Assembly (NCBI RefSeq): GCF_009669325.1
Contig: NZ_SZWE01000002.1
Location: 372,001-436,000, forward strand
Direction: 5' to 3'
DNA length: 64,000 nt
DNA from: Roseovarius bejariae
GTDB taxonomy: Bacteria; Pseudomonadota; Alphaproteobacteria; Rhodobacterales; Rhodobacteraceae
Under the pieces are notes generated by a model that did no database searches, had not been told where the DNA came from, and saw only the letters and a list, made by a program, of their open reading frames with translations. The position numbers and the translations under genes were made by a program. Positions 1 to 64,000 of this stretch are shown here, piece after piece (the stretch's first letter is position 1; the number at the start of each line of letters is the position of its first letter).

Positions 1-395
1 ATGCGCAGGTCAAGGCGATCGTGCAGGCCGGGATCACCAAAGGGGTCAACGCCATGGAACCCGGCACCGTGCCGGTGATCATGGATGTCGAGGTGACACG
101 CTTTCACGCCCTGACCGAAAAGGCGCGCTATACCATCGGCGGTGTCCATGCGATCCAGTTCAAGATGCAACTGCGCAATCCCGAAACCGGGCAGGCCTAT
201 GGCAAGCCGCATTTCGTCAAAGCCGATTTCAAGGCATTCGGTGGGACCCGTGCCATCGAAGCCGAGCGGGAAGGGATCACGCAGAAATACCGCATCACCG
301 AACACCTGGCCAAGGTGATCGAAACCGAGCTGACCTCGCCCGAAGGGTACAAGGCGGCCCATAACGGGATCATCGGGGCGATCAACCAACTCTGA
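1..395 (+). CDS. DUF6778-like conserved protein, 5' truncated by the window edge
   Basis: The frame is open from base 3 and ends with TGA at 393-395, so about 130 residues are visible. A GTG at 21 could serve as a start, but codons upstream stay open and protein-like, so the gene most likely begins outside the window. The segment around VPVIMDVEVTRFHALTEKAR and the RITEHLAKVIETEL stretch near the end resemble, from memory, a small Rhodobacterales family annotated DUF6778, often an exported lipoprotein of unknown role. No signal peptide is visible because the N-terminus is missing. The next gene starts 37 bp downstream in the same direction, so they may be co-transcribed. The function is not known and the family name is a recollection. 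Confidence 0.6.
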   Translation, partial: AQVKAIVQAGITKGVNAMEPGTVPVIMDVEVTRFHALTEKARYTIGGVHAIQFKMQLRNPETGQAYGKPHFVKADFKAFGGTRAIEAEREGITQKYRITEHLAKVIETELTSPEGYKAAHNGIIGAINQL

Positions 396-432
396 TCTTT
401 TCCAACGGATTGAAACGGCTTAAGGGGACGGT

Positions 433-1632
433 ATGACACCGTCCCCTTATCCTGTTGTACGTCTGAAACCCAAAGCGCAGGCCCGTACGATCCGGCATGG
501 CGCCCCTTGGGTCTATGACAACGAGCTGGTTACTGACCGGCGAACCAAGAATCTACAGCCCGGCACGATCGCCCTTCTGGAAGATGCCGAGCGCAAACCC
601 CTGGCCGTGGTCGCGGTGAACTCCAATTCGCGCATCATGGCGCGGGTGTTGGATCGTGATGTGCAGGCGGCGATTGATGGCAATTGGCTGCGGGACAGGC
701 TGGCACGTGCCTTGGCCCTGCGTGAGCGCTTGTTCGAGGCGCCGTTTTACCGGCTTGTCCATGCCGAGGCCGATGGCCTTCCGGGTGTGGTGATCGACCG
801 CTTTGGCGATGTGGCGGTGATCCAGCCCAATGCGGCATGGGCCGAGGGTTTGCTGGATGAGTTGTGCGCTGCCGTGGTCGAGGTGACGGGGGTGAAAACC
901 GTGCTGAAAAATGCCACCGGGCGAGCGCGGGCCTTGGAAGGACTGGACGAGGAAAACGCGGTTCTGCACGGGAGGGCGCCGGATGGCCCGGTGCCTGTGC
1001 CGATGAATGGCGCGACCTATATGGCCGACCTGACGGGCGGGCAGAAGACCGGGTTGTTTTATGATCAACGCCCCAACCACGCCTTTGCCGCGCGACTGGC
1101 ACAGGGCGCGCGGGTGCTGGATGTGTTCAGCCATGTGGGGGGCTTCTCGCTGGTCTGTTTGGCGCAGGGCGCGCAAAGCGCCGTCGCCGTCGATGGAAGC
1201 CAAGCGGCCTTGGATTTGGCGGCTGAAGGGGCCACGCAGACAGGGGTGGCCGAGCGGTTCGAAACCCGGCGGGGTGATGCCTTCGAGGTGCTGACCGAGA
1301 TGGGCAAAGCGGGCGAAAAATTCGACGTGGTGATTTGCGATCCGCCCGCCTTTGCGCCCAACAAGAAGGCGCTTGAGGCGGGCTTGCGTGCTTATGAACG
1401 CGTGGCGCGGTTGGCGGCGCCCTTGGTGGCCGAGGGTGGGTTCCTGGGGCTGTGCAGTTGTTCGCATGCGGCCGATTTGTCTAAGTTCCGCGGGGCTAGC
1501 GTGCGGGGTATCGGCCGGGGTGGGCGGACGTCGCAACTGATCCACACCGGATTTGCCGGGGCGGACCATCCATTGCATCCGCAACTGGCCGAGTCCGGAT
1601 ACCTGAAATCCCTGTTTTTCCGTTTGGTATGA
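433..1632 (+). CDS. Class I SAM-dependent rRNA (cytosine-C5) methyltransferase, RlmI-like
   Basis: The 399-residue protein has an N-terminal PUA-like RNA-binding part (about 1-85, with GAPWVYDNEL), then the RlmI-family hallmark AEADGLPGVVIDRFGD at 111-126. The Rossmann methyltransferase domain follows, with GQKTGLFYDQRPNH near 203-216, the SAM-binding loop VFSHVGGFSL at 231-240, the CDPPAFAP catalytic motif at 302-309, and a Cys motif CSCSH at 341-345. The family methylates C5 of cytosines in 23S rRNA (position 1962 in E. coli). Length fits the family. The ATG at 433 follows the preceding gene by 37 bp. The exact target base in this organism is inferred only from the family. Its last four bases overlap the start of the PIN-domain gene, suggesting translational coupling. 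Confidence 0.85.
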   Translation: MTPSPYPVVRLKPKAQARTIRHGAPWVYDNELVTDRRTKNLQPGTIALLEDAERKPLAVVAVNSNSRIMARVLDRDVQAAIDGNWLRDRLARALALRERLFEAPFYRLVHAEADGLPGVVIDRFGDVAVIQPNAAWAEGLLDELCAAVVEVTGVKTVLKNATGRARALEGLDEENAVLHGRAPDGPVPVPMNGATYMADLTGGQKTGLFYDQRPNHAFAARLAQGARVLDVFSHVGGFSLVCLAQGAQSAVAVDGSQAALDLAAEGATQTGVAERFETRRGDAFEVLTEMGKAGEKFDVVICDPPAFAPNKKALEAGLRAYERVARLAAPLVAEGGFLGLCSCSHAADLSKFRGASVRGIGRGGRTSQLIHTGFAGADHPLHPQLAESGYLKSLFFRLV

Positions 1633-2168
1633 AGGCCTTACTGGATACCTGCGTGATCTACCCAACGGTCATGCGACAGATGTTGCTGGGCGTGGCGAAG
1701 CAGGGTGTTTTCACGCCGCTCTGGTCGGCGCGGATCATCGAGGAATGGCAGCGCGCGGCGGTGAAACTGGGGCCAGACGGTGTGGCGCAGGCCGGGGCCG
1801 AAGCGGCGATCCTGGCGGCCAACTGGCCGGGGGCGGAGGTGAGCTACCCGCCGTCGCTGGAGGCGCGGTTGTGGTTGCCCGATGCGGCGGATGTGCATGT
1901 TCTGGCCGCCGCGATTGCCGGGTCGGCGGATATGATCATCACGTTGAATACAAAGGACTTTCCCCGCAATATATTGGCGGAAGAAGGGGTGTCGCGCACA
2001 GATCCGGACGGGTTTTTGCACGGGATTCACCAAGCGCACCCTGAGATCGTGGCGCAGGTGGCGGCGGAGGTTCTGGCCGAGGCGAACCGGCTGTCTGGCA
2101 AGACATGGGATGTGCGGGGGCTTTTGAAAAAAGCCCGGTTGCCAAGACTTGGCAAGGCATTGAGTTAA
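1629..2168 (+). CDS. PIN-domain protein of the RSP_2648 type
   Basis: The 179-residue protein starts with the PIN-fold signature LLDTCVIYP (acidic Asp at residue 6) and carries further acidic positions typical of PIN nucleases: E37 region in IIEEWQR, the D of PDAADVHVLAAA, and ITLNTKDFP. PIN proteins are Mg/Mn-dependent ribonucleases, many of them toxins. Here no antitoxin gene is adjacent, and the gene overlaps the upstream rRNA methyltransferase by 4 bp (ATGA). A stand-alone RNA-processing role is therefore as likely as a toxin role. The length and sequence match a Rhodobacterales family named after RSP_2648 as I recall it. Substrate unknown. Confidence 0.7.
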   Translation: MKALLDTCVIYPTVMRQMLLGVAKQGVFTPLWSARIIEEWQRAAVKLGPDGVAQAGAEAAILAANWPGAEVSYPPSLEARLWLPDAADVHVLAAAIAGSADMIITLNTKDFPRNILAEEGVSRTDPDGFLHGIHQAHPEIVAQVAAEVLAEANRLSGKTWDVRGLLKKARLPRLGKALS

Positions 2169-2178
2169 AGACCGAAAT

Positions 2179-2859
2179 TCAGCTCCATTTTGCTTCCAGC
2201 TTCTCGATCGCCGCGATACGTTCATGGGTCTTGGGATGGCTCATCAACCATGCGGGCACGGCGCCGCCGCGTGCCTCGGTCAGAGATTCCAGCTTTTGAA
2301 ACAAGGACTTCTGGGCTTGCGTTCCGATTTGCGCCTTGGTCAGGAGGGCGGCAGCGTATTCATCGGCCTCGTATTCATCGCCACGCGAAAGCCGCGCGGC
2401 CAGAAGCGAGGTAAGGCCATTGGCGATCCAGACACCGATGCCGGGCAGGAGGCGCGACAGGATCATGGCAAGCGCGGTGCGCAGGGCGTTCTGGCCTGAA
2501 AAGTCGATCATCCGGCGGCGGGTATGGCCCAAGGCGACATGGCCCAACTCATGGGCGATGACGCTTGCCATTTCTTCGGCCGTGACCTCTCCGTTCTGGA
2601 ATTTCCTGTAAAATCCGCGGGTTATGAAAATGCGACCATCCGGGGCGGCAAGGCCGTTCACCGGGTCGATCTCGTAGATATGAACCTTGATGCGCGGCAG
2701 GTCGAGGGCCTTGGCGAGCCTGTCGGTCATGCGTTTGAGCGTGGGGTCCGCCAGTTCGGTGGACTGCGCGTCAAGCTCACGCTGGGTGCGCCAGACCGAG
2801 AAGCGGTACATGGCGAAGGCGTAGAGAACGGCCAGAAGGATCGGTGTGAACTTGAGCAT
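2179..2859 (-). CDS. M48-family membrane-associated zinc metalloprotease
   Basis: With the start at 2859 the protein has 226 residues: an N-terminal hydrophobic segment (about 3-18), then the M48 peptidase domain with HELGH at 103-107 (zinc ligands and catalytic Glu) and a distal Glu in GDEYEADEYAA. The family (HtpX/Oma1-like) degrades damaged membrane or periplasmic proteins. An in-frame extension to 2991 is open, but it runs through the CGTACG repeat element and gives Arg/Thr-rich non-conserved sequence, so the ATG directly before the membrane segment (MLKFTPILL) is preferred. The gene is convergent with the PIN gene, with 10 bp between them. The CGTACG cluster at 2902-2979 lies in its upstream region. 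Confidence 0.85.
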   Translation of the reverse strand: MLKFTPILLAVLYAFAMYRFSVWRTQRELDAQSTELADPTLKRMTDRLAKALDLPRIKVHIYEIDPVNGLAAPDGRIFITRGFYRKFQNGEVTAEEMASVIAHELGHVALGHTRRRMIDFSGQNALRTALAMILSRLLPGIGVWIANGLTSLLAARLSRGDEYEADEYAAALLTKAQIGTQAQKSLFQKLESLTEARGGAVPAWLMSHPKTHERIAAIEKLEAKWS

Positions 2860-2901
2860 GACAAAGATATGGGGCAGGCCGCGCGAATGGACAAGCGGGA
2901 G

Positions 2902-2979
2902 CGTACGAGTCGTACGGTCATGGTGGGGGTTTTGTACGAAAATCGCGGGTTGGGGCAAGGCGGTCGTACGAGTCGTACG
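2902..2979. promoter_or_regulatory. CGTACG multi-site element A, upstream of the M48 protease
   Basis: Four CGTACG hexamers begin at 2902, 2911, 2965 and 2974, with a fifth variant (TGTACG) at 2933. Each outer pair forms the 15-mer CGTACGAGTCGTACG. The intervals are 9, 22, 32 and 9 bp, close to whole helical turns between groups. The same layout recurs at 54051-54127. It looks like a multi-site protein-binding array or a structured repeat. The binding protein is unknown. Confidence 0.5.
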
Positions 2980-3051
2980 AACTTTCCCCACGTGATCGTC
3001 CAGAAGGAGCGGCTGCGCCGCGCAGGTTTAGCGCGCGTTCGCGCGCCGTGA

Positions 3052-3120
3052 GGGGCTTTGCCCCTTCGTTGAAAATGAGATTTTCAACGTACCCCAGGAT
3101 ATTTTTGAAAAGAAGAAGGG
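3052..3120. repeat. Rhodobacterales-type intergenic hairpin repeat
   Basis: GGGGC-ttt-GCCCC (3052-3064) is followed by a perfect hairpin with arms CGTTGAAAAT (3067-3076) and ATTTTCAACG (3080-3089), then a CCCCAGGATATTTTTGAAAA-type tail. Hairpin-plus-tail units of this kind are common between genes in Rhodobacterales genomes (recollection). It sits just 3' of mazG and may serve as its terminator. Confidence 0.45.
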
Positions 3121-3128
3121 GCGGTTGG

Positions 3129-3950
3129 TTAAAGTTCGCCGCGTTCTTCGGCTTTGGTGCGGTTCCATAGGGCATCCATTTCGTCGAGGTCGCTTTCATT
3201 TGGGGTTTTTCCAGCCTCGGCGAGGAGGGATTCGATGCGGGAAAAGCGGCGGGTGAACTTGGCGTTGGCGGCGCGCAGGGCGCTTTCGGGGTCGATCTTC
3301 ATGTGGCGGGCGAGGTTGGCCATGACGAAGAGCAGGTCGCCGAATTCTTCCTCGACCTTGTCTTGGGGCAGGTCGGCGGCGGCCTCGTGGAGTTCCTGGG
3401 CCTCTTCGGTGATCTTGTCGATCACTTGTGCGGTTTGCGGCCAGTCGAAGCCGACGCGGGCGGCGCGTTTTTGCAGTTTGACGGCGCGCAGGAGGGCGGG
3501 CAGGCCCACGGCCACGCCATCGAGCACGCCGGTCTGTGCCTTTTGCGCGCGTTCGGCGGCCTTGATGGTTTCCCAGTCGCGGGTTTGCTGTTCGGCGGAT
3601 TTATCGCGGGATTCGTCCCCGAAGACATGCGGGTGGCGGGCGACCATCTTGTCGGAGATGGCATTGGCCACGTCATCGAAGGCGAAGTGCCCTTCATCCT
3701 GGGCGATCTGGGCGTGGAAGACCACTTGCAGCAGAAGGTCGCCCAATTCGTCGCGCAACTCGTCATGGGCTTCGCGTTCGATGGCGTCGGCGACCTCGTA
3801 GGCCTCTTCGATGGTGTAAGGGGCGATGCTGGCGAAGCTTTGTTCGATGTCCCATGGGCAGCCGGTATCGGGATCGCGAAGACGGCGCATGATTTCGCGC
3901 AGGCGGGGCAGGCCGCCCTTGGGGTCGTGAATGAGGCTGTCGTCGGGCAT
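3129..3950 (-). CDS. mazG: Nucleoside triphosphate pyrophosphohydrolase MazG
   Basis: The ATG at 3950 (MPDDSLIHDP) gives 273 residues, a normal length for two-domain MazG. The first domain shows CPWDIEQSFASIAPYTIEEA near 29-48 and EEAYEVADAIE plus ELRDELGDLLLQVVFHAQ (Mg-binding EExxE/D-type helices). The second shows KITEEAQELHEA and EEEFGDLLFVMANLARH. MazG hydrolyses NTPs and dNTPs to monophosphates, limiting misincorporation and ppGpp-type signalling. The open frame extends to 4466, but that part is antisense to the divergent amidohydrolase gene and is not protein-like. The upstream gene is divergent, with 64 bp between starts. Confidence 0.92.
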   Translation of the reverse strand: MPDDSLIHDPKGGLPRLREIMRRLRDPDTGCPWDIEQSFASIAPYTIEEAYEVADAIEREAHDELRDELGDLLLQVVFHAQIAQDEGHFAFDDVANAISDKMVARHPHVFGDESRDKSAEQQTRDWETIKAAERAQKAQTGVLDGVAVGLPALLRAVKLQKRAARVGFDWPQTAQVIDKITEEAQELHEAAADLPQDKVEEEFGDLLFVMANLARHMKIDPESALRAANAKFTRRFSRIESLLAEAGKTPNESDLDEMDALWNRTKAEERGEL

Positions 3951-4014
3951 TGCGCATCCCTGCGTTTTGGCGTTGAAGTCGGAGACTAGGGAAATGTGCG
4001 AAGGAGTCCAGCCG

Positions 4015-5178
4015 ATGGCGGTGATCAATCGGATTGCGAGTTTTGCCGAGGAGATGGCGGCGTGGCGACAGCAGTTGCACCGGCGGCCCGAGTTGGGCTT
4101 TGCCTGCCATGAGACCGCCGGGTTCGTGGTGGAGCGGCTGCGCGAGTTCGGGATCACCCGGATCGAGGAGGGCCTTGCCGAAAGCGGTGTCGTGGCCGTG
4201 ATCGAGGGGCAGGGGGATGGCCCGGTGATCGGGCTGCGCGCGGATATGGATGCCTTGCCGATCCATGAGGCGACGGGCGTGGCGTACGCCAGCGAAGTGG
4301 GGGGCTGTATGCATGCCTGCGGGCATGACGGGCATACAACGATGCTTTTGGGCGCCGCGAAATACCTGGCAGAAACGCGGAATTTCGCGGGCTCGGTCGC
4401 CTTGATTTTCCAGCCCGCCGAGGAGGGCCCCGGTGGGGCCGCGCCGATGGTGGAAGCGGGGATCATGGAGCGCTACGGGATCGGGCAGGTCTATGCCCTG
4501 CATTGTGCGCCCGGGGTGGATGAGGGTGTATTTCACACCACGCCAGGCCCCATCATGGCCTCGGTCGATACGATCCATATTGATGTCATCGGGCAGGGTG
4601 GCCATGCGGCCATGCCGCAGGAGGTACGTGACCCGGTGGTGGCGGCCTGTGGTATGGTGCAGGCGATCCAGACGATCCTGAGCCGGAACCTCGCGGCCCT
4701 CGATCAGGCGGTGGTGTCGATTACCCAGATCCACACCGGGAGCGCCGATAATGTCGTGCCGGAGAGGGCCTATATCAACGGGACGGTGCGGGCCTTTGAT
4801 GCGGAGGTTCGGCGGATGATCTGGCAGCGGTTGGAAGAGATCGTGTCGGGGCAGGCGGCGAGTTACGGTGTCACTGCGGAATTGCGTTGCGAGGCTGGCT
4901 ATGCGCCGACGGTGAACGATACCGGGAAGACGGAATTCGCGGCGGAGGTGGCGCGCGAAGTCGCCGGGGAGGCCGGCATCGTCGCGGATATGGACCGGCA
5001 GATGGGATCGGAGGATTTCGCCGCCATGCTGGAGGCGCGACCGGGGGCTTACCTGTTCCTTGGGCAGGGACCGGGCGCCGGGTTGCACCACCCGGAGTTC
5101 GATTTCAACGATGGGATCGCGCCGGTGGGGGCGTCGTTTTTCGCGCGGCTGGTGGAACGGGCGCAGCCGGTTGGATGA
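4015..5178 (+). CDS. M20 family aminoacylase/amidohydrolase (hippurate hydrolase-like)
   Basis: The ATG at 4015 is preceded by AAGGAG and gives 387 residues. Motifs of the M20D amidohydrolase family are clear: LHRRPELGFACHET near the N-terminus, LRADMDALPI, CMHACGHDGHTTMLLGAAKYL (metal-binding Cys/His), QPAEEGPGGA, and MGSEDFAAML with a C-terminal LHHPEFDFND. A lid domain (GQGGHAAMPQEVRDPV) is inserted. The family removes acyl groups from amino acids or related amides. Substrate cannot be read from sequence. It is followed 12 bp later by agmatinase, so the pair may act on related nitrogen compounds; that link is inferred from adjacency only. Confidence 0.87.
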   Translation: MAVINRIASFAEEMAAWRQQLHRRPELGFACHETAGFVVERLREFGITRIEEGLAESGVVAVIEGQGDGPVIGLRADMDALPIHEATGVAYASEVGGCMHACGHDGHTTMLLGAAKYLAETRNFAGSVALIFQPAEEGPGGAAPMVEAGIMERYGIGQVYALHCAPGVDEGVFHTTPGPIMASVDTIHIDVIGQGGHAAMPQEVRDPVVAACGMVQAIQTILSRNLAALDQAVVSITQIHTGSADNVVPERAYINGTVRAFDAEVRRMIWQRLEEIVSGQAASYGVTAELRCEAGYAPTVNDTGKTEFAAEVAREVAGEAGIVADMDRQMGSEDFAAMLEARPGAYLFLGQGPGAGLHHPEFDFNDGIAPVGASFFARLVERAQPVG

Positions 5179-5190
5179 GGAAGGCATGAG

Positions 5191-6159
5191 ATGGCATTGG
5201 AAGATGCAAAAAATCAGGTAGATCAGGCATTTACGCGGGAAAGTTCACGCGGACTTTACTATGAGAATACCTTTGGCGGGGCACTGTCGTTTCTGCGGCG
5301 GCGGTATACCAAGGACCTGACGGGGGTCGATCTGGCCGTGACCGGCGTGCCCTTCGATCAGGCGGTGACCAATCGGCCCGGGGCGCGCTTGGGGCCGCGG
5401 GCGGTGCGGGAGGCGAGCGCGCTTCAGGTATTCGACCCGCCCTATGGTTGGGATGGGTTCAGCCCGCTGGAGGAATTCGATATCGTCGATTATGGCGATC
5501 TGGCCTTTGATTATGCGGATATTCCCGCCTTTCCGGGGGCCTTGACCGCGCATATCCGGGGGATTCTGGAGCGGGGCGCGGCCAGTCTCGCGCTTGGGGG
5601 CGATCATTACATTTCTTTCCCGATTCTAAGGGCTTACGCGGAGAAGTTCGGGCCACTGTCGCTGTTGCAGTTCGACGCGCATTCCGACACTTGGGCCGAT
5701 GATGACATGACCCGGGTGGATCATGGCACGATGTTCTACAAGGCGGTGAAAGAGGGGTTGGTGGACCCCAAGCGCTCCGTGCAGGTGGGGATACGGACGG
5801 TGAACCCGGATAACCTTGGCGTGCCGACGATCGACGCGCGCGAGGTGCATGAGCGGGGCCCTGTGGAAACTGCCAAGAAGATCAAGGAGATACTGGGCGA
5901 TGCTCAGACCTATGTGACCTTCGATATCGATTGTCTGGACCCCGGTTTCGCGCCCGGTACCGGCACGCCGGTTTGGGGCGGGCTGTCTTCGGGTCATGCG
6001 GCGATTATCCTGCGCGATCTGGCGGGGATCAACATGGTGGGGGGCGATGTTGTGGAAGTCTCACCGCCTTATGATCCCAGTGGCGCGACGGCGGTGGCCG
6101 GTGCGCATGTGGCGATGGAGTTGATTTGCCTCTGGGGCTGGACGCGGCGCGGGGCCTGA
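5191..6159 (+). CDS. speB: Agmatinase-type ureohydrolase
   Basis: The 322-residue protein belongs to the arginase/agmatinase fold. Manganese ligands appear in GGDH (136-139), DAHSD (162-166) and FDIDCLDP (244-251), followed by the PGFAPGTGTPVWGG loop. Agmatinases split agmatine into putrescine and urea. A second ureohydrolase is encoded at 32688-33650, so at least one of the two may prefer another guanidino substrate such as guanidinobutyrate. The gene lies 12 bp behind the M20 amidohydrolase, with a ribosome-binding GAGGAAGGCATGAG just before the ATG. The conserved DID ligand pair argues for an active enzyme. Confidence 0.85.
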   Translation: MALEDAKNQVDQAFTRESSRGLYYENTFGGALSFLRRRYTKDLTGVDLAVTGVPFDQAVTNRPGARLGPRAVREASALQVFDPPYGWDGFSPLEEFDIVDYGDLAFDYADIPAFPGALTAHIRGILERGAASLALGGDHYISFPILRAYAEKFGPLSLLQFDAHSDTWADDDMTRVDHGTMFYKAVKEGLVDPKRSVQVGIRTVNPDNLGVPTIDAREVHERGPVETAKKIKEILGDAQTYVTFDIDCLDPGFAPGTGTPVWGGLSSGHAAIILRDLAGINMVGGDVVEVSPPYDPSGATAVAGAHVAMELICLWGWTRRGA

Positions 6160-6227
6160 CCCGGGTGCTGGGGGCTGATGGGGGCCTCCGGCGGGAGTAT
6201 TTGGGGAAAGATGAAGGGGGAAGTTCC
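6160..6227. repeat. Intergenic repeat, GCCTCCGGCGGGAGTATTT type
   Basis: This short spacer contains GCCTCCGGCGGGAGTATTT followed by GGGGAAAGATGAAG. Such strings are frequent between genes in Rhodobacterales (recollection), often with terminator-like hairpins (GCCTCC/GGCGGG here). It also supplies purine-rich sequence ahead of the DUF1499 gene. Confidence 0.35.
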
Positions 6228-6638
6228 ATGAAATGGCTGGTCTTGGGGATGGTCGGGCTTGTTGTCGCTGTGGCCGTATATGTGCGGCTTGCGCCAACCG
6301 ATCCGGCGCAGTGGCACGAGATGCCGGGGGCGGTCACCAATCGGGATTTGACGGGCGGCGCGATGCGGGTTGTGGGGGCCGGTGAGGGGGGCTTGGCGTG
6401 GATGGATGAGATCATTCGCGCGACACCGCGGACCGAGGTGCTGGCCGGATCGGTGGAGAGCGGGATGGTGACCTATGTCACGCGGTCCAGGGTCTTCGGG
6501 TTCCCCGATTACACCACGCTGCGCGCGTCGGGGCCTCAGCTTGAGCTATACGGGCGGTCGCGTTTTGGCAGATCCGATTTCGGAGTGAATGCGGCGCGTC
6601 TGGATCGGTGGCTCAAGGCGTTTGCGGAGCGAGGATGA
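6228..6638 (+). CDS. DUF1499 domain protein with N-terminal membrane anchor
   Basis: Starting at the ATG at 6228 (preceded by GGGGGAAG), the protein has 136 residues: a hydrophobic anchor at about 2-20 (MKWLVLGMVGLVVAVAVYV) and then a DUF1499-like core, including AWMDEIIRATPRTEVLAGS and VTYVTRSRVFGFPDYTTLRA. The rest of the chain would sit in the periplasm. Function is unknown for the family. An earlier in-frame start at 6126 would overlap the agmatinase end and is not supported. The last 93 bp are antisense to the 3' end of the gene on the minus strand at 6546-6857. Confidence 0.75.
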   Translation: MKWLVLGMVGLVVAVAVYVRLAPTDPAQWHEMPGAVTNRDLTGGAMRVVGAGEGGLAWMDEIIRATPRTEVLAGSVESGMVTYVTRSRVFGFPDYTTLRASGPQLELYGRSRFGRSDFGVNAARLDRWLKAFAERG

Positions 6639-6857
6639 CAGGCAACCGTCGGAAATCTTGCGCCACATGGGGTTGTTGAGGGACATCTGGCATTGCGCCA
6701 TGAAGCTTTTGCCATCGACGTGCAGGCAGATCATTTCGCCCAGTTCCACCCGTTTGCCCGCCTTGTCGGTGCAATAGCAATCCACTGTCTTGCCGCCGAT
6801 GGTCTGGTCGGCAAGCGCCGGGGGGGCGAGACAGCATATGAGGGCAATCCATCGCAT
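6546..6857 (-). CDS. Small Cys-rich exported protein of unknown function
   Basis: The 103-residue protein begins with a signal peptide (MRWIALICCLAPPALA, cleavage after ALA). The mature part has four Cys residues in VDCYCTDKAGKRVELGEMIC and QCQMSLNNPMW plus DGCLSS, suggesting disulfide bonds in the periplasm. I recall similar short proteins next to prfA in other Rhodobacterales but no function for them. The C-terminal 31 codons overlap, tail to tail, the DUF1499 gene. If a shorter version exists in relatives the tail here may be a run-on. The start is 64 bp from the divergent prfA. Confidence 0.65.
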   Translation of the reverse strand: MRWIALICCLAPPALADQTIGGKTVDCYCTDKAGKRVELGEMICLHVDGKSFMAQCQMSLNNPMWRKISDGCLSSSLRKRLEPPIQTRRIHSEIGSAKTRPPV

Positions 6858-6921
6858 GGACCGAGTTTACCACAGGGTTTGATCTTGACCAAACCCCGCC
6901 AAAGGGGCAAGTGCCGGGGTC

Positions 6922-7971
6922 ATGGTGCCTTTGGACAGACTGAACGAGATCGTGCAGCGTTTCGAGTATATCGAGGCGCAGATGACCGCAGGCGGCGGGG
7001 ATATCGCGCAATTGGGCCGCGAGTATGCCGAGTTGCGCCCGGTGGTCGAGGAAATCCGTGCCTACATGCAAGCGGTGGAGGATGTCGAGGGCGCGCGGGC
7101 CATGCTGGACGATCCAGAGATGCGCGAGTTGGCGCAGGAGGAGTTGACCGGGCTTGAAGCGCAATTGCCGGGGATGGAGGAGCGGCTGCAACTGGCGCTG
7201 TTGCCCAAGGACGAGGCCGATGCGCGGCCTGCGGTGATCGAGATCCGGCCCGGCACGGGCGGCGAGGAGGCCGCCCTGTTCGCCGGGGATTTGGCGCGGA
7301 TGTATCAGCGTTATGCCGAGACGAAGGGCTGGACATTCGAGGTGATCGAGGAGAGCGAGACCGAGCTTGGCGGGATCAAGGAATTGGTTGCGCGGGTCTC
7401 GGGGGATCATGTCTTTGCGCGGCTCAAGTACGAGTCCGGGGTGCACCGGGTGCAGCGGGTGCCGGAAACCGAAAGCGGCGGGCGTATCCATACCTCGGCG
7501 GCGACGGTGGCGGTGCTGCCCGAGGCGGAGGATGTGGATATCCAGATCGATCAGAACGACCTGCGGATTGATACGATGCGATCCTCTGGTGCGGGAGGGC
7601 AGCATGTGAACACCACGGATTCGGCGGTGCGGATCACGCATATTCCCACCGGGATCGTGGTGACCAGTTCGGAAAAATCGCAGCACCGCAACCGCGAGAT
7701 CGCGATGCAGGTTCTCAAGACCCGGCTTTACGACATGGAGCGGCAGAAGGCGCATGACGAACGCTCAAGCGCGCGGGCGGCGCAGGTGGGGTCCGGCGAT
7801 CGAAGTGAGCGGATCAGGACCTATAATTTCCCGCAGGGGCGGATGACCGACCACCGCATCAACCTGACGCTTTACAAGCTGGACCAGGTGATGGCGGGCG
7901 ATCTGGACGAGGTGATCGACGCGCTGACGGCGGATGCGCAGGCCGCGATGCTGGCGGAGATGGAGGGGTGA
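6922..7971 (+). CDS. prfA: Peptide chain release factor 1
   Basis: The 349-residue RF1 reads UAA/UAG at the ribosomal A site and triggers peptide release. The catalytic GGQ loop is at 225-227 (SGAGGQHVN). The stop-codon recognition tripeptide is P-E-T at 181-183, where E. coli RF1 has PAT. The N-terminal PCRF domain contains [15 protein letters not shown]. The length is slightly short of the E. coli protein but full domain order is present. The gene overlaps prmC by 4 bp (GTGA), matching the functional pair: PrmC methylates the Gln of GGQ. The start ATG at 6922 follows GGGGTC, a weak ribosome site. Confidence 0.97.
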
Positions 7972-8810
7972 TCCTGCGCGATGTTCTGCGTGCGGGGGCA
8001 GAAGAGTTGCGCACGGCGGGCGTTGAGAATGCCATGCGCGATGCGCGGCGGTTGATGGCCGGGGCCTTGGGGGTGGACGCCGGACGGTTGACCCTGCTGG
8101 AGCGTGACGAGGTGACCCCGGTTGTTTCGGCGACGTTTCTTGATGCAATCCGCCAGCGATGTGAAGGCGTGCCGGTGTCGCATCTTCTGGGATGGCGGGA
8201 ATTTTACGGGCGGCGGTTCGAGGTTTCGCGGGATGTTCTGGACCCGCGACCCGAGACCGAAGCCTTGATTGCCGAGGCTTTGCGGGAGCCATTCGAGGAG
8301 GTTCTGGACCTTGGGACCGGCTCGGGCTGTATCGTGCTGACGCTTTTGGCGGAGCGGCCCGCGGCCAGCGGCGTCGGCACCGATCTGAGCGCGGCGGCAC
8401 TGGAGGTTGCGCGGCGCAATGCGCAAGCGCTTGGCGTCGAGGGACGCTGCGCATTTACCCAAAGCGATTGGTTCGCGGATGTGGGCGCGCGGTTTGACCT
8501 GATCGTGTCGAACCCGCCCTATATCGCAGCCGAGGAGATGGCGGGGCTGGCGCCGGAGTTGCGTCACGAGCCGCGTATGGCGCTGACCGATGAGGCGGAC
8601 GGGTTGAGCGCCTATCGGGTGATTGCAGCGAATGCGGGGGCGCATCTGAGGCCGGGTGGGCGGCTTTTGGTCGAAATCGGCTGGCAGCAAGGGGGGGCTG
8701 TGGCAGCACTTTTCCGGGCGGCCGGATTCGCCGAGGTGGCGGTTTTGCCGGACCTCGATGGCCGTGACCGGGTGGTGCGCGGACGATGGCGCGACGGGAA
8801 AAATCCCTGA
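7968..8810 (+). CDS. prmC: Peptide chain release factor N5-glutamine methyltransferase
   Basis: A GTG start at 7968 overlaps the prfA stop. The 280-residue protein shows the family linker [15 protein letters not shown] near 72-86, DPRPETE at 92-98, the SAM-binding [10 protein letters not shown] at 113-122, and the catalytic NPPY at 182-185. It methylates the Gln of the GGQ motif of release factors, raising termination efficiency. The coupling to prfA is the classical arrangement. No unusual changes are visible. Confidence 0.95.
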
Positions 8811-9023
8811 AATCGCGACAAAATCCGCTCAATTAGGCATAATTTAACGAATTTCCCTTGTAAGCGGGGGCGGGGCATGTTTAGTCAGGGGTATCAAGAC
8901 GCTGGATGCCCCATTCGGGCCGTCCCGCTTGAGACCAAGCCAAGACAAGATTGATCCGGTGGACTGGGCGCAAGGGGTGCCTGACGGATCAAGCGGCAGC
9001 AGCACAGGGCTGATAGCTGAACA

Positions 9024-9578
9024 ATGAGATCATCCAAGTCACGTTCGCGTAATAAATCGGGTCGTAACAATCGCTCGGTGGGAAATATCGTCAACCGCGT
9101 CTTCGACAGTTCGGGACCGGAGGGCAAGGTGCGCGGCACCCCCCAACAGATTATCGACAAGTACAATCAATTGGCGCGTGATGCGCAACTGGCCGGGGAC
9201 CGGGTTCTGACCGAGAACTTCCAGCAGCACGCGGAACATTATCTGCGGCTTCTGAGCAATGCCCAGAAAGAACAGGAACAGCGCCGCGAAGAGCAGGAGC
9301 GCCAGAACCGTGAACGGCAGGCGGAGCGGGATCGCGAACGCGCCAAGCGGCAGGAGCGTGAAGCCAATGCCGGGGGCGACCCGTCGGAAGCGCCGCAGCC
9401 CGATGTGGTGGACGGGCCGAGCGATGACAGTGGTCTGGTGGAAACGCCGGAGACCAAGAAAACCGACAAGCCCAAGCGCAGCCGCAAACCCAAGCCCAAG
9501 AAGGATAGCGGCGAGGGTCAGTCGGACGACAGCCCCAAGGCCGAGGGGGGCGATGGCGCCCCGGAGGCGGCGGAGTAA
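9024..9578 (+). CDS. DUF4167 domain protein, predicted RNA-associated
   Basis: This 184-residue protein starts with a basic region (SSKSRSRNKSGRNNRS), then the conserved DUF4167 core GTPQQIIDKYNQLARDAQLAGDRVLTENFQQHAEHYLRLL at about 38-77 (quoted here as landmarks GTPQQIIDKYNQLARDAQ and ENFQQHAEHYLRLL). A charged Glu/Arg helix and a low-complexity Pro/Lys/Asp tail follow. The family is alphaproteobacterial, usually beside prmC, and has no established function; the basic start suggests nucleic-acid binding. A hairpin terminator lies 25 bp after the stop. The 213-bp leader shows no other gene. Confidence 0.82.
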   Translation: MRSSKSRSRNKSGRNNRSVGNIVNRVFDSSGPEGKVRGTPQQIIDKYNQLARDAQLAGDRVLTENFQQHAEHYLRLLSNAQKEQEQRREEQERQNRERQAERDRERAKRQEREANAGGDPSEAPQPDVVDGPSDDSGLVETPETKKTDKPKRSRKPKPKKDSGEGQSDDSPKAEGGDGAPEAAE

Positions 9579-9603
9579 ATCCTGCCTGACGCGAGATTTG
9601 AGA

Positions 9604-9631
9604 AACGGTCCCTTTCGGGGGGCCGTTTTTT
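9604..9631 (+). terminator. Rho-independent terminator after the DUF4167 gene
   Basis: Arms AACGGTCCC (9604-9612) and GGGGCCGTT (9619-9627) pair with one G-U, followed by a T run. It ends at the convergent rsmA stop codon. Confidence 0.75.
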
Positions 9632-10469
9632 ATGTCTCGAAACTGCGGGCGAGGGCGCAGAATTGTTCAAGATGTACGGTTTCGGCGCGATCGGTGGGTT
9701 TGATGCCCGCCGAAAGGAGCCTGTCTTCGATGTCGGGAGCCATGCCCTTGAGGGCCGCGCGCAGCATCTTGCGGCGTTGGTTGAAGGCGCGGGCGACGAC
9801 GCGTTCCAGGATTTTCGGGTCTGCGGGGAAGCGCGGCTCGGGCAGGGCGGTGAGGTGCACCACCGCGCTTGCCACCTTGGGCGGCGGTGTGAAGGCCCCC
9901 GGCGGCAGGTGCATGACGATCCGCGCGTCCGCGCGCCATTGCGAGAGGATCGCCAGCCGCCCATAGGCCTTGGAGCCGGGTTGGGCGGTGATGCGTTCGG
10001 CCACCTCGCGCTGGAACATCAGGGTCAGGCTTTGCCAGAAGGGGGGCCAGTCGGGCGGGGTGAGCCAGCGGATCAGCAACTCGGTGCCCACGTTGTAGGG
10101 CAGGTTGGCGACGACCTTGATGGGCGGTGTGAGGTGTTGGAGCGGGTCCAGATCGAGCGCATCGGCGTTGAGCACCTCTAGCCTGCCGGGATAGGCCTTG
10201 GCGATCTCATCAAGTGCGGGAAGGCAGCGGGTGTCTTTCTCGATTGCCAGAACCCGGCGCGCGCCTTCGGAGAGGAGCCCACGGGTGAGGCCCCCCGGCC
10301 CGGGCCCGATTTCCAGCACGTCACAGCCCGATAGGTCGCCCGCCTGCCGGGCGATTTTGGCGGTGAGGTTGAGATCAAGCAGGAAGTTCTGGCCCAAGGA
10401 TTTGCGCGCCGAGAGGCCATGGTCGGCGATCACTTGGCGCAGGGGCGGCAGGTTGTCGATGGCGCTCAT
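9630..10469 (-). CDS. rsmA: 16S rRNA (adenine1518-N6/adenine1519-N6)-dimethyltransferase
   Basis: RsmA (KsgA) dimethylates two adjacent adenines in helix 45 of 16S rRNA. The 279-residue protein has [10 protein letters not shown] near 23-32, the SAM site [15 protein letters not shown], the acidic AIEKD after beta-2, and the catalytic NLPYNVG loop. Length and motifs are standard. The ATG at 10469 overlaps the pdxA stop by 4 bp, placing rsmA at the end of the lptF-lptG-lptD-surA-pdxA-rsmA series. That order mirrors the surA-pdxA-ksgA block of enterobacteria. Confidence 0.95.
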
Positions 10470-11443
10470 GCCTGTGTGGTCCGTGCTTGCGCCATGGTCT
10501 GGGCCATGCGCAGGGCTTCGATGGTGCTGGACGGGTTGGCCGCGCCGGTGCCCGCGATGTCGAAGGCGGTGCCGTGGTCGGGCGAGGTGCGGATGAAGGG
10601 CAGCCCGAGGGTGACATTCACGCCGCGGTCGAAATCCAGCGTCTTGATCGGGATCAGTGCCTGATCGTGGTACATGCAGATCGCAGCGTCATAGGTTTCG
10701 CGGGCGCGGTCGTGGAACATGGTATCGGCAGAAAGGGGCCCTGCAAGGTTGATCCCTTCGCGGCGCAGACGGTCGATCAGCGGGGCGATCATGCGGGTTT
10801 CCTCAAGGCCCATGGCGCCGCCTTCGCCCGCGTGGGGGTTGAGGCCCGCCACGGCGATACGCGGTGTTTCTATGCCGAAATCAAGGATCAGCGCGGCGTG
10901 GGTGATGCGGATGGTTTTTTCCAGAAGCTCGGGGGTGAGGGCCTTTGGCACCTCGGCCAGCGGGATATGAATGGTGGTGGGCACCACGCGCAAGGCGGGG
11001 CTGGCCAGCATCATCACCACGTCGGCCCCACCGGCGAGGGCCGCGAGGTATTCGGTATGGCCGGGATAGGCAAAGCCCGCCCCGGTTTGCAGGGCCTTCT
11101 TGTGGATGGGGGCGGTGCAGAGGGCGGCGGCCTGGCCCGATTGTACAAGATCGACGCCACGCGCGATCACGTCGATGACGGCCTGTGCCTGTGCGGGGTC
11201 GGGCGTGCCGGGGATACGTGGGCCGGGGAAGGCGTGCGGAAGCACCGGCAGGGCCATGGCAGAGGCGGCCATGGCCTCGGATGGGGAGGCGATTTCGGCC
11301 ACTGGGGTTTCAGGCGGCAGGTGCGCCGGATCGCCGATCAGGAAAAACGGCAGGTCGGCGCGCAGCCGGTCCCACGCCATGGCGGCCAGTTCGGGGCCTA
11401 TGCCCGCCGGCTCTCCACAGGTCAGCGCGATGGGGCCGGTCAT
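10466..11443 (-). CDS. pdxA: 4-hydroxythreonine-4-phosphate dehydrogenase
   Basis: PdxA oxidises 4-phosphohydroxy-L-threonine in the DXP-dependent vitamin B6 pathway. The 325-residue protein contains [16 protein letters not shown] at the start, the metal/substrate His in YPGHTEYLA, and the C-terminal [10 protein letters not shown] and [14 protein letters not shown] signatures with the second metal His residues. It overlaps surA upstream and rsmA downstream by 4 bp each, so translation is probably coupled. Dxr, encoded at 57084-58256, uses the same DXP precursor pool. Confidence 0.95.
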
Positions 11444-12693
11444 TCCTTTTCGATGATCCGGGCCTCGGCGCGGAGTTGTTCAAGGTAGCCCTGACCGAAG
11501 GAATCGAGCCGCTGGTTACGGATGAAGTTGGTCAGGTCCTCGTCGGTGGGGCCTTCGCCATCGAGTTCCGCCGTGCGACCGCAGAGCATCAGGAAGACGA
11601 GCGTTTTGCCCTGCGACCGGGTGAGGGTGGTCGAGACTTCACCGGGGTCGAGCTTGGCCAGTTCCATCGCGATGTCGGTTGGAATTTCGTCGGGCGCTTT
11701 GGACCCGCGGTCAAGCACCTCGGGCGGTTGGCCTTGCGCCACGCCGTAGAGGTCATCGCAGGTGTCCACCTCGGTTTTGATGCGGGCGGCACGGGCAAGC
11801 GCCTGATCGCTGCGCCCGCCGTCGATGTAATAGGCGGCATATTCGATGGCCGCGTACTCGGGGTCGGGGGCGTCGGTTTCCTGAATGTCGCGCAGTTGGA
11901 AAAGCGCGATGGCGTTATTCGAGGGCAGCGGATCGGAGACCTCGCCGGGGGCGAGGCCCAGAACGATGGGCCGAAGCGTGGCCGGAAGCTGTGTGATCGG
12001 CATCCAGTCAAGACGCCCGCCCCGGTTGCGGGTGCCGGAGGCCGAGTATTGACGGGCCGCCGAAGAGAAGGCGGGGATCGTATCGATTTCGGCAAGGCGG
12101 GCCGCGCGTGCCTGGGCCGCTTCGGCCTGTGCCGGGGTGGTCACGGGCAGGATGATTTCCGACATCAGCACGCGCACGCCGCTTTGGCCGCTGACGGCAT
12201 CGCGGGCGCGTTCGAGGTCGGCTTCACTGACCGATATACGGGGGATGAAGCGGGCGCGGATCAACTCGCGCCAGGTCACGCCAGAGCGTACGAAGGCGCG
12301 GAACGTTGGTTCGGCCACGCCGGCGCCTTCAAGAGCGCGAATGAGTTCCTCGGCGTTCATGTCGGCGCGGGATGCGAATTCTTCCATCCCGGCCTGTATG
12401 TCAGGTTCTTCGATAACAAGGCCGGCGGCATTGGCGGCGTCAAGCTTGAGCCGGTCTTCGATGAGTTGTTCGCGGGCCAGTTTACGGGGGTCACCCGGGG
12501 CGCGGAACAGGGTCAGCATGCGGGCGCGCTGTTCAATCTCGTAACGGGTGATGGCCTGGTCGTCGACCTTGATCACCGGTTCGAAGAGGTTTTGCGCCTG
12601 TCCCGCATGGGGTGTTGCCGAAAGCGTGGCCACGGCCACCACGGCGGGCAGGGTGAAGGTTTTGAGAAAGCGGCGCATCGTTGCTGGTATCAT
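11440..12693 (-). CDS. surA: SurA-like periplasmic peptidyl-prolyl isomerase/chaperone
   Basis: The ATG at 12693 has AGGAACTG upstream and gives 417 residues with a signal peptide ending near GQAQ. A SurA N-terminal chaperone domain follows (VIKVDDQAITRYEIEQRARM, LIEDRLKLDAANAAGL). One parvulin-like PPIase region is visible (SEIILPVTTPAQAEAAQARA to GEVSDPLPSNNAIALFQL). SurA escorts unfolded outer-membrane proteins to BamA, encoded in this window at 59961. Its position directly after lptD, a SurA client, is the conserved order. In-frame starts at 12711 and 12678 are alternatives. Confidence 0.88.
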   Translation of the reverse strand: MIPATMRRFLKTFTLPAVVAVATLSATPHAGQAQNLFEPVIKVDDQAITRYEIEQRARMLTLFRAPGDPRKLAREQLIEDRLKLDAANAAGLVIEEPDIQAGMEEFASRADMNAEELIRALEGAGVAEPTFRAFVRSGVTWRELIRARFIPRISVSEADLERARDAVSGQSGVRVLMSEIILPVTTPAQAEAAQARAARLAEIDTIPAFSSAARQYSASGTRNRGGRLDWMPITQLPATLRPIVLGLAPGEVSDPLPSNNAIALFQLRDIQETDAPDPEYAAIEYAAYYIDGGRSDQALARAARIKTEVDTCDDLYGVAQGQPPEVLDRGSKAPDEIPTDIAMELAKLDPGEVSTTLTRSQGKTLVFLMLCGRTAELDGEGPTDEDLTNFIRNQRLDSFGQGYLEQLRAEARIIEKE

Positions 12694-12698
12694 CAAGG

Positions 12699-14885
12699 TC
12701 AGTTCCTGCATGTCCGGACGTAGCTTTTGTCGTTGGTCGTGGTGGTAAAGCCCCTGAGACCGACGGTAAAGCTGATGTTCGTCGATGGGGCGAGAATAGT
12801 GGAAGAGGTGAAGCGGCGCGAGGCCGAAAGCGCAAGATCGACACATTCGTTGGTATACTTGAGACCTACCCCCGCCCGCACCGAGCGATCCTGTGCCACA
12901 TCGTAGCGCCATTCGGCGCTGCCGGTCCAGTGTCGCGAGAGGCGGTGAGAGGCGTCAAAGGCCCATTCCGAGACGTTGCCAAAGCGGTTTTCGCGTGGGT
13001 CGTCGCGCAGCCAGATATAGGTTGCCCCAAGGTTGGTGCGGTCGGTTTGCCAGCTTGCCCTTGCCTCGGCCTTGGTCGTGTCGAAGGCATCGTCAAACAG
13101 GCTTCGGGCGGTGATGGTGAGGCCGTTGTCGTTTTTGAATTGGCCCGCAAACAGGACGTCGGAGAATTTCCCGTTCAGGCCCGAGCTGTCTGTGAAGGTC
13201 TCAAGGCCCGAGACTTCGAGTTGGCGGTCTTCATGGACCACCTGGCCCACGGCAAAGGAGGCTTGCCAGCCTTTCGGGTCAATGCGTGTCCAGCTAATGC
13301 CGTAGGCCCCGGTGAGGCCGCGCTCGCGCCGGTCGGGGGCGGTGAAGCGCGACATCGCAAAGAGGTTGCCTTCGTCGAACTCGATCAGGGTGCTTTCGTC
13401 GTTGGGTATGTTCGGATTGGACCCACCGACCCAGGCCAGTTGCAGTGTGGGTTCGAGTACCTGTGTTGCGCCGCCGCGTTCGGTTTTCAGAAGCGGCCAG
13501 CGCAGGCGGAGGGCGGCGGAGGGGGTGGTCTCGGTGGCCTCTGATCGGCTGAGGGTGCCGGATTGCGCGATATGGAAGCTGTCGAGGGCAAGGCCGGTTT
13601 GAACACGGGCGCGAAGGCCGCCCGGCAGGGTCCAGTTGCGCATCCAATCGCCGTTGAGGGTCAGGCGCGTGACATCCCGACCATCGGCCCAACCATCGGG
13701 GACCGCAACATCCGTGGTGCTTGAAGATGACCGATAATGGCTATGCGCCAAGGCGCTGAAGCGGAATTCGCCCCCCAGAGCGTCAGGGTGAAAGCGGCGT
13801 TCGTATTCGGCATTGCCGACAATGGATGGCAAGGTCGAATTGGATTCCCCGCTACGCAGCGAATAGAAATGCGTCAGCGCCCCGCGGATATATTCATCGC
13901 GTTCCACCCGTTCGATGGCGAGTTCGCTTTGCAAGCGGTCCTTGTCGGAATAGCCATAGTCCAGCAGGTAGGTATCGTCACGAACGGCTTCTAAGTTGAA
14001 GGTAAGGTTGAAATCTTGGGGTAACTCAAAAGCCCCGTGCCCGAAGATATATCCACGGGTTGAGCGCGGACCAAAATTATCGTCCGAGATGGCGCCTTCG
14101 AATTCGATCCGGCCATTGCGGAAGGCTTGCCGGTAGCGTGCCTCAAGCGTGAGCGAATTGGCCGAAATGAAGGGGGTGAGTGTCAGGTCCTTGTGATCGC
14201 CGATCCGTATGAAATAGGGGACACGCACGCCGAATCCCAGTTGCGTCGAGTTATGCAGCGAGGGGATCAGGAAGCCGGTGGCGCGTTCCAGCGTCGGATC
14301 GGGCAGGCGCAGGCGCGGCATGTAGAAGACCGGCACATCCATGATCTGAAATTGCGCGTCATCGAAATACAGCTGCTTTTCCTGTTGGTCGTGCACCACC
14401 CGGCGGGCACGGATTTGCCACAGGGGTGGCCGGCCCGTTTTGCAGACCCGGCAAGAGGTGACGGCGGCCTTGTACATCTTGTTGTAGCGGCCGTCGCGGC
14501 GGGCCATGGCATGGGCGGCCAGTTGCACCTGATTTTGCATGACGATGCGCGCCCCGCGCAGGATACCGTTGCGCATGTCACGGTCCAGTTCGCCGGAATC
14601 GGCGAGGATCAGGGTGTTGTTCTGCTCGTGGAGGGTGATCGGACCCTTGATGATCAGGGTTTCGGTTTTCTGATCATAGGTGATTTCGCTGGCTTGCAGG
14701 CGGCGGCCGTCATACAGCGCCTCGACATTGCCGTAGGCGGTAAGCCGGTTTTCGCCACTGAGGTAGACATCGTCGGCGACCAGCATGGCGGGATCGGTGG
14801 ATTGCTGTGCCACAAGCATACGCGCAGACGGCAGCACACAGACGGCCAAGACCAAGGCGAACAAAAGGCGGGCGAGGCGCATCAT
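12699..14885 (-). CDS. lptD: LPS-assembly protein LptD
   Basis: With the start at 14885 (or the adjacent ATG at 14882) the protein has 728 residues. A signal peptide ends near ARMLVAQ. The OstA/LptA-like N-terminal domain includes DVYLSGENRLTAYGNVEALY and ITLHEQNNTLILADSGEL, and is followed by a long beta-barrel of alternating aromatic strands. Cys residues lie in SCRVCKTG and at the C-terminus (YTNECVDL, YVRTCRN), consistent with LptD disulfides. LptD inserts lipopolysaccharide in the outer leaflet. The start codons overlap the lptG stop (ATGATG). The long upstream extension of the frame is antisense-like and was rejected. Confidence 0.93.
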   Translation of the reverse strand: MMRLARLLFALVLAVCVLPSARMLVAQQSTDPAMLVADDVYLSGENRLTAYGNVEALYDGRRLQASEITYDQKTETLIIKGPITLHEQNNTLILADSGELDRDMRNGILRGARIVMQNQVQLAAHAMARRDGRYNKMYKAAVTSCRVCKTGRPPLWQIRARRVVHDQQEKQLYFDDAQFQIMDVPVFYMPRLRLPDPTLERATGFLIPSLHNSTQLGFGVRVPYFIRIGDHKDLTLTPFISANSLTLEARYRQAFRNGRIEFEGAISDDNFGPRSTRGYIFGHGAFELPQDFNLTFNLEAVRDDTYLLDYGYSDKDRLQSELAIERVERDEYIRGALTHFYSLRSGESNSTLPSIVGNAEYERRFHPDALGGEFRFSALAHSHYRSSSSTTDVAVPDGWADGRDVTRLTLNGDWMRNWTLPGGLRARVQTGLALDSFHIAQSGTLSRSEATETTPSAALRLRWPLLKTERGGATQVLEPTLQLAWVGGSNPNIPNDESTLIEFDEGNLFAMSRFTAPDRRERGLTGAYGISWTRIDPKGWQASFAVGQVVHEDRQLEVSGLETFTDSSGLNGKFSDVLFAGQFKNDNGLTITARSLFDDAFDTTKAEARASWQTDRTNLGATYIWLRDDPRENRFGNVSEWAFDASHRLSRHWTGSAEWRYDVAQDRSVRAGVGLKYTNECVDLALSASRRFTSSTILAPSTNISFTVGLRGFTTTTNDKSYVRTCRN

Positions 14886-15973
14886 CCGTCCTCCATGTGC
14901 AACAGGATGCCGAAGGCAAGGAGCAGAGAGGCGAGAGGCGGGGCCCATGCGGCAAGAAGGATCGGAATCTGGCCGTTCTCGCCGAGGATCTGTGCAAAAT
15001 TGCGGATGTAATGCAGGGTAAAGCCCAGCATGACCGCTGTCAGGACGGAAATCCCCGTGTTGCTGATCCGGGTGTGGCGCATGGTAAAGGCCGCTGTCAG
15101 GACGACGAGCGCCGCGAGGAACACTGGGCTGGCCAGTTCCATTTGCATCCAGACAGCATAGCGGCGCGCCGAAAAGCCGGCCTCCTCCAGTTGGTTGATG
15201 AAAGAGGGCATATCCCAAAGAGAGATATATTCGGGCTTGCCGAAGCTGTCGAGAATGCGGTCCTGTGTCAGGGCGGAGGGGATGGAAAGGCTGTCGATCT
15301 GGCGTGCCGAGGATTCGGGGTTTCCGCCCTGATCGAGCGACCACAGCTTGGCCCCGGCCAGCAGCCATTCACCATCTGTCAGGCGGGCAGACTGCGCGGC
15401 GATCCGGCGAAGCGGTGTTCCATCGGGTGAAAAGGCGATGAACGTGGCGTCATAAAGCGTGGTCACGTCCGAACTGGCGCGAGCGGCGTGAATAACGGTC
15501 TGGCCCTTTTCACTTCCTTGGCGCAGCCAAAGCCCGTCTGAGGAAATAGCAAGCACGCTGGAGCCGCCGCCTCTATGGCTGTTGACCAGATCGTTGTGGC
15601 GTTTGGACGCTGCCGCGACGATTGGGTTGAACATCGAGATCGCGAGCAACCCGATAAGAAGGGCAACGATGATCGGTGCGGCAAGGGCACGCAGGGCAGA
15701 ACGCCCGGCGGCACGCACCACCACCAATTCGGAACTGCGCGCGAGGCGCAGGAAAAGAGCCACGGTGGCGAGGATCAAAACCAATGGCAGGATTTCATAA
15801 TTGGCTTTGGGCTGATCGAGGGCAACGATTTCGACCACTTGCAGGAAGGGAAGATCGGGGAAATCCTGAAGTTCGTTCACAATGTCGATGAGCGAAAGCA
15901 ACATGGCGAAGACACCGAAAACACCGAGAAATGTCCAGAGGAACTTGCGGGCGAAATAGCTGTGCAGGATCAT
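14882..15973 (-). CDS. lptG: LPS export ABC transporter permease LptG
   Basis: LptG forms the inner-membrane permease of the LptB2FG complex. The 363-residue protein (start ATG 15973, MILHSYFARKFLWTFLGVF) has the YjgP/YjgQ layout: membrane segments near 12-32, 60-80 and 100-120, a periplasmic beta-jellyroll, and three C-terminal membrane segments starting at about 290. It overlaps lptF by 4 bp (ATGA) upstream and lptD downstream. The open frame extending to 16261 lies inside lptF and was not used. Confidence 0.93.
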   Translation of the reverse strand: MILHSYFARKFLWTFLGVFGVFAMLLSLIDIVNELQDFPDLPFLQVVEIVALDQPKANYEILPLVLILATVALFLRLARSSELVVVRAAGRSALRALAAPIIVALLIGLLAISMFNPIVAAASKRHNDLVNSHRGGGSSVLAISSDGLWLRQGSEKGQTVIHAARASSDVTTLYDATFIAFSPDGTPLRRIAAQSARLTDGEWLLAGAKLWSLDQGGNPESSARQIDSLSIPSALTQDRILDSFGKPEYISLWDMPSFINQLEEAGFSARRYAVWMQMELASPVFLAALVVLTAAFTMRHTRISNTGISVLTAVMLGFTLHYIRNFAQILGENGQIPILLAAWAPPLASLLLAFGILLHMEDG

Positions 15974-17115
15974 GACGCCTCCTCGATCCTGTAGCGTTTC
16001 CACATGGCGAGCCTGCGGCCAAGGCCGGGATTGGCCGCGATATGTAATAATATCGCGGTCATGACCATGCCAAGGGCGGGGGGAACATAGAGTAACGGCC
16101 AAGCCGATGAACTGTTGAGGACCATGCCGGATAGCCCGCTTTCGACCATTTTGATCAACACGAGAAGCACGAAGGCACTGACGATTTGCCACCAGACGCC
16201 GAACCGGCTGTAAGTCCCGATCAGCAGGGTGGCGAAGCCGATCAGGGAGGCGACAATGCACAAGATCGCTTGGGTGAACCGGTTATGGACCTCGTAATTC
16301 ACCTGAGCGACGGTGACGCCGGTCCGTTCGGCCACGGCTTGCGGTGCAGTGAGCATGTCGAGCGTCGCGGCAAATCCCACTTTGTCGAGGTTGGTTTTGC
16401 CGCGTGAAATCAGGCTGGAGATGTCATATGAAAAGTCATCGAAATGTGTTGTGAATAGGCGGTTCCCGTCGGTTCGAACAACCTGTGCCAACCCTTCGAC
16501 CATCACCAGCTTCGTGCCGCCGTTCTGTTGCACCAAGTATGCCTGCGACGAGGTATAGGTGACAGGGCGTTCGACGTTGCGACGATCCGAGAGGAAGACA
16601 TCGCGCAGTTCACCTTCGGGCGTGATGTCGCGGATGTAGAATGTGACACCGGGAGCCGGGTGGAGAAATTCACCCTCAGTCAAGAGTTTGGCGGTGATGT
16701 TCTTGCTGACTTCGGCCTGCCGCATACGCAATTGGCTGAGGCTGGAGGGGATAAGGATGTGCGTGAGCAGGGACATCATCAGCGCGATCAGGCAGCCGAA
16801 GATGAACACGGGGCGGATCAGGCGCCACGGCGAATAGCCCGTTGCCTGCATTACGGTGAGTTCGCTTTCCGTGCTCAGGCGGTTGGTGACATAGACCGTC
16901 GCCGCGAAGGCGGCGATCGGCAGGACAACGCCGATCACCCCCGGCAGCGTCAGCGCCGTGAACTCCAGAAAAACCCAGGCGGGCTGTCCGTCGCCGATGA
17001 GTCGGTCGAACATGCGCACCGCCTTGTTGATCCAGAAGATCGACACCAGAACAAGCGCAAAGAACCCGAACAACACCATGAATTGCGACAGCATATACCT
17101 GTCGAATCTGGTCAC
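15970..17115 (-). CDS. lptF: LPS export ABC transporter permease LptF
   Basis: LptF pairs with LptG to extract LPS from the inner membrane. The preferred start is the GTG at 17115 (V/M-TRFDRYMLSQFM), just after a GGGGGGAAAT ribosome site, giving 381 residues. A TTG at 17127 is the longer alternative. Membrane segments flank a periplasmic jellyroll (about 105-270), and the C-terminal half ends with IGFATLLIGTYSRFG and a positively charged cytosolic tail. It is the first gene of the minus-strand lpt operon and is divergent from pepA, with 127 bp between starts. Confidence 0.92.
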   Translation of the reverse strand: MTRFDRYMLSQFMVLFGFFALVLVSIFWINKAVRMFDRLIGDGQPAWVFLEFTALTLPGVIGVVLPIAAFAATVYVTNRLSTESELTVMQATGYSPWRLIRPVFIFGCLIALMMSLLTHILIPSSLSQLRMRQAEVSKNITAKLLTEGEFLHPAPGVTFYIRDITPEGELRDVFLSDRRNVERPVTYTSSQAYLVQQNGGTKLVMVEGLAQVVRTDGNRLFTTHFDDFSYDISSLISRGKTNLDKVGFAATLDMLTAPQAVAERTGVTVAQVNYEVHNRFTQAILCIVASLIGFATLLIGTYSRFGVWWQIVSAFVLLVLIKMVESGLSGMVLNSSSAWPLLYVPPALGMVMTAILLHIAANPGLGRRLAMWKRYRIEEAS

Positions 17116-17242
17116 ATTTCCCCCCAAAGGCAGCAGTCTTGCGAGGCAACTTATCGGAATTGGACGCGGGGGAAAACTGCTAACTGGTCAATGTCGGCCT
17201 CACGCGCTAGGACTTGGGGCCACAGATGCAAGGAGGCAGCAG

Positions 17243-18712
17243 ATGACGACACCCGTCGCAGTGACTTTCAAGGAAACCGACAACGAGGCAATCGCCGGGG
17301 TCGAGGGCCGCGTGGCGGTGATCGTCACCCCCGATGGCAAGCTGGATCTTTCTGCACGGCGGGTGAATCGCCTGACCAAGGGTGCGGTGAAGCGGCTGGT
17401 GGAAAGCGAGGCGTGGGGCAAGATGAAACCCGGGCAGGTCAAGAGCCTTGCGATGCCCGTGGGTATGGCGGCAGAGGCCTTGGACGTTGTCTGTTTGCCG
17501 CGTTCGGCGACGGTTGAAGAGGCGCGCAAGGCCGGTGTGGCCCTTGGCAAGGTCAAGGGCGATGCGGCGCTTCTGGTGTTGGCCGGGCCGCTGCGCCGGG
17601 TGGCGGAGCTGGCGCTTGGCGTGGCCCTGCGGGCCTATGCCTTCACCGCGCGCAAGACTGCTCCGGTCGAAAAGGCGGGCACCGTCACGGTGATGTCGAA
17701 CAGCCCTGAAGATGCCGAGGAAAACTTCAAGCCGCTGCGCGCCGTGGCCGAGGGCGTCTTCTTTACACGCGATCTGGTGAGTGAGCCGGCGAATTACCTG
17801 ACCACGACAGAATTTGCCGCGCGGATCGAAGCGCTTTCCGACACCGGCCTGAAGATCAAGGTGTTGGACGAGGCCGAGATGGAAGAGCTTGGCATGGGCT
17901 CGCTTCTGAGTGTCGGGCACGGCAGCGCCAGCCCGTCGAAACTGGCGATCATGGAGTGGAACGGCGGTGAGAAAGACGCAGCCCCCCTGGCACTTGTCGG
18001 CAAGGGCGTGGTGTTCGACACCGGAGGCATCAGCCTCAAGCCCGCGGCGGGCATGGAGGACATGACCATGGATATGGGTGGTGCCGGTGTTGTCTGTGGC
18101 GTGATGAAAACACTGGCCCTGCGTGGGGCCAAGGCCAATGTCGTGGGCTTGGTCGGGCTTGTCGAGAACATGCCCTCGGACCGCGCGACGCGGCCCGGGG
18201 ATGTTGTGACCTCGATGAAAGGCGACACGATCGAGGTGATCAATACCGACGCCGAGGGGCGTTTGGTGCTGGCCGATGTGCTGTGGTACGCACAAGAGCA
18301 TTACAAACCGGCGGCAGTGGTCGATCTGGCCACGTTGACCGGCGCGATCATCATCGGGCTGGGCCATGAGAATGCGGGTGTTTTCAGCAATGACGACACG
18401 TTCGCGGGTCATTTCCTCAAGGCGGCAGAGGCCGAGGGCGAGGGGGCGTGGCGTATGCCCATGGGGCAGGCCTATGACGACATGCTGAAATCCGACATCG
18501 CGGATATGAAGAATGTTGGCGGGCGCCCTGCCGGGTCGATCACGGCGGCGCAATTCCTGCAACGTTTCGTCAAGGACGACGTGCCGTGGATGCATCTGGA
18601 TATTGCCGGTGTGGCCAGCGTGAAATCCGACACCACCTATGCGCCCAAGGGCGCCTCGGGCTGGGGGGTGATGGCGCTGAACCGTCTGGTCGCGGATTGC
18701 TACGAAAGCTGA
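17243..18712 (+). CDS. pepA: Leucyl aminopeptidase (M17)
   Basis: The ATG at 17243 follows AAGGAGGC and gives 489 residues. The C-terminal catalytic domain carries the M17 signatures: GKGVVFDTGGISLKP (metal-binding Asp and Lys), DMGGAGVV, and the NTDAEGRLVLADVL signature. The enzyme is a dinuclear zinc/manganese aminopeptidase; E. coli PepA also binds DNA in plasmid resolution, which cannot be judged here. It is followed 4 bp later by holC, the usual pepA-holC pair. Confidence 0.95.
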   Translation: MTTPVAVTFKETDNEAIAGVEGRVAVIVTPDGKLDLSARRVNRLTKGAVKRLVESEAWGKMKPGQVKSLAMPVGMAAEALDVVCLPRSATVEEARKAGVALGKVKGDAALLVLAGPLRRVAELALGVALRAYAFTARKTAPVEKAGTVTVMSNSPEDAEENFKPLRAVAEGVFFTRDLVSEPANYLTTTEFAARIEALSDTGLKIKVLDEAEMEELGMGSLLSVGHGSASPSKLAIMEWNGGEKDAAPLALVGKGVVFDTGGISLKPAAGMEDMTMDMGGAGVVCGVMKTLALRGAKANVVGLVGLVENMPSDRATRPGDVVTSMKGDTIEVINTDAEGRLVLADVLWYAQEHYKPAAVVDLATLTGAIIIGLGHENAGVFSNDDTFAGHFLKAAEAEGEGAWRMPMGQAYDDMLKSDIADMKNVGGRPAGSITAAQFLQRFVKDDVPWMHLDIAGVASVKSDTTYAPKGASGWGVMALNRLVADCYES

Positions 18713-18716
18713 AACC

Positions 18717-19175
18717 ATGGGCGCGGCCTTTTTCTATCACCTGACGCGCAAGCCCCTTGAGGTGACCCTGCCCATGCTGCTGGACAAGGCGCGTGGCGCA
18801 GGGTGGCGCGTGGCGGTACGGGGGCGCGAGGCCGCGCGGATGGATTGGCTGGATGAAAAGCTGTGGCTGGGGCCCGAGGACGGGTTCCTGCCGCATGGTC
18901 GGGCGGGGCAGCCACATGAGGCCGACCAGCCCATCTTGCTGACCACCGAGGCGGCGTTGCCCAATGGTGCGGCCTGTCTGATGACGGTCGATGGGGCCGA
19001 GGTTGCCCCCGAGGAAGTACAGGTGCTTGAGCGGGTCTGTGTTCTGTTTGACGGCAATGACGAGGCCGCCGTGCAGGTGGCCCGCGATCAATGGAAGGCA
19101 CTGACCAGTGCGGGCTGTCAGGCGCAGTATTGGTCCGAAGCCTCGGGCCGGTGGGAGAAGAAAGCCGAAGCCTGA
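18717..19175 (+). CDS. holC: DNA polymerase III subunit chi
   Basis: The 152-residue protein fits HolC, the clamp-loader accessory subunit that contacts SSB. Visible family features are FFYHLTRKPLEVTLPMLLDKA at the start (landmarks FFYHLTRKPLE and LPMLLDKA), WRVAVRGREAARMDWLDEKLW and the FLPHGRAG/DQPILLTTE region. The N-terminal methionine follows pepA by 4 bp, so translation is probably coupled. SSB is encoded at 49205-49702 with the C-terminal tip that chi recognises. Confidence 0.88.
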   Translation: MGAAFFYHLTRKPLEVTLPMLLDKARGAGWRVAVRGREAARMDWLDEKLWLGPEDGFLPHGRAGQPHEADQPILLTTEAALPNGAACLMTVDGAEVAPEEVQVLERVCVLFDGNDEAAVQVARDQWKALTSAGCQAQYWSEASGRWEKKAEA

Positions 19176-19266
19176 GGCGCGGATTGCCGCGCAGGGCGGT
19201 CAGTTGCTTGCATTCCGCGGCGCAATATTGTTGCGTGTGCCCTGACAGACATCACGGAGCCGCCCC

Positions 19267-19758
19267 ATGCGTATTGGCCTTTATCCCGGCACTTTCGATC
19301 CCATCACCTTGGGGCATATCGACATCATCCGCCGTGCAGCGATGTTGGTGGACAGGTTGGTGATCGGGGTGGCGATCAATCGCGACAAGGGACCGTTGTT
19401 CACTTTGGAAGAACGGGTGGCGATGATCGAGGCGGAATGTACCAAGCTGAGCGAGCAGACCGGCACCGAGATCGTGGCGCATCCGTTCGAGAACCTGCTG
19501 ATCGATTGCGCCCATGACGTGGGGGCGCAGGTGATCGTGCGGGGCCTGCGGGCCGTCACCGATTTCGAGTATGAGTTCCAGATGGTGGGGATGAACCGGG
19601 CCCTCGATAGCTCGGTCGAGACGGTGTTCCTGATGGCCGATGCCAACCACCAGGCGATTGCCAGTAAACTGGTCAAGGAAATCGCCCGGCTGGAGGGGGA
19701 CATCAGCAAGTTCGTCACGCCCCCCGTCCGTCAAGCGCTTTTGGACAAGTTCCGGTAA
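19267..19758 (+). CDS. coaD: Phosphopantetheine adenylyltransferase
   Basis: CoaD transfers AMP to 4'-phosphopantetheine, the penultimate step of coenzyme A synthesis. The 163-residue protein begins with YPGTFDPITLGHIDIIRRA, the nucleotidyltransferase motif with T/H-x-G-H, and contains RGLRAVTDFEYEFQM and the C-terminal ISKFVTPPV (usually ISSSxVR). The length is standard. It stands alone between holC (91 bp away) and the convergent gap gene. Confidence 0.94.
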   Translation: MRIGLYPGTFDPITLGHIDIIRRAAMLVDRLVIGVAINRDKGPLFTLEERVAMIEAECTKLSEQTGTEIVAHPFENLLIDCAHDVGAQVIVRGLRAVTDFEYEFQMVGMNRALDSSVETVFLMADANHQAIASKLVKEIARLEGDISKFVTPPVRQALLDKFR

Positions 19759-19767
19759 GGGACGGAC

Positions 19768-19786
19768 GGGCCGCGCGGGGCGGCCC
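19768..19786. terminator. Hairpin between convergent coaD and gap
   Basis: Arms GGGCCG (19768-19773) and CGGCCC (19781-19786) form a GC-rich stem between the two stop codons. The T tract is poor, so intrinsic termination is uncertain. Confidence 0.4.
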
Positions 19787-19793
19787 CTTCCTG

Positions 19794-20855
19794 TCAGGCG
19801 TATTCAGGTGCGCGGGTTGGTTTCTCCGCCGCGTTGCCTGCCGTGGTCGGGCGGAGCAATTTGCCCATGGCCGCCGCCGTATCGGCCATGCGGTTCGAAA
19901 AGCCCCATTCGTTGTCATACCAGCTCAGGATGCGGCACATGGTGCCGTCTTCCATCACGCGGGTCTGATCGGTGGCGAACACCGAACTGGCCGGGTTGTG
20001 GTTGAAGTCCGATGAGACAAGCTCGCGCCCGATGAGGTCAAGCACCCCGGCAAGCGGGCCTTGCGCGGCCTCGCCGATGATCTGGTTGATCTCCTCGGGG
20101 GTGGTTGGGCGCGTGGTTTCGAAGGTCAGGTCAACGGCGCTGACGTTGGGGGTGGGCACGCGGATGGCCGTGCCATCGAGCTTCCCCGCGAGGTCCGGCA
20201 GGACAAGGCCCACGGCCCGGGCCGCGCCCGTGGTGGTGGGGATCATGTTGAGCGCGGCGGCGCGGGCGCGGTAGAGATCCTTGTGCGCGGTATCCAGCGT
20301 GGGTTGGTCGCCCGTGTAGCTGTGAATCGTCGTCATGAAACCGCGCGTGATTCCGATGGCGTCGTGCAGGGCCTTGGCCACGGGGGCAAGGCAGTTGGTG
20401 GTGCAGGAGGCGTTCGAGACGATCAGGTCATCTGCTGTGAGCTGTTCATGGTTGACGCCAAAGACGACCGTGCGGTCCGCGCCCTTGGACGGGGCCGAGA
20501 CCAGAACCCGCTTGGCGCCGTTTTCAAGGTGGATTGCGGCCTTGTCGCGGTCGGTGAAGATGCCGGTGCATTCCATGACGATATCCACGTCCTGCCAAGG
20601 CAGTTCCGCAGGGTCCCGCAGGGCGGTGACAAGGATGGGGCCTTGACCCACGTCGATGCTGTTCTTGTTGGTTTTCACCGGGGCGGGAAAGCGCCCGTGC
20701 ACGGAGTCGAATTCCAACAAGTGGGCATTGGTCTCAACGGGTGCAAGATCGTTGATGGCAACCACCCGTAGGTCGGTGCGGCCCGATTCGACAATGGCGC
20801 GTAGGACATTGCGACCGATGCGCCCAAAGCCGTTGATGGCAACTTTGACTGTCAT
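19794..20855 (-). CDS. gap: Type I glyceraldehyde-3-phosphate dehydrogenase, paralogue 1
   Basis: The 353-residue enzyme interconverts glyceraldehyde 3-phosphate and 1,3-bisphosphoglycerate. The catalytic Cys is at 151 (SNASCTTNC). The N-terminal Rossmann fold reads INGFGRIGRN, and the NAD-determining Asp is kept (IND at 34-36). The equivalent of B. stearothermophilus L187-P188 is T189-A190. The C-terminus has a tail after MGKLLRP that paralogue 2 lacks. A perfect GTTAGCGCTAAC palindrome lies 22 bp upstream of the start, so a LacI-family regulator probably controls it. A second gap is at 22741-23742 with a similar operator. Confidence 0.93.
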   Translation of the reverse strand: MTVKVAINGFGRIGRNVLRAIVESGRTDLRVVAINDLAPVETNAHLLEFDSVHGRFPAPVKTNKNSIDVGQGPILVTALRDPAELPWQDVDIVMECTGIFTDRDKAAIHLENGAKRVLVSAPSKGADRTVVFGVNHEQLTADDLIVSNASCTTNCLAPVAKALHDAIGITRGFMTTIHSYTGDQPTLDTAHKDLYRARAAALNMIPTTTGAARAVGLVLPDLAGKLDGTAIRVPTPNVSAVDLTFETTRPTTPEEINQIIGEAAQGPLAGVLDLIGRELVSSDFNHNPASSVFATDQTRVMEDGTMCRILSWYDNEWGFSNRMADTAAAMGKLLRPTTAGNAAEKPTRAPEYA

Positions 20856-20876
20856 TTTATGGGTCCTTTCCCTTGC

Positions 20877-20888
20877 GTTAGCGCTAAC
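20877..20888. promoter_or_regulatory. LacI-family-type operator upstream of gap paralogue 1
   Basis: GTTAGCGCTAAC is a perfect 12-bp palindrome with the central CG typical of LacI-family operators. Related imperfect copies precede the second gap (23841-23852 and 23883-23894). CceR, a LacI-family regulator of central carbon genes in Rhodobacter, is a candidate by family knowledge; the exact CceR consensus was not available to compare. Confidence 0.6.
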
Positions 20889-20956
20889 ATTTGCGCGTTT
20901 ATTACGCGAACCAATACGCAGCTGTCAATGTCGGAGGGAAATTGGCAAGCGAAAGC

Positions 20957-21100
20957 TTAGCGCCAGAAAGCCATCCACTCGATCAGATCGGCAAGCTTGC
21001 GGGCAAGGAACAGGGTATTCGCCCAATCGAACAGCATGGCATCAAGGCCAAGCGCCCCCAGTATGAGGAGGCCCAGAACGATGGAAGACGTATTCGTCAT
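20957..21100 (-). CDS. Small single-span membrane protein, 47 residues
   Basis: Direct translation of the minus strand from ATG 21100 to TAA 20957 gives a 47-residue protein: a hydrophobic segment SIVLGLLILGALGLDAMLF, then DWANTLFLARKLADLIEWMA ending FWR. The pattern of one span plus an amphipathic aromatic helix is protein-like, and I recall similar short ORFs next to gap in other Rhodobacterales. It lies between the membrane LuxR gene (57 bp upstream) and gap paralogue 1. Its function is unknown; it could be the last gene of the PepSY/cytochrome b/LuxR operon. Confidence 0.6.
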   Translation of the reverse strand: MTNTSSIVLGLLILGALGLDAMLFDWANTLFLARKLADLIEWMAFWR

Positions 21101-21157
21101 GTTGGTCTGTCCCGTGATCATGTGCTGGTGACTTGATGCCAGAGGCGCAGGGCCCTG

Positions 21158-21691
21158 TCACGATGCTTCTTTGCGGAGTGGGGTGACCGAAGGGGCAAGG
21201 GGGGCATTCATCAAGTCATCCACCAGCACCCCCAGAAGGGCGCCCCGACCGGGTACACCAGCTTTGCGGTAGATCGCGTTCAACTGGGATTTGACCGTAC
21301 CCTCGGCAGAGCCGCGCATCTCGGCAATTTCGGCGATAGAAAGGCCCTTGATGGTGAAACCGGCGACATCCTGTTCCGCGGCGGTCAGGCCCCAGTTTTG
21401 AAAGTGGTCTATCATGATGTCGTGAAAGGCCCCGGCCGCGATGGAGACCTGATTTTCCAGATGAGCTTTGCGGCGCAGGAGGGCCATAAGGGCGCGCACC
21501 TCGTAAACAATGGCCGAGACGAGGGCGAGCGCGGCGATGGTTTCAATGGCGATATGCAGGTTGGCAAGCGCCCGCAAACCGTTTGGCCCCAGGTCGTCCA
21601 CGACATCCCAAAGGAAAAACGCGGCGCAAAGGCTTTGCACCGCGATCAGCGCAATCAGCGCCAGAGGCTTGTTTCGGTCGCCTTGGATCAT
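21158..21691 (-). CDS. Membrane-anchored LuxR-type transcriptional regulator
   Basis: The 177-residue protein has two predicted membrane spans (about 10-28 and 44-65), a short linker, and a C-terminal LuxR-type helix-turn-helix (about 101-160) with GLTAAEQDVAGFTIKGLSIA, then EIAEMRGSAEGTVKSQLNAI and YRKAGVPGRGALLG. It has no receiver or autoinducer domain, so its signal probably comes through the membrane part. Its ATG overlaps the stop of the cytochrome b gene, and a PepSY protein precedes that. The trio suggests a redox-coupled membrane sensor that regulates transcription directly; this is inference from the arrangement. Confidence 0.75.
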   Translation of the reverse strand: MIQGDRNKPLALIALIAVQSLCAAFFLWDVVDDLGPNGLRALANLHIAIETIAALALVSAIVYEVRALMALLRRKAHLENQVSIAAGAFHDIMIDHFQNWGLTAAEQDVAGFTIKGLSIAEIAEMRGSAEGTVKSQLNAIYRKAGVPGRGALLGVLVDDLMNAPLAPSVTPLRKEAS

Positions 21692-22227
21692 GGCACCAGT
21701 TTTACGTCATCTGGTACGCGTTTGGTACCTGTGACCATGGCCCGCGGCAGATTTACGCCTGTGCGCCAACTCTCCCAGATGACGGCAGCGACATGCAGGA
21801 CAACCGAGATTTCGGCCCAAGTCACAAGTGCCTCATGGGCCTCTTCGACCCAGTCGACGCCCCAAAAGGCATTCGTCGTCATCATCCAGCCGGTGAGGCC
21901 GATGGCCAACAAAGAGGCCAGCAGGTTGAATATCATCAAGGCCCCCAATGGCGTATGCCCGAGGTGAGCCTTCCTGCGGCGCGTGGCGAGGTCCGAGAGT
22001 TGTTCGGTTACCCCGTTCCGGGTGGGCCAGAAACTGGAGAAGCGGGCGCTTTTCGGGCCGATAAGCCCCCAGAGGATGCGGAAGCCCACAAGGGCGAGAA
22101 CGATATAGCCGACCCATTCGTGCAGTTTGCTTTCATCGTCGGTCAAAAACGCATTGGCAAGGAACCCGGCGGCGACGCTCCAATGAAAGAGGCGCACGAA
22201 AGGGTCCCAGATTTTGTGATCAGTCAT
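21688..22227 (-). CDS. Cytochrome b561-type membrane protein
   Basis: The 179-residue protein has four predicted membrane helices with heme-ligand-like His residues: H15 (RLFHWSVAAGF), H36 (LHEWVGYIVLALVGFR), H91 (GHTPLGALMIFN) and H145 (VLHVAAVIWE). This matches the bacterial cytochrome b561/nickel-dependent hydrogenase b-type family, which passes electrons between quinone and a partner. The likely partner is the adjacent PepSY protein. It overlaps the membrane LuxR gene by 4 bp. The physiological donor and acceptor are unknown. Confidence 0.82.
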   Translation of the reverse strand: MTDHKIWDPFVRLFHWSVAAGFLANAFLTDDESKLHEWVGYIVLALVGFRILWGLIGPKSARFSSFWPTRNGVTEQLSDLATRRRKAHLGHTPLGALMIFNLLASLLAIGLTGWMMTTNAFWGVDWVEEAHEALVTWAEISVVLHVAAVIWESWRTGVNLPRAMVTGTKRVPDDVKLVP

Positions 22228-22284
22228 GGTGAAGGTCCTTCCGGAGCAGTTGGCGGACCCTGTAACAGGGTCCGCCGGGCGCGA

Positions 22285-22536
22285 TCAGTCGTCCATTTTG
22301 GTTTCGACGACTTTGAGATCTTTATCGAGGTAAATCTCATAACGGGCGCCATCCTTGAGAGCGTAGGCCTCGTACATGCCATCCTCGGTGTCGACCTTGC
22401 GCACGTCATAACCTTGCTCGGTAAGTTGGGTCTTGATTTGCTCTGCCTTGGCGGAGTCCATTTTGACGTAGTCGTCCGAGGCGTGCGCCATGGAGCCTGC
22501 GGTGATGGCAAGTGCGAGGGCGATGATACGTGTCAT
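22285..22536 (-). CDS. Exported PepSY-domain protein
   Basis: The ATG at 22536 opens an 83-residue protein with a signal peptide (MTRIIALALAITAGSMAHA) and a PepSY-like mature domain (AEQIKTQLTEQGYDVRKVDT, YEAYALKDGARYEIYLDKDL). Single small PepSY proteins often accompany b-type cytochromes or two-component systems and sit in the periplasm. It is first in the operon with the cytochrome b and membrane LuxR genes, 57 bp upstream of the former. An in-frame extension to 22599 lacks a signal-peptide-like start. Confidence 0.8.
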   Translation of the reverse strand: MTRIIALALAITAGSMAHASDDYVKMDSAKAEQIKTQLTEQGYDVRKVDTEDGMYEAYALKDGARYEIYLDKDLKVVETKMDD

Positions 22537-22686
22537 TGGCTTATCCTTTGCGTTTGTAAAGAGAACGCGGCTTGCGTGGCCTGCGTTGGCAAGGGACATG
22601 ACGGTATTTGGTGGGGCAGGCCATTGGCCAAAGGTTCATTACGGCGTTTTATAACCGGGGTTTATGTGGGCGCGATGGTAAAAGAA

Positions 22687-22716
22687 AACCCCCGAGTGCG
22701 CAGGCGCCCGGGGGTT
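22687..22716 (-). terminator. Rho-independent terminator of gap paralogue 2
   Basis: Arms AACCCCCG (22687-22694) and CGGGGGTT (22709-22716) pair perfectly; on the minus strand a TTTTCTTTT tract follows. It lies 25 bp after the gap stop. Confidence 0.85.
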
Positions 22717-22740
22717 AAGTGTTTGAACAGAGCGTGTTTA

Positions 22741-23742
22741 TTAGGCGAGGCGGCCCATGGCGACGGCCACGTCGGCCATGCGGCACGAAAAGCCCCATTC
22801 GTTGTCGTACCATGCCAGAACGCGCACCAGGCGGCCCCCGGTAACGCGGGTCTGATCAGGGGCGAAGATCGAGCTTTCCTCGGTATGGTTGAAGTCGACG
22901 CTGACCTTGGGCTCAGGATCGTAGCCGAGGACGCCCTTCATCGGGCCTGCGGCGGCTTCGGCGACGATTTCGTTCACATCGGCGGCGGTCACGTCTTTCT
23001 TGGCGATGAAGGTCAGGTCCACCGCCGAGACATTCGGGGTCGGCACGCGAATGGCTGAGCCGTCGAGCTTACCCTTGAGGCTGGGCAGGACCTCGCCCAG
23101 GGCCTTGGCGGCCCCGGTGGAAGTGGGGATCATCGACATGGCCGCGGCGCGGGCGCGATACAGATCCTTGTGGCGGCGGTCCAGCGTGGGCTGGTCGCCG
23201 GTATAGGCGTGGATCGTGGTCATGATACCAGACTCGATGCCGATACCCGCGTCCAGAACCTTGGCCACCGGCGCAAGGCAGTTGGTGGTGCAAGAGCCGT
23301 TGGAGATCATGGTTTCCCCGACTTGCAGGTCGGCATCGTTGACGCCGTAGACCACGGTGCGGTCAACATTCTTGCCCGGAGCCGAAAGCAGGACCTTGCC
23401 CGCGCCACGCTCAAGGTGCTTCTTGGCTTTCTCGCCGTCGTTGAACTTGCCGGTGCATTCCATCACCACGTCGACCCCGGACCAATCCAGTTCGTCCATG
23501 TCGTAGGTGGAGTACATCTCCATCGGGCCACGGCCTAGATCCATGGTGCCATCGCCAAGCGTGATTTCGTTCGGGAAACGGCCATGTACACTGTCGTATT
23601 TCATCAGGTGGGCAGCTGTGTCCAGCGGGCCGGTCGCGTTGACCTTGACCACCTTGATGTCATTGCGGGTGCTGGTGGCGATATGGGCGAGGGTGCAACG
23701 GCCAATACGGCCAAATCCGTTGATCCCGACGGTGATCGTCAT
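22741..23742 (-). CDS. gap: Type I glyceraldehyde-3-phosphate dehydrogenase, paralogue 2, probably NADP-capable
   Basis: The start at 23742 (MTITVGINGFGRIGR) gives 333 residues with catalytic Cys151 (SNGSCTTNC). It aligns residue for residue with paralogue 1, yet the NAD-selecting Asp is replaced: KVNATG, with Ala36 where paralogue 1 has Asp36. The L187-P188 equivalents are R189-R190 (TLDRRHKDLYRAR). In well-studied GAPDHs these positions govern NAD versus NADP use, so NADP use is predicted. It lies downstream of the malyl-CoA lyase operon but has its own 212-bp upstream region with two LacI-type operators. A terminator follows. Confidence 0.92.
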   Translation of the reverse strand: MTITVGINGFGRIGRCTLAHIATSTRNDIKVVKVNATGPLDTAAHLMKYDSVHGRFPNEITLGDGTMDLGRGPMEMYSTYDMDELDWSGVDVVMECTGKFNDGEKAKKHLERGAGKVLLSAPGKNVDRTVVYGVNDADLQVGETMISNGSCTTNCLAPVAKVLDAGIGIESGIMTTIHAYTGDQPTLDRRHKDLYRARAAAMSMIPTSTGAAKALGEVLPSLKGKLDGSAIRVPTPNVSAVDLTFIAKKDVTAADVNEIVAEAAAGPMKGVLGYDPEPKVSVDFNHTEESSIFAPDQTRVTGGRLVRVLAWYDNEWGFSCRMADVAVAMGRLA

Positions 23743-23840
23743 GGGGGCATCTCCTGCATGCGTGAAATTGCACGCGGTATAGACCTCGGGGGCTTTGTCG
23801 GGAAGGTCCAAAAGCGGAGTTTTGGTGTGAAATTCAGGGT

Positions 23841-23852
23841 GTTAGCGATAAC
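23841..23852. promoter_or_regulatory. LacI-family-type operator upstream of gap paralogue 2
   Basis: GTTAGCGATAAC differs from the perfect palindrome at 20877-20888 by one base. It overlaps a second dyad, GATAACCGTTACC (23847-23859). The site lies about 100 bp upstream of the gap start. Confidence 0.55.
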
Positions 23853-23882
23853 CGTTACCGCAAACCTGAGTGTTGGAAGAGC

Positions 23883-23894
23883 GATTGCGCTAAC
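23883..23894. promoter_or_regulatory. Second, weaker LacI-type half-operator upstream of gap paralogue 2
   Basis: GATTGCGCTAAC matches the gap paralogue 1 operator at 10 of 12 positions, with one intact half-site. Its centre is 42 bp from the 23841 site, exactly four helical turns, which would suit looping or cooperative binding. Confidence 0.4.
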
Positions 23895-23954
23895 GCGCAT
23901 GTCGGCCCCGCGACTCAGGTGTGGCGGGGGCCATGGCAGCCCCCGCCGCGTTGC

Positions 23955-24836
23955 TCAGGCGACCATCTTGGCGACGGTCTCGCCGAAGGTCGAGGGGGTC
24001 GGCACGATGGCCACGCCCGCGTCCTTCAGTATCTCGACCTTTTCCTGCGCCGATTCCCCGAAGGCCGAAACGATCGCGCCCGCGTGACCCATACGGCGGC
24101 CCTTGGGGGCCGACAGACCGGCGATATAGGCGGCCACGGGTTTGGTCATGTGGTCGCGGATGTATTCGGCGGCTTCGGCCTCCTGCGGGCCGCCGATTTC
24201 TCCGACCATGACGACGGCGTCGGTTTCGGGATCATTCTCGAAGAGTTCGAGAATGTCGCGGAAGCTGGACCCGTTGATCGGGTCGCCGCCGATGCCGATG
24301 GAAGAGGACACGCCGATGCCCTTGGATTTCATCTGGCTTGCGGCTTCGTAGCCGAGGGTGCCCGAGCGGCCCACGATGCCCACGCGGCCCGGCATGTAGA
24401 TCGAAGGCGGCATGAGGCCGGCAAAGCCCTGACCGGGGGTGATGATGCCCGCGCAGTTGGGCCCGATCAGGCGCATCCGCTTATCGGCCTTGTAACGGCG
24501 CATGTAGCGTTTGACGTGGATCATGTCCTGTGCGGGGATGCCATCGGCGATGCAGACGCAGGTCTTGATGCCCGCATCGGCGGCCTCCATGATCGAGTCG
24601 GCGGCGAAGGGCGGGGGAACGAAACTGACCACCATGTCGGCGCCGGTTTCGGCCACGGCCCCTTTGACCGTATTGAAGACCGGCAAATCAAGGTGCTTGG
24701 TGCCGCCCTTGCCGGGGGTCACCCCGCCCACCACGTTGGTGCCGTGCTTGATCATGTCCTGCGCGTGGAAGCTGCCGATGCGGCCGGTGAATCCGGTGAC
24801 CAGAACCTTGGTGTCGCTGTCGATGAGAATAGCCAT
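23955..24836 (-). CDS. mtkB: Malate--CoA ligase (malate thiokinase) alpha subunit, SucD-like
   Basis: The 293-residue protein belongs to the CoA-ligase alpha family: CoA-binding start (VLVTGFTGRIGSFHAQDMIK), CoA ligase domain, and the phosphorylated His251 in RRMGHAGAIVSAFG. Alone it could be succinyl-CoA synthetase SucD, but it is encoded directly after mtkA and malyl-CoA lyase, the serine-cycle order, so malate thiokinase is the better call. Together with MtkA it would make malyl-CoA from malate, CoA and ATP. It overlaps mtkA by one base (24836). Confidence 0.85.
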   Translation of the reverse strand: MAILIDSDTKVLVTGFTGRIGSFHAQDMIKHGTNVVGGVTPGKGGTKHLDLPVFNTVKGAVAETGADMVVSFVPPPFAADSIMEAADAGIKTCVCIADGIPAQDMIHVKRYMRRYKADKRMRLIGPNCAGIITPGQGFAGLMPPSIYMPGRVGIVGRSGTLGYEAASQMKSKGIGVSSSIGIGGDPINGSSFRDILELFENDPETDAVVMVGEIGGPQEAEAAEYIRDHMTKPVAAYIAGLSAPKGRRMGHAGAIVSAFGESAQEKVEILKDAGVAIVPTPSTFGETVAKMVA

Positions 24837-26020
24837 TACGAGGCCTCCTTGAGTGATGCGTCCTTCCAGGCGCCGACGACTTTGTCGGCAGCCTCGGCGA
24901 GGGTGTCGGTGGCGATGACGTTGACGGAGCTTTCGGCGAGGATTTTCTGACCTTCCTCGACGTTGGTGCCCGACAAGCGCACCACCACGGGGATTTGCAG
25001 GTTGAGTTCCTCCATGGCGCGGATCACGCCCTCGGCCACCCAGTCGCAGCGGTTGATGCCCGCGAAGATGTTGACGAGGATCGCCTCGACCTTGGGGTCG
25101 TTGAGGACCGCCTTGAAAGACATCAGAACGCGGTCGGGGCTGGCCCCGCCGCCCACGTCGAGGAAGTTGGCGGGTTCGCCCCCGGCCATCTTGATCATGT
25201 CAAGCGTGGCCATGGCGAGGCCCGCGCCGTTGACGATACAGCCGATTTGCCCATCGAGGCCGATGTAGTTGAGGCCGTTGTCGCTGGCGAAGGTTTCGCG
25301 TGTGTCTTCCTGGCTTTTGTCACGCAGTTCCGAGATTTCGGGGCGGCGGAACAGGGCGTTGTCATCGAAGCTGACCTTGGCGTCGAGCGCGACGATTTCG
25401 CCTGCCTTGGTGACGACCATTGGGTTCACCTCGACCATGTTGGCGTCCATGTCCCGCATCAGGCGATAGCAGCCCATGATGGTCTTGACCGCCTGCGGGA
25501 TCAGCGCCGGGTCAAGGTCGAGCGAGAAGGCGATCTCGCGGGCCTGGAAGGCCTGCATGCCGACGGCGGGGTCAACCACCGAGCGGATGATCGACTCGGG
25601 CTCCTGTTCCGAGATTTCCTCGATCTCCATGCCGCCTTGGGCCGAGGCCACGACGACCACGCGTTCCAGCTTCCGGTCCATCACGAAGCCAAGGTAGATT
25701 TCTTGTGCGATGTTGGTGGCCTCTTCGACATAGAGGCGGCTGACCAGTTTGCCCTGCGGGCCGGTCTGATGGGTGACGAGCTTGCGGCCCAGCATCCATT
25801 GTGCGGCGTCCGCGACTTCCTGTTCGTTGGAACAGATGCGCACGCCACCGGCCTTGCCGCGGGCGCCGGAGTGGATTTGTGCCTTGACCACCCAGCGTTC
25901 GCCCGAAAGCTCGCTGGCACGATAAACCGCCTGTTCGGGGCTGTAGGCGATGCCGCCGCGCGGCACCTGCACGCCGAAGCGCGTGAGCAGGTCCTTGGCT
26001 TGGTATTCATGGATATCCAT
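24836..26020 (-). CDS. mtkA: Malate--CoA ligase (malate thiokinase) beta subunit, SucC-like
   Basis: The 394-residue protein has an N-terminal ATP-grasp domain ([57 protein letters not shown]) and a C-terminal CoA-ligase domain ([37 protein letters not shown]). It is homologous to SucC; the assignment to malate thiokinase rests on its position between mclA (14 bp upstream) and mtkB. The encoded pathway step, malate to malyl-CoA and then glyoxylate plus acetyl-CoA, is part of the serine cycle. A succinate-specific role cannot be excluded from sequence alone. Confidence 0.85.
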
Positions 26021-26034
26021 TTGATTTTCCTCTC

Positions 26035-26979
26035 TTATCCGTGCTGCGCCTTGATGGCGTCGTCGACGGTGATCACGTTGTTGGCCATGCGTTCCGAGGC
26101 GGCGTCGATCATCTTGCCATCGAGGCTGGCCGCGCCTTTTCCTTCGGCTTCTGCTTTCTTGAGTTCCTCGATGATGCGACGGGCGCGGGTGACCTCGGCC
26201 TCGGGCGGCGAGAAGACATCGTTGGCCAGATCAATCTGGCTGGGATGGATGGCCCACTTGCCTTCGATGCCAAGGGCGGCGGCGCGCTTGGCGGAGGCGG
26301 TGTAGGCTTCGGGATCATTGAAGTCGCCGAAGGGGCCGTCGATGGCGCGCAGCCCGTAGGCACGGCAGGCGACGGTCATCCGTGAGAGGGCGAAGTGCCA
26401 TTGATCGCCCGGGTAATCGGGGTTCAGCCCGCCGATCACGACGGTACGCGCGCGGTTGGAGGCGGCGTAATCGGCCACCCCGAAATGCAGCGCCTCAAGG
26501 CGGCCGGGGGTGGCGGCGATGGCCTCGACATTGGCCATGCCGAGAGCGGTTTCGATCAGGGCCTCAAGGCCAATTTTATGAGTGAATCCCATGGCTTCCT
26601 CGATTTGCGAGACCATGGTTTCGACGGTGTAGAGGTCCGACGGCACGCCGACTTTGGGCACCAGAATGGTGTCGAGATGCTGGCCTGCCTGCTCCAGAAT
26701 CTCGACCACGTCGCGGTACATGTAATGGGTATCGAGACCGTTGATCCGGATCGAGACGGTCTTGCCCTTGGCCTTCCAGTCGATGTCGTTGAGGGCCTGA
26801 ATGATATTGGCCCGCGCGTTAACCTTGTCGGGCGGCGCGACGGCATCTTCGAGATCGAAGAAAATGTAATCCACATTGCTGTCGGCGGCCTTCTCGATCA
26901 TCGAGGGGTTGGAGCCGGGAACGGCCAGCTCGGACCGTTGAAGTCGTTGTTTTTTAAGGGGATAGAGAGTGTAGCTCAT
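26035..26979 (-). CDS. mclA: L-malyl-CoA lyase (HpcH/HpaI aldolase-citrate lyase family)
   Basis: The 314-residue enzyme cleaves malyl-CoA to glyoxylate and acetyl-CoA. Landmarks are [12 protein letters not shown] at 41-52 (metal-binding acidic residues), [15 protein letters not shown] at 76-90 (catalytic Arg), and [18 protein letters not shown] with the conserved Glu. From memory it reads closer to the methylotroph serine-cycle MclA ([10 protein letters not shown] start, DYAASNRAR) than to Rhodobacter Mcl1, but lacks a short insertion before the HFALSRM segment. It heads the mclA-mtkA-mtkB operon. A 21-bp palindrome lies 121 bp upstream of its start and recurs before sgaA. Confidence 0.88.
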
Positions 26980-27089
26980 GTGGGGTGTCCTTTGGGTCTG
27001 CGGTTTAGGTCAGCTTGGACCGGATGGGCGCGGGGGGACACTTTCGCATGGGTGGCAATGCCCGCCGGGGGATGGGGTGCGGGCCTGAA

Positions 27090-27110
27090 CGGGTAGGGCG
27101 GCCCTACCCG
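27090..27110. promoter_or_regulatory. 21-bp perfect palindrome upstream of mclA
   Basis: Arms CGGGTAGGGC (27090-27099) and GCCCTACCCG (27101-27110) flank a central G. The centre is 121 bp upstream of the mclA start. A 19/21 identical copy lies at 30338-30358, 117 bp upstream of sgaA, so both probably bind the same regulator. Confidence 0.65.
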
Positions 27111-27247
27111 GCAGGGCCGCGCCGGGATGCCGGTGCACACAGTCGCTGCGGTGCAGAGAAGTTTAAGGAAAACAAATGTTTATGATCGGAAACTTATGTG
27201 CCGAAACTGGGCATTGAGGGCGTTATGACCTGTCGGTTCGCGCCGCA

Positions 27248-27294
27248 CTTGTTAACCTTTGCCGCGAATCGGGGGTAAGGGCTTGGTTAACAAG
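27248..27294. repeat. Perfect 10-bp inverted repeat with GTTAAC cores
   Basis: CTTGTTAACC at 27248-27257 is repeated inverted as GGTTAACAAG at 27285-27294, with 27 bp between. Each arm contains the palindrome GTTAAC, so it could be two dimer sites rather than one hairpin. It lies between divergent transcription units. Confidence 0.4.
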
Positions 27295-27390
27295 AAAAAC
27301 CCCCATGCTGTAACGCGTCGGTTTTACGTCGGTATCGCGTCGGTATTTTTTCCCGCACCCCCCGGAATTAACAGGGCGCGCGGTGAGAAA

Positions 27391-27418
27391 CGTACGAAAC
27401 GTACGTGAGTTTCGTACG
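27391..27418. promoter_or_regulatory. CGTACG cluster C
   Basis: CGTACG begins at 27391, 27400 and 27413. The first pair has the same 9-bp interval as the pairs in elements A and B, and GAAACGTAC is repeated in tandem (27388-27405). It lies in the intergenic region between mclA and the exported protein, about 410-420 bp from either start. Confidence 0.4.
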
Positions 27419-27836
27419 GTTTGCGCAGTAAGGGCCTATCTTGAAGGGCGGTTTTGCGGGACGGAGCGGGCATTCGCCATGGACCCGTAACAATGCACTG
27501 AAGGTCGGATCGATGACCAGCGACTACCGGTCTGTTTGCTACCCATGTGTCACTGCAAGATAGGTGAGTTTTCGGTTTTTGATTTCGGTTATTGAACGCT
27601 ACCCGATGAGAATAATTTTAGGTTTTGAATAGCAAGACTATGGTGTTGCCTTCATGTACATTGCGACTTTTGGGCGAAGGCAATCACTGCCATAGGGTCA
27701 CAGTCGTTACTGTGGTTCTACAGGAAACGGCCTTTACCAAATGGATCGAAAATCGCCTTCCTTCCGTCCATGCCTTTGCATGAGAGAAATTTTTTTGCTA
27801 ATTTCAGATTCTTATTTTTATTGGGAGGATAGTAAT

Positions 27837-28616
27837 TTGACCTTCAAAATTATTGCCACAAGCATGGTTGCTTCAGTGGTAGCTTTGCCAGCATTGGCTG
27901 CTCCAGTAGATCTCAGTTCGTGGCTTCAGGACGGCGGTGGTGGCTGGAACCTTGAATCCGACAACAACGGGGTCAAGCAATTTGGTAACTCTCCTCCGGG
28001 CGTATTTCACAACAATGAGAACAGCCAGGGGCAATCCCTTTCTGGAAGCATCGAAGTGCAATCGGCCAGCGACAATGATTTCGTCGGGTTTGTGCTGGGA
28101 TATAACGAAGGCGACATCGGTGGAGGCAACGTTGGTCAGGACTATCTGCTGATCGATTGGAAACAGGGCACCCAAGCTGGTTGGGACGCAGGCCTAGCGA
28201 TATCCCGAGTTACCGGAGATATCGCAACCGGCGGTACGAATACCGGTTCGAGTGCATGGCAACATAACGGCGTCGTAGAATTTCTCACGCGATCCAACGC
28301 GACTGGTTCTAATTTCGGCAATACCGGTTGGGCCAATAATACGGAATACACGTTCGACCTCGAATTCACGTCGTCAAATGTCAAAGTGTTCGTTAACGAC
28401 AACCTGGAGATTGACATCGACGCATCGGATTACGGTGGCGATCCGTTTGCCGATGGCTCGTTTGGCTTTTACGCGTTCTCGCAAACAGGCGGGCGCTACG
28501 CTGGCCTCGAAGAAGCTGATCTGCCTCCGCCGATACCTGTTCCCGCTGGCTTTCCGCTGGCGCTCAGCGCGCTGGCAACCTTGGGCTGGCTGGCCCGCCG
28601 TCGTCGCGTGAACTGA
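27837..28616 (+). CDS. Exported thrombospondin-C-like lectin-fold protein with VPLPA-CTERM-type sorting tail
   Basis: A TTG at 27837 with GGGAGG 8 bp upstream is the best start, giving 259 residues: signal peptide (TFKIIATSMVASVVALPALA), then a jellyroll domain resembling the thrombospondin C-terminal domain (NDFVGFVLGYNEGDIGGG, YLLIDWKQGTQ, EYTFDLEFTSSNVKVFVND). The C-terminus IPVPAGFPLALSALATLGWL plus ARRRRVN is a VPLPA-CTERM variant: Pro motif, one span, Arg cluster, recognised by exosortase systems. The protein is probably placed on the cell surface or in matrix. Base composition is lower in GC than the neighbours. An ATG at 27741 lacks a signal peptide directly after it. Confidence 0.82.
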   Translation: MTFKIIATSMVASVVALPALAAPVDLSSWLQDGGGGWNLESDNNGVKQFGNSPPGVFHNNENSQGQSLSGSIEVQSASDNDFVGFVLGYNEGDIGGGNVGQDYLLIDWKQGTQAGWDAGLAISRVTGDIATGGTNTGSSAWQHNGVVEFLTRSNATGSNFGNTGWANNTEYTFDLEFTSSNVKVFVNDNLEIDIDASDYGGDPFADGSFGFYAFSQTGGRYAGLEEADLPPPIPVPAGFPLALSALATLGWLARRRRVN

Positions 28617-28638
28617 AACCTAGCAGAAGCTTGATATC

Positions 28639-28673
28639 CGCCTTTCGCTTGCCTCAAAGGTGAGTGAAAGGCG
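28639..28673 (+). terminator. Terminator-like hairpin after the exported protein gene
   Basis: Arms CGCCTTTCGCT (28639-28649) and AGTGAAAGGCG (28663-28673) pair over 11 positions with one G-U, followed by TAATTCT. It lies 23 bp after the stop codon. Confidence 0.6.
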
Positions 28674-28961
28674 TAATTCTAGAAAAACCATTACAGACGT
28701 ACTGTAGTTTGGTCTTTTTGACCATACGCGTATTTAAACCAAAGCACATCCGCTCTGGGCTGATTGTGTTGAAAAACTCAGGCGTCTCAAAATCGCCCGT
28801 GGATTTCAGAGTTCGGTTCGGCTAGGAGACGCGTTGGCAAACGAGATTTCCAGAACGAGGCAGTGGCGGGATGAAATCCTGTCGATTTGGCCTGTTTGGT
28901 TTGTGCCTCGAATTATCCAACAAAATGAGCTCACTCCCGTTATTCGCCGCATGTTGCGGAA

Positions 28962-28987
28962 CGGGCCGCTTTTGGCAAAGCGGCCCG
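28962..28987 (-). terminator. Strong GC hairpin after sgaA
   Basis: Perfect arms CGGGCCGCTTT (28962-28972) and AAAGCGGCCCG (28977-28987) with a 4-base loop. No clear T tract follows on the minus strand, so it may protect the mRNA end or act with Rho. Confidence 0.55.
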
Positions 28988-29028
28988 GTGGTGCATAGTC
29001 AGCCCCGGCGGTGCGAGGCCGGGCAGGT

Positions 29029-30231
29029 TCAGGCGGCCTTGCTTTGCCCTTGCCGCGCGTCCGGCGTTGAGGCGCGGAACTGCTCGGATGCGGCGGCGAG
29101 GCCGGAGCCGGGCTCGACCTCGGCGCCGCAATCGCGCAGGGCCATTTCGGCTGCCGAAATCGCGCCGCAAAGCATGACCGCGTTCATCGAGCCGATATGA
29201 CCGATGCGGAAGGCGCGACCGGCGAGGATGTTGAGGCCGGAGCCAAGCGAGGTCTGGTATTTGTAATAGGCGGTCGAGATCACCTCGCGGGCATCGACGC
29301 CCTCGGGGGCATAGATGGCCGAGACCGTGTCGGAATAGCTGGCCGGATCGCGGGCCACCAGATCACATCCCTTCCACGCGGCAACGGCGGCGCGCGTGCC
29401 TTGGGCAAGGCGCGCGTGGCGGGCCCATGTGCTTTCCATCCCGGCCTCGAGCAGCATGTCGAGCGAGACACGCAGCCCACGCAGGAGTTGCGTGGCGGGC
29501 GTATAGGGGAAATAGCCGGTGTCGTTGAGGGCGATCATATCCTCGAAGCTGAAGTAGCTGCGCGGCATGGAGGCGGTCTTGCTGGCCTCAAGCGCCTTGT
29601 CGGAGACCCCGAGGAAACCGAGGCCCGCGGGTAGCATGAACCCCTTTTGCGAGCCGGCCACGGCCAGATCGACGCCCCATTTCTCCATCTCGAACTCGAT
29701 CGAGCCGATGGAGCTGACGCCATCGACGAAAAGCAGGGCCGGGTGGCCTGCTTCGTCCAGTGCCTTGCGGATGGCGGCAATATCGGAGGTGACGCCGGTG
29801 GCGGTCTCGTTGTGGGTGGCGAAGACGGCCTTGATCTGGTGGCTGGTGTCGGCCTTTAGGCGCTCGGCGTAGTCCGCGACCGGGACGGGGTTGCCCCAGT
29901 CGGTGTCGCAAAGGTCTACGTCGAGGCCGAGGCGGGTGGCCATCTCGGCCCAGAGCAGCGAGAACTGGCCGAAGCGCGACATCAGCACGCGATCGCCGGT
30001 GTCGAGCGTGTTGGTGATTGCGGATTCCCATGCCCCGGTGCCGGAGGAGGGGAAGATGAAGACGCGGCCGTTTTCAAGCCGGAAGACCTTCTTGATGTCG
30101 GTCAGGACACCATCGACGAAGCCGCCGAAATCGGGGGCGCGCATATCTTCCATGGGGATGTTCATCGCCTGACGAACGGGTTCGGGCACATTGGTGGGGC
30201 CGGGAACGAAAAGGTGTTGATAGCCGTGCAT
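29029..30231 (-). CDS. sgaA: Serine--glyoxylate aminotransferase
   Basis: The 400-residue class V aminotransferase carries FVPGPTNVPEPV at the start, FPSSGTGAWESAITNTL (phosphate binding), FVDGVSSIGS (Asp for PLP N1) and the PLP Lys196 in AVAGSQKGFMLP. It transfers the amino group of serine to glyoxylate, giving hydroxypyruvate and glycine; alanine-glyoxylate activity is common in the family. It thus consumes the glyoxylate made by MclA, 2 kb away. A copy of the mclA-upstream palindrome lies 117 bp before its start. The divergent gene encodes a LuxR-type regulator. Confidence 0.9.
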   Translation of the reverse strand: MHGYQHLFVPGPTNVPEPVRQAMNIPMEDMRAPDFGGFVDGVLTDIKKVFRLENGRVFIFPSSGTGAWESAITNTLDTGDRVLMSRFGQFSLLWAEMATRLGLDVDLCDTDWGNPVPVADYAERLKADTSHQIKAVFATHNETATGVTSDIAAIRKALDEAGHPALLFVDGVSSIGSIEFEMEKWGVDLAVAGSQKGFMLPAGLGFLGVSDKALEASKTASMPRSYFSFEDMIALNDTGYFPYTPATQLLRGLRVSLDMLLEAGMESTWARHARLAQGTRAAVAAWKGCDLVARDPASYSDTVSAIYAPEGVDAREVISTAYYKYQTSLGSGLNILAGRAFRIGHIGSMNAVMLCGAISAAEMALRDCGAEVEPGSGLAAASEQFRASTPDARQGQSKAA

Positions 30232-30337
30232 GGGATTCCTCCAGTCATGGGTTTTCCCTTGTATCGGCGGGGAGGGCCGGGGGCGTAATGCCCGAGTGAA
30301 TACCCAAGGTGAGCGGCTGGCGGGAGGCGGCCCCTAG

Positions 30338-30358
30338 TGGGTAGGGCGGCCCCACCCG
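30338..30358. promoter_or_regulatory. 21-bp near-perfect palindrome upstream of sgaA
   Basis: Arms TGGGTAGGGC (30338-30347) and GCCCCACCCG (30349-30358) around a central G (30348). It matches the palindrome before mclA at 19 of 21 positions and lies at nearly the same distance from the start codon (117 versus 121 bp). It is also 146 bp upstream of the divergent regulator gene. Confidence 0.65.
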
Positions 30359-30503
30359 TTCGAGTGAAAGCGCACATTGGCATGCGGTTGCATACTGAAA
30401 AATCGTTGAAAATCACCGGTTTAGGGTGCTTTTTTGTCGCAATTCGAGGCGTGGGAAATGGAGGCGTTTGCTGTACACTGAGCAGATGGAGGAGACCAAA
30501 ATC

Positions 30504-31145
30504 ATGACCGCGGCGCCTGTAGACAGCGCCACGAGGGATGCCCCGCAGGTGATCGTTGCCGACCGGCAGGTGATCGTTTGCCAAGGGATCGGATCGCTTG
30601 TGTCGCAAATTCCCGAGGTCACGCTGGGGGCCTTTGCCACCGACAAGGCGAGCCTCAAGACACTGTTGTCGGGGGCGCCGGAGCGGTCGATCCTGATTTT
30701 GGGTGTGCGGCTGGCGGATGGAGATCTGACCCAGGTGCTTGAGATGGTGCGTCGTGATTATCCGCATGTCATGGTGGTGGTCGTGGCCGAGGACAGCGAG
30801 TTCGCCTTTATCCGCGCGGCGATCAAGCAGGGGGCCAATTCGGTCTGCATGATGAGCCAGATCCTGACCAGCCTGCCGAAGATCTTGGGCAAGCTGGTGG
30901 AAGGGCATTCGATCGTGCCCACGGATATTCTCAAGCGGCTGACTTCGGAAAACACCGATGCGCTGTCGCGGCGTGAGCATGAGATATTGGCGCTGCTGGT
31001 GGATGGCCTGACCAATTTCCAGATTTCCGCGCGGCTGGGCCTGAGCGAGAACACGGTGAAATATTACCTCAAGGCGATTTACCAGAAGCTCGACGTGAAT
31101 TCGCGCGGGGCGGCGATTGCCAAGTATGTGGCCGGGAATTACTGA
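30504..31145 (+). CDS. LuxR/NarL-type regulator with degenerate receiver domain
   Basis: The ATG at 30504 follows GGAGGAG by 9 bp and gives 213 residues. The N-terminal half has receiver-like secondary structure ([48 protein letters not shown]) but the phospho-acceptor Asp after beta-3 is Gly67 and only one acidic residue remains in the beta-1 loop, so phosphorylation is unlikely. The C-terminal HTH ([36 protein letters not shown]) is intact. Divergence from sgaA, with the shared palindrome in between, makes it the prime candidate regulator of sgaA and mclA. An ATG at 30486 is an alternative start. Confidence 0.82.
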
Positions 31146-32596
31146 GCCTGCGCAGTTTGGCGCGTCGGTAGGTCAATGTTCTTCGAGGCATGGGCCACGG
31201 TGGCCTGCGCCAGAACTGTGCGGGCGTGGCTATCTATGTCGCGCAGCATGGGCAGGAATTCCTCGGAAAAGCGGTATTCGATGATGCGCTTTTGGGGCAA
31301 CCAGAATTGAAAGCGGCAAGTGCCGTATTGGGCCGCCTTGCGATAGCTTTGACAGGTGCCGAATCCGGTGGCGCTGCCGGTGTCGTCGGTGAGGGCATAG
31401 CTTGCCCCGCGCGCGGCGGCCTTGCCGATGCAGCCATCGCGGGTTTCATAGCGCGGGCCACGGTTGCGAAAGGCCTCAAGGGCGGCTTGGGCGGAGGTGG
31501 GGGACATCTCCTGCAATCGTGTGATACCCGGTGCGATTTCACGGTCGAATTCGCAATTGAACCTGGTCAGTTTTTCGAATTCATCGGTGAATGACGGGAC
31601 GGTGCCCCAATCCGGGGTGCCATCGTAGAGGCGCTGTTGCGAAGGTAGGGAGATTTCCAAGGCGCTGTTGGGGTGATCCTCGAACGTGCCTGCGAGGGTG
31701 CCGAAATCGGGAAGTGTGACGAGAAGTTTCAATGTGGACTCATCCGGGGTGGGCTGTCGTGGGCGCAACTCGGTCGAAAGCACGGCGTAACCCTGTTTGT
31801 GAGTCTTTTCGACGTCTTCTGCGCTGATGAGTGTGACGCGCTTGTAGTCCACGGTTGGCTGTACGTTCGCGGACTTGGGAAAGCTGAAGGCCCAGACGGC
31901 GTCATCATGGTTGCCCCAGTGCCGATCACGGCCCGCGTCACGAAGCATCACTTGCTGGCGGTCCGGGTCAAAGTAGGGCGCGGGCTGTGGCGCGGGGGTG
32001 TAGAGATGGGCAATGGCCACGTCCAGAAGCCCGATAAGGCCGATAGCGGCCAGCCCTATGCGCGCAGTCAGGGGACGCAGGCCAATCCAGAGCCGTTTGT
32101 GGCCGGACCTGTCGTATTCCCGGGCATTTTCGGGGGCAGGAGCCTCGGGCGCGGGGCCGTATTTTTCGCCGCGGTAGGTGCCTTTGCGCAGGGCGACCCC
32201 TGACAGCGCGATCAGGCCAAAGAGCGGGCCCAGAATTTCGCCATCGGCAAGCTGTGTTGTGATGTAGGCGGAGGAGATAAGGATGGTCAGATACCACCAG
32301 CCGCTAAGCCCTATGTCGTGAAACCGGCGGATGGTAACCGTTATGGCCGGCACGAAGAGCGCCAGTTCGATCAGGGTGCCCACGATACGGAGCAGATAGA
32401 ACCCGTGAGACGGATCGAGCCAAAGACCAAACAGCGGTTTCATGCGCCATGAGCCGGTAAACAGTGCCAGAAGCACCATCACCGCCAAGGTGAACAGAGT
32501 GAATCCCCAAAACTCGGATCGGGAGGCGCGGCCTTGGATGGACCAATACTTTTCGATGAGGCAGGATTTGACTTTACTCTTAAAATGCATTTTCAA
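31139..32596 (-). CDS. DUF805 membrane protein with long extracytoplasmic C-terminal domain
   Basis: The 485-residue protein begins with a DUF805 domain (about 15-135): the conserved [28 protein letters not shown] and four membrane spans. A fifth span near 177-195 precedes some 290 residues with no recognised family, containing Cys residues in FNCEFD, RDGCIGK, GTCQSYR and YGTCRF that may form disulfides outside the membrane. DUF805 proteins have no established function. The stop overlaps the end of the convergent LuxR-type gene by 7 bp. The large extra domain is unusual for DUF805 proteins, which are mostly about 120-150 residues. Confidence 0.75.
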
Positions 32597-32687
32597 CCCA
32601 GGCGTTTGATGTTCGCCTAGGTTTCGCTAGTAAATTGGGCAATTTCTGGCAGCCGATGTGATCTTGCTGTGATGCTGTGGCGCGAGG

Positions 32688-33650
32688 TTAGAGGCCGTGC
32701 CCCCGCGCGTGGAAGATGAAGCCCAGAAAGTTCAGCAACAGCTGTGCCGCGAGGATCGAGGTGGAGTCTGTGGGGTCGTAGTCTGGGGCGACTTCGACGA
32801 GGTCTAGGCCCACCACCTCGTGGTTTTGCGCCACGTTTTGCAGCACTTCCAGCACTTCGTAATAAAGAAAGCCGCCGTGGCTGGGCGTGCCGGTGCCCGG
32901 CGCGATGGAGGGGCAGAAGCCGTCGATGTCGATGGTGACATAGACGCGGGCGCCCTTGGGGATGCGCCCTGCCGTGGCCTCTGGCCCCAATGCGCGCATT
33001 TGCCGGACCGAGAGGATATCGGAGCCGCGCGCGCGAGCGTCGTCATAGCCATCCTTGGCGGTGGAACTGACGTTGCGGATGCCCAGTTGGGTGAGGCCGG
33101 TGACATAGGGTTTTTCCGAGGCGCGGCGCATCGGGTTGCCGTGGCCGTACCGCACGCCGTGGCGTTCGTCGACGAAATCGAGGTGCGCGTCGATTTGCAG
33201 GATGTGGATATCGCCTTGGTCGTCGAAAGCGTTGATGCAGGGGATATTGACCGAGTGATCGCCGCCGATGGTGACGGGCAGGGCACCGGCCTTGAGGATG
33301 GCGCGCACGCCGGACTCGATATTGGAATGGGAGGATTCGGTCTGGGTGTGGATGATGTCAGCATCGCCTATATCGACCATGCGCACCGAACCGGGTAGGT
33401 AGGTTACATCGTCTTCATGGTCATAGGCGCCAGCGTGGCCGAAGCTGAAGAGGGTCGAGGCCTCGCGCACGCCGCGCGGTCCGAAGCGTGCGCCCGAACG
33501 CCATTGGGTGCCCGCATCGAAGGGCGCGCCGAGGATGGCGACATCGGCGTCGATGGCGGACCAGTCCGAGACATAGGGGCGTTTGCCGAAAGTGGAGATG
33601 CCGACGAAGGGCAGGTCGAGCCGCCCGCTTTCATAGCCGTGTTTGGTCAT
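32688..33650 (-). CDS. Agmatinase-family ureohydrolase, second paralogue
   Basis: The ATG at 33650 gives 320 residues. Metal-binding motifs are present: GGDHSV at 129-134, DAHLD at 154-158 and IDIDGF at 240-245. The segment after the DID pair reads GFCPSIAPGTGTPSHGG, where the other paralogue in this window has CLDPGFAPGTGTP; the metal ligands remain, but the altered loop may change specificity. Candidate substrates are agmatine, guanidinobutyrate or guanidinopropionate. A TTG at 33671 would lengthen it by seven residues. No transporter or regulator gene is next to it. Confidence 0.85.
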   Translation of the reverse strand: MTKHGYESGRLDLPFVGISTFGKRPYVSDWSAIDADVAILGAPFDAGTQWRSGARFGPRGVREASTLFSFGHAGAYDHEDDVTYLPGSVRMVDIGDADIIHTQTESSHSNIESGVRAILKAGALPVTIGGDHSVNIPCINAFDDQGDIHILQIDAHLDFVDERHGVRYGHGNPMRRASEKPYVTGLTQLGIRNVSSTAKDGYDDARARGSDILSVRQMRALGPEATAGRIPKGARVYVTIDIDGFCPSIAPGTGTPSHGGFLYYEVLEVLQNVAQNHEVVGLDLVEVAPDYDPTDSTSILAAQLLLNFLGFIFHARGHGL

Positions 33651-34018
33651 TGTCCGGTTCCCTGTTGCCAAAGGTCAAAAGTTCGTCTCGGTCACTGTTG
33701 AGCGAACGTAGAAGGTCAGATCGTCGTCCTAGATCATCAGGCAGGTGTCGGACAAGGTGTGGCCCGACAGGTCATTGAGGGTGGTGGTGCCTTGGGCAGG
33801 CGTGAAAAGGGATGGGGCCAGCCCATGGGCAAGGCTTTTTGCGGGAAGATGGGGTGTGTCACGCTGACATCGGAATAACGTGGGTTTGATCCCTGTTGGA
33901 GCCTGAAAACGGCTGTATGTGAAGTGGGGGGCTTATATTGCCGGTGTTTAGGGTGCGTCGTTATGGTAAAATCCTTGCGCGTTTTCTGGCAAAAGCGTCG
34001 CTGACAGGAGAATTGAAT
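33651..34018. other. 368-bp intergenic region with a possible gene remnant
   Basis: On the minus strand a frame ending at TAG 33730-33732 reads GLAPSLFTPAQGTTTLNDLS then GHTLSDTCLMI, which looks like a natural protein C-terminus, but no start or full domain is recoverable upstream because the region overlaps the promoter of the next gene. It may be the tail of a decayed gene or chance. An AGGAG ribosome site before the flavoprotein start lies at 34006-34010. Confidence 0.25.
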
Positions 34019-34999
34019 ATGACCAATGCGTTCTGCTCTAAGTTTGGAATACGTCAGCCAATCGTTCTGGCCCCGATGGGGCGTGTTGGACCGCCAGAGC
34101 TTGTCGCTGCGGTGAGCAATGCAGGCGGCCTTGGTTTGGCGCCGCTCTGGACCGATGCGCCTGACAAGATGAGAGCGGAAATCCGTCGTATCAAAGAGCT
34201 GACCGACAAGCCGTTCGGCGTGAACTTGAACATGGATTTTCGCAATGAGGCGCAGCTTGATGTCTGTCTGGAAGAAGGTGTCGACGTTATTTCCATCTTT
34301 TGGGGAGAGCCAGGCAACTTCGTAGAACGTGCAAAATCCCACGGTGCGAAAGTCATAATCACGGCAAGCACATCCGCCGTCGCAAAGGAGGCGGTGGCGC
34401 TTGGTGCGGATGCAATCTGTGCGCAAGGGTGGGAAGCGGGAGGTCATGTCGAAGGTAAAGTTTCGACAATGGCACTTGTGCCTGCCGTGGCAGACACCGT
34501 TGGCGATGTTCCTGTTATTGCAGCGGGCGGCATTGCCGATGGGCGCGGGCTGGCGGCGGCTTTGGCGCTTGGGGCTTCGGCGGCTTGGATCGGGACGCGT
34601 TTTCTGGCGGCCAAAGAGGCCCCGACCCACCCAGTCTATATGGAGCGCCTGCTGGCCGCCTCTGAAGACGACACCAGCCACTATGATGATCTCTACGATC
34701 TTGTTTGGCCCAATGCCCCTCATAGAGCTTTGAAAAACAGCACTTCCGAGATGTGGGACGCCGCAGGAAGACCGCCACTCGGTCAAAGGCCGGGAGAGGG
34801 GGATATCCTTGCCTTGCGTCCTGACGGTGTCGAGATACCGCGATACGCCAGCGCCGTTGCCTTCGCCGGATTGGAGGGTGAGATTGAGCCACTTCCCATG
34901 TGGTCAGGTCAGGGGGTGGGGCTTGTCACCAAAATCCAGACCGCCGAAGAAATCGTTCGGGAGATCGTTGAGCAGGCTAAAACCATCATAAATTTTTAG
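34019..34999 (+). CDS. Nitronate monooxygenase / 2-nitropropane dioxygenase-like FMN oxidoreductase
   Basis: The ATG at 34019 has AGGAG 8 bp upstream and gives 326 residues of a TIM-barrel flavoprotein: RQPIVLAPMGRVGPPELVAA near the start, KPFGVNLNMDF, the AICAQGWEAGGH motif (catalytic His region; QGxEAGGH is the class signature), and PVIAAGGIADGRGLAAALAL with GASAAWIGTRFLA for FMN phosphate. The family oxidises alkyl nitronates such as propionate 3-nitronate; some members are enoyl-ACP reductases (FabK). The C-terminal insertion with DDLYDLVWP is common in nitronate monooxygenases. It is a single-gene unit by spacing. Confidence 0.82.
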   Translation: MTNAFCSKFGIRQPIVLAPMGRVGPPELVAAVSNAGGLGLAPLWTDAPDKMRAEIRRIKELTDKPFGVNLNMDFRNEAQLDVCLEEGVDVISIFWGEPGNFVERAKSHGAKVIITASTSAVAKEAVALGADAICAQGWEAGGHVEGKVSTMALVPAVADTVGDVPVIAAGGIADGRGLAAALALGASAAWIGTRFLAAKEAPTHPVYMERLLAASEDDTSHYDDLYDLVWPNAPHRALKNSTSEMWDAAGRPPLGQRPGEGDILALRPDGVEIPRYASAVAFAGLEGEIEPLPMWSGQGVGLVTKIQTAEEIVREIVEQAKTIINF

Positions 35000-35205
35000 C
35001 CGCTGTCCGTTCCGACAGGATCCAGTCGGTCTAGAGGCGCTTGGGGCCACGCGATTGCGGGCTGGCGTCCTTTGGTTTGGCGGGGCAATTGATTGGCATT
35101 AGAGCGGTCAGTGCCCCTGTTTTGACACTCAGCGCGGTCTAATTGCTTTTCTTGCCGTTTGCGTGGCCGATCGCCTCTTTCCATTCGGTCCAACCCGTGC
35201 AATAG

Positions 35206-36690
<1,485 letters not shown>

Positions 36691-36696
36691 GGGCCA

Positions 36697-37854
36697 TTGA
36701 CCCCCGGCGCCCGCATTCAGGCCTCGGCCGAGATCTTGGACGAGATACTGGCGGGGGTGCCAGCGGAGAAGGCTTTGACAGGCTGGGCGCGGCGCTCTCG
36801 CTTTGCCGGGTCCAAGGACCGGGCGGCGGTGCGCGATCATGTCTTTCAGGCGCTGCGCTGTCGTCGGTCTTATGCCTGTCTTGGCGGGGGAGAAACGGGC
36901 CGGGCATTGATGCTGGGCGCGCTGCGCGCCGGGGGGCGTGATCCGGCAGAGGTGTTTACAGGGGAAGGGCATTCTCCTGCCGTTCTGAGCGATGCTGAAC
37001 AAGCTGCTGGACAGGCCCCGGAGACTTTGGGCGATCGTTTCGATCTGCCCGACTGGATGATCCCGCATTTCGAAGGCGCGCTGGGCGCGAAGTGGTGTGC
37101 AGCGGCGCAGGCCTTGACCGGGCGCGCGCCGGTCGTATTGCGGGTGAACCTGCGCAAGGCCACGGTTGCGGTGGCTTTGGCGGCTTTGGCGGAGGATGGC
37201 GTTGAGGCCAAACCCGCCGAGATTGCCGATACTGCGCTTGTGGTCTGTGCGGGCGCGCGCCGCGTGGCCGCATCGCGGGCCTATCGCGAGGGTTTGATCG
37301 AGTTGCAGGACGGGTCGAGCCAGGCGGCGATGGAGTGTCTTGCCGTGCCGCCCGGGGCGCGCGTTCTGGATTATTGTGCCGGGGGCGGCGGGAAGGTCCT
37401 GGCCCTTGCGGCGCGGGCCGAGGCGGAGTGGTTTGCCCATGATGCGGCCCCGGCGCGGATGCGCGACCTGCCGGATCGGGCCAGGCGCGCGGGAGTTTGC
37501 GTGACGCTTCTTGAGGAGGCGGTCAAGGCCGGGTCCTTCGATCTGGTGCTTTGTGATGTGCCCTGTTCGGGCAGCGGCACATGGCGCCGGACGCCGGATG
37601 CCAAGTGGCGCATGACGCCGGAGCGGCTGTCCGAGTTGACCGAGGTTCAGGCCGCTATTCTGGACCGGGCCGCGGGATTGGTGACCCCTGGAGGGCGCTT
37701 GGCTTATGCAACGTGCTCGCTGTTTTGCGAGGAGAACGAAGCACAGGTGGAGGCCTTTGTGCGGCGTCAGCCCGATTGGCGGCTCGCGACCCAAAGGCAC
37801 TGGACGGTGTCGGATCAGGGCGATGGGTTCTTTTTGGCAATTTTTGAGAGATAA
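36697..37854 (+). CDS. RsmB/NOP-family RNA (cytosine-C5) methyltransferase
   Basis: A TTG start at 36697 gives 385 residues. The protein has an N-terminal NusB-like helical region, then the Rossmann methyltransferase with VLDYCAGGGGKVLALAA (SAM loop), the catalytic Cys motif DVPCSGSGTWRRTPDAKW and the second Cys in YATCSLF. RsmB-type enzymes methylate C967 of 16S rRNA, though other family members modify tRNA. It lies 6 bp downstream of guaB. No closer ATG fits the N-terminal sequence, so the unusual start codon is accepted with some reserve. Confidence 0.85.
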   Translation: MTPGARIQASAEILDEILAGVPAEKALTGWARRSRFAGSKDRAAVRDHVFQALRCRRSYACLGGGETGRALMLGALRAGGRDPAEVFTGEGHSPAVLSDAEQAAGQAPETLGDRFDLPDWMIPHFEGALGAKWCAAAQALTGRAPVVLRVNLRKATVAVALAALAEDGVEAKPAEIADTALVVCAGARRVAASRAYREGLIELQDGSSQAAMECLAVPPGARVLDYCAGGGGKVLALAARAEAEWFAHDAAPARMRDLPDRARRAGVCVTLLEEAVKAGSFDLVLCDVPCSGSGTWRRTPDAKWRMTPERLSELTEVQAAILDRAAGLVTPGGRLAYATCSLFCEENEAQVEAFVRRQPDWRLATQRHWTVSDQGDGFFLAIFER

Positions 37855-37893
37855 AAAGCCAAAAATGCAACTTTAACGAATGTCGCGCCGCCG

Positions 37894-37908
37894 TTAAACT
37901 GTGTTTAA
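37894..37908. promoter_or_regulatory. CtrA-binding box upstream of cckA
   Basis: TTAAACTGTGTTTAA contains TTAA-N7-TTAA exactly, the established CtrA consensus of alphaproteobacteria; the whole 15-mer is also close to a palindrome. It ends 20 bp before the preferred cckA start, and CckA is the kinase feeding CtrA. Confidence 0.7.
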
Positions 37909-37927
37909 GGTTTTTCCCCCACAAGGG

Positions 37928-40306
37928 ATGAACCTGCGACAACGGGATCTAGTGGTGGCCTTTTCGAGTTTCACAATCACGCCAGTGCGCCGTGCGAGTG
38001 CCGACTTGCGATCACGTGTGCCGTTGATCCTCGCAGGGGCAGCGGTTTTTGCGCTTTCAGCGATACTGTATCAGGGCACGCAGGAGCGTTTGGTGTTCGG
38101 GTTCATCTCGGCAACGCTGGCTTGCACGGCCGGGGGGATTTTTATTGTCTCCTGGTTCAGTGGTCGGGCCGATGCCGCGCGTGTCAGGCGGTACGATGCG
38201 CTGCTTGGAAAGGATATTGCGCCACTTATGGTGGCGGGAGGCGATGGCCGTATTCTCTATGCCAATGAGGCGGCATGCGATGCCTATGATTGCAACGGAG
38301 AGGTGACCCTTGCCGGTGTGTTGCGGGCGACCTTGGCCAATCCCGGGCCGATCCTTTTTCGGTTGGGAACCCGTGCTCAAGCCAAGGGGGTCGCCAACGA
38401 GGATATCTTGACGCAGAGGGGGCTTTTGCGGATGCATGTGCATCAGGCTGGCCCCGACCGTTTTCTGTGGCGTATCGAGACAGCCAGCGAACAGCCGCGT
38501 GGCGGGGCCGGAGACGTCCCTTTGCCAATGCTGACCGTGGGGCGCAACGACGCGATCCTGTTCATGAACAGCGCGGCGCGCGCCCTCGTGGGGGAGCGGG
38601 CCAAGTCGCTCGACCGTGTGTGCCCGCGGCTGCCGTTGCGTTCGGGGCAGATAAACGAAATCAGCACCCACGAGGGACTTGTGCCTTGTCTGGCTGTCGA
38701 GCTGGAAGGCACGGCGGGACGGCGTGAGATTTTCCTGCTATCGGATATTGCAGCCACCGAGCGAGGGCCTGAAGGCTGGGATTTCGTGGATGAACTGCCT
38801 ATTCCCATATTGAAGGTCAGGCGCACTGGCGAAATCCAGTTGTCGAATGCGCCTGCCCGTGCCCTTCTGGGGGTGGAAAGCTGTAGCGGCGCAGAACTGG
38901 GCGATCTGGTCGAGGGGCTTGGCCGATCCTTGCGCGACTGGCTGGAAGAGGCCGCAGCAGGGCGCGGCACGCAACATAGCGAGGTTCTCAAGGTCAAGAG
39001 TGAGGCACGAGAAGCTTTTATTCAGGTGACCTTGAACCGTCTCAGTGAAGCGGGTGAGACGGTTTTGGTTGCGGTTCTGACTGATGCCACCAAGCTGAAG
39101 TCTTTGGAGGCGCAATTCGTCCAGAGCCAGAAGATGCAGGCGATCGGGCAGTTGGCGGGGGGAGTCGCGCATGATTTCAACAACCTTCTGACGGCGATTT
39201 CAGGCCATTGTGACCTGTTGTTGACCCGCCATGACGAGGGGGACGAGGATTTCAGCGATCTCATGCAGATCAATCAGAATGCCAATCGCGCAGCTGCCCT
39301 TGTTGGGCAGTTGCTGGCATATTCGCGCAAGCAAACCTTGCAGCCCCAGCGGCTGGATCTGCGCGGATTGCTATCTGATATGACGCATCTTCTCGGGCGA
39401 CTGGTGGGGGAGAAAGTGACGTTGAACCTGAGCCATGATCCGCAGCTTTGGGAGACGCGGGCCGACAAACGGCAGTTGGAACAGGTATTCATGAACCTCG
39501 TGGTCAATGCGCGCGACGCCATGCCCGAGGGGGGCACGATATCGGTCGAGACCGAGAACCTGACGCTGGAGGCTCCGTGGCAACGTGACCGCGCGGTGGT
39601 TGCCCCGGGGCAATATGTGAAAGTGTCGGTTCGGGATAGTGGCGTTGGGATCGCGCCGGATAAGGTGCAAAAGGTATTCGAGCCGTTTTTTACCACCAAG
39701 CGCGCGGGCGAAGGTACGGGGCTTGGCCTGTCGACGGCTTACGGAATCATCAAGCAAACCGGCGGTTTCATCTTTGCCGATAGCATCCCGGGCGAGGGGA
39801 CGTGTTTCATGTTGATCCTGCCGGCGCTGAACCCCGTCGCACAGCAGGTTGCGCAGGAGCCTGCGGACGGTCAGGCCGCGCCGTGCCCATGTGGTGGGGT
39901 CGTCCTGCTGGTCGAGGATGAAGCCCCCGTGCGCGCCTTTGCCAGCCGCGCATTGCAAATGCGCGGGTTCACCGTTCTGGAGGCGGATACCGGCGAAGCA
40001 GCGCTGGATTTGTTGAAGGATGAAGACACCCGGATCGACGTGTTCGTCACCGATGTCATCATGCCGGGGCTGGATGGGCCCGGTTGGGTGCGCAAGGCGA
40101 TCACGTCACGGCCCGAGACGCGGGTGGTGTTCATGTCCGGCTATGCCAGAGAATCCTTTGGCGATGTGCAGGCTGATATTCCGAATTCGACATTTCTGCC
40201 GAAGCCTTTTTCACTCAGTGAGTTAACAGAAACGGTGTCGCGCCAGATGTCGGAGGTTCAGGCAGGCGCTGGCGAAGGCGCCGCCGGTGGCACGGCCACC
40301 CCCTGA
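37928..40306 (+). CDS. cckA: Hybrid sensor histidine kinase CckA
   Basis: From ATG 37928 the protein has 792 residues: two membrane spans (about 32-48 and 57-76), PAS-like regions near 95-180 and 285-390, the kinase H-box with His415 (GGVAHDFNNLLTAISGH), N-box (NLVVNARDAMPEGG), G1/G2 boxes (DSGVGIAPDKV, GTGLGLSTAYGI), and a C-terminal receiver with Asp709 (VTDVIMPGLDGPG). CckA drives the ChpT-CtrA phosphorelay controlling motility, division or gene-transfer functions. A GTG at 37901 would extend the frame but overlaps the CtrA box at 37894-37908. Starts further downstream before the first membrane span are possible if transcription begins near 37930. Confidence 0.93.
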   Translation: MNLRQRDLVVAFSSFTITPVRRASADLRSRVPLILAGAAVFALSAILYQGTQERLVFGFISATLACTAGGIFIVSWFSGRADAARVRRYDALLGKDIAPLMVAGGDGRILYANEAACDAYDCNGEVTLAGVLRATLANPGPILFRLGTRAQAKGVANEDILTQRGLLRMHVHQAGPDRFLWRIETASEQPRGGAGDVPLPMLTVGRNDAILFMNSAARALVGERAKSLDRVCPRLPLRSGQINEISTHEGLVPCLAVELEGTAGRREIFLLSDIAATERGPEGWDFVDELPIPILKVRRTGEIQLSNAPARALLGVESCSGAELGDLVEGLGRSLRDWLEEAAAGRGTQHSEVLKVKSEAREAFIQVTLNRLSEAGETVLVAVLTDATKLKSLEAQFVQSQKMQAIGQLAGGVAHDFNNLLTAISGHCDLLLTRHDEGDEDFSDLMQINQNANRAAALVGQLLAYSRKQTLQPQRLDLRGLLSDMTHLLGRLVGEKVTLNLSHDPQLWETRADKRQLEQVFMNLVVNARDAMPEGGTISVETENLTLEAPWQRDRAVVAPGQYVKVSVRDSGVGIAPDKVQKVFEPFFTTKRAGEGTGLGLSTAYGIIKQTGGFIFADSIPGEGTCFMLILPALNPVAQQVAQEPADGQAAPCPCGGVVLLVEDEAPVRAFASRALQMRGFTVLEADTGEAALDLLKDEDTRIDVFVTDVIMPGLDGPGWVRKAITSRPETRVVFMSGYARESFGDVQADIPNSTFLPKPFSLSELTETVSRQMSEVQAGAGEGAAGGTATP

Positions 40307-40398
40307 CAGGCCCAGAAGGCCGGGAGCGTCGTGTCCACGCTTGGAGGCCCCGCGAGGTGAGCCGGGCCGGTTGCGACGGTTGGCGCTCGGCCGGGATT

Positions 40399-41028
40399 CT
40401 ATGCTTGGTGGGCGAGCGGCGTATGAGACCCCGCCTCGCCGATCCCGTCCCAAAGGGCGAATTCATGGGCGCATTTACGGCGCAGGCGTTGTTCGACCCC
40501 GGGCGAGAGTTGTGGCGCGCCGGGAGGGGATTCGTTGAGGCGTTTGGTTTCGAATCCGTGATCAAGCCGCTCACTCAGAAAACGGCGCAGCCCCTCTTGA
40601 TCCTCGTAGCGGAACAGATGCGTGACGGCGGTGCCGTTGTTGCAGGGTTCGACGAATTTGGCCTGTGAGCCGACCTCGGCAAAGGGCGGGCGTTTGCCTT
40701 GCATGTAAGCGAGCGCAAAGTCGTCGAAACTGATGTCATGGGTGGCGTTTTTCGCCCCCTCCATACCGGGGCGCTGGCGGTATCTGTACCAACTGCCCAG
40801 CCAGTCGATGGGCTCGCGGATCACAGCCAGAATATCGAACCCCTCGCCGCAGAATTTTTCCAGCGCGGGGCGGAAGAAGCGGTTGTAGCGAAACACCGGC
40901 GCGTGCTTGAGTTCGGGCGGGTTGCGCACCACCATGTCGGCCTTGGGGGCCAGCGCAGCCTGATAGGCGGTGGTGCCGGTCTTGGGCACCGAAAGGAACA
41001 CCAGCCTGGCCTTGGAAAATACGAGCAT
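40399..41028 (-). CDS. Sulfotransferase-like protein
   Basis: The 209-residue protein begins with a PAPS 5'-phosphosulfate-type loop: FLSVPKTGTTAYQAAL (P-loop about 13-20), followed by VIREPIDWLGSWYRYRQRPG, which matches the 3'-phosphate-binding RxPxxWxxS(x)Y segment of sulfotransferases. It could sulfate a polysaccharide or lipid, but acceptor and partner genes are not visible. It is convergent with cckA (92 bp) and divergent from recA. Similar short proteins are common in Rhodobacterales and often stand alone. Functional confidence is modest, gene reality high. Confidence 0.75.
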   Translation of the reverse strand: MLVFSKARLVFLSVPKTGTTAYQAALAPKADMVVRNPPELKHAPVFRYNRFFRPALEKFCGEGFDILAVIREPIDWLGSWYRYRQRPGMEGAKNATHDISFDDFALAYMQGKRPPFAEVGSQAKFVEPCNNGTAVTHLFRYEDQEGLRRFLSERLDHGFETKRLNESPPGAPQLSPGVEQRLRRKCAHEFALWDGIGEAGSHTPLAHQA

Positions 41029-41156
41029 TCAAAGCGCCTTTCACGGAATTTTTGGGCGGCAATGCCACTTGGTAACGACTCTTTAACCCATATGCCAAAA
41101 ACTCGGGTTGTGAACAATTTTCTTGAAATGTTCTCTTTTTGTCTGCATAGATTGCG

Positions 41157-41171
41157 GAACAAGAGGTGAAC
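41157..41171. promoter_or_regulatory. LexA (SOS) box upstream of recA
   Basis: GAACAAGAGGTGAAC is a perfect GAAC-N7-GAAC direct repeat, the alphaproteobacterial LexA target. It lies 52 bp before the recA start. A near match, GTTCTCTTTTTGTCT, occurs at 41130-41144. Confidence 0.8.
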
Positions 41172-41222
41172 GAAGGCAATGATTGCTGCCCGTGACCGGG
41201 TGTGAAATAAGGGATCAGGATA

Positions 41223-42296
41223 ATGGCAACGGCAGATCTTTTGACCATGGATAGTAAGAAGAACGCGGACAAGCAAAAGGCGCTGGACAGCGCACTGGCG
41301 CAGATCGAACGGCAGTTCGGCAAGGGCTCGATCATGAAGATGGGCTCGGACAATCCGGTTGCCGATATCGAGGCCACCTCGACCGGGTCGCTGGGGCTAG
41401 ACATCGCCCTTGGGATCGGTGGCCTGCCGAAGGGCCGCATCGTTGAGATTTACGGCCCGGAAAGTTCGGGCAAAACCACGCTGACCCTGCATTGCGTGGC
41501 CGAGGAGCAGAAAAAAGGCGGCGTTTGCGCCTTTGTCGATGCCGAGCACGCGCTGGACCCGATCTATGCCAAGAAGCTGGGTGTCGATCTGGACGAGTTG
41601 CTGATTTCGCAACCCGACACCGGGGAACAATCGCTGGAGATCGTGGATACGCTGGTGCGCTCGGGCGCGGTGAGCATGGTGGTGGTCGATTCGGTGGCCG
41701 CGCTGACGCCCAAGTCTGAACTCGAAGGCGACATGGGCGACAGCAACGTGGGCGTTCAGGCCCGGTTGATGAGCCAAGCCATGCGCAAGCTGACCGGTTC
41801 GATCAGCCGCAGCAAGTGTACGGTGATCTTCATCAACCAGATTCGCATGAAGATCGGCGTGATGTTCGGCAGCCCGGAAACCACCACCGGCGGCAATGCC
41901 CTGAAGTTCTATAGCTCGGTGCGGCTGGATATTCGCCGGATCGGATCGCTCAAGGACCGGGACGAGGTGGTGGGCAATGCCACCCGCGTGAAGGTGGTCA
42001 AGAACAAGGTGGCGCCGCCCTTCAAGCAGGTGGAATTCGACATCATGTATGGCGAGGGCATCTCGAAGATGGGTGAGTTGCTGGACCTTGGCGTGAAGGC
42101 CGGGGTTGTCGAGAAATCGGGCAGCTGGTTCAGCTATGGGGATGAGCGCATCGGGCAGGGGCGTGAGAACGCCAAGACCTTCCTGAAGGAAAACACCAAG
42201 ATGGCGCTTGAGATCGAGGACAAGATTCGCGCGGCGCATGGACTTGAATTCGACATGCCCGAGGGCGGCGAGGACGAGGATATCGTCGAGGCCTGA
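41223..42296 (+). CDS. recA: Recombinase RecA
   Basis: The 357-residue protein is the strand-exchange ATPase and SOS co-protease. Walker A is [10 protein letters not shown], the Walker B/active-site region is [19 protein letters not shown], loop L2 contains [16 protein letters not shown], and the C-terminus ends in an acidic tail ([11 protein letters not shown]). It is preceded by a perfect SOS box and followed by a strong terminator, so it is a single-gene transcription unit. A slightly long N-terminus ([18 protein letters not shown]) is normal in this order. Confidence 0.98.
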
Positions 42297-42324
42297 GGCC
42301 CCGGACACCCTTGAGAAGAAACAT

Positions 42325-42356
42325 AAAGGCCCGTGGCACCCGCCCCGGGCCTTTTT
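42325..42356 (+). terminator. Rho-independent terminator of recA
   Basis: Perfect arms AAAGGCCCG (42325-42333) and CGGGCCTTT (42346-42354) followed by a T run, 28 bp after the recA stop. Confidence 0.9.
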
Positions 42357-42432
42357 CTTGCTGTGGACACCGCCCGCCTGCATGGCTACATCTGCGAAAC
42401 GCCTGCAATATTGCCCGAAAAGAGACCCGCCG

Positions 42433-45102
42433 ATGCCGACGCTCAATGAAATCCGCTCGACCTTCCTCAATTTCTTCGAGGAGAACGATCACCAGATCGT
42501 CGAAAGCTCCCCGCTTGTGCCGCGCAATGACCCGACGCTGATGTTCACCAATGCGGGGATGGTTCAGTTCAAGAACCTGTTCACCGGGGTTGAGCACCGC
42601 GATTACAAACGCGCGGCCACCAGCCAGAAATGCGTGCGGGCCGGCGGCAAGCACAACGATCTGGATAACGTGGGGTACACGGCACGGCACCACACGTTTT
42701 TCGAAATGCTGGGCAACTTCAGCTTCGGGGATTACTTCAAGGAGCAGGCGATCCCCTTTGCGTGGGATTTGCTGACCAAGGAATTTGGCCTGAACAAGGA
42801 CAAGCTTTTGGTCACGATCTACCATACCGATGACGAGGCGGCGGAGATTTGGAAGAAATACGCCGGGTTGTCGGATGACCGGATTATTCGGATCGCGACC
42901 GACGATAACTTCTGGTCGATGGGGGCCACCGGGCCCTGCGGGCCGTGCACCGAGATTTTCTATGACCATGGCCCCGAGATTTGGGGTGGCCCTCCGGGTA
43001 GCCCGGAAGAGGATGGGGATCGCTTCATCGAGATCTGGAACCTCGTTTTCATGCAGTACGAGCAGTTCGAAGATGGCACGCGACAGGACCTGCCGAACCA
43101 GTCGATCGACACCGGCATGGGGCTGGAGCGGATCGGGGCCTTGTTGCAGGGCAAGCACGACAACTATGACACCGACCTGATGCGCGCGCTGATCGAGGCG
43201 AGCGCCCATATCACCAGCCAGGACCCGGACGGGCCGGGCAACGTGCATCATCGGGTGATCGCGGATCACCTGCGCTCGACCTCCTTCCTGATTGCCGATG
43301 GGGTGATGCCGTCGAACGAGGGGCGGGGCTATGTCCTGCGGCGGATCATGCGCCGGGCGATGCGGCATGCGCATTTGTTGGGCGCGAAGGATCCGGTGAT
43401 GCACCAGTTGGTGCCGAACTTGGTGGCGCAGATGGGCCAGGCCTTCCCCGAACTGGGCCGGGCGCAGCCTTTGATCGAAGAAACGCTGAAGCTGGAAGAG
43501 ACCAAGTTCAAGCAGACGCTGGACCGTGGTTTGCGCCTGCTGGATGACGAATTGGACAAGTTGCAGGATGGCGCGGCGCTTCCGGGCGAGGCGGCGTTCA
43601 AGCTGTATGATACCTATGGTTTCCCGCTGGACCTGACGCAGGATGCCCTGCGTGAAAAGGGCCGCGAGGTGGACGTGAGCGGCTTTGAGTCGGCCATGGC
43701 CGAGCAGAAGGCCAAGGCGCGCGCGGCGTGGTCCGGCTCGGGCGAGGCGGCGGATGCGGCGATCTGGTTCGACATTGCCGAGGATGAGGCCAAGGGCACG
43801 ACCGATTTCCTTGGTTACGACACCGAGGTGGCCGAAGGGCAGATTCTGGCCCTGGTCAAGGATGGGGCCGAGGTTGACAAGGCCGCGAAGGGCGATGCGG
43901 TACAGATCGTTCTGAACCAGACTCCGTTTTACGCTGAAGCTGGCGGTCAGGTCGGCGATACAGGCACGTTGAAAACCGATGGTGGCACAGCACGGATTAC
44001 CGACACCAAGAAGGTGGCCGGGGTCTTTATCCATTTCGCGACGATCGAGGATGGCGAGATTGCCCCGGGGCAGGCCGCGCAGTTGGAGGTGGATCACGCC
44101 CGCCGCACGGCCATTCGGGCCAACCATTCGGCCACGCACCTGTTGCACGAGGCCCTGCGCCATGCACTTGGCGATCACGTGGCACAGCGCGGGTCGCTCA
44201 ATGCGCAGGATCGGTTGCGCTTCGATTTCAGCCATTCCAAGGCCCTGACGGCGGAAGAGCTGGAGCAGGTTCAGACCGAGGTGAACGACTATATCCGCCA
44301 GAATGCGCCGGTGGAAACGCGGATCATGGCCCCTGACGATGCCCGCGACTTGGGGGCACAGGCCCTCTTCGGTGAGAAATACGGCGACGAGGTACGGGTT
44401 GTGTCGATGGGGCTTCAGGACGGCTCGGGCAAGGGGCTGGACGGTCGGACCTACTCCATCGAGCTGTGCGGCGGCACCCATGTTCGTCAGACGGGCGATA
44501 TTGGCGTCTTCGTGGCCGTGGCGGACCAGGCATCGAGTGCCGGGGTGCGGCGGATCGAGGCGCTGACCGGGCAGGCGGCTTTTGATTACCTTAGCGATCA
44601 GGCGCATCGCGTCGAGGCCCTGGCGGGTGAGTTGAAAACCAAGCCTGATGATGTGGTCGACCGGGTGAAGGCGCTAATGGATGAGCGCAAGGCATTGGCC
44701 AATGAGGTGGCGCAGTTGCGGCGCGAGCTGGCCATGGCCGGTGGTGCGGGGCAGGGCGACAGCCCCGAGGCCAAGGAGATCGGCGGCGTGAAGTTCTTGG
44801 CCCAGGTTCTGTCGGGCGTGTCGGGCAAGGACCTGCCCGCGCTGATTGACGAGCACAAGACGCGGCTTGGCTCGGGCGCGGTTCTGTTGATCGCGGATGC
44901 GGGCGGCAAGGCGGCTGTGGCCGCCGGTGTGACCGATGACCTGACCGATAAGGTCTCCGCCGTTGATCTGGTCAAGGCGGCTGTGCCGGAACTGGGCGGC
45001 AAGGGCGGCGGGGGCCGCCCGGACATGGCGCAGGGCGGGGGCCGCGATGCGGGCAACGCCGAAGCCGCCATCAAGGCCGCCGAAGCCGTGTTGGAGGGAT
45101 AA
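42433..45102 (+). CDS. alaS: Alanyl-tRNA synthetase
   Basis: AlaRS charges tRNA-Ala and edits Ser/Gly mischarging. The ATG at 42433 ([18 protein letters not shown]) gives 889 residues. The class II catalytic core shows [20 protein letters not shown] and [13 protein letters not shown]; the editing domain has the zinc-type [12 protein letters not shown] and CGGTHV motifs; the C-terminal C-Ala domain contains the DHHA1-like stretch ending in [20 protein letters not shown]. The open frame extends upstream to 42208 across the recA terminator and was not used. DUF1330 follows after 3 bp. Confidence 0.97.
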
Positions 45103-45105
45103 GCG

Positions 45106-45393
45106 ATGCCTGCACTCTGGATTGCCCATGTGAATGTCACCGACGACGAGGCCTATGGCCGCTACGCCAAGCTGGCTGGCCCGGCGATTGCCAAGCATGG
45201 CGGGGCCTTCATCGCCCGTGGCGGGCGTTACGTGCAGCTTGAGGGAAAGGATCGACCGCGCAACGTGGTGGCGAAATTCCCCAGCGTGGAGGCCGCCGAG
45301 ACCTGCTATCACAGCCCGGAGTACCAGGAGGCGCTGAGCCATGCGCGCGATGCCTCCGAGCGGGACCTGGTGATCGTGGAGATCAACGAGTAA
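45106..45393 (+). CDS. DUF1330 ferredoxin-like fold protein
   Basis: The 95-residue protein fits DUF1330, a dimeric alpha-beta barrel family: start PALWIAHVNVTDDEAYGRYA, then FIARGGRYVQLEGKDRPRNV and FPSVEAAETCYHSPEYQEAL. The family has no settled function, though relatives are monooxygenase-like. It begins 3 bp after alaS, so it is probably translated from the same mRNA. Nothing unusual is seen. Confidence 0.85.
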   Translation: MPALWIAHVNVTDDEAYGRYAKLAGPAIAKHGGAFIARGGRYVQLEGKDRPRNVVAKFPSVEAAETCYHSPEYQEALSHARDASERDLVIVEINE

Positions 45394-45417
45394 AACCGCT
45401 GTTGCGCCAGTTGGGCG

Positions 45418-46101
45418 TCATGGGTGCTCTGTGTCTAAGAAGATCAAGCCTTCCATGAGTTGGCGCACATAGTTGCAACGATCCTCACGCTGCGTCAGGT
45501 GAGCCCAGCTTTTGCGGATGAAGGTGTTGGGCGACATGTAGAGTATCATCGGGTTAACCTCGTCTCGTGTTATCCTTTCGTTGATCTCAATTCCGGCTTC
45601 GACCCTTTGCCGCGCCTTTGCCGGGAGGGACATGATTTGCATCGTATAGGCCAAGTATTCGGCGGTCGCAGGGCAATTTCCAAAAGGGCAGGGCGTTGAG
45701 TCATAGGCGGCGTGGGTCAGTTCATGTGCCAGAACGCTGTCGAAGAGGTCTTGCTTGCTGAGCTGGGAAAAAACGCTGTCGGCTGTACGTTTATCAAGGG
45801 CCGCGTCCGGAGTGAGAAGTTCGATATGGTTCTTGCCGCAATGGTAAAGGCCAAGGCATGTGTCGGGTAAATCGCTGACAATCGTGATTTTTACGGGGTT
45901 CGTCAGCTGTACATGACAGGCCCCCAATGTCTTCAGGACGTTTTGCGCTGATGTGCATGTGCGGCGGGCGAGTTTAGGATCGTCAGCTATCACTGATACG
46001 GGAATACCCTCACAGGCCAATGGCGAGGCGGCAGCCTGAGCGAACCAAAGACCGCTCAGCGCCGCGAGACTGGACATCCATTTCCCAAACAAGATGCGCA
46101 T
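45418..46101 (-). CDS. Exported protein with HELTH metalloprotease-like motif (DUF6639-like)
   Basis: The 227-residue protein has a signal peptide (SSLAALSGLWFAQAAA), eight or more Cys residues in the mature part, and an HExxH motif, HELTH at 126-130, followed by AAYDSTPCPFGNCPATAEYL with a Glu that could be the third metal ligand. It looks like a small secreted gluzincin-type protein; I recall a Rhodobacterales family called DUF6639 with these features, but no demonstrated activity. It stands between DUF1330 (24 bp, convergent) and typA (same strand, 59 bp upstream of it). Confidence 0.7.
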   Translation of the reverse strand: MRILFGKWMSSLAALSGLWFAQAAASPLACEGIPVSVIADDPKLARRTCTSAQNVLKTLGACHVQLTNPVKITIVSDLPDTCLGLYHCGKNHIELLTPDAALDKRTADSVFSQLSKQDLFDSVLAHELTHAAYDSTPCPFGNCPATAEYLAYTMQIMSLPAKARQRVEAGIEINERITRDEVNPMILYMSPNTFIRKSWAHLTQREDRCNYVRQLMEGLIFLDTEHP

Positions 46102-46160
46102 GAATTGCTAGCTGCCCCTTTTCCGGGGCAGTCTAGCACAGGTTAAGCCTTTTGGGCTTC

Positions 46161-47981
<1,821 letters not shown>

Positions 47982-48013
47982 TGATGGCGTTCCTCAAGTA
48001 AGCTGTGTGCCGC

Positions 48014-48949
48014 CTATACTGCAGCGCGGCGAATTGCCAGAGGTATTCTTGCGCAGGGCAGGCGCAGGAGGCTGGGGCCAAGTGGGCGGGCGCAGGCGCC
48101 GCAGCCCAGTTTGAAGCGGGCGAGGCCGGGGTTTGTTTCCGTGTCGATGGTACCGAGGTCGAGTTGGTGAAAACCCTTTTGCGCCAGATACTTGGCAGCG
48201 TGCCAAAGGATCATGTGGTGGGCCGAGTGCAGGTCATGGTCAGGATCGCGCCAGCCGATTTGATAGGTGGCTCGGGTGCCGTGCATCAGGAAAATCATGA
48301 AGGCGCGAAGCTGTCCGTGTTCACGGAGTTGAAAGAGGCGCGTGGCCATGGGGGCGGCCTTGGACCATTGCGAAACGAAGGTCGGCGTCACGTCGGTATA
48401 GCGTCGGTGTTCGCGCTGTGCGGTTTCAAGGCCAAGCAGGGGGGCGTCGCGGGCCGTGTCAAAGGGCCGGTGGCTGACGTGCAGGCCCGCGCCCTCGGCC
48501 CGGCGCAGCCGGTTGCGCCATTTGCCGTGCTGGCGGCTGCGCATGACCTGTGGATCGGGGTCGAGCGGAAGTTCGGCCACCTGTTGGGGCGTGAGCAGGG
48601 CACGATACCCAAGGTGGTGGTAGGATGCCGCCGCCTCGACGCTGTCCGGAGTGGCAAGCCAGACCCCGCGCAGGGCCGTGGCATGGGGCAGGCGCGCGAG
48701 GACCGCCTGTTGCCGGTCAAGCGGCAGGCCGGGGGCCCAGACCGGGCCACGGGGAATCCAATGCAGGGGTACCCCCATGATGCGGCGCGAGATGACTTGC
48801 GCCTGAGCCAGACAGGCACCGTCGTCTTCGACGCGGAGGATCCACACCCGTGCGCCAAGCCGTACCATGGCCCGCCCGTAAATCGGGCTTTGATGCAGGG
48901 GAGCGTCGGCAGGCGGTTCCGGGCCGGGATCGGTGAGGGTGAACTCCAT
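48014..48949 (-). CDS. FemAB/GNAT-like N-acyltransferase
   Basis: The 311-residue protein has the tandem GNAT shape of the FemAB-like family: [20 protein letters not shown] at the start, [19 protein letters not shown], and a C-terminal acyltransferase half with [20 protein letters not shown] and [17 protein letters not shown]. Such enzymes move acyl or aminoacyl groups to sugars, lipids or peptides, but the substrate cannot be told. It is followed by typA on the same strand and is divergent from a 45-residue membrane-protein gene. Confidence 0.72.
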
Positions 48950-48995
48950 GCCCGGTATTAACCGTTCGGATACCTAAATTGTGGTTAATGGGCCC

Positions 48996-49133
48996 ATGGC
49001 GATACCGAAAAAGCGAATCCTTGGTGTATATGCCCCGCCGCCGCGTCCGACACTTTGGGCGGCGGGTTTGGTGGCCGTGCTTCTGTCATTGCCGGTCGGG
49101 CTGGCCCTGACAGTGCTGGAGTGGCTTTGGTAA
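48996..49133 (+). CDS. Small single-span membrane protein, 45 residues
   Basis: Direct translation from ATG 48996 to TAA 49131-49133 gives 45 residues: basic, proline-rich start (MAIPKKRILGVYAPPPRPTL), one hydrophobic span (WAAGLVAVLLSLPVGLALTV) and a short LEWLW end. The basic N-terminus suggests N-in orientation. A bidirectional terminator follows 22 bp after the stop, which supports a real transcript. Function unknown. Confidence 0.6.
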   Translation: MAIPKKRILGVYAPPPRPTLWAAGLVAVLLSLPVGLALTVLEWLW

Positions 49134-49155
49134 AGCCCTTGGGATGAGGCAAAAG

Positions 49156-49182
49156 AAAACCCCGCCGAATGGGCGGGGTTTT
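49156..49182. terminator. Bidirectional terminator between the 45-residue gene and ssb
   Basis: Perfect arms AAAACCCCGCC (49156-49166) and GGCGGGGTTTT (49172-49182) with A/T tracts on both sides serve both convergent genes. Confidence 0.88.
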
Positions 49183-49204
49183 GCATGGTTCGGATCATTG
49201 GCGA

Positions 49205-49702
49205 TCAGAACGGGATTTCATCGTCGATGTCACGCGAAGGGCCGCCTTGGGGCTGACCTTGCGAGGGGCCGCCGCCGTAATCGCCACCGTAGTCGCCGCC
49301 ATAGCCACCTTGGCCACCGCCCCCACCATAGGAGTCGCCGCCACCGCCGCTGCGGCCATCCAGCATGACCAGCGTTCCATCGAACCCCTGCAATACGACT
49401 TCGGTCGAGTACCGATCCTGACCGGACTGATCCTGCCATTTGCGCGTTTGCAGCTTGCCTTCAAGATAGACTTTGGAGCCTTTACGAAGGTATTGTTCGC
49501 ATACCCGCACGAGACCTTCCGAGAAGATCGCCACGCTGTGCCATTCGGTGCGTTCGCGACGTTCACCGGTGTTGCGGTCTTTCCAGGATTCCGAGGTGGC
49601 GATGCGCAGGTTGCAGACCTTGCCACCGTTCTGGAAGCTGCGCACCTCGGGGTCGCGGCCGAGATTGCCGATGAGAATTACCTTGTTGACTGAACCGGCC
49701 AT
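49205..49702 (-). CDS. ssb: Single-stranded DNA-binding protein
   Basis: The ATG at 49702 ([20 protein letters not shown]) gives 165 residues: an OB-fold (about 1-110, with [20 protein letters not shown] and [20 protein letters not shown]), a Gly-rich linker ([20 protein letters not shown]), and the acidic tip DIDDEIPF that binds partner proteins such as the chi subunit encoded at 18717. The frame extends upstream to 49786 but that part is not conserved-looking. Nothing unusual. Confidence 0.96.
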
Positions 49703-49898
49703 CCGGGCCCCCTTCGTTGGTTTGATAAGCAGTGTTTGCGTGGTTACATCACCGCAGCACCGTAAATGGAAGTTTAAAATTTTCAAAAAATACGCGCAAA
49801 CCGCCGAAAATTGGACAATCGTTGTCGATGATCATAGCAATTTTTGTTACGTGACGTATATTGCTTGCGCAGTATAAAACCCGGGGGACAGTAGCGTT

Positions 49899-50498
49899 AT
49901 GCGGATTTTAACCGTCTTGATCGCAGGCCTTGGCCTTGTCTTGCCAAGTTTCGGCATGGCCGATGTCCTTTCCACGAAAAGCCGCAGCAATCTGTTCAAA
50001 TCGCAAACCAGCGTTCTGGATACCCGCGCCAAGCAGCAATACAACAACTCGGTCCGGTTGCAGCCGCAACGGGTGCGCACCCCGACCAAGTGGGGCAATG
50101 CGGATGGAGTAGGGCGATCCTACAGCGGCGCCTACCGGGGCCGGTTTTTACAAATGGCCAAGGATGCGGCCCGCCGCCATGGGGTGCCGCAGGATTTGTT
50201 CCTGCGTCTTGTGCAGCAGGAATCGGGCTGGAAACCGGCGGTGCGCTCGCACAAGGGGGCGATCGGGCTAGCGCAGTTGATGCCGGGCACGGCGCGGAAG
50301 CTGGGCGTGAACCCGCATGACCCCTATGAAAACCTCGATGGCGGCGCGCGCTATCTGGCGACGCAATATCGCACCTTCCGGTCGTGGCGTCTGGCACTGG
50401 CGGCGTACAACGCGGGGCCGGGGGCCGTGAAGAAATACGGCGGGGTGCCGCCCTACAAGGAAACGCGCAATTACGTGCGGATCATCTGGGGCAGTTGA
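49899..50498 (+). CDS. Lytic transglycosylase (SLT domain)
   Basis: The 199-residue exported protein has a signal peptide ([20 protein letters not shown]), a basic linker, and a compact SLT lysozyme-like domain from about 88: catalytic Glu108 in [30 protein letters not shown], and the [20 protein letters not shown] and [10 protein letters not shown] end. It cleaves peptidoglycan to 1,6-anhydro products. At this length it resembles specialised transglycosylases used by secretion or division machines, but none is adjacent. It is convergent with the solute-binding protein gene, 6 bp apart. Confidence 0.88.
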
Positions 50499-50504
50499 GG
50501 CGCG

Positions 50505-52163
50505 TCAGGCCGCAAAGCCGATCTTGTAGAGATGGATTTCGTTCGCCGGGTGTTTCCCGGCGTTCACCAGTTTGCCGTTATGGTGATTATAGAGCGCCCG
50601 CCAATAGGGTTGGATGATCACGCCCTCTTCGCGTAGCAGAAGTTCGACCTCGCGGATCACGGCGCGGCGCTCATCGGCGGCGCTAAGCGACATGGCCTTG
50701 TCGATCAGGGCGTCGAGCGCGGGATTCGCCACGCCGGTTTCGTTCCATGCCGCGCCCGAGCGGTAGGCCAGTTCCAGCACCTGCACTTCCAGCGGGCGGT
50801 GATTCCATTGCGTGGCCGAGAAGGGGAAGCTTTTCCAGTTGTCCCAGAACCGTGCGCCGGGCAGGATTGTGCGCTGTACGCGGAATCCGGCATCCTGCAA
50901 CTGGGCGGCCACGGCATCGCCGGTGTTGCGCTGCCATTCGTCATCGACGGTGGTCAGGTCATGCACCATGTCCTCAAGGCCGGCTGCCTTGAGCAATTCC
51001 AGAGCTTCGGTAGGGTCGTATTCCGCCGGGCCGATGTCGGCGTAGGCGGGATGTATCGGGCTGACGTGATGGTTGGCAGCGACGGTACCGCGCCCGGCAT
51101 AGCCAAGCTCAAGGCAGATTTCATTATTGACCGCCAAGGCAAGAGCGCGGCGCAAGTCCTTGTTGGCATAGGGGGTTTCCCCGTCCACCTCGGCATTTTG
51201 ATTGCCACGGATAACGATGGTGGCGGCGGTTTCGGTGCGGGTTTGGGTCCAGCCGGTGCTGTCCATCACCTCGATGAAATCGCCGACGGTTTCATATAGC
51301 AGATCGATCTTGTCGTCCTTGGCGGCCGCGACCCAACTGGCGGGGTCTGTACCAAGGTCGATAAACTCGACGCGATCGAGGTAAGGGCCGCCATAGACCT
51401 CTGTTCCCCACCAGTCGTGGTCGGTGTTGCGTTCCAGAACGCAACGGTCCGCCACCGCAAGGCTGACGGGTTCGAACGGGCCGGTGCCGATGCCGTGTTC
51501 GAAAGGATCACCGCCGTCATAGGTTTGATGCGTGATGGCGGCAGGGTAGTCCGAGAAATTCGCGATGATCGAGACATCGGGCGAGGCGAGGGAGAGCGTG
51601 ACGGTCAGATCATCGGTGACGGTGATGGCCCCCTCGCGGGCCTGGCCCGTTGCCGGGTCGGCAAGGCCGGTCAGGCGTGAGGCCATGGAGTTGCCCTCGG
51701 CGGTGCTGTCGCACCAGCGGGTGATGTTGCGGGCCACGTCGGCGGCGGTAAAGGGATCGCCGTTGTTCCATGTCACCCCGGGGCGGACATGAAGGGTGTA
51801 ACGGGTGGCGTCGTCGTTGACCTCCCAGCGTTCCAGCAACATGCCACGGAAAGCGCCGTCGCCATTGTATTCAACGAGGTATTCAAGGAAACCGCGGGTC
51901 TGGTTGGCCAGTTCGCTCCAATCGAAGGTGCGCGGATCGCGCAGGGGTTTGACGCTTTGTTGAATGCGAAGGGTGCCGCCTTGTTGGATGGCGGGGGTGT
52001 CTTGCGCTTGGGCCTCTTGGCCGATCAGGGCAAAGGCAGAGGAGGCCGTGGCACCAAGGGCCGTGGCCCGGGACAGAAACTCGCGCCTCGTGATCCGGCC
52101 TTTGCGTGCGTCTTTGGCAAGAGCGGGCAGGGCGGGATGCGTGGGGCGCTGAGTTCTTTGCAT
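50505..52163 (-). CDS. Tat-exported ABC transporter peptide/opine-type solute-binding protein
   Basis: The start at 52163 gives 552 residues with a twin-arginine signal ([22 protein letters not shown] at 26-27). The mature protein is a family 5 extracellular solute-binding protein ([24 protein letters not shown] region at [19 protein letters not shown], then [14 protein letters not shown] and a C-terminal [20 protein letters not shown]). Such proteins bind peptides, opines or sugars. No permease or ATPase genes are adjacent, so it is an orphan receptor or uses a transporter elsewhere. The AraC regulator upstream on the same strand may control it. Confidence 0.85.
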
Positions 52164-52243
52164 GGGGGCCTCGATGATCGGGAGATTGATTTGGATGAAT
52201 AATAAGACGCCGAGTCTCAAACATCCATCCCTGCCGTTCAGTT

Positions 52244-53062
52244 TCAGCGTTTTGCAAGGGCTGGGATCTTGGGGCGCGCGGTAACATCCTTGCGAAGTTC
52301 GGATGGGGTTTTGCCGGTGTGGTGCAGCACGAAGCGCGAGAAATACGCGGCGCTGTTGAATCCGGTCATGGCGGCGACGCGGTTGAAAGGGTGGTCGCTA
52401 TTTTCCAGAAGGTCGCGCACGGCGTGCAGGCTGCGTTGGGTCAGAAGTTCGGCCGCGGTCATGCCCGTGCAGTCGCGGCAGGTTCGGGTAAGATGCGTGG
52501 GGGTCACCCCAAGCTCCTGCGCGTAGTCGGCCATGGCCTTGCCGGTGGCATGATCGCGTTCCACCAAGGCGGAATAGGCGGTGACAAGCCGTTGAGCCGC
52601 CGAGATTTTTTCGGTCTCCTCTGGCTGTGCGATCATGGCCCGGCGCAACCAGACGGTCAGGAGTGTGGCCTCGGCGTTGAGGGCCTCGTCCATGAAGGGA
52701 CGGGTGGCGTTTTGCTCGCGTTGCATCGAGTCGAGGATCGCCGTCAGCTCGTTCTGGGCGTGGACATCGCGGATACGCAGGTGTTGCGGCGTATCGGGCA
52801 TCAGCACCGGGCCATAGGCCGGAACGAGGCAGACAAGACCGAAGCCTTGCTTTCCAAGGTCCAATGAAAACAAGGTGTTGGCCGGAATCACAAGGGCATT
52901 GTGAACACCAACCCCACGACGAACGCCTTCAATCATGGCGCGACCCTGACCGCGGGTGACCCAGATCATCGCGTGATCCGGGCAACTGTGGGGAAGTTCC
53001 GCGCGCCATGCGCCGCCTTCGGTCCATTGCGCGAGGGTGAGGATGCGCGCGTGTGCTGTCAT
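52244..53062 (-). CDS. AraC-family transcriptional regulator
   Basis: The 272-residue protein has an N-terminal cupin-like sensor ([37 protein letters not shown]) and a C-terminal double HTH of the AraC type: [40 protein letters not shown] and [20 protein letters not shown]. The order and 80-bp gap to the solute-binding protein gene suggest it regulates that gene in response to its ligand. The ligand is unknown. Confidence 0.85.
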
Positions 53063-53149
53063 ATGATTTGTCTGCCTGCTTGTTTTGACTGCTTTTCAAA
53101 AGATTTTGGCAGAGGAATCCGGCAATGTCAGGGCAAGAAATCGATTTTT

Positions 53150-54031
53150 CTAAAACTCAGCGGCATTCAGCCGGTGCCAGTTCTTCATCCGGGCACGGAA
53201 CCATGTGCGTTGGCGTTTGGCGAATTGCCGCGTGGCAATAGTGGCAGCCTCCCGGGCGGCATCCAGTGTCATAACACCTTGTAAATGCGCGATTAATTCC
53301 GGGGCACCGATGGCTTTCGAGGACAGGAGCGCGGGGTTCCAATGCTCCAGATTGGCGCGGGCCTCGTCGAGTGCCCCTTGTTCGAGCATCTGGTCGAAGC
53401 GGCGTTCGATGCGCGGTGTTAACCAATCTTTGTCTGCTTCCACCACGATGGGGGTGCAGTCAGAGGGTGGCAAAAGCGGGGGTGGGGTCGTGTCTTGCCA
53501 GTGGGCAAGGCCCTTGCCGGTGGCATGTAAGACCTCCCATGCGCGTTGGACGCGCATCGGGTTTTGCCGGTCGATGCGGGCGAGAGTGGCTTCGTCAAGC
53601 TGTGTAAGAAGCGCTTCAAGCCCTTGTTCAGAAACGATTTTATTCGCCTTTTCGCGCAGCTCCGGGGGCGTGGAGGGGATGTCGGCGAGACCTTCCGTAA
53701 GGGCGGTAAAGTACAAACCCGTGCCGCCGGTGATGATGGGGCGGGGGGTGGATTGGAGAAGCGGTTCGACTTCGCGCAGCCAGTGGCCGACGGAGTAATC
53801 GGCGTCGTATGGGATATGGCCATAAAGCGCGTGAGGCGCTGCCGCTTCATCCTCTGCTGACGGTCTCGCCGTCAAAACTCGCCAGTTTTCAAAGACTTGT
53901 ATGGCATCGGCGTTGACGATCACGCCGCCTTGCTCACGCGCGATGCGAAGGGCGAGGGCGGATTTGCCCGAGGCCGTCGGCCCGGCGATGAGCACCGGGC
54001 GGTCGGCGGGAATGTTAGCAAGATCAATCAT
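53150..54031 (-). CDS. miaA: tRNA dimethylallyltransferase
   Basis: MiaA adds a dimethylallyl group to A37 of UNN-reading tRNAs. The ATG at 54031 gives 293 residues with the P-loop GPTASGKS at 17-24, the substrate motifs [19 protein letters not shown] and [14 protein letters not shown], and the C-terminal [17 protein letters not shown]. The VNADAIQVF motif replaces the usual DSRQVY, a variant I recall from other Rhodobacterales. The frame runs on to 54142 through the CGTACG element, giving non-conserved residues, so the shorter start is preferred. Confidence 0.93.
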
Positions 54032-54050
54032 GGACGCGGGCAACAGGTTT

Positions 54051-54127
54051 CGTACGAGTCGTACGCTTGCCCCCGATTTTCGTACGAAATTCGGGGTGGT
54101 TCCATTCCGTTTCGTACGAGTCGTACG
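54051..54127. promoter_or_regulatory. CGTACG multi-site element B, between divergent miaA and pyrH
   Basis: CGTACG begins at 54051, 54060, 54081, 54113 and 54122 (intervals 9, 21, 32 and 9 bp). Both outer pairs form the 15-mer CGTACGAGTCGTACG, as in element A at 2902-2979. The middle site is extended to ATTTTCGTACGAAAT. A short TTTGAG/CTCAAA hairpin follows at 54129-54143. Both miaA and pyrH promoters could be affected. Confidence 0.5.
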
Positions 54128-54223
54128 ATTTGAGCATCTCAAACCTCTTTAGGTGATTGAACCTGCGCCGCTTTTCCGACATTTTGCGCGCGATTGCCAG
54201 ATGGCCTTAACGGAGCGCGCCCC

Positions 54224-54955
54224 ATGTCCGAATCCCAGACCCCGCAAACCACCTTCAACCGAGTGCTTCTGAAAATCTCGGGGGAAGCCTTGATGGGGGA
54301 TCAGGGGTACGGGCTGCATCCGCCGACGGTCGAGCGGATCGCGCGCGAGGTGAAGACGGTCCATGACATGGGTGTCGAGATCTGCATGGTAATCGGGGGC
54401 GGTAATATCTTTCGCGGGCTGGCGGGCAGCGCGCAGGGGATGGAACGTACGACCGCCGATTACATGGGAATGCTTGCGACGGTGATGAACGCGCTGGCGA
54501 TGCAAAGCGCGCTGGAGGGGCTGGGCGTGTTCACCCGGGTCATCAGCGCCATTCGCATGGACGAGGTGGCCGAGCCCTACATTCGCCGCCGCGCGGTGCG
54601 CCACCTTGAGAAAAAGCGCGTGTGCATTTTTGCCGCCGGCACCGGCAACCCCTATTTCACTACTGACACGGCGGCCACCCTGCGCGCCAACGAGATGGCC
54701 TGCGAGGCGATCTTCAAGGGGACCAAGGTGGATGGGGTTTATGACAAGGACCCGGTCAAGCACGACAATGCCAAGCGGTTCGATACCGTGACCTATGACG
54801 AGGTTCTGGCCCAGCACCTGAACGTGATGGATGCCAGCGCTATCGCGCTTGCGCGCGACAACAGCCTGCCGATCATCGTCTTCAGTCTGGACGAGCCGGG
54901 GGGCTTTAAGGGCATTCTGGCGGGCGAGGGCACCTATACAAAGGTGCATGGCTAA
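54224..54955 (+). CDS. pyrH: UMP kinase
   Basis: PyrH phosphorylates UMP to UDP. The ATG at 54224 gives 243 residues with [20 protein letters not shown] near the start, the [10 protein letters not shown] loop, [18 protein letters not shown], and the nucleotide-binding [13 protein letters not shown]. It opens the pyrH-frr-uppS-cdsA-dxr-rseP series, an order conserved in many bacteria. The gap to frr is 47 bp. An upstream in-frame start at 54194 is less well spaced. Confidence 0.96.
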
Positions 54956-55002
54956 GGCTAAACAGGACCAAAGACGCAAATCCCGCAAGAAGGACACAAG
55001 AC

Positions 55003-55566
55003 ATGTCGGATGATTTCATCCTCGATACAGACGATCTGGAGCGCCGGATGGAAGGGGCAATGGCCTCGCTTCGGACGGAATTCGCATCGCTTCGCACGGG
55101 GCGGGCGAGCGCCTCGATGCTGGAGCCGGTGCAGGTGGAGGCCTATGGCCAGATGACGCCGATCAACCAGGTCGGGACGGTCAATGTGCCCGAGCCGCGC
55201 ATGGTGACGGTCAATGTCTGGGACAAGAGCCTTGTCAACAAGGTGGAAAAGGCCATTCGCGAAAGCGGTCTGGGGATCAATCCGCAGATGAACGGCACGA
55301 TCATCATGTTGCCGATCCCGGAATTGAACGAGGAGCGCCGCCGCGAGCTGGGCAAGGTGGCGGGCCAATATGCCGAGAGCGCGCGGGTGGCCATCCGCAA
55401 CGTGCGCCGCGACGGCATGGACCAGATCAAGAAGGCCAAGGCCGACGGCATGTCGGAAGATGACCAGAAGTTCTGGGAATCGGCGGTTCAGGAAACGACC
55501 GACAAGTTTATCGCCATGGTCGATGAGGCGCTTGAACACAAGCAAGCCGAGATCATGCAGGTTTGA
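55003..55566 (+). CDS. frr: Ribosome recycling factor
   Basis: The 187-residue protein splits post-termination ribosomes with EF-G. Typical features: [20 protein letters not shown] early on, [20 protein letters not shown] (domain II), [20 protein letters not shown], and the long helix with [15 protein letters not shown] and [20 protein letters not shown]. Length is standard. It works with RF1, also encoded in this window at 6922. uppS follows 19 bp later. Confidence 0.97.
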
Positions 55567-55585
55567 GTAACGCGGGGTTGCCGTC

Positions 55586-56311
55586 ATGGCAAAGAAACCG
55601 GCCGAAAGATGCGGCCCACGCCATGTGGCGATCATAATGGATGGCAATGGCCGCTGGGCGCAATCGCGCGGGCGGCCACGTCTTTTTGGCCACCATGCCG
55701 GGGCGCGGCGGGTGCGCGAGATTGTCAGCGCCTGTCCCGACCTTGGGGTCAAGTACCTGACGATCTTTGCCTTTTCGACGGAAAACTGGAAGCGGACCCA
55801 GACCGAGGTGGCGGGCCTAATGAGCCTGTTCCGCCGCTATATCATGAAGGAAATGCAGGATTTCGTGCGGGAAAACGTGCGGGTGCGGTTTATCGGCGAC
55901 CGGCCGCGCCTTGATGCCAAACTGCGGGCCCTGATGGACGAGGCCGAGGCAATGACCGCGCATTGCGACGGTACGAACCTGACGATTGCCCTGAATTACG
56001 GGGGCCGTGACGAGGTGGCGCGTGCCACCAAGCGGTTGGCGCAGGATGTGGCCGATGGCAATCTGGACCCGGCGGATGTGGACGAGGAAACCCTGCCCAA
56101 GTATCTGGATACCTGCGTGGTGCCGGACCCCGATCTGGTGATACGCACGAGCGGCGAGGCGCGGATTTCGAATTTCCTTCTGTGGCAGTCGGCCTATGCG
56201 GAATACGAGTTCATCGACACGCTCTGGCCGGATTTCACGCCCGAGATTTTTGCCGAGGTCCTGACATCCTATGGTGCGCGGGATCGCCGGTTTGGCGCGG
56301 TGCCCGTATGA
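55586..56311 (+). CDS. uppS: Isoprenyl transferase (undecaprenyl diphosphate synthase)
   Basis: UppS condenses isopentenyl diphosphate into the C55 lipid carrier for peptidoglycan and LPS sugars. The 241-residue cis-prenyltransferase has IIMDGNGRWAQSRGRPRLFG with the catalytic Asp, GARRVREIVSAC, FAFSTENWKRTQTEV, and the C-terminal PDLVIRTSGEARISNFLLWQ and LWPDF. It overlaps the cdsA start by 4 bp (ATGA). The substrate IPP comes from the pathway that includes Dxr, two genes on. Confidence 0.96.
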   Translation: MAKKPAERCGPRHVAIIMDGNGRWAQSRGRPRLFGHHAGARRVREIVSACPDLGVKYLTIFAFSTENWKRTQTEVAGLMSLFRRYIMKEMQDFVRENVRVRFIGDRPRLDAKLRALMDEAEAMTAHCDGTNLTIALNYGGRDEVARATKRLAQDVADGNLDPADVDEETLPKYLDTCVVPDPDLVIRTSGEARISNFLLWQSAYAEYEFIDTLWPDFTPEIFAEVLTSYGARDRRFGAVPV

Positions 56312-57087
56312 GCGGGGCGGGCCAATGGGGGGATCTTGCGCCGCGGGTGATCTCGGGCGTGGTCATGGCCGTGGCCGGGGGGCTGTTGGTTTGGGGCGGC
56401 GGATGGCCCTTTGCCATTGCGATCAGTGCCTTGGGCGGTTTGATGATCTGGGAGGCCGCGCGCATGTTCGGCGCGCCGCGGGCCGTCGGCATGGGCCTGA
56501 TGGGGGCGGCGGCGGTGTTCGGGGCCTTGATCCTGCCGGGGATACTGGTTTTGCCGGTGCTGCTGGCGGCGGCGATTGCCACGGCGGGGGATATTGCCCG
56601 TGAAAAGGGGGTTTACGCGCTTCTGGCGGGCTGGGTGCTGATCGGCTGTTACGCGGTGGCGATGTTGCGCGCCGAGTCCGGTCTTGGCTGGATCGTCTGG
56701 CTTGTGCTGGTGGTCGTGGTGTCGGACGTGGCGGGATATTTCGCGGGCCGGATTCTGGGCGGTCCGAAGTTCTGGCCCAAGGTCAGCCCGAAAAAGACAT
56801 GGTCGGGCACGGTGGCCGGGTGGGTCGCGGCCGCGGTGGTGGGCGCGGTGATGGCCGGGCCGTTGGGCGCCGGGGCCGGGTTGGTCGTGATCTCGGTTCT
56901 GGTGAGCTTTGCCGGGCAGATGGGCGACATCGCGGAAAGTGCCGTGAAGCGGCATGTGGAGGTCAAGGACAGTTCCGATCTGATCCCCGGCCATGGCGGT
57001 GTTCTGGACCGGTTCGACGCCATGCTGGGCGCCGGGGTACTGGTGTTCGTGCTGATCCAGCTTGGCCTGATGCCGGGGGTGGCATGA
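56308..57087 (+). CDS. cdsA: Phosphatidate cytidylyltransferase
   Basis: CdsA makes CDP-diacylglycerol for phospholipid synthesis. The 259-residue membrane protein starts at ATG 56308 and has about seven hydrophobic segments. The family signature is present near the C-terminus: SAVKRHVEVKDSSDLIPGHG then GVLDRFDAM. It overlaps uppS by 4 bp and the dxr ATG by 4 bp, so uppS-cdsA-dxr are translated as a coupled unit. A longer frame from 56182 lies within uppS and was rejected. Confidence 0.95.
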   Translation: MSGAGQWGDLAPRVISGVVMAVAGGLLVWGGGWPFAIAISALGGLMIWEAARMFGAPRAVGMGLMGAAAVFGALILPGILVLPVLLAAAIATAGDIAREKGVYALLAGWVLIGCYAVAMLRAESGLGWIVWLVLVVVVSDVAGYFAGRILGGPKFWPKVSPKKTWSGTVAGWVAAAVVGAVMAGPLGAGAGLVVISVLVSFAGQMGDIAESAVKRHVEVKDSSDLIPGHGGVLDRFDAMLGAGVLVFVLIQLGLMPGVA

Positions 57088-58256
57088 AGCGCGTCAGTAT
57101 CCTTGGGGCGACGGGTTCCATCGGGCAGAACACGATTGATTTGATCCGCCGCGCGCCGGAGCGGTTTGACGTGGTGGCCCTGACGGGTGGGCGCAACATT
57201 GACCGGCTGGCGCGCGATGCCATCGAGCTGGGCGCCGATGTGGCGGTGACGGCGCATGATGATTTGCTGGTTTCGCTGCGCGAGGCCCTCAAGGGCAGCG
57301 CGGTCGAGGCCGCCGCCGGTGAGGCGGCCTTGGTGGAGGCGGCGTCGCGGCCTGCGCATTGGGTGATGTCGGCGATTGTCGGGGCGGCGGGGTTGCCGCC
57401 CGGTCTGGCCGCGCTTGAGCAGGGGGCGACGCTGGCCTTGGCGAACAAGGAGTCGCTGGTGGCGGCGGGGCCGTTGCTGATGCGGACGGCGCGGGTAAAC
57501 CATGCGCGGATCATCCCTGTGGACAGCGAACATTCGGCGATTTTCCAGGCCTTGGTGGGCGAGGACATGGCGGCGGTCAACCGCTGCATCATCACCGCCA
57601 GTGGCGGTGCGTTTCGCGATTGGCCGCTGGAGGATCTGGCGGGGGCCACGCCCGAGCAGGCGGCGACCCATCCGAATTGGGCCATGGGGCAGCGGATCAC
57701 CATCGATTCGGCCTCGATGTTCAACAAGGCCTTGGAAGTGATCGAGGCGCGGGAGTTTTTCGGCTTCCGGCCCGAGCAGATCGAGGTGGTGATTCACCCC
57801 GAATCGATGGTTCACGCGCTGGTCGGGTTTTGCGATGGGGGGCTGATGGCGCATGTCGGCCCGCCGGATATGCGCCACGCCATCGGCTATGCCCTGAACT
57901 GGCCGCAGCGGTTTGACCTGCCGGTGGAGGCGCTGGACCTTGTGGCGCTTGGGCAGTTGACCTTTCGCGCGCCGGATGTGGCGCGCTACCCGGCGCTGCG
58001 GCTGGCGCGGGAGGTGATGGAGCGGCGCGGATTGACCGGCGCGGTGTTCAATGCTGCCAAGGAGCGCGCTCTGGATCATTTCATCGCCCATCGCCTGCCG
58101 TTCATGGGCATGGCGGAGGTTGTCGAGGAGGTAATTGCCCGGATAGAGGCCGAGAATGGCCTTATTGATGCCGGGATCACGCTTGAAACCGTGGGGCAGG
58201 CGGACCATCTGGCACGGATAGCCGCCGATCAGGTCGTGCAGGACAAATACAGTTAA
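57084..58256 (+). CDS. dxr: 1-deoxy-D-xylulose 5-phosphate reductoisomerase
   Basis: Dxr converts DXP to MEP, the committed step of non-mevalonate isoprenoid synthesis, using NADPH. The 390-residue protein shows ILGATGSIGQNTIDLIRRAP (nucleotide binding), ANKESLVAAGPLL, PVDSEHSAIFQAL, the metal/substrate region ASGGAFRDWPLEDL and MGQRITIDSASMFNKALEVI. The order before rseP is the common one. No deviations seen. Confidence 0.96.
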   Translation: MKRVSILGATGSIGQNTIDLIRRAPERFDVVALTGGRNIDRLARDAIELGADVAVTAHDDLLVSLREALKGSAVEAAAGEAALVEAASRPAHWVMSAIVGAAGLPPGLAALEQGATLALANKESLVAAGPLLMRTARVNHARIIPVDSEHSAIFQALVGEDMAAVNRCIITASGGAFRDWPLEDLAGATPEQAATHPNWAMGQRITIDSASMFNKALEVIEAREFFGFRPEQIEVVIHPESMVHALVGFCDGGLMAHVGPPDMRHAIGYALNWPQRFDLPVEALDLVALGQLTFRAPDVARYPALRLAREVMERRGLTGAVFNAAKERALDHFIAHRLPFMGMAEVVEEVIARIEAENGLIDAGITLETVGQADHLARIAADQVVQDKYS

Positions 58257-58274
58257 ACAGGGAGGCACAGCGCC

Positions 58275-59615
58275 TTGGATATCGCACTCATGCTGCCGTT
58301 GGGCAATTTTGGCCTTGCCGTTCTTGCCTTCGTGGTGGCCTTGTCGGTCATCGTCGCGGTGCATGAATACGGCCATTACATCGTGGGCCGGTGGTGCGGG
58401 ATCAAGGCGGATGTCTTTTCGCTGGGCTTCGGGCCGGTTCTGTTCGCGCGTGAGGACAAGCGCGGCACGCGCTGGCAACTGGCCGCGTTACCCTTTGGCG
58501 GCTACGTCAAGTTCAAGGGCGATGGCGATGCCGCCAGCGCGACGCAGGCCGGCGACATTGAAGAGATGTCGCCCGAGGAGCGCCGCCAGACCATGGCAGG
58601 CGCGCCGCTTTGGGCGCGGGCGGCGACGGTTGTTGCGGGGCCGCTGTTCAATTTCATCCTGTCGATCGCGATTTTCGGGGCGGTGATGATGAGCCAGGGC
58701 AAGGTGGCCGAGCCCTTGACCGTGGGCGAGCTTCACCCATTGCCGCAATCCGGCTTCGGCCTTCAGGCAGGCGATGAGTTGCTGGCCATCGCCGGGCGCG
58801 ACTTGCCCGATTACGGCGCGCCGGGCGGGCTTGGAGATTTCATCGATACGCTCCCGGTCGAAGAAAGCCTGGATTACCGGGTGCGCCGGGAGGGGCGCGA
58901 GATCGTGGTTGATGGCCCCTATCCGCAGCCCACGCGCATCATGCAACTGGCACCGCAATCGGCGGCAATCGAAAGCGGCCTTGCGCCGGGCGATGTGATC
59001 GTCGGGGTCGAGGGGCAGAAAATTCTGGCCTTTGACGAGCTTAAGCAGGTGGTCGAATCCTCGGATGGCCGTGCCCTGGCGCTGGATGTCTGGCGCGATG
59101 GCGAGGTGATGCAATTCGAATTGACGCCGCGGCGGGTGGATGAGCCGAAGCCCGAGGGCGGGTTTCGCACCGAATGGCGGATCGGCATTGCCGGCGGCAT
59201 GGCCTTTGATTTCGCCACCGAGCGCATGGGCCCGGGAGAGGCCCTTGTGGGGGGCGCGGCACAGACGTGGGCGGTCATGTCGAATTCGGTCTCGGGCCTA
59301 TACCACATGCTGATCGGGGCGATCAGCGCCTGTAACATGTCGGGCCCTATCGGGATTGCCGAGGTGTCGGGCGCGATGGCCAGTCAGGGCGCGAGCAGTT
59401 TCGTCTGGTTCATTGCGGTCCTGTCGGCGGCAATCGGGTTTTTGAACCTGTTTCCGATTCCGGTGCTGGATGGGGGGCATCTGGTGTTCTACGCCTTCGA
59501 GGCGGTGACCGGAAAACCGCCCAGCGACGGGGCTTTGCGCATCCTGATGACTATCGGGTTGACCTTGGTTCTGGGGCTGATGGGCTTTGCCCTGATCACC
59601 GATATTCTGTGTTGA
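58275..59615 (+). CDS. rseP: RIP metalloprotease RseP
   Basis: A TTG at 58275 is the only good start before the first membrane span; an AGGGAGGCACAG stretch lies upstream. The 446-residue site-2 protease has HEYGH at about 30-34 (zinc and catalytic Glu), LPFGGYVKF, PDZ domains between about 150 and 320, and the third-ligand motif NLFPIPVLDGGHL near the C-terminus. RseP cuts membrane anti-sigma factors and leftover signal peptides. It stands next to bamA, linking envelope stress and assembly. Confidence 0.95.
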   Translation: MDIALMLPLGNFGLAVLAFVVALSVIVAVHEYGHYIVGRWCGIKADVFSLGFGPVLFAREDKRGTRWQLAALPFGGYVKFKGDGDAASATQAGDIEEMSPEERRQTMAGAPLWARAATVVAGPLFNFILSIAIFGAVMMSQGKVAEPLTVGELHPLPQSGFGLQAGDELLAIAGRDLPDYGAPGGLGDFIDTLPVEESLDYRVRREGREIVVDGPYPQPTRIMQLAPQSAAIESGLAPGDVIVGVEGQKILAFDELKQVVESSDGRALALDVWRDGEVMQFELTPRRVDEPKPEGGFRTEWRIGIAGGMAFDFATERMGPGEALVGGAAQTWAVMSNSVSGLYHMLIGAISACNMSGPIGIAEVSGAMASQGASSFVWFIAVLSAAIGFLNLFPIPVLDGGHLVFYAFEAVTGKPPSDGALRILMTIGLTLVLGLMGFALITDILC

Positions 59616-59712
59616 CCCTGCCGATGGCCACAATCTGGCCATAATTCCATTCGTATTTTCGCCATAGTGGTCTGGCACTTATCTCGATGACGCAGTGTAA
59701 CGGAGATACGTC

Positions 59713-59838
59713 GTGCAACACATCGTGAGTGGATATCGCGGATTGAGCGTGCTGATGGACCTGAATTGGGACCGTCTGTTGTATCTGGCTGCGATTCTTG
59801 CGGCTTTGCTGGCAGGGGGCTTTATCGGGTCCTTGTGA
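59713..59838 (+). CDS. Small single-span membrane protein, 41 residues, between rseP and bamA
   Basis: A GTG at 59713, with GGAG 8 bp upstream, opens a 41-residue frame ending at TGA 59836-59838: V/M-QHIVSGYRGLSVLMDLNW then DRLLYLAAILAALLAGGFIG and SL. The hydrophobic end is one membrane span with glycine-rich packing face. Similar short ORFs occur before bamA in other Rhodobacterales as I recall. An internal ATG at 59755 (MDLNWDRLL) could also start it. Its position in the BamA cluster makes an envelope role possible. Confidence 0.6.
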   Translation: MQHIVSGYRGLSVLMDLNWDRLLYLAAILAALLAGGFIGSL

Positions 59839-59960
59839 TGCGGTGAAATATCGCTTTGGCGGTAACGTGCCGGGGTGTTCCTGTGTCGAATGGCGTTTTG
59901 ACAAGCCATGCTTTCCCGGTTACTCACAATTTAATTGGGATGTAGAGCTGGAATTGTTCG

Positions 59961-62297
59961 ATGCAGGATTTCGGAGAGACTCAGGCGCGGCGCCTTGGGG
60001 AGGCTAAGCGGATCGCGGGGATGCTGCGTCTGGGATTGATGGCTTTCGTGGCCATTGTCCTGTTGGGCTTGCCGGGGCAGGCCGAGGCACAAAACTATCG
60101 CTTCAATTCGGTCAGTATCGAGGGCAACCAGCGTGTCGATGGGGCCACCATCCTGAATTACGCCGGAATCGCCCGGGGCGAGACTGTCTCGGCCGCGGAG
60201 TTGAACGAGGCTTATCAGCGCATCCTTGGCAGCGGTCTTTTTGAAACCGTCAACATCGAGCCGCAGGGCAGCCGCCTTGTCATCAAGGTGGAAGAATATC
60301 CCACGATCAACCGTATTTCCTTTGAGGGGAACAAGCGGCTGAAGGACGAGGACCTTGAGGGCTTCATCGAAAGCCGGTCGCGGCAGGTGTTCAGCCCCAG
60401 CAAGGCCGAGCGCGACGCCTCGGTCTTGACGGAAGCTTATGAACAGAATGGCCGTATCGCGGCGCGCATCACGCCCAAGGTCATCCGCCGCAGCGACAAC
60501 CGGGTCGATCTTGTCTTCGAGATTTTCGAAGGGGGCAAGATCGAGGTGCAGCGCATCGGGTTCGTCGGCAACCGGGCCTATTCGGACCGCCGGTTGCGCC
60601 GGGTGATCGATTCGAAGCAGGCGGGCCTGTTGCGGGCGATCATCGAACGCGATTCCTTTGTCGAGGATCGCTTGCAATTCGACCGTCAGGTTCTGACCGA
60701 TTTCTACCAGTCGCGCGGTTATGTCGATTTCCGGGTGACCAGCGTGAATGCCGAACTGGCACGTGAGCGGGATGCCTATTTCGTGACGTTCAACGTGCAG
60801 GAAGGTCAGCAGTTCCGCTTTGGCGAGATCACCACCGTCAGCGACATTCCGAATGTGGACCCGGCGGAGTACCAGGACGTGCTGAAGGTTCGGCCCGGTG
60901 TGATCTATTCTCCGACGCTGGTTGAAAATTCGGTCGCGCGGATGGAGCGCCTTGGCATCAAGCAGGGGGTGGATTTCCTGCGGGTGGAGCCGCGGATCAC
61001 GCGCAACGATCGTGATCTGACGCTGGATGTGGAATTCGCGCTGGTGCGCGGGCCGCGGGTGTTTGTCGAGCGGATCGACATCGAGGGCAACACGACGACG
61101 CTGGACCGGGTGATCCGGCGGCAGTTCGACGTGGTCGAGGGCGACCCGTTCAACCCGCGCCAGATTCGCGAGGCTGCCGAGCGGATTCGTGCGCTTGGGT
61201 TCTTCAAGGAAGCGGATGTGAACGCGCGCGAGGGATCGCGCCCCGACCAGGTGGTCGTGGATGTGAACGTGGAAGAGACCACGACCGGCACGTTGTCTTT
61301 CGGCGGGAGCTACTCGACCGACTCGGGCTTTGGGATCATGCTTGGCTTCAGCGAGCGGAACTTCATGGGCCGCGGTCAGGAACTGACGGCGCAGGTTTCA
61401 TTCGGAGGGGATACGGCAAACTACGTGGTCGACTTCACCGAACCGGCCTTCCTTGGGCGGGATGTGGAGTTCGGGTTCCGGACCTCCTATCAGGAGACCG
61501 ATACCAACAACACCAACCTTTACGATACGGTCTATGGCGACCTGCGCCCCAGCCTGACCTTCCCGGTCAGCGAGAACGGGCGTCTGGCGCTGTATTACAG
61601 CCTCGTTTACGGCGAGATGAATGATTACATCGGGACGTTCCCCAACGGTATTCTGGCCAACGAAACCAACATCGGGGGCCGGTTCTCAAGCGCGCTGGGA
61701 TATGAATATACCTATGACACGCGCCGCACGGGCCTGAACCCCAATGCCGGTGTGCTGTTGTCCTTCGGGCAGGAGTTCGCGGGGCTGGGTGGCGATGTGG
61801 AATTCATCCGCACCTCGGCGCGCATTCTGGGCCAGACCAAGGTCTTGAACGAGGAAGTGACCCTGCGGGCCTCTTTGGAAGGCGGGATGCTGGAATATGG
61901 CGGGGGCGATAGCAGCCGCGCCATCGACCGGTACAACAACAAGATCATGCGCGGCTTTGAGCCGGGCGGTATCGGGCCGAAGGAAGGCAACGAGTTCCTG
62001 GGCGGCAACTATTATGCCGTGGCCAAGTTCGAGGCGGAGTTCCCGCTGGGCCTGCCCGAGGAATACGGGATCAGTGGCGGTGCTTTCTACGATGTCGGCT
62101 CGATCTGGGATGTGAATACGGCGAATGCGGTTGGCCCCCTGTCGTCGACGGGGTTCAAAGATCGTCATGCTGTCGGTCTGTCGCTGTTCTGGAAGTCGCC
62201 CTTCGGGCCGTTGCGGATGAACTTTGCGCATACCATCAAGAAAGAACCGGGTGACAGTGACCAGTTCTTCGACCTGACGGTCAGAACGGAATTTTAA
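59961..62297 (+). CDS. bamA: Outer-membrane protein assembly factor BamA
   Basis: BamA folds and inserts outer-membrane beta-barrels. The 778-residue protein has a signal peptide ending near GQAEAQ (about 46), POTRA domains to about 400 (NRISFEGNKRLKDEDLEGFI, VDLVFEIFEGGKIEVQRIGF, VFVERIDIEGNTTTLDRVIR), then a 16-strand barrel with the VRGF-like MRGFEPGGIGPKEGNEFLGG motif and a C-terminal Phe (LTVRTEF). The long N-terminus before the signal core suggests an alternative start at the ATG at 60021 (MLRLGLMAFVAIV). Confidence 0.94.
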   Translation: MQDFGETQARRLGEAKRIAGMLRLGLMAFVAIVLLGLPGQAEAQNYRFNSVSIEGNQRVDGATILNYAGIARGETVSAAELNEAYQRILGSGLFETVNIEPQGSRLVIKVEEYPTINRISFEGNKRLKDEDLEGFIESRSRQVFSPSKAERDASVLTEAYEQNGRIAARITPKVIRRSDNRVDLVFEIFEGGKIEVQRIGFVGNRAYSDRRLRRVIDSKQAGLLRAIIERDSFVEDRLQFDRQVLTDFYQSRGYVDFRVTSVNAELARERDAYFVTFNVQEGQQFRFGEITTVSDIPNVDPAEYQDVLKVRPGVIYSPTLVENSVARMERLGIKQGVDFLRVEPRITRNDRDLTLDVEFALVRGPRVFVERIDIEGNTTTLDRVIRRQFDVVEGDPFNPRQIREAAERIRALGFFKEADVNAREGSRPDQVVVDVNVEETTTGTLSFGGSYSTDSGFGIMLGFSERNFMGRGQELTAQVSFGGDTANYVVDFTEPAFLGRDVEFGFRTSYQETDTNNTNLYDTVYGDLRPSLTFPVSENGRLALYYSLVYGEMNDYIGTFPNGILANETNIGGRFSSALGYEYTYDTRRTGLNPNAGVLLSFGQEFAGLGGDVEFIRTSARILGQTKVLNEEVTLRASLEGGMLEYGGGDSSRAIDRYNNKIMRGFEPGGIGPKEGNEFLGGNYYAVAKFEAEFPLGLPEEYGISGGAFYDVGSIWDVNTANAVGPLSSTGFKDRHAVGLSLFWKSPFGPLRMNFAHTIKKEPGDSDQFFDLTVRTEF

Positions 62298-62298
62298 G

Positions 62299-62916
62299 GT
62301 GACCCTGCTGCGGCGTATTCTTGTCGCGGCGGGTTTGGCCGGGGTGCTTGGCGTGGCCCCGGCGCCTGCTGTTCTGGCGCAGGACGTGGGTGTCGTGCAG
62401 AGCGAGATCCTTGTTCTGGACCCCGAGCGCCTGTTTGCGGAAACCCTGTTGGGCCAGCGGATGCTGGAAGAATTCCAGGCCGCCCGCGAAGCGATGAGCA
62501 CGCGCAACCGGGAGCTTGAGGCCGAGCTGGAGGCCGAGGAGAAATCGCTGACCGAAAAGCGTGCGACCCTGTCGCCGGAGGCATTCCGCGAGCTGGCAGA
62601 TCATTTTGACACCAAGGTTCAACGTATCCGGCGTGAGAGTGACCGGGCGGTGCGCAATCTGGAGCGCCGCCGGGAGTTGCTGCCGGTGCAGTTCATGCGC
62701 ATGGTCGAGCCGGTTCTGGTCGGGCTGATGGAGGATACCGGGGGCGCGGTGATCATGGATGCCCGCAGCGTGCTGTTGCGTGCCGATGCGGTGGATGTCA
62801 CCGATCTGGCCGCGACACGGATCGATGCCGAGATCGGCGAGGGCCCCGAGGCGCCTCAGGCGGACACGCAGGGGAACGAGGCCGCCGGGGATGACGCGGC
62901 GCCCTCGGAGAACTGA
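62299..62916 (+). CDS. skp: OmpH/Skp-like periplasmic chaperone
   Basis: A GTG at 62299, 1 bp after the bamA stop, opens a 205-residue protein: signal peptide (VLGVAPAPAVLAQ), then the Skp pattern of a short strand (VVQSEILVLDPERLFAETLL) and long charged helices (AREAMSTRNRELEAELEAEE, SDRAVRNLERRRELLPVQFM) forming a coiled coil. The tail after about 180 is acidic and of low complexity. Skp holds unfolded outer-membrane proteins for BamA, so coupling to bamA makes sense. Confidence 0.88.
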   Translation: MTLLRRILVAAGLAGVLGVAPAPAVLAQDVGVVQSEILVLDPERLFAETLLGQRMLEEFQAAREAMSTRNRELEAELEAEEKSLTEKRATLSPEAFRELADHFDTKVQRIRRESDRAVRNLERRRELLPVQFMRMVEPVLVGLMEDTGGAVIMDARSVLLRADAVDVTDLAATRIDAEIGEGPEAPQADTQGNEAAGDDAAPSEN

Positions 62917-62987
62917 GCCTGCATCTTGCCCAATCAGGGGGCAGTTGCTAGTGAAGCGCAACGGGACAGTTTTTGAAAGGATACCCC

Positions 62988-63452
62988 ATGAGCGAGCCGT
63001 TGCAGTCTGCGGATATTCACAGAATCCAGCGGTTGATCCCGCATCGGTATCCTTTCCTGTTGATCGACAAGGTGGTCGATATCGACGGCACCCAATCGGC
63101 GCGCGGCATCAAGAACGTCACCATGAACGAGCCGCATTTCCAGGGGCATTTCCCATCCAAGCCGATCATGCCCGGTGTGACCATCGTCGAGGCCATGGCG
63201 CAGACCGCCGCCGTGATGGTGGGGGCCGCGCTTGGCATGGAGGACCGCGAGTTGCTGGTCTATTTCATGGCCATCGAGAAGTGCAAATTCCGCCGCATGG
63301 TGGTGCCCGGTGATGTGTTGGAAATGAAGATCACCACCACGCGCGGCAAGCCGGGTGGTAAGGTCTGGCGTTTTGCCGGTGTGGCCGAAGTCGAGGGCGA
63401 GATGGCCTGCGAGGCCGAATTCACCGCGATGATGGATTTGCCCAAGGAGTGA
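62988..63452 (+). CDS. fabZ: 3-hydroxyacyl-[acyl-carrier-protein] dehydratase FabZ
   Basis: FabZ removes water from 3-hydroxyacyl-ACP in fatty acid elongation, sharing its substrate with LpxA. The ATG at 62988, with GAAAGG 8 bp upstream, gives 154 residues of hot-dog fold. The catalytic His is in [12 protein letters not shown] and the Glu/Gln helix is [17 protein letters not shown] then TIVEAMAQT. The skp-fabZ-lpxA order here lacks lpxD between skp and fabZ, where many proteobacteria have it. lpxA follows 5 bp later. Confidence 0.96.
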
Positions 63453-63457
63453 CCCGC

Positions 63458-64000
63458 ATGACCGAGCGTGGCGAGACAGAGATTCACCCCTCGGCGATTG
63501 TCGAGGAGGGGGCGCAGATCGGGCAGGGGTGCCGGATCGGGCCGTTTTGCCATGTCGGGCCGGAGGTGCGGCTTGGCGATGGGGTCGAGTTGAAAAGCCA
63601 CGTTGTGGTGAGCGGCGAGACGGTCATGGGCGAGGATTGCATGGTCTTTCCCTTTGCCTGTATCGGGGAAATCCCGCAGGACCTGAAGTTCAAGGGCGAA
63701 AAGACCCGGCTTGAGATTGGCGCGCGAAACCGTATCCGCGAGCATGTGACGATGAACGCCGGCACCGAGGGCGGCGGCGGCGTGACCCGCGTGGGCGACG
63801 ATGGGTTGTTCATGGCGGGCTGTCACGTGGCGCATGACGTGCAGTTGGGCAACCGGGTGATCGTGGTGAACAACGCCGCCCTTGCCGGGCATTGTATCGT
63901 GGAAGACGATGTGATCATCGGTGGCTTGTCGGGCGTGCATCAATTCGTGCGGATCGGTCAGGGCGCGATCATCGGTGCGGTGACCATGGTGACCAACGAT
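63458..64000 (+). CDS. lpxA: UDP-N-acetylglucosamine acyltransferase LpxA, 3' truncated by the window edge
   Basis: The first 181 residues of LpxA are present. It transfers 3-hydroxyacyl chains to UDP-GlcNAc, the first lipid A step. The left-handed parallel beta-helix hexapeptides are clear (IHPSAIVEEGAQIGQGCRIG, VVVSGETVMGEDCMVFPFAC), followed by IGEIPQDLKFKGE, the RIREHVTMNAGTE loop with the catalytic-site His region, and CHVAHDVQLGNRVIVVNNAA with the essential His (AHD). The ATG at 63458 sits 5 bp after fabZ. The C-terminal helical domain lies beyond the window. Confidence 0.95.
   Translation, partial: MTERGETEIHPSAIVEEGAQIGQGCRIGPFCHVGPEVRLGDGVELKSHVVVSGETVMGEDCMVFPFACIGEIPQDLKFKGEKTRLEIGARNRIREHVTMNAGTEGGGGVTRVGDDGLFMAGCHVAHDVQLGNRVIVVNNAALAGHCIVEDDVIIGGLSGVHQFVRIGQGAIIGAVTMVTND

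Follow-up and report, generated by a model that had tools for sequence, protein, structure and literature searches.

A conserved GGGTRG palindrome before serine-cycle genes in Roseovarius bejariae and relatives, a probable operator of a ScyR-like regulator

Two nearly identical palindromes precede the serine-cycle genes mclA-mtkA-mtkB and sgaA in the 64,000-nucleotide stretch of Roseovarius bejariae DNA analyzed here (the window), and very probably serve as the site at which the NarL/LuxR-type regulator encoded beside them binds. The explanation that best covers all of our observations is that the palindrome is the operator of this protein, a relative of ScyR, which would control serine-cycle genes through it; judging from the sequence comparisons below, we put the probability of this reading at roughly 0.87. 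The same site occurs before one-carbon (serine-cycle) genes in several alphaproteobacterial groups and therefore appears to mark a shared control system.

The two palindromes and their genes

The sites read CGGGTAGGGCGGCCCTACCCG (before mclA) and TGGGTAGGGCGGCCCCACCCG (before sgaA). Our recount agrees with an earlier reading of the window made from the sequence alone (the sequence-only reading), which had them identical at 19 of 21 bases and centered 121 bp and 117 bp before the start codons of mclA (ATG at 26979, - strand) and sgaA (ATG at 30231, - strand), respectively. That reading called both sites palindromes, a description that fits the first (20 of 21 letters agree with the reverse complement, the exception being the odd center base) and applies to the second as an imperfect palindrome (16 of 21). 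The arms of the inverted repeat are strong, at 8 to 9 bp. Leftward from the first site lie mclA, mtkA, and mtkB; the second is flanked by sgaA on the left and, on the right, by the NarL/LuxR-type gene (luxR in the counts below), which is divergent from sgaA and starts at 30504 or 30486 (Table 1). The window, which lies on contig C2 (573,119 bp), encodes an MclA 99% identical to proteins in two other Roseovarius records (L030, L090).

Table 1. Predicted operators and associated genes in the window
Feature	Positions	Strand	Basis and remarks
Putative operator before mclA-mtkA-mtkB	27090..27110 (core 27091-27109)	.	GGGTAG-N7-CTACCC; predicted from conservation
Putative operator in the gap between sgaA and the divergent regulator gene	30338..30358 (core 30339-30357)	.	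Halves GGGTAG and CCACCC; predicted
mclA, malyl-CoA lyase	26035..26979	-	CitE-like family, below NCBIfam cut-offs; named by context
mtkA, malate-CoA ligase beta subunit	24836..26020	-	NF010647, above cut-off
mtkB, malate-CoA ligase alpha subunit	23955..24836	-	NCBIfam succinate-CoA ligase alpha, above cut-off
sgaA, serine-glyoxylate aminotransferase	29029..30231	-	Best NCBIfam model BhcA, below cut-off; named by context
NarL/LuxR-type pseudo-response regulator, ScyR-like	30504..31145	+	Probable operator binder

The pair is far from a chance occurrence. Allowing up to three mismatches, the 19-mer core gave four strand-hits (two places) in the window against 0.04 expected, a number matched by none of 100 window shuffles. 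Across the whole 3.5-Mb genome, these are the only places within two mismatches of the core, and the two additional matches found in other places, with three mismatches, are no more than the reversed control gives.

Other genes in this part of the window include one on the + strand between mclA and sgaA (27741-28616); its product is probably secreted, contains a TSP_C-type domain, and has a C-terminal end that we take to resemble a VPLPA/PEP-CTERM sorting signal. Two glyceraldehyde-3-phosphate dehydrogenase genes lie near each other (19794-20855 and 22741-23811, both on the - strand), with products about 59% identical (L030 comparison). Between them are a cytochrome-b-like gene (identified by eye) and a small LuxR-type gene (21158-21691, - strand), whose product matches a LuxR-type HTH weakly at its C terminus, is hydrophobic in stretches of its N-terminal part, and is possibly a membrane-bound regulator.

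Conservation before sgaA and mclA

How well the site is conserved, whether it occurs together with the regulator, which genes it precedes, and which residue the receiver carries were all computed directly. For the main count, loci were fetched by mclA or luxR protein only, with the motif unused (L030-L140, L230-L259); 80 of 566 mclA relatives fetched by protein were kept. Rows for sgaA were dropped if they scored below 150 bits, started after query residue 40, had less than 180 bp upstream, or had duplicate last 150 bp. Half-sites were scored out of 12 with spacers of 5 to 8 admitted, and a regulator gene within 1.9 kb was called adjacent.

The sequence-only reading had staked its proposal on conservation of the motif upstream of sgaA and mclA orthologues, and this is borne out for both genes. 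With the regulator gene adjacent, 84 of 86 sgaA upstreams score at least 11 of 12 and the remaining two score 10.5, while reversed half-sites gave 0/86 with adjacent luxR and 1/20 without it, and only 2 of 2,120 Markov resamples of sgaA upstreams reached the threshold. Where mclA has its own promoter, a site scoring at least 11 is present in all 12 loci of Roseovarius/Cochlodiniinecator type, and in none of seven loci from other groups with no regulator seen in the stretch; in the mclA upstream of L050, the control likewise reaches 11. In three loci with luxR (L088, L249, and L253), the 400 bp before mclA hold no site; in two of them (L249 and L253, where luxR is followed by mclA), GGGTAG-N6-CTACCC lies between the two genes, more than 400 bp from mclA.

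These comparisons define the operator form as GGGTRG-N5..8-CYACCC with a variable spacer; the consensus of 40 distinct sites is cGGGTRG-N7-CYACCCg. Among all sites scoring at least 11, spacers of 7 are the most frequent (60 sites), followed by 8 (21) and 6 (13), and a spacer of 5 was met only before pyc, the pyruvate carboxylase gene discussed below. An operator that accepts any spacer from 5 to 8 bp between its halves would be unusual. The admitted range was widened after looking at the data, to 6 to 8 and then to 5, with equal freedom given to the controls. A fixed N7 spacer, which we discarded, had made several sgaA loci with luxR (for example, L039, L043, L080, and L095) seem to lack a site until 6 to 8 was allowed. 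The distance from site to sgaA start codon depends on the type of regulator: 110 to 124 bp with Roseovarius-type, 104 to 108 bp with Mesorhizobium-type, and 143 to 345 bp with Hyphomicrobium-type regulators.

Co-occurrence of site and regulator

Genomes in which luxR is not adjacent to sgaA separate the site from the neighborhood of the regulator gene. Twelve of 20 such sgaA upstreams score at least 10.5, and 11 of these 12 genomes encode the regulator elsewhere; the other (G358, L105) has the palindrome and no regulator orthologue. Seven of the eight lower-scoring genomes are without the regulator, and the eighth, Gemmobacter caeni, has a diverged homologue.

We also compared site and regulator genome by genome. 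Searches by protein found relatives of the regulator in 33 of 40 Roseovarius genomes, and a family scan with the window protein alone as query, which would miss Paracoccus/Ruegeria-type members, returned 2 of 198 genomes. A profile search of 99 Hyphomicrobium-type genomes gave 60 strong orthologues (E 1.1e-77 or better) and one further orthologue in two pieces, with paralogues at 1e-34 to 1e-25. In this family, the strict N6-8 palindrome is present in 33 of the 60 genomes with the orthologue versus 3 of the 39 without it (Fisher p 1.2e-6); 27 of the 60 have no strict N6-8 site, some of them showing near matches.

Counted over whole genomes, the motif does not outnumber its reversed control, either for the strict pattern in the Hyphomicrobium-type family (53 forward hits versus 144 control) or for a loose pattern in the window's genome (5 sites versus 7 control); the signal lies in the place of the sites and not in their number. 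In the 40 Roseovarius genomes, the N7 pattern gave 60 sites (43 with a GGGTAG half) versus 31 control hits. Scatter of the motif at unrelated genes would have spoken against the sequence-only reading; what we found is that 36 of the 43 GGGTAG-half sites fall within 6 kb of luxR, a span equal to about 0.26% of the sequence. Outside those 36, one site is at mclA on another contig (G017, L020), and one in G029 has letters identical to those of the L030 mclA site. Sites made of G/C-only halves (GGGTGG...CCACCC) behave as background, with 1 of 17 near luxR in Roseovarius, and G027, in which no regulator was found, has a G/C-only palindrome with neither sgaA nor luxR beside it (L158). In regulator-free Hyphomicrobium-type genomes, there are five sites, and none of the three that were read (L220, L221, and L304) is at serine-cycle genes. 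The luxR gene, whose product is the protein named as a candidate in the sequence-only reading, is the one that tracks the motif across genomes.

The candidate regulator and its relation to ScyR

The regulator has a GerE HTH domain in Pfam, and no Pfam model for a receiver domain scored above threshold. Its predicted structure has a receiver-like fold joined to an HTH (mean pLDDT, 87.4; pTM, 0.65), for which the best PDB match by fold is RcsB (on DNA); the closest solved structures by sequence are ChrA and NarL. The window protein differs from these NarL/RcsB/ChrA-type response regulators in carrying Gly (Gly67) at the position of their phospho-acceptor Asp. Of 20 serine-cycle-linked homologues, 16 carry Gly at this position, one carries Ala, one Ser, and two (Paracoccus and Ruegeria) Asp, leaving 18 of 20 without a phosphorylatable aspartate, while all nine paralogues compared carry Asp. 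Of the usual two acidic residues, the window protein retains the first alone. The Asp-bearing Paracoccus and Ruegeria proteins are themselves without the second acidic residue and the usual Lys, and so even these members may not be ordinary phosphorylated regulators. The diverged homologue of Gemmobacter caeni (G360; L109, L350), where sgaA is without the palindrome, has Ala at the phospho-acceptor position.

In an unrooted tree of 30 proteins, the 20 serine-cycle-linked members stand apart from the nine paralogues with 98/99 support, with several long branches. Serine-cycle genes neighbor the regulator gene in other families too, and no kinase gene beside it was found by eye in the open reading frames of positions 20000-38000. 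A protein database search returned at least 1,673 proteins at E ≤ 1e-20 among 8,000 candidates scored; the best 120 of these 1,673 include proteins from Mesorhizobium, Aminobacter, and Labrys and none with a described function.

A response regulator, MxaB, is known for methanol oxidation. For the GGGTRG palindrome, no description was found in the open-license literature searched, in line with the sequence-only reading, which knew of no described regulator with such a site; a regulator of this kind has, however, been named in print. The scyR gene ("serine cycle regulator"), a putative transcriptional regulator, appears in its P. aminovorans version among the query genes in a legend of PMC8235418, which cites Czarnecki et al. 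2017 for the original description. The part of PMC4543880 that bears on such proteins mentions a LuxR-family regulator for dimethylformamide genes only.

We infer from its place beside sgaA on plasmid pAMV1 of P. aminovorans JCM 7685 that the gene at L371:8965-9609 is scyR. Like the window protein, this ScyR candidate combines a receiver-like domain with a LuxR-type HTH, is encoded beside sgaA and serine-cycle genes, and belongs to the group that is set apart from other NarL-type proteins (98/99). Compared with the family profile, it gives an hhalign probability of 100 (E 6.9e-42), and its sgaA-luxR gap holds a related palindrome, with a spacer of 8 instead of the 7 seen in the window. The two proteins are 28% identical, and the ScyR candidate keeps the phospho-acceptor Asp, which the window protein lacks.

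Further candidate targets and gene arrangements

A third site in the window's genome, GGGTAGCACCCCCTACCC, lies 161 bp before the pyruvate carboxylase gene pyc (G000:C2:327717-327734). Loci for pyc were returned for 30 of 40 genomes, and with a spacer of 5 allowed, the site is present in 20 of 26 genomes with luxR and 0 of 4 without it (control, 0/30); with spacers of 6 to 8 only, the counts are 13 of 25 and 0 of 3 (28 of the 30 loci read).

The 60 regulator-bearing Hyphomicrobium-type genomes hold 48 strict sites, of which 28 are within 0.2 kb of luxR; sgaA is next in 23 and mclA in 2 of the 25 luxR-adjoining sites that were read. Seven others precede eno, six precede glyA, and two precede meaA, with ccr divergent. 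The meaA candidate matches the methylmalonyl-CoA mutase family, though short of the cut-off for a full-length member, and we presume the name meaA from its sequence. The remainder comprise one site before ftcD, one before a CoA-transferase-like gene, and three without a sensible target. Some sites without a sensible target lie near a thrS-like gene, near a grxD-like gene, or on a phage-like contig; those near thrS-like (L217), grxD-like (L220), CoA-transferase (L222 and L223), and ftcD (L219) genes were read, and we left them out of the target counts. Of the genes that the sequence-only reading had named as possible carriers of the motif, glyA does have a site, in the six genomes above, alongside the unlisted eno. 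For ppc, hprA, and gck, the correspondence is one of gene order: in Mesorhizobium, the gene after mtkB is ppc-like, and regulator-encoding clusters include hprA- and gck-like genes.

These clusters vary in arrangement. Mesorhizobium has the order luxR-site-sgaA-mclA-mtkAB (the ppc-like gene being in L060), and Sinorhizobium meliloti LMB1 pB has luxR-GGGTAGTCTTCCCCTACCC-sgaA-mclA-mtkAB. On the Paracoccus aminovorans plasmid, sgaA-mtkAB-hprA-ppc-glyA and luxR run in opposite directions from their shared gap, and mclA and a gck-like gene lie downstream of luxR; Ruegeria has a similar cluster. Six of seven sgaA-luxR gaps in Paracoccus, Ponticoccus, and Ruegeria score at least 10.5, a count made without a control; the gap of Ruegeria AD91A scores 8 of 12. 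No site scoring at least 10.5 was found in the 18.6-kb stretches around the Aminobacter regulator clusters (ppc-glyA-luxR twice and ftfL-folD-luxR).

Three further observations concern the letters in these genomes. Several of the Paracoccus/Ponticoccus/Ruegeria gaps (L372, L375, and L377-L379) carry another GGGTAG half close to where luxR starts, which perhaps serves autoregulation, and in some of them a reversed CCACCC adjoins this additional half in an everted arrangement. The sequence GGGTAGACGAGTGCTACCC occurs between genes judged by eye to be etfA-like and 3-hydroxybutyryl-CoA-dehydrogenase-like in two Aminobacter genomes (L145, L155, L226) and is a possible further target. Eight of the 99 Hyphomicrobium-type genomes share a different palindrome, GGGTGGCTAGGCACCACCC, in identical form; in L142 (1501-1519), it sits in a gap between two open frames.

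Proposed control and alternatives

Together, these results support a regulon, as the sequence-only reading had proposed, with limits wider than the release and use of glyoxylate to which that reading confined it. A dimer of the regulator would bind the two inverted GGGTRG halves, 5 to 8 bp apart, at an operator that would lie upstream of the promoter; in Roseovarius and Mesorhizobium, the sites are mostly about 100 to 180 bp before the start codon. In the window's genome, the protein would most likely activate sgaA, mclA-mtkA-mtkB, and pyruvate carboxylase, and in relatives it may activate further genes of the serine cycle and ethylmalonyl-CoA pathway (glyA, eno, and meaA). With 18 of 20 members lacking the phospho-acceptor Asp, the regulator probably does not respond to a kinase; its signal more probably comes from C1/glyoxylate metabolism, and the simplest guess is a pathway metabolite. 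Binding, activation, and the ligand are what we infer here from comparative data.

The sign of this control could also be the opposite. As a variant within the same explanation, the regulator may bind the site and repress unless C1/glyoxylate metabolites are present; the site does sit between divergent genes, and the computed data leave the sign open. We consider repression unlikely, if by no means negligible, given that the distance to the sgaA start is held at 104 to 124 bp with Roseovarius- and Mesorhizobium-type regulators, which in our view is more typical of an activator site and favors activation.

LysR-type regulators recognize T-N11-A, and the N7 form of the palindrome, GGGT-N11-ACCC, contains this motif. 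The protein bound to the palindrome might accordingly be a serine-cycle regulator of LysR type, for instance QscR, which, in the portions of PMC2680597 that describe it, is a global regulator and activator of serine-cycle genes in Methylobacterium, glyA included. In M. extorquens, QscR has a role like that proposed for the window regulator, although the two belong to different protein families (LysR type and GerE/NarL type). The lack of a LysR gene nearby would not exclude such a binder, since the QscR gene is itself not near its serine-cycle targets (PMC2680597, same portions). What makes a LysR-type binder improbable is that the spacer varies from 5 to 8, so that T-N11-A is not conserved (the N5, N6, and N8 forms break it), and that the gene tracking the site is the NarL/LuxR-type one.

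It is very doubtful that the repeat acts as an RNA hairpin or terminator in a leader. Its strong 8- to 9-bp arms would suit such a structure, but a T-run after the repeat is absent at both window sites, the repeat lies more than 100 bp before the start codons, and the commonest Mesorhizobium form on the sgaA strand, GGGTAG...CCACCC, sets A opposite C, a mismatch in an RNA stem. Chance copying of a mobile or duplicated sequence to a place before both genes would explain why the two copies are near identical in the window's genome and is the least credible account of all, since comparison of species shows conserved half-sites around spacers that differ in sequence and length, and since the site goes with the regulator in one family after another.

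A broader interpretation can be offered tentatively, at somewhat less than even odds: the regulator may be a master of one-carbon assimilation in several alphaproteobacterial families, a formerly phosphorylated response regulator turned direct metabolite sensor. The Paracoccus and Ruegeria members would then have kept the Asp that the other compared members lost, and the operator would have stayed coupled to the serine cycle, the ethylmalonyl-CoA pathway, and C4 replenishment by pyruvate carboxylase.

With this site, the serine cycle outside Methylobacterium gains a candidate operator of defined sequence and a regulon that can be read from DNA, whose targets would be predictable for Roseovarius, Mesorhizobium, Sinorhizobium, Hyphomicrobium, and Paracoccus from their genome sequences. 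ScyR, encountered in the papers searched as a name, becomes a testable system with a candidate DNA site, which raises the question of which signal replaced phosphorylation and bears on the engineering of C1 assimilation.
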